Assembly (NCBI GenBank): GCA_943736015.1
Contig: OX031063.1
Span: 3,577,001 to 3,641,000 of the forward strand
Source: Tridacna crocea
Taxonomy: Eukaryota; Mollusca; Bivalvia; Cardiida; Cardiidae
Direction: 5' to 3'
Length of the DNA stretch: 64,000 nt
Shown here: in pieces, positions 1-64,000 of the stretch
Layout of the letters: each line of letters opens with the position of its first letter
How positions within the stretch are numbered: position 1 is the stretch's first letter
Translations under genes and position numbers: made by a program
Notes under the pieces: generated by a model
Seen by the model: the letters and a program-made list of their open reading frames with translations, nothing else
Told to the model about the DNA's origin: nothing
The model's database searches: none

Positions 1-32
1 AACTAGTAATCATTTTTGTCTTTGATAGGATT

Positions 33-99
33 GAAAACATTGTGGGAAAAGGAGAAAATGCTGGTAACCTGCATTGTCTCCTTTTCTCAGATTTTTTTC
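33..99. repeat. Degenerate hairpin, unit 1
   Basis: The left arm at 33-64 is identical to the left arm of the MITE core hairpin. The right arm (TGCATTGTCTCCTTTTCTC, then ATTTTTTTC) pairs with several mismatches. It belongs to the decayed MITE copy. Confidence 0.7.
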
Positions 100-169
100 A
101 AAAGCTTTCTCTTTCGGGGGTGTTAAAAGGCGTCATTGTGTGGTAAAAGGTTAACAAGTATAAACAGAA

Positions 170-178
170 CCCCCCCCC
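170..178 (+). repeat. Variable C-tract
   Basis: The tract has 9 C here. By unit from 1 to 34 the counts are 9, 8, 10, 9, 9, 10, 8, 8, 8, 8, 11, 9, 8, 9, 8, 8, 8, 8, 10, 11, 10, 10, and then 8 in every unit from 23 to 34. It accounts for much of the unit length variation. Confidence 0.9.
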
Positions 179-182
179 TTTA

Positions 183-226
183 CCAATCAGCCAATCAAAT
201 CCTATCCCTCTGTGAAATTATCCAAT
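183..226 (+). promoter_or_regulatory. Cluster of three CCAAT boxes
   Basis: CCAAT occurs at 183-187, 191-195 and 222-226, each followed by CA. CCAAT is the NF-Y core. Whether these are bound is unknown; they recur in every unit. Confidence 0.3.
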
Positions 227-236
227 CACAGAAGCT

Positions 237-466
237 TTAACCCTTTCCCAAACAAGCCCTGGTTTTTAAGGGTCTGGAATAGTAGCCTTTTGAAAACATT
301 GTGGGAAAAGGAGAAAATGCTGGCTAACCAGCATTTTCTCCTTTTCCCACAATGTTTTCTAGCCTATCATAGACAGAAATTATCTTTTCAGCAAGAGTTG
401 AATTGTCGTCTGCAAATGCTTCCAATTTAGTCTAGTCCAAAAGTTTGTCGTTTGGGAAAGGGTTAA
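237..466. mobile_element. piggyBac-like MITE, unit 1 copy (230 bp with TTAA ends)
   Basis: The left end TTAACCCTTTCCCAAAC (237-253) is the exact reverse complement of the right end at 450-466. Removing the TTAA on each side leaves an element that starts CCCTTTCCC and ends GGGAAAGGG. A TTAA target duplication with ends beginning CCC is the usual signature of piggyBac-family elements. At 226 bp it has no room for a transposase, so it would be non-autonomous. The centre holds a 68-bp hairpin. The same element sits at the same place in every unit, so insertion preceded amplification. Family assignment rests on the ends only; a different TTAA-targeting family is possible. Confidence 0.75.
292..359. 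repeat. 68-bp perfect-arm hairpin in the MITE core
   Basis: A 32-bp arm from GAAAACATTGTGGG (292) to AATGCTGG (323) is followed by the loop CTAA and by its exact reverse complement (328-359). TAGCC occurs on both sides (283-287 and 360-364), which could be a trace of a separate foldback insertion, though four T residues intervene on the left. All units retain the paired arms. Confidence 0.95.
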
Positions 467-479
467 GGAAATCAGCATG

Positions 480-606
480 GGGCCCAGTCAGCCAATCAGA
501 GGCTTCGAGAAATTCAAAACTGGGCCCAGTCAGCCAATCAGAGGCTTCGAGATATTCAAAGTTGGGCCCAGTCAGCCAATCAGAGAGCTTGAAAATTACT
601 TCAAAA
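480..606 (+). repeat. Three 42-bp tandem repeats with GGGCCC and CCAAT
   Basis: Copies start at 480, 522 and 564 with GGGCCCAGTCAGCCAATCAG. The first two are nearly identical (GAAATTC against GATATTC); the third diverges after CAGAG. Each has a CCAAT box (492, 534, 576) and a GGGCCC palindrome. In units 24 and 29 the first copy also reads GATATTC, as if corrected from the second. Confidence 0.95.
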
Positions 607-624
607 TGGCGCCCTAATATATAG
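603..624 (+). promoter_or_regulatory. Possible promoter core: AAAATGGCGCC and TATATAG
   Basis: AAAATGGCGCC (603-613) resembles YY1 or E2F sites, and TATATAG (618-624) is a TATA-like box, directly downstream of three CCAAT boxes. An AATAAA follows at 831-836. The combination could drive a transcript of roughly 200 nt, but each motif is short and may be coincidental. Unit 22 has AATACATAG here, which breaks the TATA-like box. Confidence 0.25.
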
Positions 625-830
625 ATAGAAAACAGTGAACAAAAAACGGCATAAAAGTGGATTTACAGTCTTCTTTGAAGGCTGCTGTGCAGTCCTAGGC
701 AAACTGCTAGGCATGCACCACCCACACATGCCAGATTTCACTGAAAAAGGGCCAAAATTTAAGAAATCAGGGTGGCAGAAGACCTTGTTTTGGTCTGTTC
801 AAGCGCCCTTGCAAGAGTTACTTCCCTTGA

Positions 831-836
831 AATAAA
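831..836 (+). terminator. AATAAA, possible polyadenylation signal
   Basis: A canonical hexamer lies about 210 bp downstream of the TATA-like box, with T/C-rich sequence after it. In AT-rich DNA this is expected by chance fairly often. Confidence 0.2.
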
Positions 837-1075
837 CCCTTGATGCCCCTTTATCCCTTAATTAGATTTCCTGACTCAGACCACATTAAATTCTGCGCAT
901 TGAATAAGCCAAAATGATCAATGTACAGTGTAAAAACCCCAGAAATTAATGTGACAAGTGGCTAAAAAAGGACTGAATACTCTTTCAGTAGCAATTGATT
1001 CCCATTGCACGAATCAAACAAAGGGAATTGAAGTGTAATTTTTCTAATCTCTTCAAACCGCAACAAGAAACCCAG

Positions 1076-1789
1076 TTACGTCGACTGCCGTATCATACGT
1101 GCCAGTTACGCACATGCCAAAACACCAGGAAATAATGTGACAAGTGGCTAAAAAAAGACTGAAGACTCTTTCAGTAGCAACTGCTTCCTGTTGCATAAGT
1201 CAAACAAAGAGAACTAAATTTCTAATATATTTTTTCTCTCCAATCTCTTTATACTGTGACGACATATACCCATTTACGTAGACTACCGTCTCTCGTAGGT
1301 GCCACTTACGTATCCTCGAAAACATGAAAAATTGACCTACGGAACATTTCCTAGCAGACGACACATGTTTCTTAAGTCAAATATAGGGAACTAAATTTCT
1401 GATTTTTTTTTTCTCCATTGTCTTTATACCATGACAACAAACCCATTTATGTTGACTACCGTCTCATAGGTGCCAGTTACGTATCCGCGAAAACATGAAA
1501 AATGGACTTTTGGAACATTTTGTAGCAGACGACACCTGTCGTTTAAGTCAATCATAGGGATTTTTCTTTTTCGTTTTCTCTCACTAGGGCCATCGATTTG
1601 GTTACGATGACTATCTCACCCATACGTGATGGTTACGTGCTACGCATAAAATCGTAAAATCAACTTAGACACTTTCGGAGGCAACTGAAACCTGTTGCAC
1701 AAATCAAAAAAAAAGGTAAACCGAATGCTTCCCTGTTTTCTTACCAGGGTCAATTTTGGTGACCTTGCGAGTCAAAAGTCAATGTTATG
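1076..1789 (+). promoter_or_regulatory. Paired TTACG motifs in the subrepeats
   Basis: TTACG or its one-base variant TTATG occurs in pairs 30-32 bp apart: 1076/1106, 1274/1306, 1447/1477 and 1602/1633, with a last single TTATG at 1785. Several read TTACGTA, the core of PAR/C/EBP-type bZIP sites. The pairing follows from the subrepeat structure, but the core is better kept than the bases around it. Confidence 0.3.
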
Positions 1790-1821
1790 TTTAACTGCTG
1801 CGCAAAAATATAAAATTCAGA

Positions 1822-1835
1822 AGCAACCGGTTGCT
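1822..1835. repeat. 14-bp perfect palindrome AGCAACCGGTTGCT
   Basis: A gap-free palindrome in the last subrepeat. I found it unchanged in the units I checked. It may be a protein-binding dyad or chance. Confidence 0.6.
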
Positions 1836-1855
1836 GTTGCGGAAACTTTTTCCGG

Positions 1856-2051
1856 TTAAAAAAAATCTTGAACTAGTTTGAAGAATTTAAAAATAGGCCA
1901 TAAAGATACAATAAGATGTAAGAATAACTAGTAATCATTTTTGTCTTTGATAGGATTGAAAACATTGTGGGAAAAGGAGAAAATGCTGGTAACCTGCATT
2001 GTCTCCTTTTCTCAGATTTTTTTCAAAAGCTTTCTCTTTCGGGGGTGTTAA
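1856..2051. mobile_element. Decayed, inverted relative of the MITE across the unit 1/2 junction
   Basis: From GGTTAA (1856) to GTGTTAA (ending 2051) the sequence follows the reverse complement of the intact MITE. TAATCATTTTTGTC and TTTGATAGG correspond to the reverse complement of the MITE segment CCTATCATAGACAGAAATTA. The 32-bp hairpin arm is repeated exactly at 1958-1989, and TTTTCAAAAG matches the other flank of the hairpin. The second arm (TGCATTGTCTCC and onward) and both ends have diverged or lost bases. It repeats at every unit junction; in unit 1 the right part is 1-126. Confidence 0.6.
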
Positions 2052-3849
2052 AAGGCGTCATTGTGTGGTAAAAGGTTAACAAGTATAAACAGAACCCCCC
2101 CCTTTACCAATCAGCCAATCAAATCCTATCCCTCTGTGAAATTATCCAATCACAGAAGCTTTAACCCTTTCCCAAACAAGCCCTGGTTTTTAAGGGTCTG
2201 GAATAGTAGCCTTTTGAAAACATTGTGGGAAAAGGAGAAAATGCTGGCTAACCAGCATTTTCTCCTTTTCCCACAATGTTTTCTAGCCTATCATAGACAG
2301 AAATTATCTTTTCAGCAAGAGTTGAATTGTCGTCTGCAAATGCTTCCAATTTAGTCTAGTCTAAAAGTTTGTCGTTTGGGAAAGGGTTAAGGAAATCAGC
2401 ATGGGGCCCAGTCAGCCAATCAGAGGCTTCGAGAAATTCAAAACTGGGCCCAGTCAGCCAATCAGAGGCTTCGAGATATTCAAAGTTGGGCCCAGTCAGC
2501 CAATCAGAGAGCTTGAAAATTACTTCAAAATGGCGCCCTAATATATAGATAGAAAACAGTGAACAAAAAACGGCATAAAAGTGGATTTACAGTCTTCTTT
2601 GAAGGCTGCTGTGCAGTCCTAGGCAAACTGCTAGGCATGCACCACCCACACATGCCAGATTTCACTGAAAAAGGGCCAAAATTTAAGAAATCAGGGTGGC
2701 AGAAGACCTTGTTTTGGTCTGTTCAAGCGCCCTTGCAAGAGTTACTTCCCTTGAAATAAACCCTTGATGCCCCTTTATCCCTTAATTAGATTTCCTGACT
2801 CAGACCACATTAAATTCTGCGCATTGAATAAGCCAAAATGATCAATGTACAGTGTAAAAACCCCAGAAATTAATGTGACAAGTGGCTAAAAAAGGACTGA
2901 ATACTCTTTCAGTAGCAATTGATTCCCATTGCACGAATCAAACAAAGGGAATTGAAGTGTAATTTTTCTAATCTCTTCAAACCGCAACAAGAAACCCAGT
3001 TACGTCGACTGCCGTTTCATACGTGCCAGTTACGCACATGCCAAAACACCAGGAAATAATGTGACAAGTGGCTAAAAAAAGACTGAAGACTCTTTCAGTA
3101 GCAACTGCTTCCTGTTGCATAAGTCAAACAAAGAGAACTAAATTTCTAATATATTTTTTCTCTCCAATCTCTTTATACTGTGACGACATATACCCATTTA
3201 CGTAGACTACCGTCTCTCGTAGGTGCCACTTACGTATCCTCGAAAACATGAAAAATTGACCTACGGAACATTTCCTAGCAGACGACACATGTTTCTTAAG
3301 TCAAATATAGGGAACTAAATTTCTGATTTTTTTTTTCTCCATTGTCTTTATACCATGACAACAAACCCATTTATGTTGACTACCGTCTCATAGGTGCCAG
3401 TTACGTATCCGCGAAAACATGAAAAATGGACTTTTGGAACATTTTGTAGCAGACGACACCTGTCGTTTAAGTCAATCATAGGGATTTTTCTTTTTCGTTT
3501 TCTCTCACTAGGGCCATCGATTTGGTTACGATGACTATCTCACCCATACGTGATGGTTACGTGCTACGCATAAAATCGTAAAATCAACTTAGACACTTTC
3601 GGAGGCAACTGAAACCTGTTGCACAAATCAAAAAAAAAGGTAAACCGAATGCTTCCCTGTTTTCTTACCAGGGTCAATTTTGGTGACCTTGCGAGTCAAA
3701 AGTCAATGTTATGTTTAACTGCTGCGCAAAAATATAAAATTCAGAAGCAACCGGTTGCTGTTGCGGAAACTTTTTCCGGTTAAAAAAAATCTTGAACTAG
3801 TTTGAAGAATTTAAAAATAGGCCATAAAGATACAATAAGATGTAAGAAT
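1926..3849 (+). repeat. Satellite unit 2 (1,924 bp)
   Basis: The MITE is at 2161-2390. The tract has 8 C. A private CTAAAAG replaces CCAAAAG near 2361, inside the MITE, and CCGTTTCAT replaces CCGTATCAT. By eye these are the only three differences from unit 1, about 99.8% identity. Confidence 0.98.
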
Positions 3850-5774
3850 AACTAGTAATCATTTTTGTCTTTGATAGGATTGAAAACATTGTGGGAAAAG
3901 GAGAAAATGCTGGTAACCTGCATTGTCTCCTTTTCTCAGATTTTTTTCAAAAGCTTTCTCTTTCGGGGGTGTTAAAAGGCGTCATTGTGTGGTAAAAGGT
4001 TAACAAGTATAAACAGAACCCCCCCCCCTTTACCAATCAGCCAATCAAATCCTATCCCTCTGTGAAATTATCCAATCACAGAAGCTTTAACCCTTTCCCA
4101 AACAAGCCCTGGTTTTTAAGGGTCTGGAATAGTAGCCTTTTGAAAACATTGTGGGAAAAGGAGAAAATGCTGGCTAACCAGCATTTTCTCCTTTTCCCAC
4201 AATGTTTTCTAGCCTATCATAGACAGAAATTATCTTTTCAGCAAGAGTTGAATTGTCGTCTGCAAATGCTTCCAATTTAGTCTAGTCCAAAAGTTTGTCG
4301 TTTGGGAAAGGGTTAAGGAAATCAGCATGGGGCCCAGTCAGCCAATCAGAGGCTTCGAGAAATTCAAAACTGGGCCCAGTCAGCCAATCAGAGGCTTCGA
4401 GATATTCAAAGTTGGGCCCAGTCAGCCAATCAGAGAGCTTGAAAATTACTTCAAAATGGCGCCCTAATATATAGATAGAAAACAGTGAACAAAAAACGGC
4501 ATAAAAGTGGATTTACAGTCTTCTTTGAAGGCTGCTGTGCAGTCCTAGGCAAACTGCTAGGCATGCACCACCCACACATGCCAGATTTCACTGAAAAGGG
4601 CCAAAATTTAAGAAATCAGGGTGGCAGAAGACCTTGTTTTGGTCTGTTCAAGCGCCCTTGCAAGAGTTACTTCCCTTGAAATAAACCCTTGATGCCCCTT
4701 TATCCCTTAATTAGATTTCCTGACTCAGACCACATTAAATTCTGCGCATTGAATAAGCCAAAATGATCAATGTACAGTGTAAAAACCCCAGAAATTAATG
4801 TGACAAGTGGCTAAAAAAGGACTGAATACTCTTTCAGTAGCAATTGATTCCCATTGCACGAATCAAACAAAGGGAATTGAAGTGTAATTTTTCTAATCTC
4901 TTCAAACCGCAACAAGAAACCCAGTTACGTCGACTGCCGTATCATACGTGCCAGTTACGCACATGCCAAAACACCAGGAAATAATGTGACAAGTGGCTAA
5001 AAAAAGACTGAAGACTCTTTCAGTAGCAACTGCTTCCTGTTGCATAAGTCAAACAAAGAGAACTAAATTTCTAATATATTTTTTCTCTCCAATCTCTTTA
5101 TACTGTGACGACATATACCCATTTACGTAGACTACCGTCTCTCGTAGGTGCCACTTACGTATCCTCGAAAACATGAAAAATTGACCTACGGAACATTTCC
5201 TAGCAGACGACACATGTTTCTTAAGTCAAATATAGGGAACTAAATTTCTGATTTTTTTTTTCTCCATTGTCTTTATACCATGACAACAAACCCATTTATG
5301 TTGACTACCGTCTCATAGGTGCCAGTTACGTATCCGCGAAAACATGAAAAATGGACTTTTGGAACATTTTGTAGCAGACGACACCTGTCGTTTAAGTCAA
5401 TCATAGGGATTTTTCTTTTTCGTTTTCTCTCACTAGGGCCATCGATTTGGTTACGATGACTATCTCACCCATACGTGATGGTTACGTGCTACGCATAAAA
5501 TCGTAAAATCAACTTAGACACTTTCGGAGGCAACTGAAACCTGTTGCACAAATCAAAAAAAAAGGTAAACCGAATGCTTCCCTGTTTTCTTACCAGGGTC
5601 AATTTTGGTGACCTTGCGAGTCAAAAGTCAATGTTATGTTTAACTGCTGCGCAAAAATATAAAATTCAGAAGCAACCGGTTGCTGTTGCGGAAACTTTTT
5701 CCGGTTAAAAAAAATCTTGAACTAGTTTGAAGAATTTAAAAATAGGCCATAAAGATACAATAAGATGTAAGAAT
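3850..5774 (+). repeat. Satellite unit 3 (1,925 bp)
   Basis: The MITE is at 4087-4316 and the C-tract has 10 C. One A is missing from the CTGAAAAAGG run near 4594, so the small open frame that the other units hold is shifted here. CCGTATCAT is shared with units 1 and 4. Confidence 0.98.
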
Positions 5775-7699
5775 AACTAGTAATCATTTTTGTCTTTGAT
5801 AGGATTGAAAACATTGTGGGAAAAGGAGAAAATGCTGGTAACCTGCATTGTCTCCTTTTCTCAGATTTTTTTCAAAAGCTTTCTCTTTCGGGGGTGTTAA
5901 AAGGCGTCATTGTGTGGTAAAAGGTTAACAAGTATAAACAGAACCCCCCCCCTTTACCAATCAGCCAATCAAATCCTATCCCTCTGTGAAATTATCCAAT
6001 CACAGAAGCTTTAACCCTTTCCCAAACAAGCCCTGGTTTTTAAGGGTCTGGAATAGTAGCCTTTTGAAAACATTGTGGGAAAAGGAGAAAATGCTGGCTA
6101 ACCAGCATTTTCTCCTTTTCCCACAATGTTTTCTAGCCTATCATAGACAGAAATTATCTTTTCAGCAAGAGTTGAATTGTCGTCTGCAAATGCTTCCAAT
6201 TTAGTCTAGTCCAAAAGTTTGTCGTTTGGGAAAGGGTTAAGGAAATCAGCATGGGGCCCAGTCAGCCAATCAGAGGCTTCGAGAAATTCAAAACTGGGCC
6301 CAGTCAGCCAATCAGAGGCTTCGAGATATTCAAAGTTGGGCCCAGTCAGCCAATCAGAGAGCTTGAAAATTACTTCAAAATGGCGCCCTAATATATAGAT
6401 AGAAAACAGTGAACAAAAAACGGCATAAAAGTGGATTTACAGTCTTCTTTGAAGGCTGCTGTGCAGTCCTAGGCAAACTGCTAGGCATGCACCACCCACA
6501 CATGCCAGATTTCACTGAAAAAGGGCCAAAATTTAAGAAATCAGGGTGGCAGAAGACCTTGTTTTGGTCTGTTCAAGCGCCCTTGCAAGAGTTACTTCCC
6601 TTGAAATAAACCCTTGATGCCCCTTTATCCCTTAATTAGATTTCCTGACTCAGACCACATTAAATTCTGCGCATTGAATAAGCCAAAATGATCAATGTAC
6701 AGTGTAAAAACCCCAGAAATTAATGTGACAAGTGGCTAAAAAAGGACTGAATACTCTTTCAGTAGCAATTGATTCCCATTGCACGAATCAAACAAAGGGA
6801 ATTGAAGTGTAATTTTTCTAATCTCTTCAAACCGCAACAAGAAACCCAGTTACGTCGACTGCCGTATCATACGTGCCAGTTACGCACATGCCAAAACACC
6901 AGGAAATAATGTGACAAGTGGCTAAAAAAAGACTGAAGACTCTTTCAGTAGCAACTGCTTCCTGTTGCATAAGTCAAACAAAGAGAACTAAATTTCTAAT
7001 ATATTTTTTCTCTCCAATCTCTTTATACTGTGACGACATATACCCATTTACGTAGACTACCGTCTCTCGTAGGTGCCACTTACGTATCCTCGAAAACATG
7101 AAAAATTGACCTACGGAACATTTCCTAGCAGACGACACATGTTTCTTAAGTCAAATATAGGGAACTAAATTTCTGATTTTTTTTTTCTCCATTGTCTTTA
7201 TACCATGACAACAAACCCATTTATGTTGACTACCGTCTCATAGGTGCCAGTTACGTATCCGCGAAAACATGAAAAATGGACTTTTGGAACATTTTGTAGC
7301 AGACGACACCTGTCGTTTAAGTCAATCATAGGGATTTTTCTTTTTCGTTTTCTCTCACTAGGGCCATCGATTTGGTTACGATGACTATCTCACCCATACG
7401 TGATGGTTACGTGCTACGCATAAAATCGTAAAATCAACTTAGACACTTTCGGAGGCAACTGAAACCTGTTGCACAAATCAAAAAAAAAGGTAAACCGAAT
7501 GCTTCCCTGTTTTCTTACCAGGGTCAATTTTGGTGACCTTGCGAGTCAAAAGTCAATGTTATGTTTAACTGCTGCGCAAAAATATAAAATTCAGAAGCAA
7601 CCGGTTGCTGTTGCGGAAACTTTTTCCGGTTAAAAAAAATCTTGAACTAGTTTGAAGAATTTAAAAATAGGCCATAAAGATACAATAAGATGTAAGAAT
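5775..7699 (+). repeat. Satellite unit 4 (1,925 bp)
   Basis: The MITE is at 6011-6240 and the C-tract has 9 C. The unit carries CCGTATCAT and I saw no private substitution. Confidence 0.98.
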
Positions 7700-9624
7700 A
7701 ACTAGTAATCATTTTTGTCTTTGATAGGATTGAAAACATTGTGGGAAAAGGAGAAAATGCTGGTAACCTGCATTGTCTCCTTTTCTCAGATTTTTTTCAA
7801 AAGCTTTCTCTTTCGGGGGTGTTAAAAGGCGTCATTGTGTGGTAAAAGGTTAACAAGTATAAACAGAACCCCCCCCCTTTACCAATCAGCCAATCAAATC
7901 CTATCCCTCTGTGAAATTATCCAATCACAGAAGCTTTAACCCTTTCCCAAACAAGCCCTGGTTTTTAAGGGTCTGGAATAGTAGCCTTTTGAAAACATTG
8001 TGGGAAAAGGAGAAAATGCTGGCTAACCAGCATTTTCTCCTTTTCCCACAATGTTTTCTAGCCTATCATAGACAGAAATTATCTTTTCAGCAAGAGTTGA
8101 ATTGTCGTCTGCAAATGCTTCCAATTTAGTCTAGTCCAAAAGTTTGTCGTTTGGGAAAGGGTTAAGGAAATCAGCATGGGGCCCAGTCAGCCAATCAGAG
8201 GCTTCGAGAAATTCAAAACTGGGCCCAGTCAGCCAATCAGAGGCTTCGAGATATTCAAAGTTGGGCCCAGTCAGCCAATCAGAGAGCTTGAAAATTACTT
8301 CAAAATGGCGCCCTAATATATAGATAGAAAACAGTGAACAAAAAACGGCATAAAAGTGGATTTACAGTCTTCTTTGAAGGCTGCTGTGCAGTCCTAGGCA
8401 AACTGCTAGGCATGCACCACCCACACATGCCAGATTTCACTGAAAAAGGGCCAAAATTTAAGAAATCAGGGTGGCAGAAGACCTTGTTTTGGTCTGTTCA
8501 AGCGCCCTTGCAAGAGTTACTTCCCTTGAAATAAACCCTTGATGCCCCTTTATCCCTTAATTAGATTTCCTGACTCAGACCACATTAAATTCTGCGCATT
8601 GAATAAGCCAAAATGATCAATGTACAGTGTAAAAACCCCAGAAATTAATGTGACAAGTGGCTAAAAAAGGACTGAATACTCTTTCAGTAGCAATTGATTC
8701 CCATTGCACGAATCAAACAAAGGGAATTGAAGTGTAATTTTTCTAATCTCTTCAAACCGCAACAAGAAACCCAGTTACGTCGACTGCCGTTTCATACGTG
8801 CCAGTTACGCACATGCCAAAACACCAGGAAATAATGTGACAAGTGGCTAAAAAAAGACTGAAGACTCTTTCAGTAGCAACTGCTTCCTGTTGCATAAGTC
8901 AAACAAAGAGAACTAAATTTCTAATATATTTTTTCTCTCCAATCTCTTTATACTGTGACGACATATACCCATTTACGTAGACTACCGTCTCTCGTAGGTG
9001 CCACTTACGTATCCTCGAAAACATGAAAAATTGACCTACGGAACATTTCCTAGCAGACGACACATGTTTCTTAAGTCAAATATAGGGAACTAAATTTCTG
9101 ATTTTTTTTTTCTCCATTGTCTTTATACCATGACAACAAACCCATTTATGTTGACTACCGTCTCATAGGTGCCAGTTACGTATCCGCGAAAACATGAAAA
9201 ATGGACTTTTGGAACATTTTGTAGCAGACGACACCTGTCGTTTAAGTCAATCATAGGGATTTTTCTTTTTCGTTTTCTCTCACTAGGGCCATCGATTTGG
9301 TTACGATGACTATCTCACCCATACGTGATGGTTACGTGCTACGCATAAAATCGTAAAATCAACTTAGACACTTTCGGAGGCAACTGAAACCTGTTGCACA
9401 AATCAAAAAAAAAGGTAAACCGAATGCTTCCCTGTTTTCTTACCAGGGTCAATTTTGGTGACCTTGCGAGTCAAAAGTCAATGTTATGTTTAACTGCTGC
9501 GCAAAAATATAAAATTCAGAAGCAACCGGTTGCTGTTGCGGAAACTTTTTCCGGTTAAAAAAAATCTTGAACTAGTTTGAAGAATTTAAAAATAGGCCAT
9601 AAAGATACAATAAGATGTAAGAAT
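7700..9624 (+). repeat. Satellite unit 5 (1,925 bp)
   Basis: The MITE is at 7936-8165 with 9 C before it. CCGTTTCAT appears here and in every later unit. Confidence 0.98.
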
Positions 9625-11550
9625 AACTAGTAATCATTTTTGTCTTTGATAGGATTGAAAACATTGTGGGAAAAGGAGAAAATGCTGGTAACCTGCATTG
9701 TCTCCTTTTCTCAGATTTTTTTCAAAAGCTTTCTCTTTCGGGGGTGTTAAAAGGCGTCATTGTGTGGTAAAAGGTTAACAAGTATAAACAGAACCCCCCC
9801 CCCTTTACCAATCAGCCAATCAAATCCTATCCCTCTGTGAAATTATCCAATCACAGAAGCTTTAACCCTTTCCCAAACAAGCCCTGGTTTTTAAGGGTCT
9901 GGAATAGTAGCCTTTTGAAAACATTGTGGGAAAAGGAGAAAATGCTGGCTAACCAGCATTTTCTCCTTTTCCCACAATGTTTTCTAGCCTATCATAAACA
10001 GAAATTATCTTTTCAGCAAGAGTTGAATTGTCGTCTGCAAATGCTTCCAATTTAGTCTAGTCCAAAAGTTTGTCGTTTGGGAAAGGGTTAAGGAAATCAG
10101 CATGGGGCCCAGTCAGCCAATCAGAGGCTTCGAGAAATTCAAAACTGGGCCCAGTCAGCCAATCAGAGGCTTCGAGATATTCAAAGTTGGGCCCAGTCAG
10201 CCAATCAGAGAGCTTGAAAATTACTTCAAAATGGCGCCCTAATATATAGATAGAAAACAGTGAACAAAAAACGGCATAAAAGTGGATTTACAGTCTTCTT
10301 TGAAGGCTGCTGTGCAGTCCTAGGCAAACTGCTAGGCATGCACCACCCACACATGCCAGATTTCACTGAAAAAGGGCCAAAATTTAAGAAATCAGGGTGG
10401 CAGAAGACCTTGTTTTGGTCTGTTCAAGCGCCCTTGCAAGAGTTACTTCCCTTGAAATAAACCCTTGATGCCCCTTTATCCCTTAATTAGATTTCCTGAC
10501 TCAGACCACATTAAATTCTGCGCATTGAATAAGCCAAAATGATCAATGTACAGTGTAAAAACCCCAGAAATTAATGTGACAAGTGGCTAAAAAAGGACTG
10601 AATACTCTTTCAGTAGCAATTGATTCCCATTGCACGAATCAAACAAAGGGAATTGAAGTGTAATTTTTCTAATCTCTTCAAACCGCAACAAGAAACCCAG
10701 TTACGTCGACTGCCGTTTCATACGTGCCAGTTACGCACATGCCAAAACACCAGGAAATAATGTGACAAGTGGCTAAAAAAAGACTGAAGACTCTTTCAGT
10801 AGCAACTGCTTCCTGTTGCATAAGTCAAACAAAGAGAACTAAATTTCTAATATATTTTTTCTCTCCAATCTCTTTATACTGTGACGACATATACCCATTT
10901 ACGTAGACTACCGTCTCTCGTAGGTGCCACTTACGTATCCTCGAAAACATGAAAAATTGACCTACGGAACATTTCCTAGCAGACGACACATGTTTCTTAA
11001 GTCAAATATAGGGAACTAAATTTCTGATTTTTTTTTTCTCCATTGTCTTTATACCATGACAACAAACCCATTTATGTTGACTACCGTCTCATAGGTGCCA
11101 GTTACGTATCCGCGAAAACATGAAAAATGGACTTTTGGAACATTTTGTAGCAGACGACACCTGTCGTTTAAGTCAATCATAGGGATTTTTCTTTTTCGTT
11201 TTCTCTCACTAGGGCCATCGATTTGGTTACGATGACTATCTCACCCATACGTGATGGTTACGTGCTACGCATAAAATCGTAAAATCAACTTAGACACTTT
11301 CGGAGGCAACTGAAACCTGTTGCACAAATCAAAAAAAAAGGTAAACCGAATGCTTCCCTGTTTTCTTACCAGGGTCAATTTTGGTGACCTTGCGAGTCAA
11401 AAGTCAATGTTATGTTTAACTGCTGCGCAAAAATATAAAATTCAGAAGCAACCGGTTGCTGTTGCGGAAACTTTTTCCGGTTAAAAAAAATCTTGAACTA
11501 GTTTGAAGAATTTAAAAATAGGCCATAAAGATACAATAAGATGTAAGAAT
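9625..11550 (+). repeat. Satellite unit 6 (1,926 bp)
   Basis: The MITE is at 9862-10091 with 10 C before it. ATCATAAACAG replaces ATCATAGACAG inside the MITE (near 9997), shared only with the next unit. Confidence 0.98.
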
Positions 11551-13474
11551 AACTAGTAATCATTTTTGTCTTTGATAGGATTGAAAACATTGTGGGAAAA
11601 GGAGAAAATGCTGGTAACCTGCATTGTCTCCTTTTCTCAGATTTTTTTCAAAAGCTTTCTCTTTCGGGGGTGTTAAAAGGCGTCATTGTGTGGTAAAAGG
11701 TTAACAAGTATAAACAGAACCCCCCCCTTTACCAATCAGCCAATCAAATCCTATCCCTCTGTGAAATTATCCAATCACAGAAGCTTTAACCCTTTCCCAA
11801 ACAAGCCCTGGTTTTTAAGGGTCTGGAATAGTAGCCTTTTGAAAACATTGTGGGAAAAGGAGAAAATGCTGGCTAACCAGCATTTTCTCCTTTTCCCACA
11901 ATGTTTTCTAGCCTATCATAAACAGAAATTATCTTTTCAGCAAGAGTTGAATTGTCGTCTGCAAATGCTTCCAATTTAGTCTAGTCCAAAAGTTTGTCGT
12001 TTGGGAAAGGGTTAAGGAAATCAGCATGGGGCCCAGTCAGCCAATCAGAGGCTTCGAGAAATTCAAAACTGGGCCCAGTCAGCCAATCAGAGGCTTCGAG
12101 ATATTCAAAGTTGGGCCCAGTCAGCCAATCAGAGAGCTTGAAAATTACTTCAAAATGGCGCCCTAATATATAGATAGAAAACAGTGAACAAAAAACGGCA
12201 TAAAAGTGGATTTACAGTCTTCTTTGAAGGCTGCTGTGCAGTCCTAGGCAAACTGCTAGGCATGCACCACCCACACATGCCAGATTTCACTGAAAAAGGG
12301 CCAAAATTTAAGAAATCAGGGTGGCAGAAGACCTTGTTTTGGTCTGTTCAAGCGCCCTTGCAAGAGTTACTTCCCTTGAAATAAACCCTTGATGCCCCTT
12401 TATCCCTTAATTAGATTTCCTGACTCAGACCACATTAAATTCTGCGCATTGAATAAGCCAAAATGATCAATGTACAGTGTAAAAACCCCAGAAATTAATG
12501 TGACAAGTGGCTAAAAAAGGACTGAATACTCTTTCAGTAGCAATTGATTCCCATTGCACGAATCAAACAAAGGGAATTGAAGTGTAATTTTTCTAATCTC
12601 TTCAAACCGCAACAAGAAACCCAGTTACGTCGACTGCCGTTTCATACGTGCCAGTTACGCACATGCCAAAACACCAGGAAATAATGTGACAAGTGGCTAA
12701 AAAAAGACTGAAGACTCTTTCAGTAGCAACTGCTTCCTGTTGCATAAGTCAAACAAAGAGAACTAAATTTCTAATATATTTTTTCTCTCCAATCTCTTTA
12801 TACTGTGACGACATATACCCATTTACGTAGACTACCGTCTCTCGTAGGTGCCACTTACGTATCCTCGAAAACATGAAAAATTGACCTACGGAACATTTCC
12901 TAGCAGACGACACATGTTTCTTAAGTCAAATATAGGGAACTAAATTTCTGATGTTTTTTTTCTCCATTGTCTTTATACCATGACAACAAACCCATTTATG
13001 TTGACTACCGTCTCATAGGTGCCAGTTACGTATCCGCGAAAACATGAAAAATGGACTTTTGGAACATTTTGTAGCAGACGACACCTGTCGTTTAAGTCAA
13101 TCATAGGGATTTTTCTTTTTCGTTTTCTCTCACTAGGGCCATCGATTTGGTTACGATGACTATCTCACCCATACGTGATGGTTACGTGCTACGCATAAAA
13201 TCGTAAAATCAACTTAGACACTTTCGGAGGCAACTGAAACCTGTTGCACAAATCAAAAAAAAAGGTAAACCGAATGCTTCCCTGTTTTCTTACCAGGGTC
13301 AATTTTGGTGACCTTGCGAGTCAAAAGTCAATGTTATGTTTAACTGCTGCGCAAAAATATAAAATTCAGAAGCAACCGGTTGCTGTTGCGGAAACTTTTT
13401 CCGGTTAAAAAAAATCTTGAACTAGTTTGAAGAATTTAAAAATAGGCCATAAAGATACAATAAGATGTAAGAAT
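11551..13474 (+). repeat. Satellite unit 7 (1,924 bp)
   Basis: The MITE is at 11786-12015 with 8 C. It shares ATAAACAG with unit 6 and CTGATG before the T-tract (near 12951) with unit 8, so it links its two neighbours. Confidence 0.98.
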
Positions 13475-15398
13475 AACTAGTAATCATTTTTGTCTTTGAT
13501 AGGATTGAAAACATTGTGGGAAAAGGAGAAAATGCTGGTAACCTGCATTGTCTCCTTTTCTCAGATTTTTTTCAAAAGCTTTCTCTTTCGGGGGTGTTAA
13601 AAGGCGTCATTGTGTGGTAAAAGGTTAACAAGTATAAACAGAACCCCCCCCTTTACCAATCAGCCAATCAAATCCTATCCCTCTGTGAAATTATCCAATC
13701 ACAGAAGCTTTAACCCTTTCCCAAACAAGCCCTGGTTTTTAAGGGTCTGGAATAGTAGCCTTTTGAAAACATTGTGGGAAAAGGAGAAAATGCTGGCTAA
13801 CCAGCATTTTCTCCTTTTCCCACAATGTTTTCTAGCCTATCATAGACAGAAATTATCTTTTCAGCAAGAGTTGAATTGTCGTCTGCAAATGCTTCCAATT
13901 TAGTCTAGTCCAAAAGTTTGTCGTTTGGGAAAGGGTTAAGGAAATCAGCATGGGGCCCAGTCAGCCAATCAGAGGCTTCGAGAAATTCAAAACTGGGCCC
14001 AGTCAGCCAATCAGAGGCTTCGAGATATTCAAAGTTGGGCCCAGTCAGCCAATCAGAGAGCTTGAAAATTACTTCAAAATGGCGCCCTAATATATAGATA
14101 GAAAACAGTGAACAAAAAACGGCATAAAAGTGGATTTACAGTCTTCTTTGAAGGCTGCTGTGCAGTCCTAGGCAAACTGCTAGGCATGCACCACCCACAC
14201 ATGCCAGATTTCACTGAAAAAGGGCCAAAATTTAAGAAATCAGGGTGGCAGAAGACCTTGTTTTGGTCTGTTCAAGCGCCCTTGCAAGAGTTACTTCCCT
14301 TGAAATAAACCCTTGATGCCCCTTTATCCCTTAATTAGATTTCCTGACTCAGACCACATTAAATTCTGCGCATTGAATAAGCCAAAATGATCAATGTACA
14401 GTGTAAAAACCCCAGAAATTAATGTGACAAGTGGCTAAAAAAGGACTGAATACTCTTTCAGTAGCAATTGATTCCCATTGCACGAATCAAACAAAGGGAA
14501 TTGAAGTGTAATTTTTCTAATCTCTTCAAACCGCAACAAGAAACCCAGTTACGTCGACTGCCGTTTCATACGTGCCAGTTACGCACATGCCAAAACACCA
14601 GGAAATAATGTGACAAGTGGCTAAAAAAAGACTGAAGACTCTTTCAGTAGCAACTGCTTCCTGTTGCATAAGTCAAACAAAGAGAACTAAATTTCTAATA
14701 TATTTTTTCTCTCCAATCTCTTTATACTGTGACGACATATACCCATTTACGTAGACTACCGTCTCTCGTAGGTGCCACTTACGTATCCTCGAAAACATGA
14801 AAAATTGACCTACGGAACATTTCCTAGCAGACGACACATGTTTCTTAAGTCAAATATAGGGAACTAAATTTCTGATGTTTTTTTTCTCCATTGTCTTTAT
14901 ACCATGACAACAAACCCATTTATGTTGACTACCGTCTCATAGGTGCCAGTTACGTATCCGCGAAAACATGAAAAATGGACTTTTGGAACATTTTGTAGCA
15001 GACGACACCTGTCGTTTAAGTCAATCATAGGGATTTTTCTTTTTCGTTTTCTCTCACTAGGGCCATCGATTTGGTTACGATGACTATCTCACCCATACGT
15101 GATGGTTACGTGCTACGCATAAAATCGTAAAATCAACTTAGACACTTTCGGAGGCAACTGAAACCTGTTGCACAAATAAAAAAAAAAGGTAAACCGAATG
15201 CTTCCCTGTTTTCTTACCAGGGTCAATTTTGGTGACCTTGCGAGTCAAAAGTCAATGTTATGTTTAACTGCTGCGCAAAAATATAAAATTCAGAAGCAAC
15301 CGGTTGCTGTTGCGGAAACTTTTTCCGGTTAAAAAAAATCTTGAACTAGTTTGAAGAATTTAAAAATAGGCCATAAAGATACAATAAGATGTAAGAAT
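13475..15398 (+). repeat. Satellite unit 8 (1,924 bp), last of the TTATG group
   Basis: The MITE is at 13710-13939 with 8 C. The unit has CTGATG before the T-tract and a private CAAATAAAA in place of CAAATCAAA near 15174. It is the last unit with TTATGTTGAC; all later units have TTACGTTGAC or a derivative. Confidence 0.98.
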
Positions 15399-17319
15399 AA
15401 CTAGTAATCATTTTTGTCTTTGATAGGATTGAAAACATTGTGGGAAAAGGAGAAAATGCTGGTAACCTGCATTGTCTCCTTTTCTCAGATTTTTTTCAAA
15501 AGCTTTCTCTTTCGGGGGTGTTAAAAGGCGTCATTGTGTGGTAAAAGGTTAACAAGTATAAATAGAACCCCCCCCTTTACCAATCAGCCAATCAAATCCT
15601 ATCCCTCTGTGAAATTATCCAATCACAGAAGCTTTAACCCTTTCCCAAACAAGCCCTGGTTTTTAAGGGTCTGGAATAGTAGCCTTTTGAAAACATTGTG
15701 GGAAAAGGAGAAAATGCTGGCTAACCAGCATTTTCTCCTTTTCCCACAATGTTTTCTAGCCTATCATAGACAGAAATTATCTTTTCAGCAAGAGTTGAAT
15801 TGTCGTCTGCAAATGCTTCCAATTTAGTCTAGTCCAAAAGTTTGTCGTTTGGGAAAGGGTTAAGGAAATCAGCATGGGGCCCAGTCAGCCAATCAGAGGC
15901 TTCGAGAAATTCAAAACTGGGCCCAGTCAGCCAATCAGAGGCTTCGAGATATTCAAAGTTGGGCCCAGTCAGCCAATCAGAGAGCTTGAAAATTACTTCA
16001 AAATGGCGCCCTAATATATAGATAGAAAACAGTGAACAAAAAACGGCATAAAAGTGGATTTACAGTCTTCTTTGAAGGCTGCTGTGCAGTCCTAGGCAAA
16101 CTGCTAGGCATGCACCACCCACACATGCCAGATTTCACTGAAAAAGGGCCAAAATTTAAGAAATCAGGGTGGCAGAAGACCTTGTTTTGGTCTGTTCAAG
16201 CGCCCTTGCAAGAGTTACTTCCCTTGAAATAAACCCTTGATGCCCCTTTATCCCTTAATTAGCTTTCCTGACTCAGACCACATTAAATTCTGCGCATTGA
16301 ATAAGCCAAAATGATCAATGTACAGTGTAAAAACCCCAGAAATTAATGTGACAAGTGGCTAAAAAAGGACTGAATACTCTTTCAGTAGCAATTGATTCCC
16401 ATTGCACGAATCAAACAAAGGGAATTGAAGTGTAATTTTTCTAATCTCTTCAAACCGCAACAAGAAACCCAGTTACGTCGACTGCCGTTTCATACGTGCC
16501 AGTTACGCACATGCCAAAACACCAGGAAATAATGTGACAAGTGGCTAAAAAAAGACTGAAGACTCTTTCAGTAGCAACTGCTTCCTGTTGCATAAGTCAA
16601 ACAAAGAGAACTAAATTTCTAATATATTTTTTCTCTCCAATCTCTTTATACTGTGACGACATATACCCATTTACGTAGACTACCGTCTCTTGTAGGTGCC
16701 ACTTACGTATCCTCGAAAACATGAAAAATTGACCTACGGAACATTTCCTAGCAGACGACACATGTTTCTTAAGTCAAATATAGGGAACTAAATTTCTGAT
16801 TTTTTTTTCTCCATTGTCTTTATACCATGACAACAAACCCATTTACGTTGACTACCGTCTCATAGGTGCCAGTTACGTATCCGCGAAAACATGAAAAATG
16901 GACTTTTGGAACATTTTGTAGCAGACGACACCTGTCGTTTAAGTCAATCATAGGGATTTTTCTTTTTCGTTTTCTCTCACTAGGGCCATCGATTTGGTTA
17001 CGATGACTATCTCACCCATACGTGATGGTTACGTGCTACGCATAAAATCGTAAAATCAACTTAGACACTTTCGGAGGCAACTGAAACCTGTTGCACAAAT
17101 CAAAGAAAGGTAAACCGAATGCTTCCCTGTTTTCTTACCAGGGTCAATTTTGGTGACCTTGTGAGTCAAAAGTCAATGTTATGTTTAACTGCTGCGCAAA
17201 AATATAAAATTCAGAAGCAACCGGTTGCTGTTGCGGAAACTTTTTCCGGTTAAAAAAAATCTTGAACTAGTTTGAAGAATTTAAAAATAGGCCATAAAGA
17301 TACAATAAGATGTAAGAAT
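15399..17319 (+). repeat. Satellite unit 9 (1,921 bp), first of the TTACG group
   Basis: The MITE is at 15634-15863 with 8 C. The unit has AAATAGAACC near 15561 (shared with units 13 and 16), a private AGCTTTCC near 16261, CTCTTGTAGG near 16687, CAAAGAAAGG in place of the A-tract and TTGTGAGTC near 17160 (also in units 24 and 29). Several of these are CpG losses. Confidence 0.98.
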
Positions 17320-19242
17320 AACTAGTAATCATTTTTGTCTTTGATAGGATTGAAAACATTGTGGGAAAAGGAGAAAATGCTGGTAACCTGCATTGTCTCC
17401 TTTTCTCAGATTTTTTTCAAAAGCTTTCTCTTTCGGGGGTGTTAAAAGGCGTCATTGTGTGGTAAAAGGTTAACAAGTATAAACAGAACCCCCCCCTTTA
17501 CCAATCAGCCAATCAAATCCTATCCCTCTGTGAAATTATCCAATCACAGAAGCTTTAACCCTTTCCCAAACAAGCCCTGGTTTTTAAGGGTCTGGAATAG
17601 TAGCCTTTTGAAAACATTGTGGGAAAAGGAGAAAATGCTGGCTAACCAGCATTTTCTCCTTTTCCCACAATGTTTTCTAGCCTATCATAGACAGAAATTA
17701 TCTTTTCAGCAAGAGTTGAATTGTCGTCTGCAAATGCTTCCAATTTAGTCTAGTCCAAAAGTTTGTCGTTTGGGAAAGGGTTAAGGAAATCAGCATGGGG
17801 CCCAGTCAGCCAATCAGAGGCTTCGAGAAATTCAAAACTGGGCCCAGTCAGCCAATCAGAGGCTTCGAGATATTCAAAGTTGGGCCCAGTCAGCCAATCA
17901 GAGAGCTTGAAAATTACTTCAAAATGGCGCCCTAATATATAGATAGAAAACAGTGAACAAAAAACGGCATAAAAGTGGATTTACAGTCTTCTTTGAAGGC
18001 TGCTGTGCAGTCCTAGGCAAACTGCTAGGCATGCACCACCCACACATGCCAGATTTCACTGAAAAAGGGCCAAAATTTAAGAAATCAGGGTGGCAGAAGA
18101 CCTTGTTTTGGTCTGTTCAAGCGCCCTTGCAAGAGTTACTTCCCTTGAAATAAACCCTTGATGCCCCTTTATCCCTTAATTAGATTTCCTGACTCAGACC
18201 ACATTAAATTCTGCGCATTGAATAAGCCAAAATGATCAATGTACAGTGTAAAAACCCCAGAAATTAATGTGACAAGTGGCTAAAAAAGGACTGAATACTC
18301 TTTCAGTAGCAATTGATTCCCATTGCACGAATCAAACAAAGGGAATTGAAGTGTAATTTTTCTAATCTCTTCAAACCGCAACAAGAAACCCAGTTACGTC
18401 GACTGCCGTTTCATACGTGCCAGTTACGCACATGCCAAAACACCAGGAAATAATGTGACAAGTGGCTAAAAAAAGACTGAAGACTCTTTCAGTAGCAACT
18501 GCTTCCTGTTGCATAAGTCAAACAAAGAGAACTAAATTTCTAATATATTTTTTCTCTCCAATCTCTTTATACTGTGACGACATATACCCATTTACGTAGA
18601 CTACCGTCTCTCGTAGGTGCCACTTACGTATCCTCGAAAACATGAAAAATTGACCTACGGAACATTTCCTAGCAGACGACACATGTTTCTTAAGTCAAAT
18701 ATAGGGAACTAAATTTCTGATTTTTTTTTCTCCATTGTCTTTATACCATGACAACAAACCCATTTACGTTGACTACCGTCTCATAGGTGCCAGTTACGTA
18801 TCCGCGAAAACATGAAAAATGGACTTTTGGAACATTTTGTAGCAGACGACACCTGTCGTTTAAGTCAATCATAGGGATTTTTCTTTTTCGTTTTCTCTCT
18901 CTAGGGCCATCGATTTGGTTACGATGACTATCTCACCCATACGTGATGGTTACGTGCTACGCATAAAATCGTAAAATCAACTTAGACACTTTTGGAGGCA
19001 ACTGAAACCTGTTGCACAAATGAAAAAAAAAGGTAAACCGAATGCTTCCCTGTTTTCTTACCAGGGTCAATTTTGGTGACCTTGCGAGTCAAAAGTCAAT
19101 GTTATGTTTAACTGCTGCGCAAAAATATAAAATTCAGAAGCAACCGGTTGCTGTTGCGGAAACTTTTTCCGGTTAAAAAAAATCTTGAACTAGTTTGAAG
19201 AATTTAAAAATAGGCCATAAAGATACAATAAGATGTAAGAAT
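17320..19242 (+). repeat. Satellite unit 10 (1,923 bp)
   Basis: The MITE is at 17555-17784 with 8 C. CTCTCTCTAGGG (near 18895) and CTTTTGGAGG (near 18989) are shared only with unit 11. AAATGAAAA near 19019 is private. The long A-tract returns after its absence in unit 9. Confidence 0.98.
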
Positions 19243-21168
19243 AACTAGTAATCATTTTTGTCTTTGATAGGATTGAAAACATTGTGGGAAAAGGAGAAAA
19301 TGCTGGTAACCTGCATTGTCTCCTTTTCTCAGATTTTTTTCAAAAGCTTTCTCTTTCGGGGGTGCTAAAAGGCGTCATTGTGTGGTAAAAGGTTAACAAG
19401 TATAAACAGAACCCCCCCCCCCTTTACCAATCAGCCAATCAAATCCTATCCCTCTGTGAAATTATCCAATCACAGAAGCTTTAACCCTTTCCCAAACAAG
19501 CCCTGGTTTTTAAGGGTCTGGAATAGTAGCCTTTTGAAAACATTGTGGGAAAAGGAGAAAATGCTGGCTAACCAGCATTTTCTCCTTTTCCCACAATGTT
19601 TTCTAGCCTATCATAGACAGAAATTATCTTTTCAGCAAGAGTTGAATTGTCGTCTGCAAATGCTTCCAATTTAGTCTAGTCCAAAAGTTTGTCGTTTGGG
19701 AAAGGGTTAAGGAAATCAGCATGGGGCCCAGTCAGCCAATCAGAGGCTTCGAGAAATTCAAAACTGGGCCCAGTCAGCCAATCAGAGGCTTCGAGATATT
19801 CAAAGTTGGGCCCAGTCAGCCAATCAGAGAGCTTGAAAATTACTTCAAAATGGCGCCCTAATATATAGATAGAAAACAGTGAACAAAAAACGGCATAAAA
19901 GTGGATTTACAGTCTTCTTTGAAGGCTGCTGTGCAGTCCTAGGCAAACTGCTAGGCATGCACCACCCACACATGCCAGATTTCACTGAAAAAGGGCCAAA
20001 ATTTAAGAAATCAGGGTGGCAGAAGACCTTGTTTTGGTCTGTTCAAGCGCCCTTGCAAGAGTTACTTCCCTTGAAATAAACCCTTGATGCCCCTTTATCC
20101 CTTAATTAGATTTCCTGACTCAGACCACATTAAATTCTGCGCATTGAATAAGCCAAAATGATCAATGTACAGTGTAAAAACCCCAGAAATTAATGTGACA
20201 AGTGGCTAAAAAAGGACTGAATACTCTTTCAGTAGCAATTGATTCCCATTGCACGAATCAAACAAAGGGAATTGAAGTGTAATTTTTCTAATCTCTTCAA
20301 ACCGCAACAAGAAACCCAGTTACGTCGACTGCCGTTTCATACGTGCCAGTTACGCACATGCCAAAACACCAGGAAATAATGTGACAAGTGGCTAAAAAAA
20401 GACTGAAGACTCTTTCAGTAGCAACTGCTTCCTGTTGCATAAGTCAAACAAAGAGAACTAAATTTCTAATATATTTTTTCTCTCCAATCTCTTTATACTG
20501 TGACGACATATACCCATTTACGTAGACTACCGTCTCTCGTAGGTGCCACTTACGTATCCTCGAAAACATGAAAAATTGACCTACGGAACATTTCCTAGCA
20601 GACGACACATGTTTCTTAAGTCAAATATAGGGAACTAAATTTCTGATTTTTTTTTCTCCATTGTCTTTATACCATGACAACAAACCCATTTACGTTGACT
20701 ACCGTCTCATAGGTGCCAGTTACGTATCCGCGAAAACATGAAAAATGGACTTTTGGAACATTTTGTAGCAGACGACACCTGTCGTTTAAGTCAATCATAG
20801 GGATTTTTCTTTTTCGTTTTCTCTCTCTAGGGCCATCGATTTGGTTACGATGACTATCTCACCCATACGTGATGGTTACGTGCTACGCATAAAATCGTAA
20901 AATCAACTTAGACACTTTTGGAGGCAACTGAAACCTGTTGCACAAATCAAAAAAAAAGGTAAACCGAATGCTTCCCTGTTTTCTTACCAGGGTCAATTTT
21001 GGTGACCTTGCGAGTCAAAAGTCAATGTTATGTTTAACTGCTGCGCAAAAATATAAAATTCAGAAGCAACCGGTTGCTGTTGCGGAAACTTTTTCCGGTT
21101 AAAAAAAATCTTGAACTAGTTTGAAGAATTTAAAAATAGGCCATAAAGATACAATAAGATGTAAGAAT
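19243..21168 (+). repeat. Satellite unit 11 (1,926 bp)
   Basis: The MITE is at 19481-19710. Its 11-C tract is one of the two longest in the window. GGTGCTAAAAGG near 19361 is private; CTCTCTCTAGGG and CTTTTGGAGG are shared with unit 10. Confidence 0.98.
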
Positions 21169-23093
21169 AACTAGTAATCATTTTTGTCTTTGATAGGATT
21201 GAAAACATTGTGGGAAAAGGAGAAAATGCTGGTAACCTGCATTGTCTCCTTTTCTCAGATTTTTTTCAAAAGCTTTCTCTTTCGGGGGTGTTAAAAGGCG
21301 TCATTGTGTGGTAAAAGGTTAACAAGTATAAACAGAACCCCCCCCCTTTACCAATCAGCCAATCAAATCCTATCCCTCTGTGAAATTATCCAATCACAGA
21401 AGCTTTAACCCTTTCCCAAACAAGCCCTGGTTTTTAAGGGTCTGGAATAGTAGCCTTTTGAAAACATTGTGGGAAAAGGAGAAAATGCTGGCTAACCAGC
21501 ATTTTCTCCTTTTCCCACAATGTTTTCTAGCCTATCATAGACAGAAATTATCTTTTCAGCAAGAGTTGAATTGTCGTCTGCAAATGCTTCCAATTTAGTC
21601 TAGTCCAAAAGTTTGTCGTTTGGGAAAGGGTTAAGGAAATCAGCATGGGGCCCAGTCAGCCAATCAGAGGCTTCGAGAAATTCAAAACTGGGCCCAGTCA
21701 GCCAATCAGAGGCTTCGAGATATTCAAAGTTGGGCCCAGTCAGCCAATCAGAGAGCTTGAAAATTACTTCAAAATGGCGCCCTAATATATAGATAGAAAA
21801 CAGTGAACAAAAAACGGCATAAAAGTGGATTTACAGTCTTCTTTGAAGGCTGCTGTGCAGTCCTAGGCAAACTGCTAGGCATGCACCACCCACACATGCC
21901 AGATTTCACTGAAAAAGGGCCAAAATTTAAGAAATCAGGGTGGCAGAAGACCTTGTTTTGGTCTGTTCAAGCGCCCTTGCAAGAGTTACTTCCCTTGAAA
22001 TAAACCCTTGATGCCCCTTTATCCCTTAATTAGATTTCCTGACTCAGACCACATTAAATTCTGCGCATTGAATAAGCCAAAATGATCAATGTACAGTGTA
22101 AAAACCCCAGAAATTAATGTGACAAGTGGCTAAAAAAGGACTGAATACTCTTTCAGTAGCAATTGATTCCCATTGCACGAATCAAACAAAGGGAATTGAA
22201 GTGTAATTTTTCTAATCTCTTCAAACCGCAACAAGAAACCCAGTTACGTCGACTGCCGTTTCATACGTGCCAGTTACGCACATGCCAAAACACCAGGAAA
22301 TAATGTGACAAGTGGCTAAAAAAAGACTGAAGACTCTTTCAGTAGCAACTGCTTCCTGTTGCATAAGTCAAACAAAGAGAACTAAATTTCTAATATATTT
22401 TTTCTCTCCAATCTCTTTATACTGTGACGACATATACCCATTTACGTAGACTACCGTCTCTCGTAGGTGCCACTTACGTATCCTCGAAAACATGAAAAAT
22501 TGACCTACGGAACATTTCCTAGCAGACGACACATGTTTCTTAAGTCAAATATAGGGAACTAAATTTCTGATTTTTTTTTTCTCCATTGTCTTTATACCAT
22601 GACAGCAAACCCATTTACGTTGACTACCGTCTCATAGGTGCCAGTTACGTATCCGCGAAAACATGAAAAATGGACTTTTGGAACATTTTGTAGCAGACGA
22701 CACCTGTCGTTTAAGTCAATCATAGGGATTTTTCTTTTTCGTTTTCTCTCACTAGGGCCATCGATTTGGTTACGATGACTATCTCACCCATACGTGATGG
22801 TTACGTGCTACGCATAAAATCGTAAAATCAACTTAGACACTTTCGGAGGCAACTGAAACCTGTTGCACAAATCAAAAAAAAAGGTAAACCGAATGCTTCC
22901 CTGTTTTCTTACCAGGGTCAATTTTGGTGACCTTGCGAGTCAAAAGTCAATGTTATGTTTACCTGCTGCGCAAAAATATAAAATTCAGAAGCAACCGGTT
23001 GCTGTTGCGGAAACTTTTTCCGGTTAAAAAAAATCTTGAACTAGTTTGAAGAATTTAAAAATAGGCCATAAAGATACAATAAGATGTAAGAAT
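21169..23093 (+). repeat. Satellite unit 12 (1,925 bp)
   Basis: The MITE is at 21405-21634 with 9 C. GACAGCAAAC at 22601-22610 is shared only with unit 15, exactly 5,769 bp downstream. TTTACCTGCTG near 22959 is private. Confidence 0.98.
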
Positions 23094-25016
23094 AACTAGT
23101 AATCATTTTTGTCTTTGATAGGATTGAAAACATTGTGGGAAAAGGAGAAAATGCTGGTAACCTGCATTGTCTCCTTTTCTCAGATTTTTTTCAAAAGCTT
23201 TCTCTTTCGGGGGTGTTAAAAGGCGTCATTGTGTGGTAAAAGGTTAACAAGTATAAATAGAACCCCCCCCTTTACCAATCAGCCAATCAAATCCTATCCC
23301 TCTGTGAAATTATCCAATCACAGAAGCTTTAACCCTTTCCCAAACAAGCCCTGGTTTTTAAGGGTCTGGAATAGTAGCCTTTTGAAAACATTGTGGGAAA
23401 AGGAGAAAATGCTGGCTAACCAGCATTTTCTCCTTTTCCCACAATGTTTTCTAGCCTATCATAGACAGAAATTATCTTTTCAGCAAGAGTTGAATTGTCG
23501 TCTGCAAATGCTTCCAATTTAGTCTAGTCCAAAAGTTTGTCGTTTGGGAAAGGGTTAAGGAAATCAGCATGGGGCCCAGTCAGCCAATCAGAGGCTTCGA
23601 GAAATTCAAAACTGGGCCCAGTCAGCCAATCAGAGGCTTCGAGATATTCAAAGTTGGGCCCAGTCAGCCAATCAGAGAGCTTGAAAATTACTTCAAAATG
23701 GCGCCCTAATATATAGATAGAAAACAGTGAACAAAAAACGGCATAAAAGTGGATTTACAGTCTTCTTTGAAGGCTGCTGTGCAGTCCTAGGCAAACTGCT
23801 AGGCATGCACCACCCACACATGCCAGATTTCACTGAAAAAGGGCCAAAATTTAAGAAATCAGGGTGGCAGAAGACCTTGTTTTGGTCTGTTCAAGCGCCC
23901 TTGCAAGAGTTACTTCCCTTGAAATAAACCCTTGATGCCCCTTTATCCCTTAATTAGATTTCCTGACTCAGACCACATTAAATTCTGCGCATTGAATAAG
24001 CCAAAATGATCAATGTACAGTGTAAAAACCCCAGAAATTAATGTGACAAGTGGCTAAAAAAGGACTGAATACTCTTTCAGTAGCAATTGATTCCCATTGC
24101 ACGAATCAAACAAAGGGAATTGAAGTGTAATTTTTCTAATCTCTTCAAACCGCAACAAGAAACCCAGTTACGTCGACTGCCGTTTCATACGTGCCAGTTA
24201 CGCACATGCCAAAACACCAGGAAATAATGTGACAAGTGGCTAAAAAAAGACTGAAGACTCTTTCAGTAGCAACTGCTTCCTGTTGCATAAGTCAAACAAA
24301 GAGAACTAAATTTCTAATATATTTTTTCTCTCCAATCTCTTTATACTGTGACGACATATACCCATTTACGTAGACTACCGTCTCTCGTAGGTGCCACTTA
24401 CGTATCCTCGAAAACATGAAAAATTGACCTACGGAACATTTCCTAGCAGACGACACATGTTTCTTAAGTCAAATATAGGGAACTAAATTTCTGATTTTTT
24501 TTTCTCCATTGTCTTTATACCATGACAACAAACCCATTTACGTTGACTACCGTCTCATAGGTGCCAGTTACGTATCCGCGAAAACATGAAAAATGGACTT
24601 TTGGAACATTTTGTAGCAGACGACACCTGTCGTTTAAGTCAATCATAGGGATTTTTCTTTTTCGTTTTCTCTCACTAGGGCCATCGATTTGGTTACGATG
24701 ACTATCTCACCCATACATGATGGTTACGTGCTACGCATAAAATCATAAAATCAACTTAGACACTTTCGGAGGCAACTGAAACCTGTTGCACAAATCAAAA
24801 AAAAAGGTAAACCGAATGCTTCCCTGTTTTCTTACCAGGGTCAATTTTGGTGACCTTGCGAGTCAAAAGTCAATGTTATGTTTAACTGCTGCGCAAAAAT
24901 ATAAAATTCAGAAGCAACCGGTTGCTGTTGCGGAAACTTTTTCCGGTTAAAAAAAATCTTGAACTAGTTTGAAGAATTTAAAAATAGGCCATAAAGATAC
25001 AATAAGATGTAAGAAT
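23094..25016 (+). repeat. Satellite unit 13 (1,923 bp)
   Basis: The MITE is at 23329-23558 with 8 C. AAATAG at 23255-23260 matches unit 16 at a 5,769-bp offset. CATACATG and AATCATAAAA near 24713-24750 are private CpG losses. Confidence 0.98.
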
Positions 25017-26938
25017 AACTAGTAATCATTTTTGTCTTTGATAGGATTGAAAACATTGTGGGAAAAGGAGAAAATGCTGGTAACCTGCATTGTCTCCTTT
25101 TCTCAGATTTTTTTCAAAAGCTTTCTCTTTCGGGGGTGTTAAAAGGCGTCATTGTGTGGTAAAAGGTTAACAAGTATAAACAGAACCCCCCCCCTTTACC
25201 AATCAGCCAATCAAATCCTATCCCTCTGTGAAATTATCCAATCACAGAAGCTTTAACCCTTTCCCAAACAAGCCCTGGTTTTTAAGGGTCTGGAATAGTA
25301 GCCTTTTGAAAACATTGTGGGAAAAGGAGAAAATGCTGGCTAACCAGCATTTTCTCCTTTTCCCACAATGTTTTCTAGCCTATCATAGACAGAAATTATC
25401 TTTTCAGCAAGAGTTGAATTGTCGTCTGCAAATGCTTCCAATTTAGTCTAGTCCAAAAGTTTGTCGTTTGGGAAAGGGTTAAGGAAATCAGCATGGGGCC
25501 CAGTCAGCCAATCAGAGGCTTCGAGAAATTCAAAACTGGGCCCAGTCAGCCAATCAGAGGCTTCGAGATATTCAAAGTTGGGCCCAGTCAGCCAATCAGA
25601 GAGCTTGAAAATTACTTCGAAATGGCGCCCTAATATATAGATAGAAAACAGTGAACAAAAAACGGCATAAAAGTGGATTTACAGTCTTCTTTGAAGGCTG
25701 CTGTGCAGTCCTAGGCAAACTGCTAGGCATGCACCACCCACACATGCCAGATTTCACTGAAAAAGGGCCAAAATTTAAGAAATCAGGGTGGCAGAAGACC
25801 TTGTTTTGGTCTGTTCAAGCGCCCTTGCAAGAGTTACTTCCCTTGAAATAAACTCTTGATGCCCCTTTATCCCTTAATTAGATTTCCTGACTCAGACCAC
25901 ATTAAATTCTGCGCATTGAATAAGCCAAAATGATCAATGTACAGTGTAAAAACCCCAGAAATTAATGTGACAAGTGGCTAAAAAAGGACTGAATACTCTT
26001 TCAGTAGCAATTGATTCCCATTGCACGAATCAAACAAAGGGAATTGAAGTGTAATTTTTCTAATCTCTTCAAACCGCAACAAGAAACCCAGTTACGTCGA
26101 CTGCCGTTTCATACGTGCCAGTTACGCACATGCCAAAACACCAGGAAATAATGTGACAAGTGGCTAAAAAAAGACTGAAGACTCTTTCAGTAGCAACTGC
26201 TTCCTGTTGCATAAGTCAAACAAAGAGAACTAAATTTCTAATATATTTTTTCTCTCCAATCTCTTTATACTGTGACGACATATACCCATTTACGTAGACT
26301 ACCGTCTCTCGTAGGTGCCACTTACGTATCCTCGAAAACATGAAAAATTGACCTATGGAACATTTCCTAGCAGACGACACATGTTTCTTAAGTCAAATAT
26401 AGGGAACTAAATTTCTGATTTTTTTTCCTCCATTGTCTTTATACCATGACAACAAACCCATTTACGTTGACTACCGTCTCATAGGTGCCAGTTACGTATC
26501 TGCGAAAACATGAAAAATGGACTTTTGGAACATTTTGTAGCAGACGACACCTGTCGTTTAAGTCAATCATAGGGATTTTTCTTTTTCGTTTTCTCTCACT
26601 AGGGCCATCGATTTGGTTACGATGACTATCTCACCCATACGTGATGGTTACGTGCTACGCATAAAATCGTAAAATCAACTTAGACACTTTCGGAGGCAAC
26701 TGAAACCTGTTGCACAAATCAAAGAAAGGTAAACCGAATGCTTCCCTGTTTTCTTACCAGGGTCAATTTTGGTGACCTTGCGAGTCAAAAGTCAATGTTA
26801 TGTTTAACTGCTGCGCAAAAATATAAAATTCAGAAGCAACCGGTTGCTGTTGCGGAAACTTTTTCCGGTTAAAAAAAATCTTGAACTAGTTTGAAGAATT
26901 TAAAAATAGGCCATAAAGATACAATAAGATGTAAGAAT
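25017..26938 (+). repeat. Satellite unit 14 (1,922 bp)
   Basis: The MITE is at 25253-25482 with 9 C. Private changes are CTTCGAAATGG (25616), AACTCTTG (25851), CTATGGAA (26354), TTTCCTCC before the T-tract end and TCTGCGAA (26500). CAAAGAAAGG replaces the A-tract, as in units 9 and 16 onward. Confidence 0.98.
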
Positions 26939-28862
26939 AACTAGTAATCATTTTTGTCTTTGATAGGATTGAAAACATTGTGGGAAAAGGAGAAAATGCT
27001 GGTAACCTGCATTGTCTCCTTTTCTCAGATTTTTTTCAAAAGCTTTCTCTTTCGGGGGTGTTAAAAGGCGTCATTGTGTGGTAAAAGGTTAACAAGTATA
27101 AACAGAACCCCCCCCTTTACCAATCAGCCAATCAAATCCTATCCCTCTGTGAAATTATCCAATCACAGAAGCTTTAACCCTTTCCCAAACAAGCCCTGGT
27201 TTTTAAGGGTCTGGAATAGTAGCCTTTTGAAAACATTGTGGGAAAAGGAGAAAATGCTGGCTAACCAGCATTTTCTCCTTTTCCCACAATGTTTTCTAGC
27301 CTATCATAGACAGAAATTATCTTTTCAGCAAGAGTTGAATTGTCGTCTGCAAATGCTTCCAATTTAGTCTAGTCCAAAAGTTTGTCGTTTGGGAAAGGGT
27401 TAAGGAAATCAGCATGGGGCCCAGTCAGCCAATCAGAGGCTTCGAGAAATTCAAAACTGGGCCCAGTCAGCCAATCAGAGGCTTCGAGATATTCAAAGTT
27501 GGGCCCAGTCAGCCAATCAGAGAGCTTGAAAATTACTTCAAAATGGCGCCCTAATATATAGATAGAAAACAGTGAACAAAAAACGGCATAAAAGTGGATT
27601 TACAGTCTTCTTTGAAGGCTGCTGTGCAGTCCTAGGCAAACTGCTAGGCATGCACCACCCACACATGCCAGATTTCACTGAAAAAGGGCCAAAATTTAAG
27701 AAATCAGGGTGGCAGAAGACCTTGTTTTGGTCTGTTCAAGCGCCCTTGCAAGAGTTACTTCCCTTGAAATAAACCCTTGATGCCCCTTTATCCCTTAATT
27801 AGATTTCCTGACTCAGACCACATTAAATTCTGCGCATTGAATAAGCCAAAATGATCAATGTACAGTGTAAAAACCCCAGAAATTAATGTGACAAGTGGCT
27901 AAAAAAGGACTGAATACTCTTTCAGTAGCAATTGATTCCCATTGCACGAATCAAACAAAGGGAATTGAAGTGTAATTTTTCTAATCTCTTCAAACCGCAA
28001 CAAGAAACCCAGTTACGTCGACTGCCGTTTCATACGTGCCAGTTACGCACATGCCAAAACACCAGGAAATAATGTGACAAGTGGCTAAAAAAAGACTGAA
28101 GACTCTTTCAGTAGCAACTGCTTCCTGTTGCATAAGTTAAACAAAGAGAACTAAATTTCTAATATATTTTTTCTCTCCAATCTCTTTATACTGTGACGAC
28201 ATATACCCATTTACGTAGACTACCGTCTCTCGTAGGTGCCACTTACGTATCCTCGAAAACATGAAAAATTGACCTACGGAACATTTCCTAGCAGACGACA
28301 CATGTTTCTTAAGTCAAATATAGGGAACTAAATTTCTGATTTTTTTTTTCTCCATTGTCTTTATACCATGACAGCAAACCCATTTACGTTGACTACCGTC
28401 TCATAGGTGCCAGTTACGTATCCGCGAAAACATGAAAAATGGACTTTTGGAACATTTTGTAGCAGACGACACCTGTCGTTTAAGTCAATCATAGGGATTT
28501 TTCTTTTTCGTTTTCTCTCACTAGGGCCATCGATTTGGTTACGATGACTATCTCACCCATACGTGATGGTTACGTGCTACGCATAAAATCGTAAAATCAA
28601 CTTAGACACTTTCGGAGGCAACTGAAACCTGTTGCACAAATCAAAAAAAAAGGTAAACCGAATGCTTCCCTGTTTTCTTACCAGGGTCAATTTTGGTGAC
28701 CTTGCGAGTCAAAAGTCAATGTTATGTTTAACTGCTGCGCAAAAATATAAAATTCAGAAGCAACCGGTTGCTGTTGCGGAAACTTTTTCCGGTTAAAAAA
28801 AATCTTGAACTAGTTTGAAGAATTTAAAAATAGGCCATAAAGATACAATAAGATGTAAGAAT
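26939..28862 (+). repeat. Satellite unit 15 (1,924 bp)
   Basis: The MITE is at 27174-27403 with 8 C. AAGTTAAAC near 28135 is private, GACAGCAAAC is shared with unit 12, and this is the last unit with the long A-tract. Confidence 0.98.
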
Positions 28863-30782
28863 AACTAGTAATCATTTTTGTCTTTGATAGGATTGAAAAC
28901 ATTGTGGGAAAAGGAGAAAATGCTGGTAACCTGCATTGTCTCCTTTTCTCAGATTTTTTTCAAAAGCTTTCTCTTTCGGGGGTGTTAAAAGGCGTCATTG
29001 TGTGGTAAAAGGTTAACAAGTATAAATAGAACCCCCCCCTTTACCAATCAGCCAATCAAATCCTATCCCTCTGTGAAATTATCCAATCACAGAAGCTTTA
29101 ACCCTTTCCCAAACAAGCCCTGGTTTTTAAGGGTCTGGAATAGTAGCCTTTTGAAAACATTGTGGGAAAAGGAGAAAATGCTGGCTAACCAGCATTTTCT
29201 CCTTTTCCCACAATGTTTTCTAGCCTATCATAGACAGAAATTATCTTTTCAGCAAGAGTTGAATTGTCGTCTGCAAATGCTTCCAATTTAGTCTAGTCCA
29301 AAAGTTTGTCGTTTGGGAAAGGGTTAAGGAAATCAGCATGGGGCCCAGTCAGCCAATCAGAGGCTTCGAGAAATTCAAAACTGGGCCCAGTCAGCCAATC
29401 AGAGGCTTCGAGATATTCAAAGTTGGGCCCAGTCAGCCAATCAGAGAGCTTGAAAATTACTTCAAAATGGCGCCCTAATATATAGATAGAAAACAGTGAA
29501 CAAAAAACGGCATAAAAGTGGATTTACAGTCTTCTTTGAAGGCTGCTGTGCAGTCCTAGGCAAACTGCTAGGCATGCACCACCCACACATGCCAGATTTC
29601 ACTGAAAAAGGGCCAAAATTTAAGAAATCAGGGTGGCAGAAGACCTTGTTTTGGTCTGTTCAAGCGCCCTTGCAAGAGTTACTTCCCTTGAAATAAACCC
29701 TTGATGCCCCTTTATCCCTTAATTAGATTTCCTGACTCAGACCACATTAAATTCTGCGCATTGAATAAGCCAAAATGATCAATGTACAGTGTAAAAACCC
29801 CAGAAATTAATGTGACAAGTGGCTAAAAAAGGACTGAATACTCTTTCAGTAGCAATTGATTCCCATTGCACGAATCAAACAAAGGGAATTGAAGTGTAAT
29901 TTTTCTAATCTCTTCAAACCGCAACAAGAAACCCAGTTACGTCGACTGCCGTTTCATACGTGCCAGTTACGCACATGCCAAAACACCAGGAAATAATGTG
30001 ACAAGTGGCTAAAAAAAGACTGAAGACTCTTTCAGTAGCAACTGCTTCCTGTTGCATAAGTCAAACAAAGAGAACTAAATTTCTAATATATTTTTTCTCT
30101 CCAATCTCTTTATACTGTGACGACATATACCCATTTACGTAGACTACCGTCTCTCGTAGGTGCCACTTACGTATCCTCGAAAACATGAAAAATTGACCTA
30201 CGGAACATTTCCTAGCAGACGACACGTTTCTTAAGTCAAATATAGGGAACTAAATTTCTGATTTTTTTTTTCTCCATTGTCTTTATACCATGACAACAAA
30301 CCCATTTACGTTGACTGCCATCTCATAGGTGCCAGTTACATATCCGCGAAAACATGAAAAATGGACTTTTGGAACATTTTGTAGCAGACGACACCTGTCG
30401 TTTAAGTCAATCATAGGGATTTTTCTTTTTCGTTTTCTCTCACTAGGGCCATCGATTTGGTTACGATGACTATCTCACCCATACGTGATGGTTACGTGCT
30501 ACGCATAAAATCGTAAAATCAACTTAGACACTTTCGGAGGCAACTGAAACCTGTTGCACAAATCAAAGAAAGGTAAACCGAATGCTTCCCTGTTTTCTTA
30601 CCAGGGTCAATTTTGGTGACCTTGCGAGTCAAAAGTCAATGTTATGTTTAACTGCTGCGCAAAAATATAAAATTCAGAAGCAACCGGTTGCTGTTGCGGA
30701 AACTTTTTCCGGTTAAAAAAAATCTTGAACTAGTTTGAAGAATTTAAAAATAGGCCATAAAGATACAATAAGATGTAAGAAT
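28863..30782 (+). repeat. Satellite unit 16 (1,920 bp), shortest unit
   Basis: The MITE is at 29098-29327 with 8 C. A 2-bp deletion turns GACACATGTTTC into GACACGTTTC near 30225. TGCCATCTC (30316) and TTACATATCC (30337) are private CpG losses. Confidence 0.98.
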
Positions 30783-32704
30783 AACTAGTAATCATTTTTG
30801 TCTTTGATAGGATTGAAAACATTGTGGGAAAAGGAGAAAATGCTGGTAACCTGCATTGTCTCCTTTTCTCAGATTATTTTCAAAAGCTTTCTCTTTCGGG
30901 GATGTTAAAAGGCGTCATTGTGTGGTAAAAGGTTAACAAGTATAAACAGAACCCCCCCCTTTACCAATCAGCCAATCAAATCCTATCCCTCTGTGAAATT
31001 ATCCAATCACAGAAGCTTTAACCCTTTCCCAAACAAGCCCTGGTTTTTAAGGGTCTGGAATAGTAGCCTTTTGAAAACATTGTGGGAAAAGGAGAAAATG
31101 CTGGTTAACCAGCATTTTCTCCTTTTCCCACAATGTTTTCTAGCCTATCATAGACAGAAATTATCTTTTCAGCAAGAGTTGAATTGTCGTCTGCAAATGC
31201 TTCCAATTTAGTCTAGTCCAAAAGTTTGTCGTTTGGAAAAGGGTTAAGGAAATCAGCATGGGGCCCAGTCAGCCAATCAGAGGCTTCGAGAAATTCAAAA
31301 CTGGGCCCAGTCAGCCAATCAGAGGCTTCGAGATATTCAAAGTTGGGCCCAGTCAGCCAATCAGAGAGCTTGAAAATTACTTCAAAATGGCGCCCTAATA
31401 TATAGATAGAAAACAGTGAACAAAAAACGGCATAAAAGTGGATTTACAGTCTTCTTTGAAGGCTGCTGTGCAGTCCTAGGCAAACTGCTAGGCATGCACC
31501 ACCCACACATGCCAGATTTCACTGAAAAAGGGCCAAAATTTAAGAAATCAGGGTGGCAGAAGACCTTGTTTTGGTCTGTTCAAGCGCCCTTGCAAGAGTT
31601 ACTTCCCTTGAAATAAACCCTTGATGCCCCTTTATCCCTTAATTAGATTTCCTGACTCAGACCACATTAAATTCTGCGCATTGAATAAGCCAAAATGATC
31701 AATGTACAGTGTAAAAACCCCAGAAATTAATGTGACAAGTGGCTAAAAAAGGACTGAATACTCTTTCAGTAGCAATTGATTCCCATTGCATGAATCAAAC
31801 AAAGGGAATTGAAGTGTAATTTTTCTAATCTCTTCAAACCGCAACAAGAAACCCAGTTACGTCGACTGCCGTTTCATACGTGCCAGTTATGCACATGCCA
31901 AAACACCAGGAAATAATGTGACAAGTGGCTAAAAAAAGACTGAAGACTCTTTCAGTAGCAACTGCTTCCTGTTGCATAAGTCAAACAAAGAGAACTAAAT
32001 TTCTAATATATTTTTTCTCTCCAATCTCTTTATACTGTGACGACATATACCCATTTACGTAGACTACCGTCTCTCGTAGGTGCCACTTACGTATCCTCGA
32101 AAACATGAAAAATTGACCTACGGAACATTTCCTAGCAGACGACACATGTTTCTTAAGTCAAATATAGGGAACTAAATTTCTGATTCTTTTTTTCTCCATT
32201 GTCTTTATACCATGACAACAAACCAATATACGTTGACTACCGTCTCATAGGTGCCAGTTACGTATCCGCGAAAACATGAAAAATGGACTTTTGGAACATT
32301 TTGTAGCAGACGACACCTGTCGTTTAAGTCAATCATAGGGATTTTTCTTTTTCGTTTTCTCTCACTAGGGCCATCGATTTGGTTACGATGACTATCTCAC
32401 CCATACGTGATGGTTACGTGCTACGCATAAAATCGTAAAATCAACTTAGACACTTTCGGAGGCAACTGAAACCTGTTGCACAAATCAAAGAAAGGTAAAC
32501 CGAATGCTTCCCTGTTTTCTTACCAGGGTCAATTTTGGTGACCTTGCGAGTCAAAAGTCAATGTTATGTTTAACTGCTGCGCAAAAATATAAAATTCAGA
32601 AGCAACCGGTTGCTGTTGCGGAAACTTTTTCCGGTTAAAAAAAATCTTGAACTAGTTTGAAGAATTTAAAAATAGGCCATAAAGATACAATAAGATGTAA
32701 GAAT
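30783..32704 (+). repeat. Satellite unit 17 (1,922 bp), most divergent unit
   Basis: The MITE is at 31018-31247. Variants include GATTATTTTC (also units 25 and 30), GGGGATG, CTGGTTAACCAG in the hairpin loop, a G-to-A change in the right terminal inverted repeat (GTTTGGAAAAGGGTTAA), ATGAATC, TTATGCAC, a C in the T-tract (as in 27 and 32) and a private AACCAATATACG near 32221. Confidence 0.98.
31018..31247. mobile_element. MITE copy of unit 17, with altered end and fully palindromic core
   Basis: The core loop is TTAA instead of CTAA, so 31073-31140 is a gap-free 68-bp palindrome. The right terminal inverted repeat has one G-to-A change (GTTTGGAAAAGGGTTAA at 31231-31247), so the ends no longer match perfectly. 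Confidence 0.75.
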
Positions 32705-34626
32705 AACTAGTAATCATTTTTGTCTTTGATAGGATTGAAAACATTGTGGGAAAAGGAGAAAATGCTGGTAACCTGCATTGTCTCCTTTTCTCAGATTTTT
32801 TTCAAAAGCTTTCTCTTTCGGGGATGTTAAAAGGCGTCATTGTGTGGTAAAAGGTTAACAAGTATAAACAGAACCCCCCCCTTTACCAATCAGCCAATCA
32901 AATCCTATCCCTCTGTGAAATTATCCAATCACAGAAGCTTTAACCCTTTCCCAAACAAGCCCTGGTTTTTAAGGGTCTGGAATAGTAGCCTTTTGAAAAC
33001 ATTGTGGGAAAAGGAGAAAATGCTGGCTAACCAGCATTTTCTCCTTTTCCCACAATGTTTTCTAGCCTATCATAGACAGAAATTATCTTTTCAGCAAGAG
33101 TTGAATTGTCGTCTGCAAATGCTTCCAATTTAGTCTAGTCCAAAAGTTTGTCGTTTGGGAAAGGGTTAAGGAAATCAGCATGGGGCCCAGTCAGCCAATC
33201 AGAGGCTTCGAGAAATTCAAAACTGGGCCCAGTCAGCCAATCAGAGGCTTCGAGATATTCAAAGTTGGGCCCAGTCAGCCAATCAGAGAGCTTGAAAATT
33301 ACTTCAAAATGGCGCCCTAATATATAGATAGAAAACAGTGAACAAAAAACGGCATAAAAGTGGATTTACAGTCTTCTTTGAAGGCTGCTGTGCAGTCCTA
33401 GGCAAACTGCTAGGCATGCACCACCCACACATGCCAGATTTCACTGAAAAAGGGCCAAAATTTAAGAAATCAGGGTGGCAGAAGACCTTGTTTTGGTCTG
33501 TTCAAGCGCCCTTGCAAGAGTTACTTCCCTTGAAATAAACCCTTGATGCCCCTTTATCCCTTAATTAGATTTCCTGACTCAGACCACATTAAATTCTGCG
33601 CATTGAATAAGCCAAAATGATCAATGTACAGTGTAAAAACCCCAGAAATTAATGTGACAAGTGGCTAAAAAAGGACTGAATACTCTTTCAGTAGCAATTG
33701 ATTCCCATTGCACGAATCAAACAAAGGGAATTGAAGTGTAATTTTTCTAATCTCTTCAAACCGCAACAAGAAACCCAGTTACGTCGACTGCCGTTTCATA
33801 CGTGCCAGTTACGCACATGCCAAAACACCAGGAAATAATGTGACAAGTGGCTAAAAAAAGACTGAAGACTCTTTCAGTAGCAACTGCTTCCTGTTGCATA
33901 AGTCAAACAAAGAGAACTAAATTTCTAATATATTTTTTCTCTCCAATCTCTTTATACTGTGACGACATATACCCATTTACGTAGACTACCGTCTCTCGTA
34001 GGTGCCACTTACGTATCCTCGAAAACATGAAAAATTGACCTACGGAACATTTCCTAGCAGACGACACATGTTTCTTAAGTCAAATATAGGGAACTAAATT
34101 TCTGATTTTTTTTTTCTCCATTGTCTTTATACCATGACAACAAACCCATTTACGTTGACTACCGTCTCATAGGTGCCAGTTACGTATCCGCGAAAACATG
34201 AAAAATGGACTTTTGGAACATTTTGTAGCAGACGACACCTGTCGTTTAAGTCAATCATAGGGATTTTTCTTTTTCGTTTTCTCTCACTAGGGCCATCGAT
34301 TTGGTTACGATGACTATCTCACCCATACGTGATGGTTACGTGCTACGCATAAAATCGTAAAATCAACTTAGACACTTTCGGAGGCAACTGAAACCTGTTG
34401 CACAAATCAAAGAAAGGTAAACCGAATGCTTCCCTGTTTTCTTACCAGGGTCAATTTTGGTGACCTTGCGAGTCAAAAGTCAATGTTATGTTTAACTGCT
34501 GCGCAAAAATATAAAATTCAGAAGCAACCGGTTGCTGTTGCGGAAACTTTTTCCGGTTAAAAAAAATCTTGAACTAGTTTGAAGAATTTAAAAATAGGCC
34601 ATAAAGATACAATAAGATGTAAGAAT
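32705..34626 (+). repeat. Satellite unit 18 (1,922 bp)
   Basis: The MITE is at 32940-33169 with 8 C. GGGGATG near 32820 is the main distinguishing change. Otherwise the unit matches the consensus of the right part of the array, including CAAAGAAAGG. Confidence 0.98.
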
Positions 34627-36550
34627 AACTAGTAATCATTTTTGTCTTTGATAGGATTGAAAACATTGTGGGAAAAGGAGAAAATGCTGGTAACCTGCAT
34701 TGTCTCCTTTTCTCAGATTTTTTTCAAAAGCTTTCTCTTTCGGGGGTGTTAAAAGGCGTCATTGTGTGGTAAAAGGTTAACAAGTATAAACAGAACCCCC
34801 CCCCCTTTACCAATCAGCCAATCAAATCCTATCCCTCTGTGAAATTATCCAATCACAGAAGCTTTAACCCTTTCCCAAACAAGCCCTGGTTTTTAAGGGT
34901 CTGGAATAGTAGCCTTTTGAAAACATTGTGGGAAAAGGAGAAAATGCTGGCTAACCAGCATTTTCTCCTTTTCCCACAATGTTTTCTAGCCTATCATAGA
35001 CAGAAATTATCTTTTCAGCAAGAGTTGAATTGTCGTCTGCAAATGCTTCCAATTTAGTCTAGTCCAAAAGTTTGTCGTTTGGGAAAGGGTTAAGGAAATC
35101 AGCATGGGGCCCAGTCAGCCAATCAGAGGCTTCGAGAAATTCAAAACTGGGCCCAGTCAGCCAATCAGAGGCTTCGAGATATTCAAAGTTGGGCCCAGTC
35201 AGCCAATCAGAGAGCTTGAAAATTACTTCAAAATGGCGCCCTAATATATAGATAGAAAACAGTGAACAAAAAACGGCATAAAAGTGGATTTACAATCTTC
35301 TTTGAAGGCTGCTGTGCAGTCCTAGGCGAACTGCTAGGCATGCACCACCCACACATGCCAGATTTCACTGAAAAAGGGCCAAAATTTAAGAAATCAGGGT
35401 GGCAGAAGACCTTGTTTTGGTCTGTTCAAGCGCCCTTGCAAGAGTTACTTCCCTTGAAATAAACCCTTGATGCCCCTTTATCCCTTAATTAGATTTCCTG
35501 ACTCAGACCACATTAAATTCTGCGCATTGAATAAGCCAAAATGATCAATGTACAGTGTAAAAACCCCAGAAATTAATGTGACAAGTGGCTAAAAAAGGAC
35601 TGAATACTCTTTCAGTAGCAATTGATTCCCATTGCACGAATCAAACAAAGGGAATTGAAGTGTAATTTTTCTAATCTCTTCAAACCGCAACAAGAAACCC
35701 AGTTACGTCGACTGCCGTTTCATACGTGCCAGTTACGCACATGCCAAAACACCAGGAAATAATGTGACAAGTGGCTAAAAAAAGACTGAAGACTCTTTCA
35801 GTAGCAACTGCTTCCTGTTGCATAAGTCAAACAAAGAGAACTAAATTTCTAATATATTTTTTCTCTCCAATCTCTTTATACTGTGACGACATATACCCAT
35901 TTACGTAGACTACCGTCTCTCATAGGTGCCACTTACGTATCCTCGAAAACATGAAAAATTGACCTACGGAACATTTCCTAGCAGACGACACATGTTTCTT
36001 AAGTCAAATATAGGGAACTAAATTTCTGATTTTTTTTTTCTCCATTGTCTTTATACCATGACAACAAACCCATTTACGTTGACTAGCATCTCATAGGTGC
36101 CAGTTACGTATCCGCGAAAACATGAAAAATGGACTTTTGGAACATTTTGTAGCAGACGACACCTGTCGTTTAAGTCAATCATAGGGATTTTTCTTTTTCG
36201 TTTTCTCTCACTAGGGCCATCGATTTGGTTACGATGACTATCTCACCCATACGTGATGGTTACGTGCTACGCATAAAATCGTAAAATCAACTTAGACACT
36301 TTCGGAGGCAACTGAAACCTGTTGCACAAATCAAAGAAAGGTAAACCGAATGCTTCCCTGTTTTCTTACCAGGGTCAATTTTGGTGACCTTGCGAGTCAA
36401 AAGTCAATGTTATGTTTAACTGCTGCGCAAAAATATAAAATTCAGAAGCAACCGGTTGCTGTTGCGGAAACTTTTTCCGGTTAAAAAAAATCTTGAACTA
36501 GTTTAAAGAATTTAAAAATAGGCCATAAAGATACAATAAGATGTAAGAAT
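34627..36550 (+). repeat. Satellite unit 19 (1,924 bp)
   Basis: The MITE is at 34864-35093 with 10 C. TACAATCTTC near 35292 is private. GCGAACTGC (35327), CTCATAGG (35920), CTAGCATCTC (36083) and GTTTAAAG (36501) link it to units 20 and 21, and GCGAACTGC plus CTAGCATCTC also to units 24 and 29. Confidence 0.98.
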
Positions 36551-38475
36551 AACTAGTAATCATTTTTGTCTTTGATAGGATTGAAAACATTGTGGGAAAA
36601 GGAGAAAATGCTGGTAACCTGCATTGTCTCCTTTTCTCAGATTTTTTTCAAAAGCTTTCTCTTTCGGGGGTGTTAAAAGGCGTCATTGTGTGGTAAAAGG
36701 TTAACAAGTATAAACAGAACCCCCCCCCCCTTTACCAATCAGCCAATCAAATCCTATCCCTCTGTGAAATTATCCAATCACAGAAGCTTTAACCCTTTCC
36801 CAAACAAGCCCTGGTTTTTAAGGGTCTGGAATAGTAGCCTTTTGAAAACATTGTGGGAAAAGGAGAAAATGCTGGCTAACCAGCATTTTCTCCTTTTCCC
36901 ACAATGTTTTCTAGCCTATCATAGACAGAAATTATCTTTTCAGCAAGAGTTGAATTGTCGTCTGCAAATGCTTCCAATTTAGTCTAGTCCAAAAGTTTGT
37001 CGTTTGGGAAAGGGTTAAGGAAATCAGCATGGGGCCCAGTCAGCCAATCAGAGGCTTCGAGAAATTCAAAACTGGGCCCAGTCAGCCAATCAGAGGCTTC
37101 GAGATATTCAAAGTTGGGCCCAGTCAGCCAATCAGAGAGCTTGAAAATTACTTCAAAATGGCGCCCTAATATATAGATAGAAAACAGTGAACAAAAAACG
37201 GCATAAAAGTGGATTTACAGTCTTCTTTGAAGGCTGCTGTGCAGTCCTAGGCGAACTGCTAGGCATGCACCACCCACACATGCCAGATTTCACTGAAAAA
37301 GGGCCAAAATTTAAGAAATCAGGGTGGCAGAAGACCTTGTTTTGGTCTGTTCAAGCGCCCTTGCAAGAGTTACTTCCCTTGAAATAAACCCTTGATGCCC
37401 CTTTATCCCTTAATTAGATTTCCTGACTCAGACCACATTAAATTCTGCGCATTGAATAAGCCAAAATGATCAATGTACAGTGTAAAAACCCCAGAAATTA
37501 ATGTGACAAGTGGCTAAAAAAGGACTGAATACTCTTTCAGTAGCAATTGATTCCCATTGCACGAATCAAACAAAGGGAATTGAAGTGTAATTTTTCTAAT
37601 CTCTTCAAACCGCAACAAGAAACCCAGTTACGTCGACTGCCGTTTCATACGTGCCAGTTACGCACATGCCAAAACACCAGGAAATAATGTGACAAGTGGC
37701 TAAAAAAAGACTGAAGACTCTTTCAGTAGCAACTGCTTCCTGTTGCATAAGTCAAACAAAGAGAACTAAATTTCTAATATATTTTTTCTCTCCAATCTCT
37801 TTATACTGTGACGACATATACCCATTTACGTAGACTACCGTCTCTCATAGGTGCCACTTACGTATCCTCGAAAACATGAAAAATTGACCTACGGAACATT
37901 TCCTAGCAGACGACACATGTTTCTTAAGTCAAATATAGGGAACTAAATTTCTGATTTTTTTTTTCTCCATTGTCTTTATACCATGACAACAAACCCATTT
38001 ACGTTGACTAGCATCTCATAGGTGCCAGTTACGTATCCGCGAAAACATGAAAAATGGACTTTTGGAACATTTTGTAGCAGACGACACCTGTCGTTTAAGT
38101 CAATCATAGGGATTTTTCTTTTTCGTTTTCTCTCACTAGGGCCATCGATTTGGTTACGATGACTATCTCACCCATACGTGATGGTTACGTGCTACGCATA
38201 AAATCGTAAAATCAACTTAGACACTTTCGGAGGCAACTGAAACCTGTTGCACAAATCAAAGAAAGGTAAACCGAATGCTTCCCTGTTTTCTTACCAGGGT
38301 CAATTTTGGTGACCTTGCGAGTCAAAAGTCAATGTTATGTTTAACTGCTGCGCAAAAATATAAAATTCAGAAGCAACCGGTTGCTGTTGCGGAAACTTTT
38401 TCCGGTTAAAAAAAATCTTGAACTAGTTTAAAGAATTTAAAAATAGGCCATAAAGATACAATAAGATGTAAGAAT
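36551..38475 (+). repeat. Satellite unit 20 (1,925 bp)
   Basis: The MITE is at 36789-37018 with an 11-C tract. It shares GCGAACTGC, CTCATAGG, CTAGCATCTC and GTTTAAAG with unit 19, so these two are probably a recent local duplication. Confidence 0.98.
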
Positions 38476-40399
38476 AACTAGTAATCATTTTTGTCTTTGA
38501 TAGGATTGAAAACATTGTGGGAAAAGGAGAAAATGCTGGTAACCTGCATTGTCTCCTTTTCTCAGATTTTTTTCAAAAGCTTTCTCTTTCGGGGGTGTTA
38601 AAAGGCGTCATTGTGTGGTAAAAGGTTAACAAGTATAAACAGAACCCCCCCCCCTTTACCAATCAGCCAATCAAATCCTATCCCTCTGTGAAATTATCCA
38701 ATCACAGAAGCTTTAACCCTTTCCCAAACAAGCCCTGGTTTTTAAGGGTCTGGAATAGTAGCCTTTTGAAAACATTGTGGGAAAAGGAGAAAATGCTGGC
38801 TAACCAGCATTTTCTCCTTTTCCCACAATGTTTTCTAGCCTATCATAGACAGAAATTATCTTTTCAGCAAGAGTTGAATTGTCGTCTGCAAATGCTTCCA
38901 ATTTAGTCTAGTCCAAAAGTTTGTCGTTTGGGAAAGGGTTAAGGAAATCAGCATGGGGCCCAGTCAGCCAATCAGAGGCTTCGAGAAATTCAAAACTGGG
39001 CCCAGTCAGCCAATCAGAGGCTTCGAGATATTCAAAGTTGGGCCCAGTCAGCCAATCAGAGAGCTTGAAAATTACTTCAAAATGGCGCCCTAATATATAG
39101 ATAGAAAACAGTGAACAAAAAACGGCATAAAAGTGGATTTACAGTCTTCTTTGAAGGCTGCTGTGCAGTCCTAGGCGAACTGCTAGGCATGCACCACCCA
39201 CACATGCCAGATTTCACTGAAAAAGGGCCAAAATTTAAGAAATCAGGGTGGCAGAAGACCTTGTTTTGGTCTGTTCAAGCGCCCTTGCAAGAGTTACTTC
39301 CCTTGAAATAAACCCTTGATGCCCCTTTATCCCTTAATTAGATTTCCTGACTCAGACCACATTAAATTCTGCGCATTGAATAAGCCAAAATGATCAATGT
39401 ACAGTGTAAAAACCCCAGAAATTAATGTGACAAGTGGCTAAAAAAGGACTGAATACTCTTTCAGTAGCAATTGATTCCCATTGCACGAATCAAACAAAGG
39501 GAATTGAAGTGTAATTTTTCTAATCTCTTCAAACCGCAACAAGAAACCCAGTTACGTCGACTGCCGTTTCATACGTGCCAGTTATGCACATGCCAAAACA
39601 CCAGGAAATAATGTGACAAGTGGCTAAAAAAAGACTGAAGACTCTTTCAGTAGCAACTGCTTCCTGTTGCATAAGTCAAACAAAGAGAACTAAATTTCTA
39701 ATATATTTTTTCTCTCCAATCTCTTTATACTGTGACGACATATACCCATTTACGTAGACTACCGTCTCTCATAGGTGCCACTTACGTATCCTCGAAAACA
39801 TGAAAAATTGACCTACGGAACATTTCCTAGCAGACGACACATGTTTCTTAAGTCAAATATAGGGAACTAAATTTCTGATTTTTTTTTTCTCCATTGTCTT
39901 TATACCATGACAACAAACCCATTTACGTTGACTAGCATCTCATAGGTGCCAGTTACGTATCCGCGAAAACATGAAAAATGGACTTTTGGAACATTTTGTA
40001 GCAGACGACACCTGTCGTTTAAGTCAATCATAGGGATTTTTCTTTTTCGTTTTCTCTCACTAGGGCCATCGATTTGGTTACGATGACTATCTCACCCATA
40101 CGTGATGGTTACGTGCTACGCATAAAATCGTAAAATCAACTTAGACACTTTCGGAGGCAACTGAAACCTGTTGCACAAATCAAAGAAAGGTAAACCGAAT
40201 GCTTCCCTGTTTTCTTACCAGGGTCAATTTTGGTGACCTTGCGAGTCAAAAGTCAATGTTATGTTTAACTGCTGCGCAAAAATATAAAATTCAGAAGCAA
40301 CCGGTTGCTGTTGCGGAAACTTTTTCCGGTTAAAAAAAATCTTGAACTAGTTTGAAGAATTTAAAAATAGGCCATAAAGATACAATAAGATGTAAGAAT
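38476..40399 (+). repeat. Satellite unit 21 (1,924 bp)
   Basis: The MITE is at 38713-38942 with 10 C. It keeps GCGAACTGC, CTCATAGG and CTAGCATCTC but reverts to GTTTGAAG, and it carries TTATGCAC near 39583. Confidence 0.98.
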
Positions 40400-42323
40400 A
40401 ACTAGTAATCATTTTTGTCTTTGATAGGATTGAAAACATTGTGGGAAAAGGAGAAAATGCTGGTAACCTGCATTGTCTCCTTTTCTCAGATTTTTTTCAA
40501 AAGCTTTCTCTTTCGGGGATGTTAAAAGGCGTCATTGTGTGGTAAAAGGTTAACAAGTATAAACAGAACCCCCCCCCCTTTACCAATCAGCCAATCAAAT
40601 CCTATCCCTCTGTGAAATTATCCAATCACAGAAGCTTTAACCCTTTCCCAAACAAGCCCTGGTTTTTAAGGGTCTGGAATAGTAGCCTTTTGAAAACATT
40701 GTGGGAAAAGGAGAAAATGCTGGCTAACCAGCATTTTCTCCTTTTCCCACAATGTTTTCTAGCCTATCATAGACAGAAATTATCTTTTCAGCAAGAGTTG
40801 AATTGTCGTCTGCAAATGCTTCCAATTTAGTCTAGTCCAAAAGTTTGTCGTTTGGGAAAGGGTTAAGGAAATCAGCATGGGGCCCAGTCAGCCAATCAGA
40901 GGCTTCGAGAAATTCAAAACTGGGCCCAGTCAGCCAATCAGAGGCTTCGAGATATTCAAAGTTGGGCCCAGTCAGCCAATCAGAGAGCTTGAAAATTACT
41001 TCAAAATGGCGCCCTAATACATAGATAGAAAACAGTGAACAAAAAACGGCATAAAAGTGGATTTACAGTCTTCTTTGAAGGCTGCTGTGCAGTCCTAGGC
41101 AAACTGCTAGGCATGCACCACCCACACATGCCAGATTTCACTGAAAAAGGGCCAAAATTTAAGAAATCAGGGTGGCAGAAGACCTTGTTTTGGTCTGTTC
41201 AAGCGCCCTTGCAAGAGTTACTTCCCTTGAAATAAACCCTTGATGCCCCTTTATCCCTTAATTAGATTTCCTGACTCAGACCACATTAAATTCTGCGCAT
41301 TGAATAAGCCAAAATGATCAATGTACAGTGTAAAAACCCCAGAAATTAATGTGACAAGTGGCTAAAAAAGGACTGAATACTCTTTCAGTAGCAATTGATT
41401 CCCATTGCACGAATCAAACAAAGGGAATTGAAGTGTAATTTTTCTAATCTCTTCAAACCGCAACAAGAAACCCAGTTACGTCGACTGCCGTTTCATACGT
41501 GCCAGTTACGCACATGCCAAAACACCAGGAAATAATGTGACAAGTGGCTAAAAAAAGACTGAAGACTCTTTCAGTAGCAACTGCTTCCTGTTGCATAAGT
41601 CAAACAAAGAGAACTAAATTTCTAATATATTTTTTCTCTCCAATCTCTTTATACTGTGACGACATATACCCATTTACGTAGACTACCGTCTCTCGTAGGT
41701 GCCACTTACGTATCCTCGAAAACATGAAAAATTGACCTACGGAACATTTCCTAGCAGACGACACATGTTTCTTAAGTCAAATATAGGGAACTAAATTTCT
41801 GATTTTTTTTTTCTCCATTGTCTTTATACCATGACAACAAACCCATTTACGTTGACTACCGTCTCATAGGTGCCAGTTACGTATCCGCGAAAACATGAAA
41901 AATGGACTTTTGGAACATTTTGTAGCAGACGACACCTGTCGTTTAAGTCAATCATAGGGATTTTTCTTTTTCGTTTTCTCTCACTAGGGCCATCGATTTG
42001 GTTACGATGACTATCTCACCCATACGTGATGGTTACGTGCTACGCATAAAATCGTAAAATCAACTTAGACACTTTCGGAGGCAACTGAAACCTGTTGCAC
42101 AAATCAAAGAAAGGTAAACCGAATGCTTCCCTGTTTTCTTACCAGGGTCAATTTTGGTGACCTTGCGAGTCAAAAGTCAATGTTATGTTTAACTGCTGCG
42201 CAAAAATATAAAATTCAGAAGCAACCGGTTGCTGTTGCGGAAACTTTTTCCGGTTAAAAAAAATCTTGAACTAGTTTGAAGAATTTAAAAATAGGCCATA
42301 AAGATACAATAAGATGTAAGAAT
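40400..42323 (+). repeat. Satellite unit 22 (1,924 bp)
   Basis: The MITE is at 40637-40866 with 10 C. It has GGGGATG near 40516 and a private AATACATAG near 41016 that disrupts the TATATAG motif. Confidence 0.98.
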
Positions 42324-44245
42324 AACTAGTAATCATTTTTGTCTTTGATAGGATTGAAAACATTGTGGGAAAAGGAGAAAATGCTGGTAACCTGCATTGT
42401 CTCCTTTTCTCAGATTTTTTTCAAAAGCTTTCTCTTTCGGGGATGTTAAAAGGCGTCATTGTGTGGTAAAAGGTTAACAAGTATAAACAGAACCCCCCCC
42501 TTTACCAATCAGCCAATCAAATCCTATCCCTCTGTGAAATTATCCAATCACAGAAGCTTTAACCCTTTCCCAAACAAGCCCTGGTTTTTAAGGGTCTGGA
42601 ATAGTAGCCTTTTGAAAACATTGTGGGAAAAGGAGAAAATGCTGGCTAACCAGCATTTTCTCCTTTTCCCACAATGTTTTCTAGCCTATCATAGACAGAA
42701 ATTATCTTTTCAGCAAGAGTTGAATTGTCGTCTGCAAATGCTTCCAATTTAGTCTAGTCCAAAAGTTTGTCGTTTGGGAAAGGGTTAAGGAAATCAGCAT
42801 GGGGCCCAGTCAGCCAATCAGAGGCTTCGAGAAATTCAAAACTGGGCCCAGTCAGCCAATCAGAGGCTTCGAGATATTCAAAGTTGGGCCCAGTCAGCCA
42901 ATCAGAGAGCTTGAAAATTACTTCAAAATGGCGCCCTAATATATAGATAGAAAACAGTGAACAAAAAACGGCATAAAAGTGGATTTACAGTCTTCTTTGA
43001 AGGCTGCTGTGCAGTCCTAGGCAAACTGCTAGGCATGCACCACCCACACATGCCAGATTTCACTGAAAAAGGGCCAAAATTTAAGAAATCAGGGTGGCAG
43101 AAGACCTTGTTTTGGTCTGTTCAAGCGCCCTTGCAAGAGTTACTTCCCTTGAAATAAACCCTTGATGCCCCTTTATCCCTTAATTAGATTTCCTGACTCA
43201 GACCACATTAAATTCTGCGCATTGAATAAGCCAAAATGATCAATGTACAGTGTAAAAACCCCAGAAATTAATGTGACAAGTGGCTAAAAAAGGACTGAAT
43301 ACTCTTTCAGTAGCAATTGATTCCCATTGCACGAATCAAACAAAGGGAATTGAAGTGTAATTTTTCTAATCTCTTCAAACCGCAACAAGAAACCCAGTTA
43401 CGTCGACTGCCGTTTCATACGTGCCAGTTATGCACATGCCAAAACACCAGGAAATAATGTGACAAGTGGCTAAAAAAAGACTGAAGACTCTTTCAGTAGC
43501 AACTGCTTCCTGTTGCATAAGTCAAACAAAGAGAACTAAATTTCTAATATATTTTTTCTCTCCAATCTCTTTATACTGTGACGACATATACCCATTTACG
43601 TAGACTACCGTCTCTCGTAGGTGCCACTTACGTATCCTCGAAAACATGAAAAATTGACCTACGGAACATTTCCTAGCAGACGACACATGTTTCTTAAGTC
43701 AAATATAGGGAACTAAATTTCTGATTTTTTTTTTCTCCATTGTCTTTATACCATGACAACAAACCCATTTACGTTGACTACCGTCTCATAGGTGCCAGTT
43801 ACGTATCCGCGAAAACATGAAAAATGGACTTTTGGAACATTTTGTAGCAGACGACACCTGTCGTTTAAGTCAATCATAGGGATTTTTCTTTTTCGTTTTC
43901 TCTCACTAGGGCCATCGATTTGGTTACGATGACTATCTCACCCATACGTGATGGTTACGTGCTACGCATAAAATCGTAAAATCAACTTAGACACTTTCGG
44001 AGGCAACTGAAACCTGTTGCACAAATCAAAGAAAGGTAAACCGAATGCTTCCCTGTTTTCTTACCAGGGTCAATTTTGGTGACCTTGCGAGTCAAAAGTC
44101 AATGTTATGTTTAACTGCTGCGCAAAAATATAAAATTCAGAAGCAACCGGTTGCTGTTGCGGAAACTTTTTCCGGTTAAAAAAAATCTTGAACTAGTTTG
44201 AAGAATTTAAAAATAGGCCATAAAGATACAATAAGATGTAAGAAT
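42324..44245 (+). repeat. Satellite unit 23 (1,922 bp)
   Basis: The MITE is at 42559-42788 with 8 C. GGGGATG (42440) and TTATGCAC (43429) match unit 28, five units on. It lacks the TTTAGAAAAC and AAAAGAGG changes of unit 28, so the five-unit duplication may begin inside this unit. Confidence 0.98.
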
Positions 44246-46167
44246 AACTAGTAATCATTTTTGTCTTTGATAGGATTGAAAACATTGTGGGAAAAGGAGA
44301 AAATGCTGGTAACCTGCATTGTCTCCTTTTCTCAGATTTTTTTCAAAAGCTTTCTCTTTCGGGGGTGTTAAAAGGCGTCATTGTGTGGTAAAAGGTTAAC
44401 AAGTATAAACAGAACCCCCCCCTTTACCAATCAGCCAATCAAATCCTATCCCTCTGTAAAATTATCCAATCACAGAAGCTTTAACCCTTTCCCAAACAAG
44501 CCCTGGTTTTTAAGGGTCTGGAATAGTAGCCTTTTGAAAACATTGTGGGAAAAGGAGAAAATGCTGGCTAACCAGCATTTTCTCCTTTTCCCACAATGTT
44601 TTCTAGCCTATCATAGACAGAAATTATCTTTTCAGCAAGAGTTGAATTGTCGTCTGCAAATGCTTCCAATTTAGTCTAGTCCAAAAGTTTGTCGTTTGGG
44701 AAAGGGTTAAGGAAATCAGCATGGGGCCCAGTCAGCCAATCAGAGGCTTCGAGATATTCAAAACTGGGCCCAGTCAGCCAATCAGAGGCTTCGAGATATT
44801 CAAAGTTGGGCCCAGTCAGCCAATCAGAGAGCTTGAAAATTACTTGAAAATGGCGCCCTAATATATAGATAGAAAACAGTGAACAAAAAACGGCATAAAA
44901 GTGGATTTACAGTCTTCTTTGAAGGCTGCTGTGCAGTCCTAGGCGAACTGCTAGGCATGCACCACCCACACATGCCAGATTTCACTGAAAAAGGGCCAAA
45001 ATTTAAGAAATCAGGGTGGCAGAAGACCTTGTTTTGGTCTGTTCAAGCGCCCTTGCAAGAGTTACTTCCCTTGAAATAAACCCTTGATGCCCCTTTATCC
45101 CTTAATTAGATTTCCTGACTCAGACCACATTAAATTCTGCGCATTGAATAAGCCAAAATGATCAATGTACAGTGTAAAAACCCCAGAAATTAATGTGACA
45201 AGTGGCTAAAAAAGGACTGAATACTCTTTCAGTAGCAATTGATTCCCATTGCACGAATCAAACAAAGGGAATTGAAGTGTAATTTTTCTAATCTCTTCAA
45301 ACCGCAACAAGAAACCCAGTTACGTCGACTGCCGTTTCATACGTGCCAGTTACGCACATGCCAAAACACCAGGAAATAATGTGACAAGTGGCTAAAAAAA
45401 GACTGAAGACTCTTTCAGTAGCAACTGCTTCCTGTTGCATAAGTCAAACAAAGAGAACTAAATTTCTAATATATTTTTTCTCTCCAATCTCTTTATACTG
45501 TGACGACATATACCCATTTACGTAGACTACCGTCTCTCGTAGGTGCCACTTACGTATCCTCGAAAACATGAAAAATTGACCTACGGAACATTTCCTAGCA
45601 GACGACACATGTTTCTTAAGTCAAATATAGGGAACTAAATTTCTGATTTTTTTTTTCTCCATTGTCTTTATACCATGACAACAAACCCATTTACGTTGAC
45701 TAGCATCTCATAGGTGCCAGTTACGTATCCGCGAAAACATGAAAAATGGACTTTTGAAACATTTTGTAGCAGACGACACCTGTCGTTTAAGTCAATCATA
45801 GGGATTTTTCTTTTTCGTTTTCTCTCACTAGGGCCATCGATTTGGTTACGATGACTATCTCACCCATACGTGATGGTTACGTGCTACGCATAAAATCGTA
45901 AAATCAACTTAGACACTTTCGGAGGCAACTGAAACCTGTTGCACAAATCAAAGAAAGGTAAACCGAATGCTTCCCTGTTTTCTTACCAGGGTCAATTTTG
46001 GTGACCTTGTGAGTCAAAAGTCAATGTTATGTTTAACTGCTGCGCAAAAATATAAAATTCAGAAGCAACCGGTTGCTGTTGCGGAAACTTTTTCCGGTTA
46101 AAAAAAATCTTGAACTAGTTTGAAGAATTTAAAAATAGGCCATAAAGATACAATAAGATGTAAGAAT
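44246..46167 (+). repeat. Satellite unit 24 (1,922 bp), higher-order position A, copy 1
   Basis: The MITE is at 44481-44710. Markers shared only with unit 29 include CTGTAAAATT (44455), GATATTC in the first 42-bp repeat (44752), CTTGAAAATGG (44844) and TTTTGAAACATT. It also has GCGAACTGC, CTAGCATCTC and TTGTGAGTC. Confidence 0.98.
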
Positions 46168-48089
46168 AACTAGTAATCATTTTTGTCTTTGATAGGATTG
46201 AAAACATTGTGGGAAAAGGAGAAAATGCTGGTAACCTGCATTGTCTCCTTTTCTCAGATTATTTTCAAAAGCTTTCTCTTTCGGGGGTGTTAAAAGGCGT
46301 CATTGTGTGGTAAAAGGTTAACAAATATAAACACAACCCCCCCCTTTACCAATCAGCCAATCAAATCCTATCCCTCTGTGAAATTATCCAATCACAGAAG
46401 CTTTAACCCTTTCCCAAACAAGCCCTGGTTTTTAAGGGTCTGGAATAGTAGCCTTTTGAAAACATTGTGGGAAAAGGAGAAAATGCTGGCTAACCAGCAT
46501 TTTCTCCTTTTCCCACAATGTTTTCTAGCCTATCATAGACAGAAATTATCTTTTCAGCAAGAGTTGAATTGTCGACTGCAAATGCTTCCAATTTAGTCTA
46601 GTCCAAAAGTTTGTCGTTTGGGAAAGGGTTAAGGAAATCAGCATGGGGCCCAGTCAGCCAATCAGAGGCTTCGAGAAATTCAAAACTGGGCCCAGTCAGC
46701 CAATCAGAGGCTTCGAGATATTCAAAGTTGGGCCCAGTCAGCCAATCAGAGAGCTTGAAAATTACTTCAAAATGGCGCCCTAATATATAGATAGAAAACA
46801 GTGAACAAAAAACGGCATAAAAGTGGATTTACAGTCTTCTTTGAAGGCTGCTGTGCAGTCCTAGGCAAACTGCTAGGCATGCACCACCCACACATGCCAG
46901 ATTTCACTGAAAAAGGGCCAAAATTTAAGAAATCAGGGTGGCAGAAGACCTTGTTTTGGTCTGTTCAAGCGCCCTTGCAAGAGTTACTTCCCTTGAAATA
47001 AACCCTTGATGCCCCTTTATCCCTTAATTAGATTTCCTGACTCAGACCACATTAAATTCTGCGCATTGAATAAGCCAAAATGATCAATGTACAGTGTAAA
47101 AACCCCAGAAATTAATGTGACAAGTGGCTAAAAAAGGACTGAATACTCTTTCAGTAGCAATTGATTCCCATTGCATGAATCAAACAAAGGGAATTGAAGT
47201 GTAATTTTTCTAATCTCTTCAAACCGCAACAAGAAACCCAGTTACGTCGACTGCCGTTTCATACGTGCCAGTTATGCACATGCCAAAACACCAGGAAATA
47301 ATGTGACAAGTGGCTAAAAAAAGACTGAAGACTCTTTCAGTAGCAACTGCTTCCTGTTGCATAAGTCAAACAAAGAGAACTAAATTTCTAATATATTTTT
47401 TCTCTCCAATCTCTTTATACTGTGACGACATATACCCATTTACGTAGACTACCGTCTCTCGTAGGTGCCACTTACGTATCCTCGAAAACATGAAAAATTG
47501 ACCTACGGAACATTTCCTAGCAGACGACACATGTTTCTTAAGTCAAATATAGGGAACTAAATTTCTGATTTTTTTTTTCTCCATTGTCTTTATACCATGA
47601 CAACAAACCCATTTACGTTGACTAGTATCTCATAGGTGCCAGTTACGTATCCGCGAAAACATGAAAAATGGACTTTTGGAACATTTTGTAGCAGACGACA
47701 CCTGTCGTTTAAGTCAATCATAGGGATTTTTCTTTTTCGTTTTCTCTCACTAGGGCCATCGATTTGGTTACGATGACTATCTCACCCATACGTGATGGTT
47801 ACGTGCTACGCATAAAATCGTAAAATCAACTTAGACACTTTCGGAGGCAACTGAAACCTGTTGCACAAATCAAAGAAAGGTAAACCGAATGCTTCCCTGT
47901 TTTCTTACCAGGGTCAATTTTGGTGACCTTGCGAGTCAAAAGTCAATGTTATGTTTAACTGCTGCGCAAAAATATAAAATTCAGAAGCAACCGGTTGCTG
48001 TTGCGGAAACTTTTTCCGGTTAAAAAAAATCTTGAACTAGTTTGAAGAATTTAAAAATAGGCCATAAAGATACAATAAGATGTAAGAAT
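46168..48089 (+). repeat. Satellite unit 25 (1,922 bp), higher-order position B, copy 1
   Basis: The MITE is at 46403-46632. Markers are GATTATTTTC, AAATATAAACACAAC (46324), TTGTCGACTGC (46570), which makes an extra GTCGAC site, ATGAATC, TTATGCAC and CTAGTATCTC (47622). Confidence 0.98.
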
Positions 48090-50010
48090 AACTAGTAATC
48101 ATTTTTGTCTTTGATAGGATTGAAAACATTGTGGGAAAAGGAGAAAATGCTGGTAACCTGCATTGTCTCCTTTTCTCAGATTTTTTTCAAAAGCTTTCTC
48201 TTTCGGGGGTGTTAAAAGGCGTCATTGTGTGGTAAAAGGTTAACAAATATAAACAGAACCCCCCCCTTTACCAATCAGCCAATCAAATCCTATCCCTCTG
48301 TGAAATTATCCAATCACAGAAGCTTTAACCCTTTCCCAAACAAGCCCTGGTTTTTAAGGGTCTGGAATAGTAGCCTTTTGAAAACATTGTGGGAAAAGGA
48401 GAAAATGCTGGCTAACCAGCATTTTCTCCTTTTCCCACAATGTTTTCTAGCCTATCATAGACAGAAATTATCTTTTCAGCAAGAGTTGAATTGTCGTCTG
48501 CAAATGCTTCCAATTTAGTCTAGTCCAAAAGTTTGTCGTTTGGGAAAGGGTTAAGGAAATCAGCATGGGGCCCAGTCAGCCAATCAGAGGCTTCGAGAAA
48601 TTCAAAACTGGGCCCAGTCAGCCAATCAGAGGCTTCGAGATATTCAAAGTTGGGCCCAGTCAGCCAATCAGAGAGCTTGAAAATTACTTCAAAATGGCGC
48701 CCTAATATATAGATAGAAAACAGTGAACAAAAAACGGCATAAAAGTGGATTTACAGTCTTCTTTGAAGGCTGCTGTGCAGTCCTAGGCAAACTGCTAGGC
48801 ATGCACCACCCACACATGCCAGATTTCACTGAAAAAGGGCCAAAATTTAAGAAATCAGGGTGGCAGAAGACCTTGTTTTGGTCTGTTCAAGCGCCCTTGC
48901 AAGAGTTACTTCCCTTGAAATAAACCCTTGATGCCCCTTTATCCCTTAATTAGATTTCCTGACTCAGACCACATTAAATTCTGCGCATTGAATAAGCCAA
49001 AATGATCAATGTACAGTGTAAAAACCCCAGAAATTAATGTGACAAGTGGCTAAAAAAGGACTGAATACTCTTTCAGTAGCAATTGATTCCCATTGCATGA
49101 ATCAAACAAAGGGAATTGAAGTGTAATTTTTCTAATCTCTTCAAACCGCAACAAGAAACCCAGTTACGTCGACTGCCGTTTCATACGTGCCAGTTATGCA
49201 CATGCCAAAACACCAGGAAATAATGTGACAAGTGGCTAAAAAAAGACTGAAGACTCTTTCAGTAGCAACTGCTTCCTGTTGCATAAGTCAAACAAAGAGA
49301 ACTAAATTTCTAATATATTTTTTCTCTCCAATCTCTTTATACTGTGACGACATATACCCATTTACGTAGACTACCGTCTCTCGTAGGTGCCACTTACTTA
49401 TCCTCGAAAACATGAAAAATTGACCTACGGAACATTTCCTAGCAGACGACACATGTTTCTTAAGTCAAATATAGGGAACTAAATTTCTGATTTTTTTTTC
49501 TCCATTGTCTTTATACCATGACAACAAACCCATTTACGTTGACTAGCATCTCATAGGTGCCAGTTACGTATCCGCGAAAACATGAAAAATGGACTTTTGG
49601 AACATTTTGTAGCAGACGACACCTGTCGTTTAAGTCAATCATAGGGATTTTTCTTTTTCATTTTCTCTCACTAGGGCCATCGATTTGGTTACGATGACTA
49701 TCTCACCCATACGTGATGGTTACATGCTACGCATAAAATCGTAAAATCAACTTAGACACTTTCGGAGGCAACTGAAACCTGTTGCACAAATCAAAGAAAG
49801 GTAAACCGAATGCTTCCCTGTTTTCTTACCAGGGTCAATTTTGGTGACCTTGCGAGTCAAAAGTCAATGTTATGTTTAACTGCTGCGCAAAAATATAAAA
49901 TTCAGAAGCAACCGGTTGCTGTTGCGGAAACTTTTTCCGGTTAAAAAAAATCTTGAACTAGTTTGAAGAATTTAAAAATAGGCCATAAAGATACAATAAG
50001 ATGTAAGAAT
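48090..50010 (+). repeat. Satellite unit 26 (1,921 bp), higher-order position C, copy 1
   Basis: The MITE is at 48325-48554. Markers are AAATATAAAC, CTTACTTATCC (49393), CTAGCATCTC, TTCATTTTC (49658) and TTACATGC (49721). Confidence 0.98.
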
Positions 50011-51932
50011 AACTAGTAATCATTTTTGTCTTTGATAGGATTGAAAACATTGTGGGAAAAGGAGAAAATGCTGGTAACCTGCATTGTCTCCTTTTCTCAG
50101 ATTTTTTTCAAAAGCTTTCTCTTTCGGGGGTGTTAAAAGGCGTCATTGTGTGGTAAAAGGTTAACAAATATAAACAGAACCCCCCCCTTTACCAATCAGC
50201 CAATCAAATCCTATCCCTCTGTGAAATTATCCAATCACAGAAGCTTTAACCCTTTCCCAAACAAGCCCTGGTTTTTAAGGGTCTGGAATAGTAGCCTTTT
50301 GAAAACATTGTGGGAAAAGGAGAAAATGCTGGCTAACCAGCATTTTCTCCTTTTCCCACAATGTTTTCTAGCCTATCATAGACAGAAATTATCTTTTCAG
50401 CAAGAGTTGAATTGTCGTCTGCAAATGCTTCCAATTTAGTCTAGTCCAAAAGTTTGTCGTTTGGGAAAGGGTTAAGGAAATCAGCATGGGGCCCAGTCAG
50501 CCAATCAGAGGCTTCGAGAAATTCAAAACTGGGCCCAGTCAGCCAATCAGAGGCTTCGAGATATTCAAAGTTGGGCCCAGTCAGCCAATCAGAGAGCTTG
50601 AAAATTACTTCAAAATGGCGCCCTAATATATAGATAGAAAACAGTGAACAAAAAACGGCATAAAAGTGGATTTACAGTCTTCTTTGAAGGCTGCTGTGCA
50701 GTCCTAGGCAAACTGCTAGGCATGCACCACCCACACATGCCAGATTTCACTGAAAAAGGGCCAAAATTTAAGAAATCAGGGTGGCAGAAGACCTTGTTTT
50801 GGTCTGTTCAAGCGCCCTTGCAAGAGTTACTTCCCTTGAAATAAACCCTTGATGCCCCTTTATCCCTTAATTAGATTTCCTGACTCAGACCACATTAAAT
50901 TCTGCGCATTGAATAAGCCAAAATGATCAATGTACAGTGTAAAAACCCCAGAAATTAATGTGACAAGTGGCTAAAAAAGGACTGAATACTCTTTCAGTAG
51001 CAATTGATTCCCATTGCATGAATCAAACAAAGGGAATTGAAGTGTAATTTTTCTAATCTCTTCAAACCGCAACAAGAAACCCAGTTACGTCGACTGCCGT
51101 TTCATACGTGCCAGTTATGCACATGCCAAAACACCAGGAAATAATGTGACAAGTGGCTAAAAAAAGACTGAAGACTCTTTCAGTAGCAACTGCTTCCTGT
51201 TGCATAAGTCAAACAAAGAGAACTAAATTTCTAATATATTTTTTCTCTCCAATCTCTTTATACTGTGACGACATATACCCATTTACGTAGACTACCGTCT
51301 CTCGTAGGTGCCACTTACGTATCCTCGAAAACATGAAAAATTGACCTACGGAACATTTCCTAGCAGACGACACATGTTTCTTAAGTCAAATATAGGGAAC
51401 TAAATTTCTGATTCTTTTTTTCTCCATTGTCTTTATACCATGACAACAAACCAATTTACGTTGACTACCGTCTCATAGGTGCCAGTTACGTATCCGCGAA
51501 AACATGAAAAATGGACTTTTGGAACATTTTGTAGCAGACGACACCTGTCGTTTAAGTCAATCATAGGGATTTTTCTTTTTCGTTTTCTCTCACTAGGGCC
51601 ATCGATTTGGTTACGATGACTATCTCACCCATACGTGATGGTTACGTGCTACGCATAAAATCGTAAAATCAACTTAGACACTTTCGGAGGCAACTGAAAC
51701 CTGTTGCACAAATCAAAGAAAGGTAAACCGAATGCTTCCCTGTTTTCTTACCAGGGTCAATTTTGGTGACCTTGCGAGTCAAAAGTCAATGTTATGTTTA
51801 ACTGCTGCGCAAAAATATAAAATTCAGAAGCAACCGGTTGCTGTTGCGGAAACTTTTTCCGGTTAAAAAAAATCTTGAACTAGTTTGAAGAATTTAAAAA
51901 TAGGCCATAAAGATACAATAAGATGTAAGAAT
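50011..51932 (+). repeat. Satellite unit 27 (1,922 bp), higher-order position D, copy 1
   Basis: The MITE is at 50246-50475. Markers are AAATATAAAC, ATGAATC, TTATGCAC, a C interrupting the T-tract (51414) and AACCAATTTACG (51449). Confidence 0.98.
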
Positions 51933-53854
51933 AACTAGTAATCATTTTTGTCTTTGATAGGATTGAAAACATTGTGGGAAAAGGAGAAAATGCTGGTAAC
52001 CTGCATTGTCTCCTTTTCTCAGATTTTTTTCAAAAGCTTTCTCTTTCGGGGATGTTAAAAGGCGTCATTGTGTGGTAAAAGGTTAACAAGTATAAACAGA
52101 ACCCCCCCCTTTACCAATCAGCCAATCAAATCCTATCCCTCTGTGAAATTATCCAATCACAGAAGCTTTAACCCTTTCCCAAACAAGCCCTGGTTTTTAA
52201 GGGTCTGGAATAGTAGCCTTTAGAAAACATTGTGGGAAAAGGAGAAAATGCTGGCTAACCAGCATTTTCTCCTTTTCCCACAATGTTTTCTAGCCTATCA
52301 TAGACAGAAATTATCTTTTCAGCAAGAGTTGAATTGTCGTCTGCAAATGCTTCCAATTTAGTCTAGTCCAAAAGTTTGTCGTTTGGGAAAGGGTTAAGGA
52401 AATCAGCATGGGGCCCAGTCAGCCAATCAGAGGCTTCGAGAAATTCAAAACTGGGCCCAGTCAGCCAATCAGAGGCTTCGAGATATTCAAAGTTGGGCCC
52501 AGTCAGCCAATCAGAGAGCTTGAAAATTACTTCAAAATGGCGCCCTAATATATAGATAGAAAACAGTGAACAAAAAACGGCATAAAAGAGGATTTACAGT
52601 CTTCTTTGAAGGCTGCTGTGCAGTCCTAGGCAAACTGCTAGGCATGCACCACCCACACATGCCAGATTTCACTGAAAAAGGGCCAAAATTTAAGAAATCA
52701 GGGTGGCAGAAGACCTTGTTTTGGTCTGTTCAAGCGCCCTTGCAAGAGTTACTTCCCTTGAAATAAACCCTTGATGCCCCTTTATCCCTTAATTAGATTT
52801 CCTGACTCAGACCACATTAAATTCTGCGCATTGAATAAGCCAAAATGATCAATGTACAGTGTAAAAACCCCAGAAATTAATGTGACAAGTGGCTAAAAAA
52901 GGACTGAATACTCTTTCAGTAGCAATTGATTCCCATTGCACGAATCAAACAAAGGGAATTGAAGTGTAATTTTTCTAATCTCTTCAAACCGCAACAAGAA
53001 ACCCAGTTACGTCGACTGCCGTTTCATACGTGCCAGTTATGCACATGCCAAAACACCAGGAAATAATGTGACAAGTGGCTAAAAAAAGACTGAAGACTCT
53101 TTCAGTAGCAACTGCTTCCTGTTGCATAAGTCAAACAAAGAGAACTAAATTTCTAATATATTTTTTCTCTCCAATCTCTTTATACTGTGACGACATATAC
53201 CCATTTACGTAGACTACCGTCTCTCGTAGGTGCCACTTACGTATCCTCGAAAACATGAAAAATTGACCTACGGAACATTTCCTAGCAGACGACACATGTT
53301 TCTTAAGTCAAATATAGGGAACTAAATTTCTGATTTTTTTTTTCTCCATTGTCTTTATACCATGACAACAAACCCATTTACGTTGACTACCGTCTCATAG
53401 GTGCCAGTTACGTATCCGCGAAAACATGAAAAATGGACTTTTGGAACATTTTGTAGCAGACGACACCTGTCGTTTAAGTCAATCATAGGGATTTTTCTTT
53501 TTCGTTTTCTCTCACTAGGGCCATCGATTTGGTTACGATGACTATCTCACCCATACGTGATGGTTACGTGCTACGCATAAAATCGTAAAATCAACTTAGA
53601 CACTTTCGGAGGCAACTGAAACCTGTTGCACAAATCAAAGAAAGGTAAACCGAATGCTTCCCTGTTTTCTTACCAGGGTCAATTTTGGTGACCTTGCGAG
53701 TCAAAAGTCAATGTTATGTTTAACTGCTGCGCAAAAATATAAAATTCAGAAGCAACCGGTTGCTGTTGCGGAAACTTTTTCCGGTTAAAAAAAATCTTGA
53801 ACTAGTTTGAAGAATTTAAAAATAGGCCATAAAGATACAATAAGATGTAAGAAT
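51933..53854 (+). repeat. Satellite unit 28 (1,922 bp), higher-order position E, copy 1
   Basis: The MITE is at 52168-52397. Markers are GGGGATG, TTTAGAAAAC (52219), which lengthens the hairpin arms, and AAAAGAGG (52584). It keeps ACGAATC (C at 52941) and has TTATGCAC (T at 53040). Confidence 0.98.
52221..52292. repeat. Extended hairpin of unit 28 (34-bp arms)
   Basis: The change TTTTGAAAAC to TTTAGAAAAC adds an A-T and a T-A pair outside the 32-bp arms, giving TAGAAAAC paired with GTTTTCTA. Units 33 and 34 share it. The effect is a longer perfect stem than in the other units. Confidence 0.85.
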
Positions 53855-55776
53855 AACTAGTAATCATTTTTGTCTTTGATAGGATTGAAAACATTGTGGG
53901 AAAAGGAGAAAATGCTGGTAACCTGCATTGTCTCCTTTTCTCAGATTTTTTTCAAAAGCTTTCTCTTTCGGGGGTGTTAAAAGGCGTCATTGTGTGGTAA
54001 AAGGTTAACAAGTATAAACAGAACCCCCCCCTTTACCAATCAGCCAATCAAATCCTATCCCTCTGTAAAATTATCCAATCACAGAAGCTTTAACCCTTTC
54101 CCAAACAAGCCCTGGTTTTTAAGGGTCTGGAATAGTAGCCTTTTGAAAACATTGTGGGAAAAGGAGAAAATGCTGGCTAACCAGCATTTTCTCCTTTTCC
54201 CACAATGTTTTCTAGCCTATCATAGACAGAAATTATCTTTTCAGCAAGAGTTGAATTGTCGTCTGCAAATGCTTCCAATTTAGTCTAGTCCAAAAGTTTG
54301 TCGTTTGGGAAAGGGTTAAGGAAATCAGCATGGGGCCCAGTCAGCCAATCAGAGGCTTCGAGATATTCAAAACTGGGCCCAGTCAGCCAATCAGAGGCTT
54401 CGAGATATTCAAAGTTGGGCCCAGTCAGCCAATCAGAGAGCTTGAAAATTACTTGAAAATGGCGCCCTAATATATAGATAGAAAACAGTGAACAAAAAAC
54501 GGCATAAAAGTGGATTTACAGTCTTCTTTGAAGGCTGCTGTGCAGTCCTAGGCGAACTGCTAGGCATGCACCACCCACACATGCCAGATTTCACTGAAAA
54601 AGGGCCAAAATTTAAGAAATCAGGGTGGCAGAAGACCTTGTTTTGGTCTGTTCAAGCGCCCTTGCAAGAGTTACTTCCCTTGAAATAAACCCTTGATGCC
54701 CCTTTATCCCTTAATTAGATTTCCTGACTCAGACCACATTAAATTCTGCGCATTGAATAAGCCAAAATGATCAATGTACAGTGTAAAAACCCCAGAAATT
54801 AATGTGACAAGTGGCTAAAAAAGGACTGAATACTCTTTCAGTAGCAATTGATTCCCATTGCATGAATCAAACAAAGGGAATTGAAGTGTAATTTTTCTAA
54901 TCTCTTCAAACCGCAACAAGAAACCCAGTTACGTCGACTGCCGTTTCATACGTGCCAGTTACGCACATGCCAAAACACCAGGAAATAATGTGACAAGTGG
55001 CTAAAAAAAGACTGAAGACTCTTTCAGTAGCAACTGCTTCCTGTTGCATAAGTCAAACAAAGAGAACTAAATTTCTAATATATTTTTTCTCTCCAATCTC
55101 TTTATACTGTGACGACATATACCCATTTACGTAGACTACCGTCTCTCGTAGGTGCCACTTACGTATCCTCGAAAACATGAAAAATTGACCTACGGAACAT
55201 TTCCTAGCAGACGACACATGTTTCTTAAGTCAAATATAGGGAACTAAATTTCTGATTTTTTTTTTCTCCATTGTCTTTATACCATGACAACAAACCCATT
55301 TACGTTGACTAGCATCTCATAGGTGCCAGTTACGTATCCGCGAAAACATGAAAAATGGACTTTTGAAACATTTTGTAGCAGACGACACCTGTCGTTTAAG
55401 TCAATCATAGGGATTTTTCTTTTTCGTTTTCTCTCACTAGGGCCATCGATTTGGTTACGATGACTATCTCACCCATACGTGATGGTTACGTGCTACGCAT
55501 AAAATCGTAAAATCAACTTAGACACTTTCGGAGGCAACTGAAACCTGTTGCACAAATCAAAGAAAGGTAAACCGAATGCTTCCCTGTTTTCTTACCAGGG
55601 TCAATTTTGGTGACCTTGTGAGTCAAAAGTCAATGTTATGTTTAACTGCTGCGCAAAAATATAAAATTCAGAAGCAACCGGTTGCTGTTGCGGAAACTTT
55701 TTCCGGTTAAAAAAAATCTTGAACTAGTTTGAAGAATTTAAAAATAGGCCATAAAGATACAATAAGATGTAAGAAT
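53855..55776 (+). repeat. Satellite unit 29 (1,922 bp), higher-order position A, copy 2
   Basis: The MITE is at 54090-54319. It matches unit 24 base for base by eye except T at 54863 (ATGAATC), where unit 24 has C at 45254. Confidence 0.98.
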
Positions 55777-57698
55777 AACTAGTAATCATTTTTGTCTTTG
55801 ATAGGATTGAAAACATTGTGGGAAAAGGAGAAAATGCTGGTAACCTGCATTGTCTCCTTTTCTCAGATTATTTTCAAAAGCTTTCTCTTTCGGGGGTGTT
55901 AAAAGGCGTCATTGTGTGGTAAAAGGTTAACAAATATAAACACAACCCCCCCCTTTACCAATCAGCCAATCAAATCCTATCCCTCTGTGAAATTATCCAA
56001 TCACAGAAGCTTTAACCCTTTCCCAAACAAGCCCTGGTTTTTAAGGGTCTGGAATAGTAGCCTTTTGAAAACATTGTGGGAAAAGGAGAAAATGCTGGCT
56101 AACCAGCATTTTCTCCTTTTCCCACAATGTTTTCTAGCCTATCATAGACAGAAATTATCTTTTCAGCAAGAGTTGAATTGTCGACTGCAAATGCTTCCAA
56201 TTTAGTCTAGTCCAAAAGTTTGTCGTTTGGGAAAGGGTTAAGGAAATCAGCATGGGGCCCAGTCAGCCAATCAGAGGCTTCGAGAAATTCAAAACTGGGC
56301 CCAGTCAGCCAATCAGAGGCTTCGAGATATTCAAAGTTGGGCCCAGTCAGCCAATCAGAGAGCTTGAAAATTACTTCAAAATGGCGCCCTAATATATAGA
56401 TAGAAAACAGTGAACAAAAAACGGCATAAAAGTGGATTTACAGTCTTCTTTGAAGGCTGCTGTGCAGTCCTAGGCAAACTGCTAGGCATGCACCACCCAC
56501 ACATGCCAGATTTCACTGAAAAAGGGCCAAAATTTAAGAAATCAGGGTGGCAGAAGACCTTGTTTTGGTCTGTTCAAGCGCCCTTGCAAGAGTTACTTCC
56601 CTTGAAATAAACCCTTGATGCCCCTTTATCCCTTAATTAGATTTCCTGACTCAGACCACATTAAATTCTGCGCATTGAATAAGCCAAAATGATCAATGTA
56701 CAGTGTAAAAACCCCAGAAATTAATGTGACAAGTGGCTAAAAAAGGACTGAATACTCTTTCAGTAGCAATTGATTCCCATTGCATGAATCAAACAAAGGG
56801 AATTGAAGTGTAATTTTTCTAATCTCTTCAAACCGCAACAAGAAACCCAGTTACGTCGACTGCCGTTTCATACGTGCCAGTTATGCACATGCCAAAACAC
56901 CAGGAAATAATGTGACAAGTGGCTAAAAAAAGACTGAAGACTCTTTCAGTAGCAACTGCTTCCTGTTGCATAAGTCAAACAAAGAGAACTAAATTTCTAA
57001 TATATTTTTTCTCTCCAATCTCTTTATACTGTGACGACATATACCCATTTACGTAGACTACCGTCTCTCGTAGGTGCCACTTACGTATCCTCGAAAACAT
57101 GAAAAATTGACCTACGGAACATTTCCTAGCAGACGACACATGTTTCTTAAGTCAAATATAGGGAACTAAATTTCTGATTTTTTTTTTCTCCATTGTCTTT
57201 ATACCATGACAACAAACCCATTTACGTTGACTAGTATCTCATAGGTGCCAGTTACGTATCCGCGAAAACATGAAAAATGGACTTTTGGAACATTTTGTAG
57301 CAGACGACACCTGTCGTTTAAGTCAATCATAGGGATTTTTCTTTTTCGTTTTCTCTCACTAGGGCCATCGTTTTGGTTACGATGACTATCTCACCCATAC
57401 GTGATGGTTACGTGCTACGCATAAAATCGTAAAATCAACTTAGACACTTTCGGAGGCAACTGAAACCTGTTGCACAAATCAAAGAAAGGTAAACCGAATG
57501 CTTCCCTGTTTTCTTACCAGGGTCAATTTTGGTGACCTTGCGAGTCAAAAGTCAATGTTATGTTTAACTGCTGCGCAAAAATATAAAATTCAGAAGCAAC
57601 CGGTTGCTGTTGCGGAAACTTTTTCCGGTTAAAAAAAATCTTGAACTAGTTTGAAGAATTTAAAAATAGGCCATAAAGATACAATAAGATGTAAGAAT
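55777..57698 (+). repeat. Satellite unit 30 (1,922 bp), higher-order position B, copy 2
   Basis: The MITE is at 56012-56241. It matches unit 25 except T at 57371 (CATCGTTTTGG), where unit 25 has A at 47762. Confidence 0.98.
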
Positions 57699-59619
57699 AA
57701 CTAGTAATCATTTTTGTCTTTGATAGGATTGAAAACATTGTGGGAAAAGGAGAAAATGCTGGTAACCTGCATTGTCTCCTTTTCTCAGATTTTTTTCAAA
57801 AGCTTTCTCTTTCGGGGGTGTTAAAAGGCGTCATTGTGTGGTAAAAGGTTAACAAATATAAACAGAACCCCCCCCTTTACCAATCAGCCAATCAAATCCT
57901 ATCCCTCTGTGAAATTATCCAATCACAGAAGCTTTAACCCTTTCCCAAACAAGCCCTGGTTTTTAAGGGTCTGGAATAGTAGCCTTTTGAAAACATTGTG
58001 GGAAAAGGAGAAAATGCTGGCTAACCAGCATTTTCTCCTTTTCCCACAATGTTTTCTAGCCTATCATAGACAGAAATTATCTTTTCAGCAAGAGTTGAAT
58101 TGTCGTCTGCAAATGCTTCCAATTTAGTCTAGTCCAAAAGTTTGTCGTTTGGGAAAGGGTTAAGGAAATCAGCATGGGGCCCAGTCAGCCAATCAGAGGC
58201 TTCGAGAAATTCAAAACTGGGCCCAGTCAGCCAATCAGAGGCTTCGAGATATTCAAAGTTGGGCCCAGTCAGCCAATCAGAGAGCTTGAAAATTACTTCA
58301 AAATGGCGCCCTAATATATAGATAGAAAACAGTGAACAAAAAACGGCATAAAAGTGGATTTACAGTCTTCTTTGAAGGCTGCTGTGCAGTCCTAGGCAAA
58401 CTGCTAGGCATGCACCACCCACACATGCCAGATTTCACTGAAAAAGGGCCAAAATTTAAGAAATCAGGGTGGCAGAAGACCTTGTTTTGGTCTGTTCAAG
58501 CGCCCTTGCAAGAGTTACTTCCCTTGAAATAAACCCTTGATGCCCCTTTATCCCTTAATTAGATTTCCTGACTCAGACCACATTAAATTCTGCGCATTGA
58601 ATAAGCCAAAATGATCAATGTACAGTGTAAAAACCCCAGAAATTAATGTGACAAGTGGCTAAAAAAGGACTGAATACTCTTTCAGTAGCAATTGATTCCC
58701 ATTGCATGAATCAAACAAAGGGAATTGAAGTGTAATTTTTCTAATCTCTTCAAACCGCAACAAGAAACCCAGTTACGTCGACTGCCGTTTCATACGTGCC
58801 AGTTATGCACATGCCAAAACACCAGGAAATAATGTGACAAGTGGCTAAAAAAAGACTGAAGACTCTTTCAGTAGCAACTGCTTCCTGTTGCATAAGTCAA
58901 ACAAAGAGAACTAAATTTCTAATATATTTTTTCTCTCCAATCTCTTTATACTGTGACGACATATACCCATTTACGTAGACTACCGTCTCTCGTAGGTGCC
59001 ACTTACTTATCCTCGAAAACATGAAAAATTGACCTACGGAACATTTCCTAGCAGACGACACATGTTTCTTAAGTCAAATATAGGGAACTAAATTTCTGAT
59101 TTTTTTTTCTCCATTGTCTTTATACCATGACAACAAACCCATTTACGTTGACTAGCATCTCATAGGTGCCAGTTACGTATCCGCGAAAACATGAAAAATG
59201 GACTTTTGGAACATTTTGTAGCAGACGACACCTGTCGTTTAAGTCAATCATAGGGATTTTTCTTTTTCATTTTCTCTCACTAGGGCCATCGATTTGGTTA
59301 CGATGACTATCTCACCCATACGTGATGGTTACATGCTACGCATAAAATCGTAAAATCAACTTAGACACTTTCGGAGGCAACTGAAACCTGTTGCACAAAT
59401 CAAAGAAAGGTAAACCGAATGCTTCCCTGTTTTCTTACCAGGGTCAATTTTGGTGACCTTGCGAGTCAAAAGTCAATGTTATGTTTAACTGCTGCGCAAA
59501 AATATAAAATTCAGAAGCAACCGGTTGCTGTTGCGGAAACTTTTTCCGGTTAAAAAAAATCTTGAACTAGTTTGAAGAATTTAAAAATAGGCCATAAAGA
59601 TACAATAAGATGTAAGAAT
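57699..59619 (+). repeat. Satellite unit 31 (1,921 bp), higher-order position C, copy 2
   Basis: The MITE is at 57934-58163. I found no difference from unit 26; it repeats CTTACTTATCC, TTCATTTTC and TTACATGC. Confidence 0.98.
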
Positions 59620-61541
59620 AACTAGTAATCATTTTTGTCTTTGATAGGATTGAAAACATTGTGGGAAAAGGAGAAAATGCTGGTAACCTGCATTGTCTCC
59701 TTTTCTCAGATTTTTTTCAAAAGCTTTCTCTTTCGGGGGTGTTAAAAGGCGTCATTGTGTGGTAAAAGGTTAACAAATATAAACAGAACCCCCCCCTTTA
59801 CCAATCAGCCAATCAAATCCTATCCCTCTGTGAAATTATCCAATCACAGAAGCTTTAACCCTTTCCCAAACAAGCCCTGGTTTTTAAGGGTCTGGAATAG
59901 TAGCCTTTTGAAAACATTGTGGGAAAAGGAGAAAATGCTGGCTAACCAGCATTTTCTCCTTTTCCCACAATGTTTTCTAGCCTATCATAGACAGAAATTA
60001 TCTTTTCAGCAAGAGTTGAATTGTCGTCTGCAAATGCTTCCAATTTAGTCTAGTCCAAAAGTTTGTCGTTTGGGAAAGGGTTAAGGAAATCAGCATGGGG
60101 CCCAGTCAGCCAATCAGAGGCTTCGAGAAATTCAAAACTGGGCCCAGTCAGCCAATCAGAGGCTTCGAGATATTCAAAGTTGGGCCCAGTCAGCCAATCA
60201 GAGAGCTTGAAAATTACTTCAAAATGGCGCCCTAATATATAGATAGAAAACAGTGAACAAAAAACGGCATAAAAGTGGATTTACAGTCTTCTTTGAAGGC
60301 TGCTGTGCAGTCCTAGGCAAACTGCTAGGCATGCACCACCCACACATGCCAGATTTCACTGAAAAAGGGCCAAAATTTAAGAAATCAGGGTGGCAGAAGA
60401 CCTTGTTTTGGTCTGTTCAAGCGCCCTTGCAAGAGTTACTTCCCTTGAAATAAACCCTTGATGCCCCTTTATCCCTTAATTAGATTTCCTGACTCAGACC
60501 ACATTAAATTCTGCGCATTGAATAAGCCAAAATGATCAATGTACAGTGTAAAAACCCCAGAAATTAATGTGACAAGTGGCTAAAAAAGGACTGAATACTC
60601 TTTCAGTAGCAATTGATTCCCATTGCATGAATCAAACAAAGGGAATTGAAGTGTAATTTTTCTAATCTCTTCAAACCGCAACAAGAAACCCAGTTACGTC
60701 GACTGCCGTTTCATACGTGCCAGTTATGCACATGCCAAAACACCAGGAAATAATGTGACAAGTGGCTAAAAAAAGACTGAAGACTCTTTCAGTAGCAACT
60801 GCTTCCTGTTGCATAAGTCAAACAAAGAGAACTAAATTTCTAATATATTTTTTCTCTCCAATCTCTTTATACTGTGACGACATATACCCATTTACGTAGA
60901 CTACCGTCTCTCGTAGGTGCCACTTACGTATCCTCGAAAACATGAAAAATTGACCTACGGAACATTTCCTAGCAGACGACACATGTTTCTTAAGTCAAAT
61001 ATAGGGAACTAAATTTCTGATTCTTTTTTTCTCCATTGTCTTTATACCATGACAACAAACCAATTTACGTTGACTACCGTCTCATAGGTGCCAGTTACGT
61101 ATCCGCGAAAACATGAAAAATGGACTTTTGGAACATTTTGTAGCAGACGACACCTGTCGTTTAAGTCAATCATAGGGATTTTTCTTTTTCGTTTTCTCTC
61201 ACTAGGGCCATCGATTTGGTTACGATGACTATCTCACCCATACGTGATGGTTACGTGCTACGCATAAAATCGTAAAATCAACTTAGACACTTTCGGAGGC
61301 AACTGAAACCTGTTGCACAAATCAAAGAAAGGTAAACCGAATGCTTCCCTGTTTTCTTACCAGGGTCAATTTTGGTGACCTTGCGAGTCAAAAGTCAATG
61401 TTATGTTTAACTGCTGCGCAAAAATATAAAATTCAGAAGCAACCGGTTGCTGTTGCGGAAACTTTTTCCGGTTAAAAAAAATCTTGAACTAGTTTGAAGA
61501 ATTTAAAAATAGGCCATAAAGATACAATAAGATGTAAGAAT
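59620..61541 (+). repeat. Satellite unit 32 (1,922 bp), higher-order position D, copy 2
   Basis: The MITE is at 59855-60084. I found no difference from unit 27, including the interrupted T-tract and AACCAATTTACG. Confidence 0.98.
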
Positions 61542-63463
61542 AACTAGTAATCATTTTTGTCTTTGATAGGATTGAAAACATTGTGGGAAAAGGAGAAAAT
61601 GCTGGTAACCTGCATTGTCTCCTTTTCTCAGATTTTTTTCAAAAGCTTTCTCTTTCGGGGATGTTAAAAGGCGTCATTGTGTGGTAAAAGGTTAACAAGT
61701 ATAAACAGAACCCCCCCCTTTACCAATCAGCCAATCAAATCCTATCCCTCTGTGAAATTATCCAATCACAGAAGCTTTAACCCTTTCCCAAACAAGCCCT
61801 GGTTTTTAAGGGTCTGGAATAGTAGCCTTTAGAAAACATTGTGGGAAAAGGAGAAAATGCTGGCTAACCAGCATTTTCTCCTTTTCCCACAATGTTTTCT
61901 AGCCTATCATAGACAGAAATTATCTTTTCAGCAAGAGTTGAATTGTCGTCTGCAAATGCTTCCAATTTAGTCTAGTCCAAAAGTTTGTCGTTTGGGAAAG
62001 GGTTAAGGAAATCAGCATGGGGCCCAGTCAGCCAATCAGAGGCTTCGAGAAATTCAAAACTGGGCCCAGTCAGCCAATCAGAGGCTTCGAGATATTCAAA
62101 GTTGGGCCCAGTCAGCCAATCAGAGAGCTTGAAAATTACTTCAAAATGGCGCCCTAATATATAGATAGAAAACAGTGAACAAAAAACGGCATAAAAGAGG
62201 ATTTACAGTCTTCTTTGAAGGCTGCTGTGCAGTCCTAGGCAAACTGCTAGGCATGCACCACCCACACATGCCAGATTTCACTGAAAAAGGGCCAAAATTT
62301 AAGAAATCAGGGTGGCAGAAGACCTTGTTTTGGTCTGTTCAAGCGCCCTTGCAAGAGTTACTTCCCTTGAAATAAACCCTTGATGCCCCTTTATCCCTTA
62401 ATTAGATTTCCTGACTCAGACCACATTAAATTCTGCGCATTGAATAAGCCAAAATGATCAATGTACAGTGTAAAAACCCCAGAAATTAATGTGACAAGTG
62501 GCTAAAAAAGGACTGAATACTCTTTCAGTAGCAATTGATTCCCATTGCATGAATCAAACAAAGGGAATTGAAGTGTAATTTTTCTAATCTCTTCAAACCG
62601 CAACAAGAAACCCAGTTACGTCGACTGCCGTTTCATACGTGCCAGTTACGCACATGCCAAAACACCAGGAAATAATGTGACAAGTGGCTAAAAAAAGACT
62701 GAAGACTCTTTCAGTAGCAACTGCTTCCTGTTGCATAAGTCAAACAAAGAGAACTAAATTTCTAATATATTTTTTCTCTCCAATCTCTTTATACTGTGAC
62801 GACATATACCCATTTACGTAGACTACCGTCTCTCGTAGGTGCCACTTACGTATCCTCGAAAACATGAAAAATTGACCTACGGAACATTTCCTAGCAGACG
62901 ACACATGTTTCTTAAGTCAAATATAGGGAACTAAATTTCTGATTTTTTTTTTCTCCATTGTCTTTATACCATGACAACAAACCCATTTACGTTGACTACC
63001 GTCTCATAGGTGCCAGTTACGTATCCGCGAAAACATGAAAAATGGACTTTTGGAACATTTTGTAGCAGACGACACCTGTCGTTTAAGTCAATCATAGGGA
63101 TTTTTCTTTTTCGTTTTCTCTCACTAGGGCCATCGATTTGGTTACGATGACTATCTCACCCATACGTGATGGTTACGTGCTACGCATAAAATCGTAAAAT
63201 CAACTTAGACACTTTCGGAGGCAACTGAAACCTGTTGCACAAATCAAAGAAAGGTAAACCGAATGCTTCCCTGTTTTCTTACCAGGGTCAATTTTGGTGA
63301 CCTTGCGAGTCAAAAGTCAATGTTATGTTTAACTGCTGCGCAAAAATATAAAATTCAGAAGCAACCGGTTGCTGTTGCGGAAACTTTTTCCGGTTAAAAA
63401 AAATCTTGAACTAGTTTGAAGAATTTAAAAATAGGCCATAAAGATACAATAAGATGTAAGAAT
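61542..63463 (+). repeat. Satellite unit 33 (1,922 bp), higher-order position E, copy 2
   Basis: The MITE is at 61777-62006. It matches unit 28 except T at 62550 (ATGAATC) and C at 62649 (TTACGCAC). GGGGATG, TTTAGAAAAC and AAAAGAGG are all present. Confidence 0.98.
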
Positions 63464-64000
63464 AACTAGTAATCATTTTTGTCTTTGATAGGATTGAAAA
63501 CATTGTGGGAAAAGGAGAAAATGCTGGTAACCTGCATTGTCTCCTTTTCTCAGATTTTTTTCAAAAGCTTTCTCTTTCGGGGGTGTTAAAAGGCGTCATT
63601 GTGTGGTAAAAGGTTAACAAGTATAAACAGAACCCCCCCCTTTACCAATCAGCCAATCAAATCCTATCCCTCTGTGAAATTATCCAATCACAGAAGCTTT
63701 AACCCTTTCCCAAACAAGCCCTGGTTTTTAAGGGTCTGGAATAGTAGCCTTTAGAAAACATTGTGGGAAAAGGAGAAAATGCTGGCTAACCAGCATTTTC
63801 TCCTTTTCCCACAATGTTTTCTAGCCTATCATAGACAGAAATTATCTTTTCAGCAAGAGTTGAATTGTCGTCTGCAAATGCTTCCAATTTAGTCTAGTCC
63901 AAAAGTTTGTCGTTTGGGAAAGGGTTAAGGAAATCAGCATGGGGCCCAGTCAGCCAATCAGAGGCTTCGAGAAATTCAAAACTGGGCCCAGTCAGCCAAT
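63464..64000 (+). repeat. Satellite unit 34, partial (537 bp, cut by the window end)
   Basis: The MITE is at 63699-63928 and the window ends inside the 42-bp repeats. It has TTTAGAAAAC like units 28 and 33 but GGGGGTG rather than GGGGATG, and lacks the position-A marker CTGTAAAATT. The five-unit pattern therefore does not simply continue. Confidence 0.97.

Follow-up and report, generated by a model that had tools for sequence, protein, structure and literature searches.

Alpha satellite is described in PMC8122249 as made of blocks that are 97-100% alike, with monomers ~70% alike inside each block. The same source gives monomers of 3.3, 3 and 1.4 kb for the human macrosatellites D4Z4, DXZ4 and NBL2, and macrosatellite is used as a term for monomers of more than 500 bp, possibly composite (PMC12692304). 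Populus satellite arrays contain higher-order repeats both inside and outside centromeres, built on the short monomers Palv156 and Palv148 according to PMC12046899. In the unequal-crossover model of Smith (1976), as described in PMC8122249, out-of-register exchange yields periodic arrays without selection.

Here we analysed a 64,000-nucleotide stretch of Tridacna crocea contig OX031063.1 (the window), in which a 9,609-bp block of five monomers stands twice in tandem. This probably reflects a single recent tandem duplication of the block via five-unit-out-of-register recombination in a 1.92-kb macrosatellite.

The array and its monomer

We observed that tandem monomers above the 500-bp macrosatellite limit fill the window, and that any two of the 33 full units differ at no more than 17 positions per ~1,922 bp. 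The features of the array and of its monomer, as seen in unit 24, are the following:

1..64000, forward strand: macrosatellite array with 33 complete monomers (1,920-1,926 bp) plus 537 bp of unit 34
44485..44706, no strand assigned: MITE with 13-bp terminal inverted repeats CCCTTTCCCAAAC and TTAA on both sides
44536..44603, no strand assigned: within the MITE, a perfect inverted repeat of 32 bp around a 4-nt loop, without change in 32 of the 33 full units
44724..44834, forward strand: three copies of the 42-bp minisatellite AGCCAATCAG, present three per unit in all 33 full units
45177..45957, forward strand: degenerate internal subrepeats of ~171-186 bp

The MITE, which we take to be piggyBac-like by its TTAA and CCC ends, has the short, TTAA-flanked terminal inverted repeats expected of such an element. 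Both ends are exact in every full unit (32 of 33) but unit 17, whose right end is changed. A clean empty site with one TTAA was not found: the monomer on contig C6 without the MITE is also without the sequence flanking both its sides. Folding of 44481-44710 gave a z-score of -10.6. The array also shows a CpG-transition bias, which suggests that it is methylated in the germ line.

The assembly matches a 58-mer of the monomer exactly at 174 places, and the 100 of these that were listed all lie on contig C8, the contig of the window; relatives of the monomer forming a shorter subfamily are present on contig C6. In the same assembly, COX1 has a match on contig C31. Outside the genome, two patterns gave 0 matches each in viral contigs and one pattern gave 0 in genome contigs. 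Neither blastn of one monomer (unit 24) against phages and plasmids nor Rfam at gathering scores returned a match, and six DNA strings were not found in paper texts. No gene was found in unit 24: nine stop-to-stop frames of 50 aa or more overlap it, and the longest reaches 100 aa. The CENP-B core was matched once on the forward and three times on the reverse strand with two mismatches, and not at all with at most one.

Two copies of a five-unit block

The copies and one of their markers, in the unit frame of the preliminary description, are:

44246..53854, forward strand: first copy (units 24-28)
53855..63463, forward strand: second copy (units 29-33)
46571..46576, forward strand: extra GTCGAC of unit 25, the second site of that unit
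56180..56185, forward strand: extra GTCGAC of unit 30, the second site of that unit

Self-comparison of the window at a shift of 9,609 within 44246-53854 gave exactly four mismatches (45254/54863, 47762/57371, 52941/62550 and 53040/62649), or 1, 1, 0, 0 and 2 for the unit pairs 24/29, 25/30, 26/31, 27/32 and 28/33. This confirmed the preliminary description, which had units 24-28 recurring in the same order as units 29-33 and adjacent units diverging more than the copies do. Within units 24-28, successive units are 13, 8, 8 and 7 differences apart, and monomer pairs within the block differ by a mean of 10.4, as against 4 per five-unit block between copies; identity is ~99.5% among monomers inside the block and 99.96% between block copies. 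When the unit order was shuffled, none of 5,000 trials gave a best five-unit lagged match of 4 differences (minimum 6, mean 26.4). The markers said to be private to their units are so for four of five strings, each restricted in the window to its own unit pair, but TTTAGAAAAC also occurs in unit 34. An exact 35-mer around the extra GTCGAC, a block-private marker, has two places in the 1.05-Gb assembly, 46571 and 56180.

Copies this similar lie in the type of region where assemblers err, and a block walked twice, or two haplotypes joined end to end, would make them one locus or two alleles. We regard such an assembly artefact as unlikely, though the concern, raised in the preliminary description, is a fair one. 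A 30,273-bp exact tandem match in the same array adds to the suspicion. On the other hand, the copies differ at four sites, at one of which (47762/57371) the base is found in one of 33 units; the longest exact stretch between them is 5,178 bp, which puts the differences within reach of typical long reads, so that reads longer than this could separate the copies; and an older five-unit echo lies upstream. The four differences are not decisive, since two alleles end to end could likewise differ at few sites.

A SalI digest had been expected to reveal the 9.6-kb spacing. It would not, because the remaining 31 of the 33 full units have one GTCGAC each: full in silico digestion of the window at GTCGAC gave 30 fragments of ~1.92 kb, one pair of 1,247, another of 675, and the two pieces at the ends. 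CpG methylation, moreover, blocks SalI. When enzymes cutting each block a single time were sought among the commercial ones that Biopython lists and that have 2-8 sites in the window, FokI, BtsCI, BstF5I and BseGI (all GGATG) had sites 9,609 apart, but each has six sites in the window.

Block boundaries and the likely exchange

The start of the block at unit 24 had to be revised, as the 9,609 periodicity extends from 40571 to the window end, with seven mismatches at 41020-42980 and three at 54067-54364. Units 23-27 against units 28-32 also total 4 differences, so that more than one unit frame fits. Unit 28 carries the alleles of unit 23 at 52941 and 53040; these two differences are probably older than the copying, and a frame shifted ~1.3 to 0.9 kb to the left suits the block better. 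By parsimony, from the end of the lag-9609 mismatches at 42980 and the unit-23 alleles in unit 28, we place its limits as follows:

42981..43332, no strand assigned: putative start zone of the first copy (unit 23, positions ~658-1009)
52590..52941, no strand assigned: putative junction zone between copies (corresponding part of unit 28)

The likeliest cause is in-register unequal exchange. Sister chromatids or homologues would have paired with an offset of five units, and recombination between units 23 and 28, with monomer positions 658-1009 as the most probable place, would have set a second copy in tandem with the first and in frame. Homologous exchange predicts a junction without change in unit length or frame, which is what is seen, and a crossover upstream of 52941 and 53040 predicts the unit-23 alleles seen there. 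The markers thereby place the exchange, by parsimony, within ~350 bp. This position depends on two CpG sites. Both are variable, alignment column 1012 in 9 and column 1111 in 10 of the 33 units, so that recurrent mutation or gene conversion could give the same picture.

A tandem copy equally in register is also what replication-based amplification would produce, by break-induced replication with template switching or by re-insertion of a rolling-circle product, and the strong hairpin of the monomer could stall replication. The junction, however, has no filler sequence and leaves unit length unchanged, and the putative junction zones of the five-unit event (658-1009) and of a four-unit event (1404-1835) both lie away from the hairpin (~291-358), making this route improbable. 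The two zones occupy separate parts of the monomer, and no exchange hotspot common to the events was found; the zone of an eight-unit event is more than two monomers wide and decides nothing on junction position. We infer exchange over a replication-based process, on an assembly that we take to be correct, and the best reading is the one first proposed, that several units were duplicated together very recently.

Other block matches in the array

Upstream of the block lies a weaker form of the same pattern:

34627..44245, forward strand: units 19-23, older echo of the five-unit pattern

A G at alignment column 1461 occurs in units 19-21, 24-26 and 29-31 and nowhere else among the units, so the five-unit rhythm predates the last copying. 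Such a common base type would also suit an established five-unit higher-order repeat in a longer array, in the fashion of alpha satellite. We find this very hard to credit: units 19-23 differ from units 24-28 by 9, 11, 9, 8 and 2, on average no closer than neighbours; unit 34 is without the unit-24/29 markers; the block-private 35-mer has its two places in the assembly and no more; and block sizes nearby differ.

Blocks of 2, 3, 4 and 8 units are found as well, and such comparable matches support the exchange reading. We observed a dimer-like stretch in which a marker repeats at 3,845-3,846 bp in eight successive places, a four-unit duplication with an exact tandem match of 8,121 bp at lag 7,690, and the match of 30,273 bp, with a lag of 25,737, which starts ~30 kb beyond the window. 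This 25.7-kb duplication (C8:3,670,709-3,726,718) holds one LTR retrotransposon insertion at the identical site in both copies, its left junction occurring twice in the assembly. Its exact match is longer than common reads, and such perfection raises the possibility of an unreliable assembly in the array, which would weaken it as support. That other stretches also look block-copied points to ordinary turnover of satellite DNA. We give about even weight to the broader view that block duplication is ongoing and can be read from the array, in blocks of 2, 3, 4, 5 and 8 units and of different apparent ages, with a young LTR retrotransposon in one block and germ-line methylation suggested by the CpG bias.

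The recent duplication of the five-unit block would be a case of block-wise turnover caught under way in a long-monomer satellite. Events of this kind should be easier to track by ordinary long reads on kilobase monomers that carry phased private markers than in short-monomer satellites and, given a correct assembly, the sizes of blocks and the points of exchange could be measured directly in relatives and populations.

Comparison with known satellite systems

The preliminary description likened the block to the higher-order organisation of alpha satellite. As there, going by PMC8122249, several distinct monomers are copied together as a unit, with closer similarity between copies than inside one: 4 differences per block between copies against a mean of 10.4 per monomer pair inside it. 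In the strict sense the comparison fails, since the monomers are ~99.5% alike rather than clearly diverged (~70% identity in that source), and the block, 99.96% alike between copies, exists in two copies rather than many. With D4Z4, DXZ4 and NBL2, as described there, the array shares kilobase tandem monomers, a likeness in organisation. The Populus arrays, in the account of PMC12046899, likewise have near-identical multi-monomer blocks within one array, on short monomers there versus 1.92 kb here. The known picture of satellite evolution is unchanged: block duplications would follow from the model of Smith as PMC8122249 describes it, and nothing here departs from that model.

Proposed five-unit duplication and its probable boundaries

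The window is made of one monomer repeated head-to-tail, with 33 full units of 1,920-1,926 bp followed by 537 bp of unit 34. Pairwise comparison of the full units gave at most 17 differing positions, with a mean of 9.7. No two of units 1-8 differ at more than 5 positions, and units 1 and 4 match at every position. Near-identical units are not confined to the five-unit block (units 24-28); what marks the block is the divergence among its own monomers. At alignment column 1452, units 1-8 (window 1-15398) have T and units 9-33 have C. In a stretch of 264 kb that joins the window to its flanks, this switch falls between successive units g57 and g58, dividing the array sharply into two parts.

The preliminary description reported that units 24-28 recur as units 29-33 with four differences, and we found this observation to be true and well described: positions 45254, 47762, 52941 and 53040 are the sole mismatches at a shift of 9,609 bp within 44246-53854. 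The copies differ at 1, 1, 0, 0 and 2 positions (pairs 24/29, 25/30, 26/31, 27/32 and 28/33), compared to 13, 8, 8 and 7 between neighbours among units 24-28. No five-unit match as good was obtained in 5,000 shuffles of unit order. An exact 35-base pattern carrying the extra GTCGAC of units 25 and 30 occurs at two places in the 1,048,827,098-base assembly, at 3,623,555 and 3,633,164 on contig C8, and both fall inside the window. Unit 34 lacks the markers of units 24 and 29 and carries the unit-28/33 allele at column 293, so the five-unit pattern stops there. The earlier interpretation was mostly right: a recent block duplication is probable, and the strict definition of a higher-order repeat does not fit.

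We observed an older five-unit rhythm at two columns. Among the 33 full units, G at column 1461 is confined to units 19-21, 24-26 and 29-31, and A at column 1463 is present in the same units and in unit 16. This rhythm is weak in overall distance; for units 16-28, the mean distance is 7.4 at lag 5, 7.6 at lag 1, 7.0 at lag 10 and 8.7-11.0 at the remaining lags between 2 and 9.

The frame of the duplication can be shifted, since units 23-27 compared with 28-32 also total 4 differences. At the 9,609-bp lag, mismatches left of the block lie at 41020, 41410, 41509, 41805, 41844, 42613 and 42980, and those right of it at 54067, 54144 and 54364, with many more past the window's reach. Unit 28 shares the unit-23 alleles at 52941 and 53040, which unit 33 lacks. 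A crossover between units 23 and 28, upstream of these two positions, would mean that both differences predate the copying. The first copy would then start within 42981-43332, and two differences (45254 and 47762) would date from after the event. This start is suggested by parsimony, applied to CpG sites that vary in 9/33 and 10/33 units. Under an assumed rate of 1e-8 changes per site and generation, two differences over 2 x 9,609 bases would mean a duplication about 10,000 generations ago.

Of the 56 columns in the window that vary by substitution, 18 are transitions at CpG, compared to 92 CpG bases among the 1,922 of the consensus (Fisher p = 5e-15). In a set of 123 units, the share is 31/123 columns (p = 1e-21); these p-values are a guide only, as a column was scored CpG when any unit has CpG, the base count comes from the consensus, and the units share ancestry. 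Germ-line CpG methylation is the likely source of the excess.

Monomer features and relatives elsewhere in the assembly

The monomer contains the following features.

Window 44485-44706 (unit 24), and the same place in other units: piggyBac-like MITE, 222 bp, with 13-bp inverted ends and TTAA on both sides
Within each monomer: 42-bp minisatellite in which AGCCAATCAG is present in three copies
Within the monomer: degenerate subrepeats of 171-186 bp

Both MITE ends are exact in 32 of the 33 full units, and the element contains a perfect 32-bp hairpin (folding z-score -10.6). We take AGCCAATCAG to be a putative NF-Y-type site. Nine stop-to-stop frames that overlap unit 24 are 50 aa or longer, and none of them exceeds 100 aa.

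A shorter subfamily of this satellite, on the minus strand of contig C6 (C6:9,472,501-9,476,000), has a 1,581-bp monomer that is ~91% identical to that on C8, carries no MITE and has fewer minisatellite copies. Its junction at the MITE region gives no clean empty site, so gain of the stretch on C8 and its loss on C6 are both possible. Exact matches to satellite strings across the assembly numbered 174 forward for a 58-mer, 165 forward for a 94-mer, 326 forward and 10 reverse for a 76-mer, and 1,122 forward and 1,645 reverse for a further 35-mer. Among the matches listed, all four lie on C8, the 35-mer and 76-mer also on C6, and the 35-mer on C2. Six DNA strings had no match in the paper texts searched. 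Separately, positions 26,516-27,850 of contig C31 match COX1 and contain three internal TGA codons; this contig, at least 27,850 bases long, is perhaps mitochondrial, and would then be large for an animal.

Block events across the wider array

We examined 100 kb on each side of the window, which spans C8:3,577,001-3,641,000, and the joined 264 kb contains 124 unit starts and no N bases. The leftmost full-monomer match in the stretch from 3,477,001 begins at C8:3,481,530, and the further 35-mer recurs, mostly one monomer apart, at least as far as C8:3,838,335 among the matches listed. Two of its matches, at C8:3,830,388 and 3,830,645, are 257 bp apart and break the monomer rhythm.

Exact matches extend over 8,121 bp at a lag of 7,690 and over 30,273 bp at a lag of 25,737. 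Tandem blocks of 2, 3 and 4 units show a mean of at most 1 difference per unit between copies. A dimer-like higher-order pattern spans C8:3,648,473-3,675,389, where a marker recurs every 3,845-3,846 bp at 8 successive places (17 places in total). Another block rhythm is formed by 1,904-bp units that recur after 7,672, 7,672, 9,598 and 11,519 bp (C8:3,768,942-3,807,307, among the 35-mer matches listed). With block matches repeated at these various lags, the five-unit event is one among several of differing size.

Units g105 (C8:3,682,765) and g113 (C8:3,708,502) are identical at 12,278 bp each. Both hold an insertion of ~10.35 kb, with identical 974-bp terminal repeats, at the same monomer site.

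C8:3,684,044-3,694,396 (approximate), frames on the minus strand, repeated 25,737 bp to the right: LTR retrotransposon of Ty3/Gypsy type, recognized by terminal repeats and Pfam domains

The Pfam domains, in three pieces and two minus-strand frames, follow the order PNMA-like Gag and zinc knuckle, reverse transcriptase, RNase H and integrase zinc-binding. We take this order to be that of a Ty3/Gypsy-type element, and the insertion is assigned accordingly. Its left junction occurs at two places in the assembly. An assembly error can also produce the exact 30-kb match; the simple reading is that one insertion was copied together with its surroundings in a 25.7-kb tandem duplication. This element-bearing duplication supports block duplication as a process in this array.

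In conclusion, the near-identical copies most likely reflect a single recent block duplication in a macrosatellite through unequal exchange, and overall the five-unit event represents ordinary satellite dynamics.
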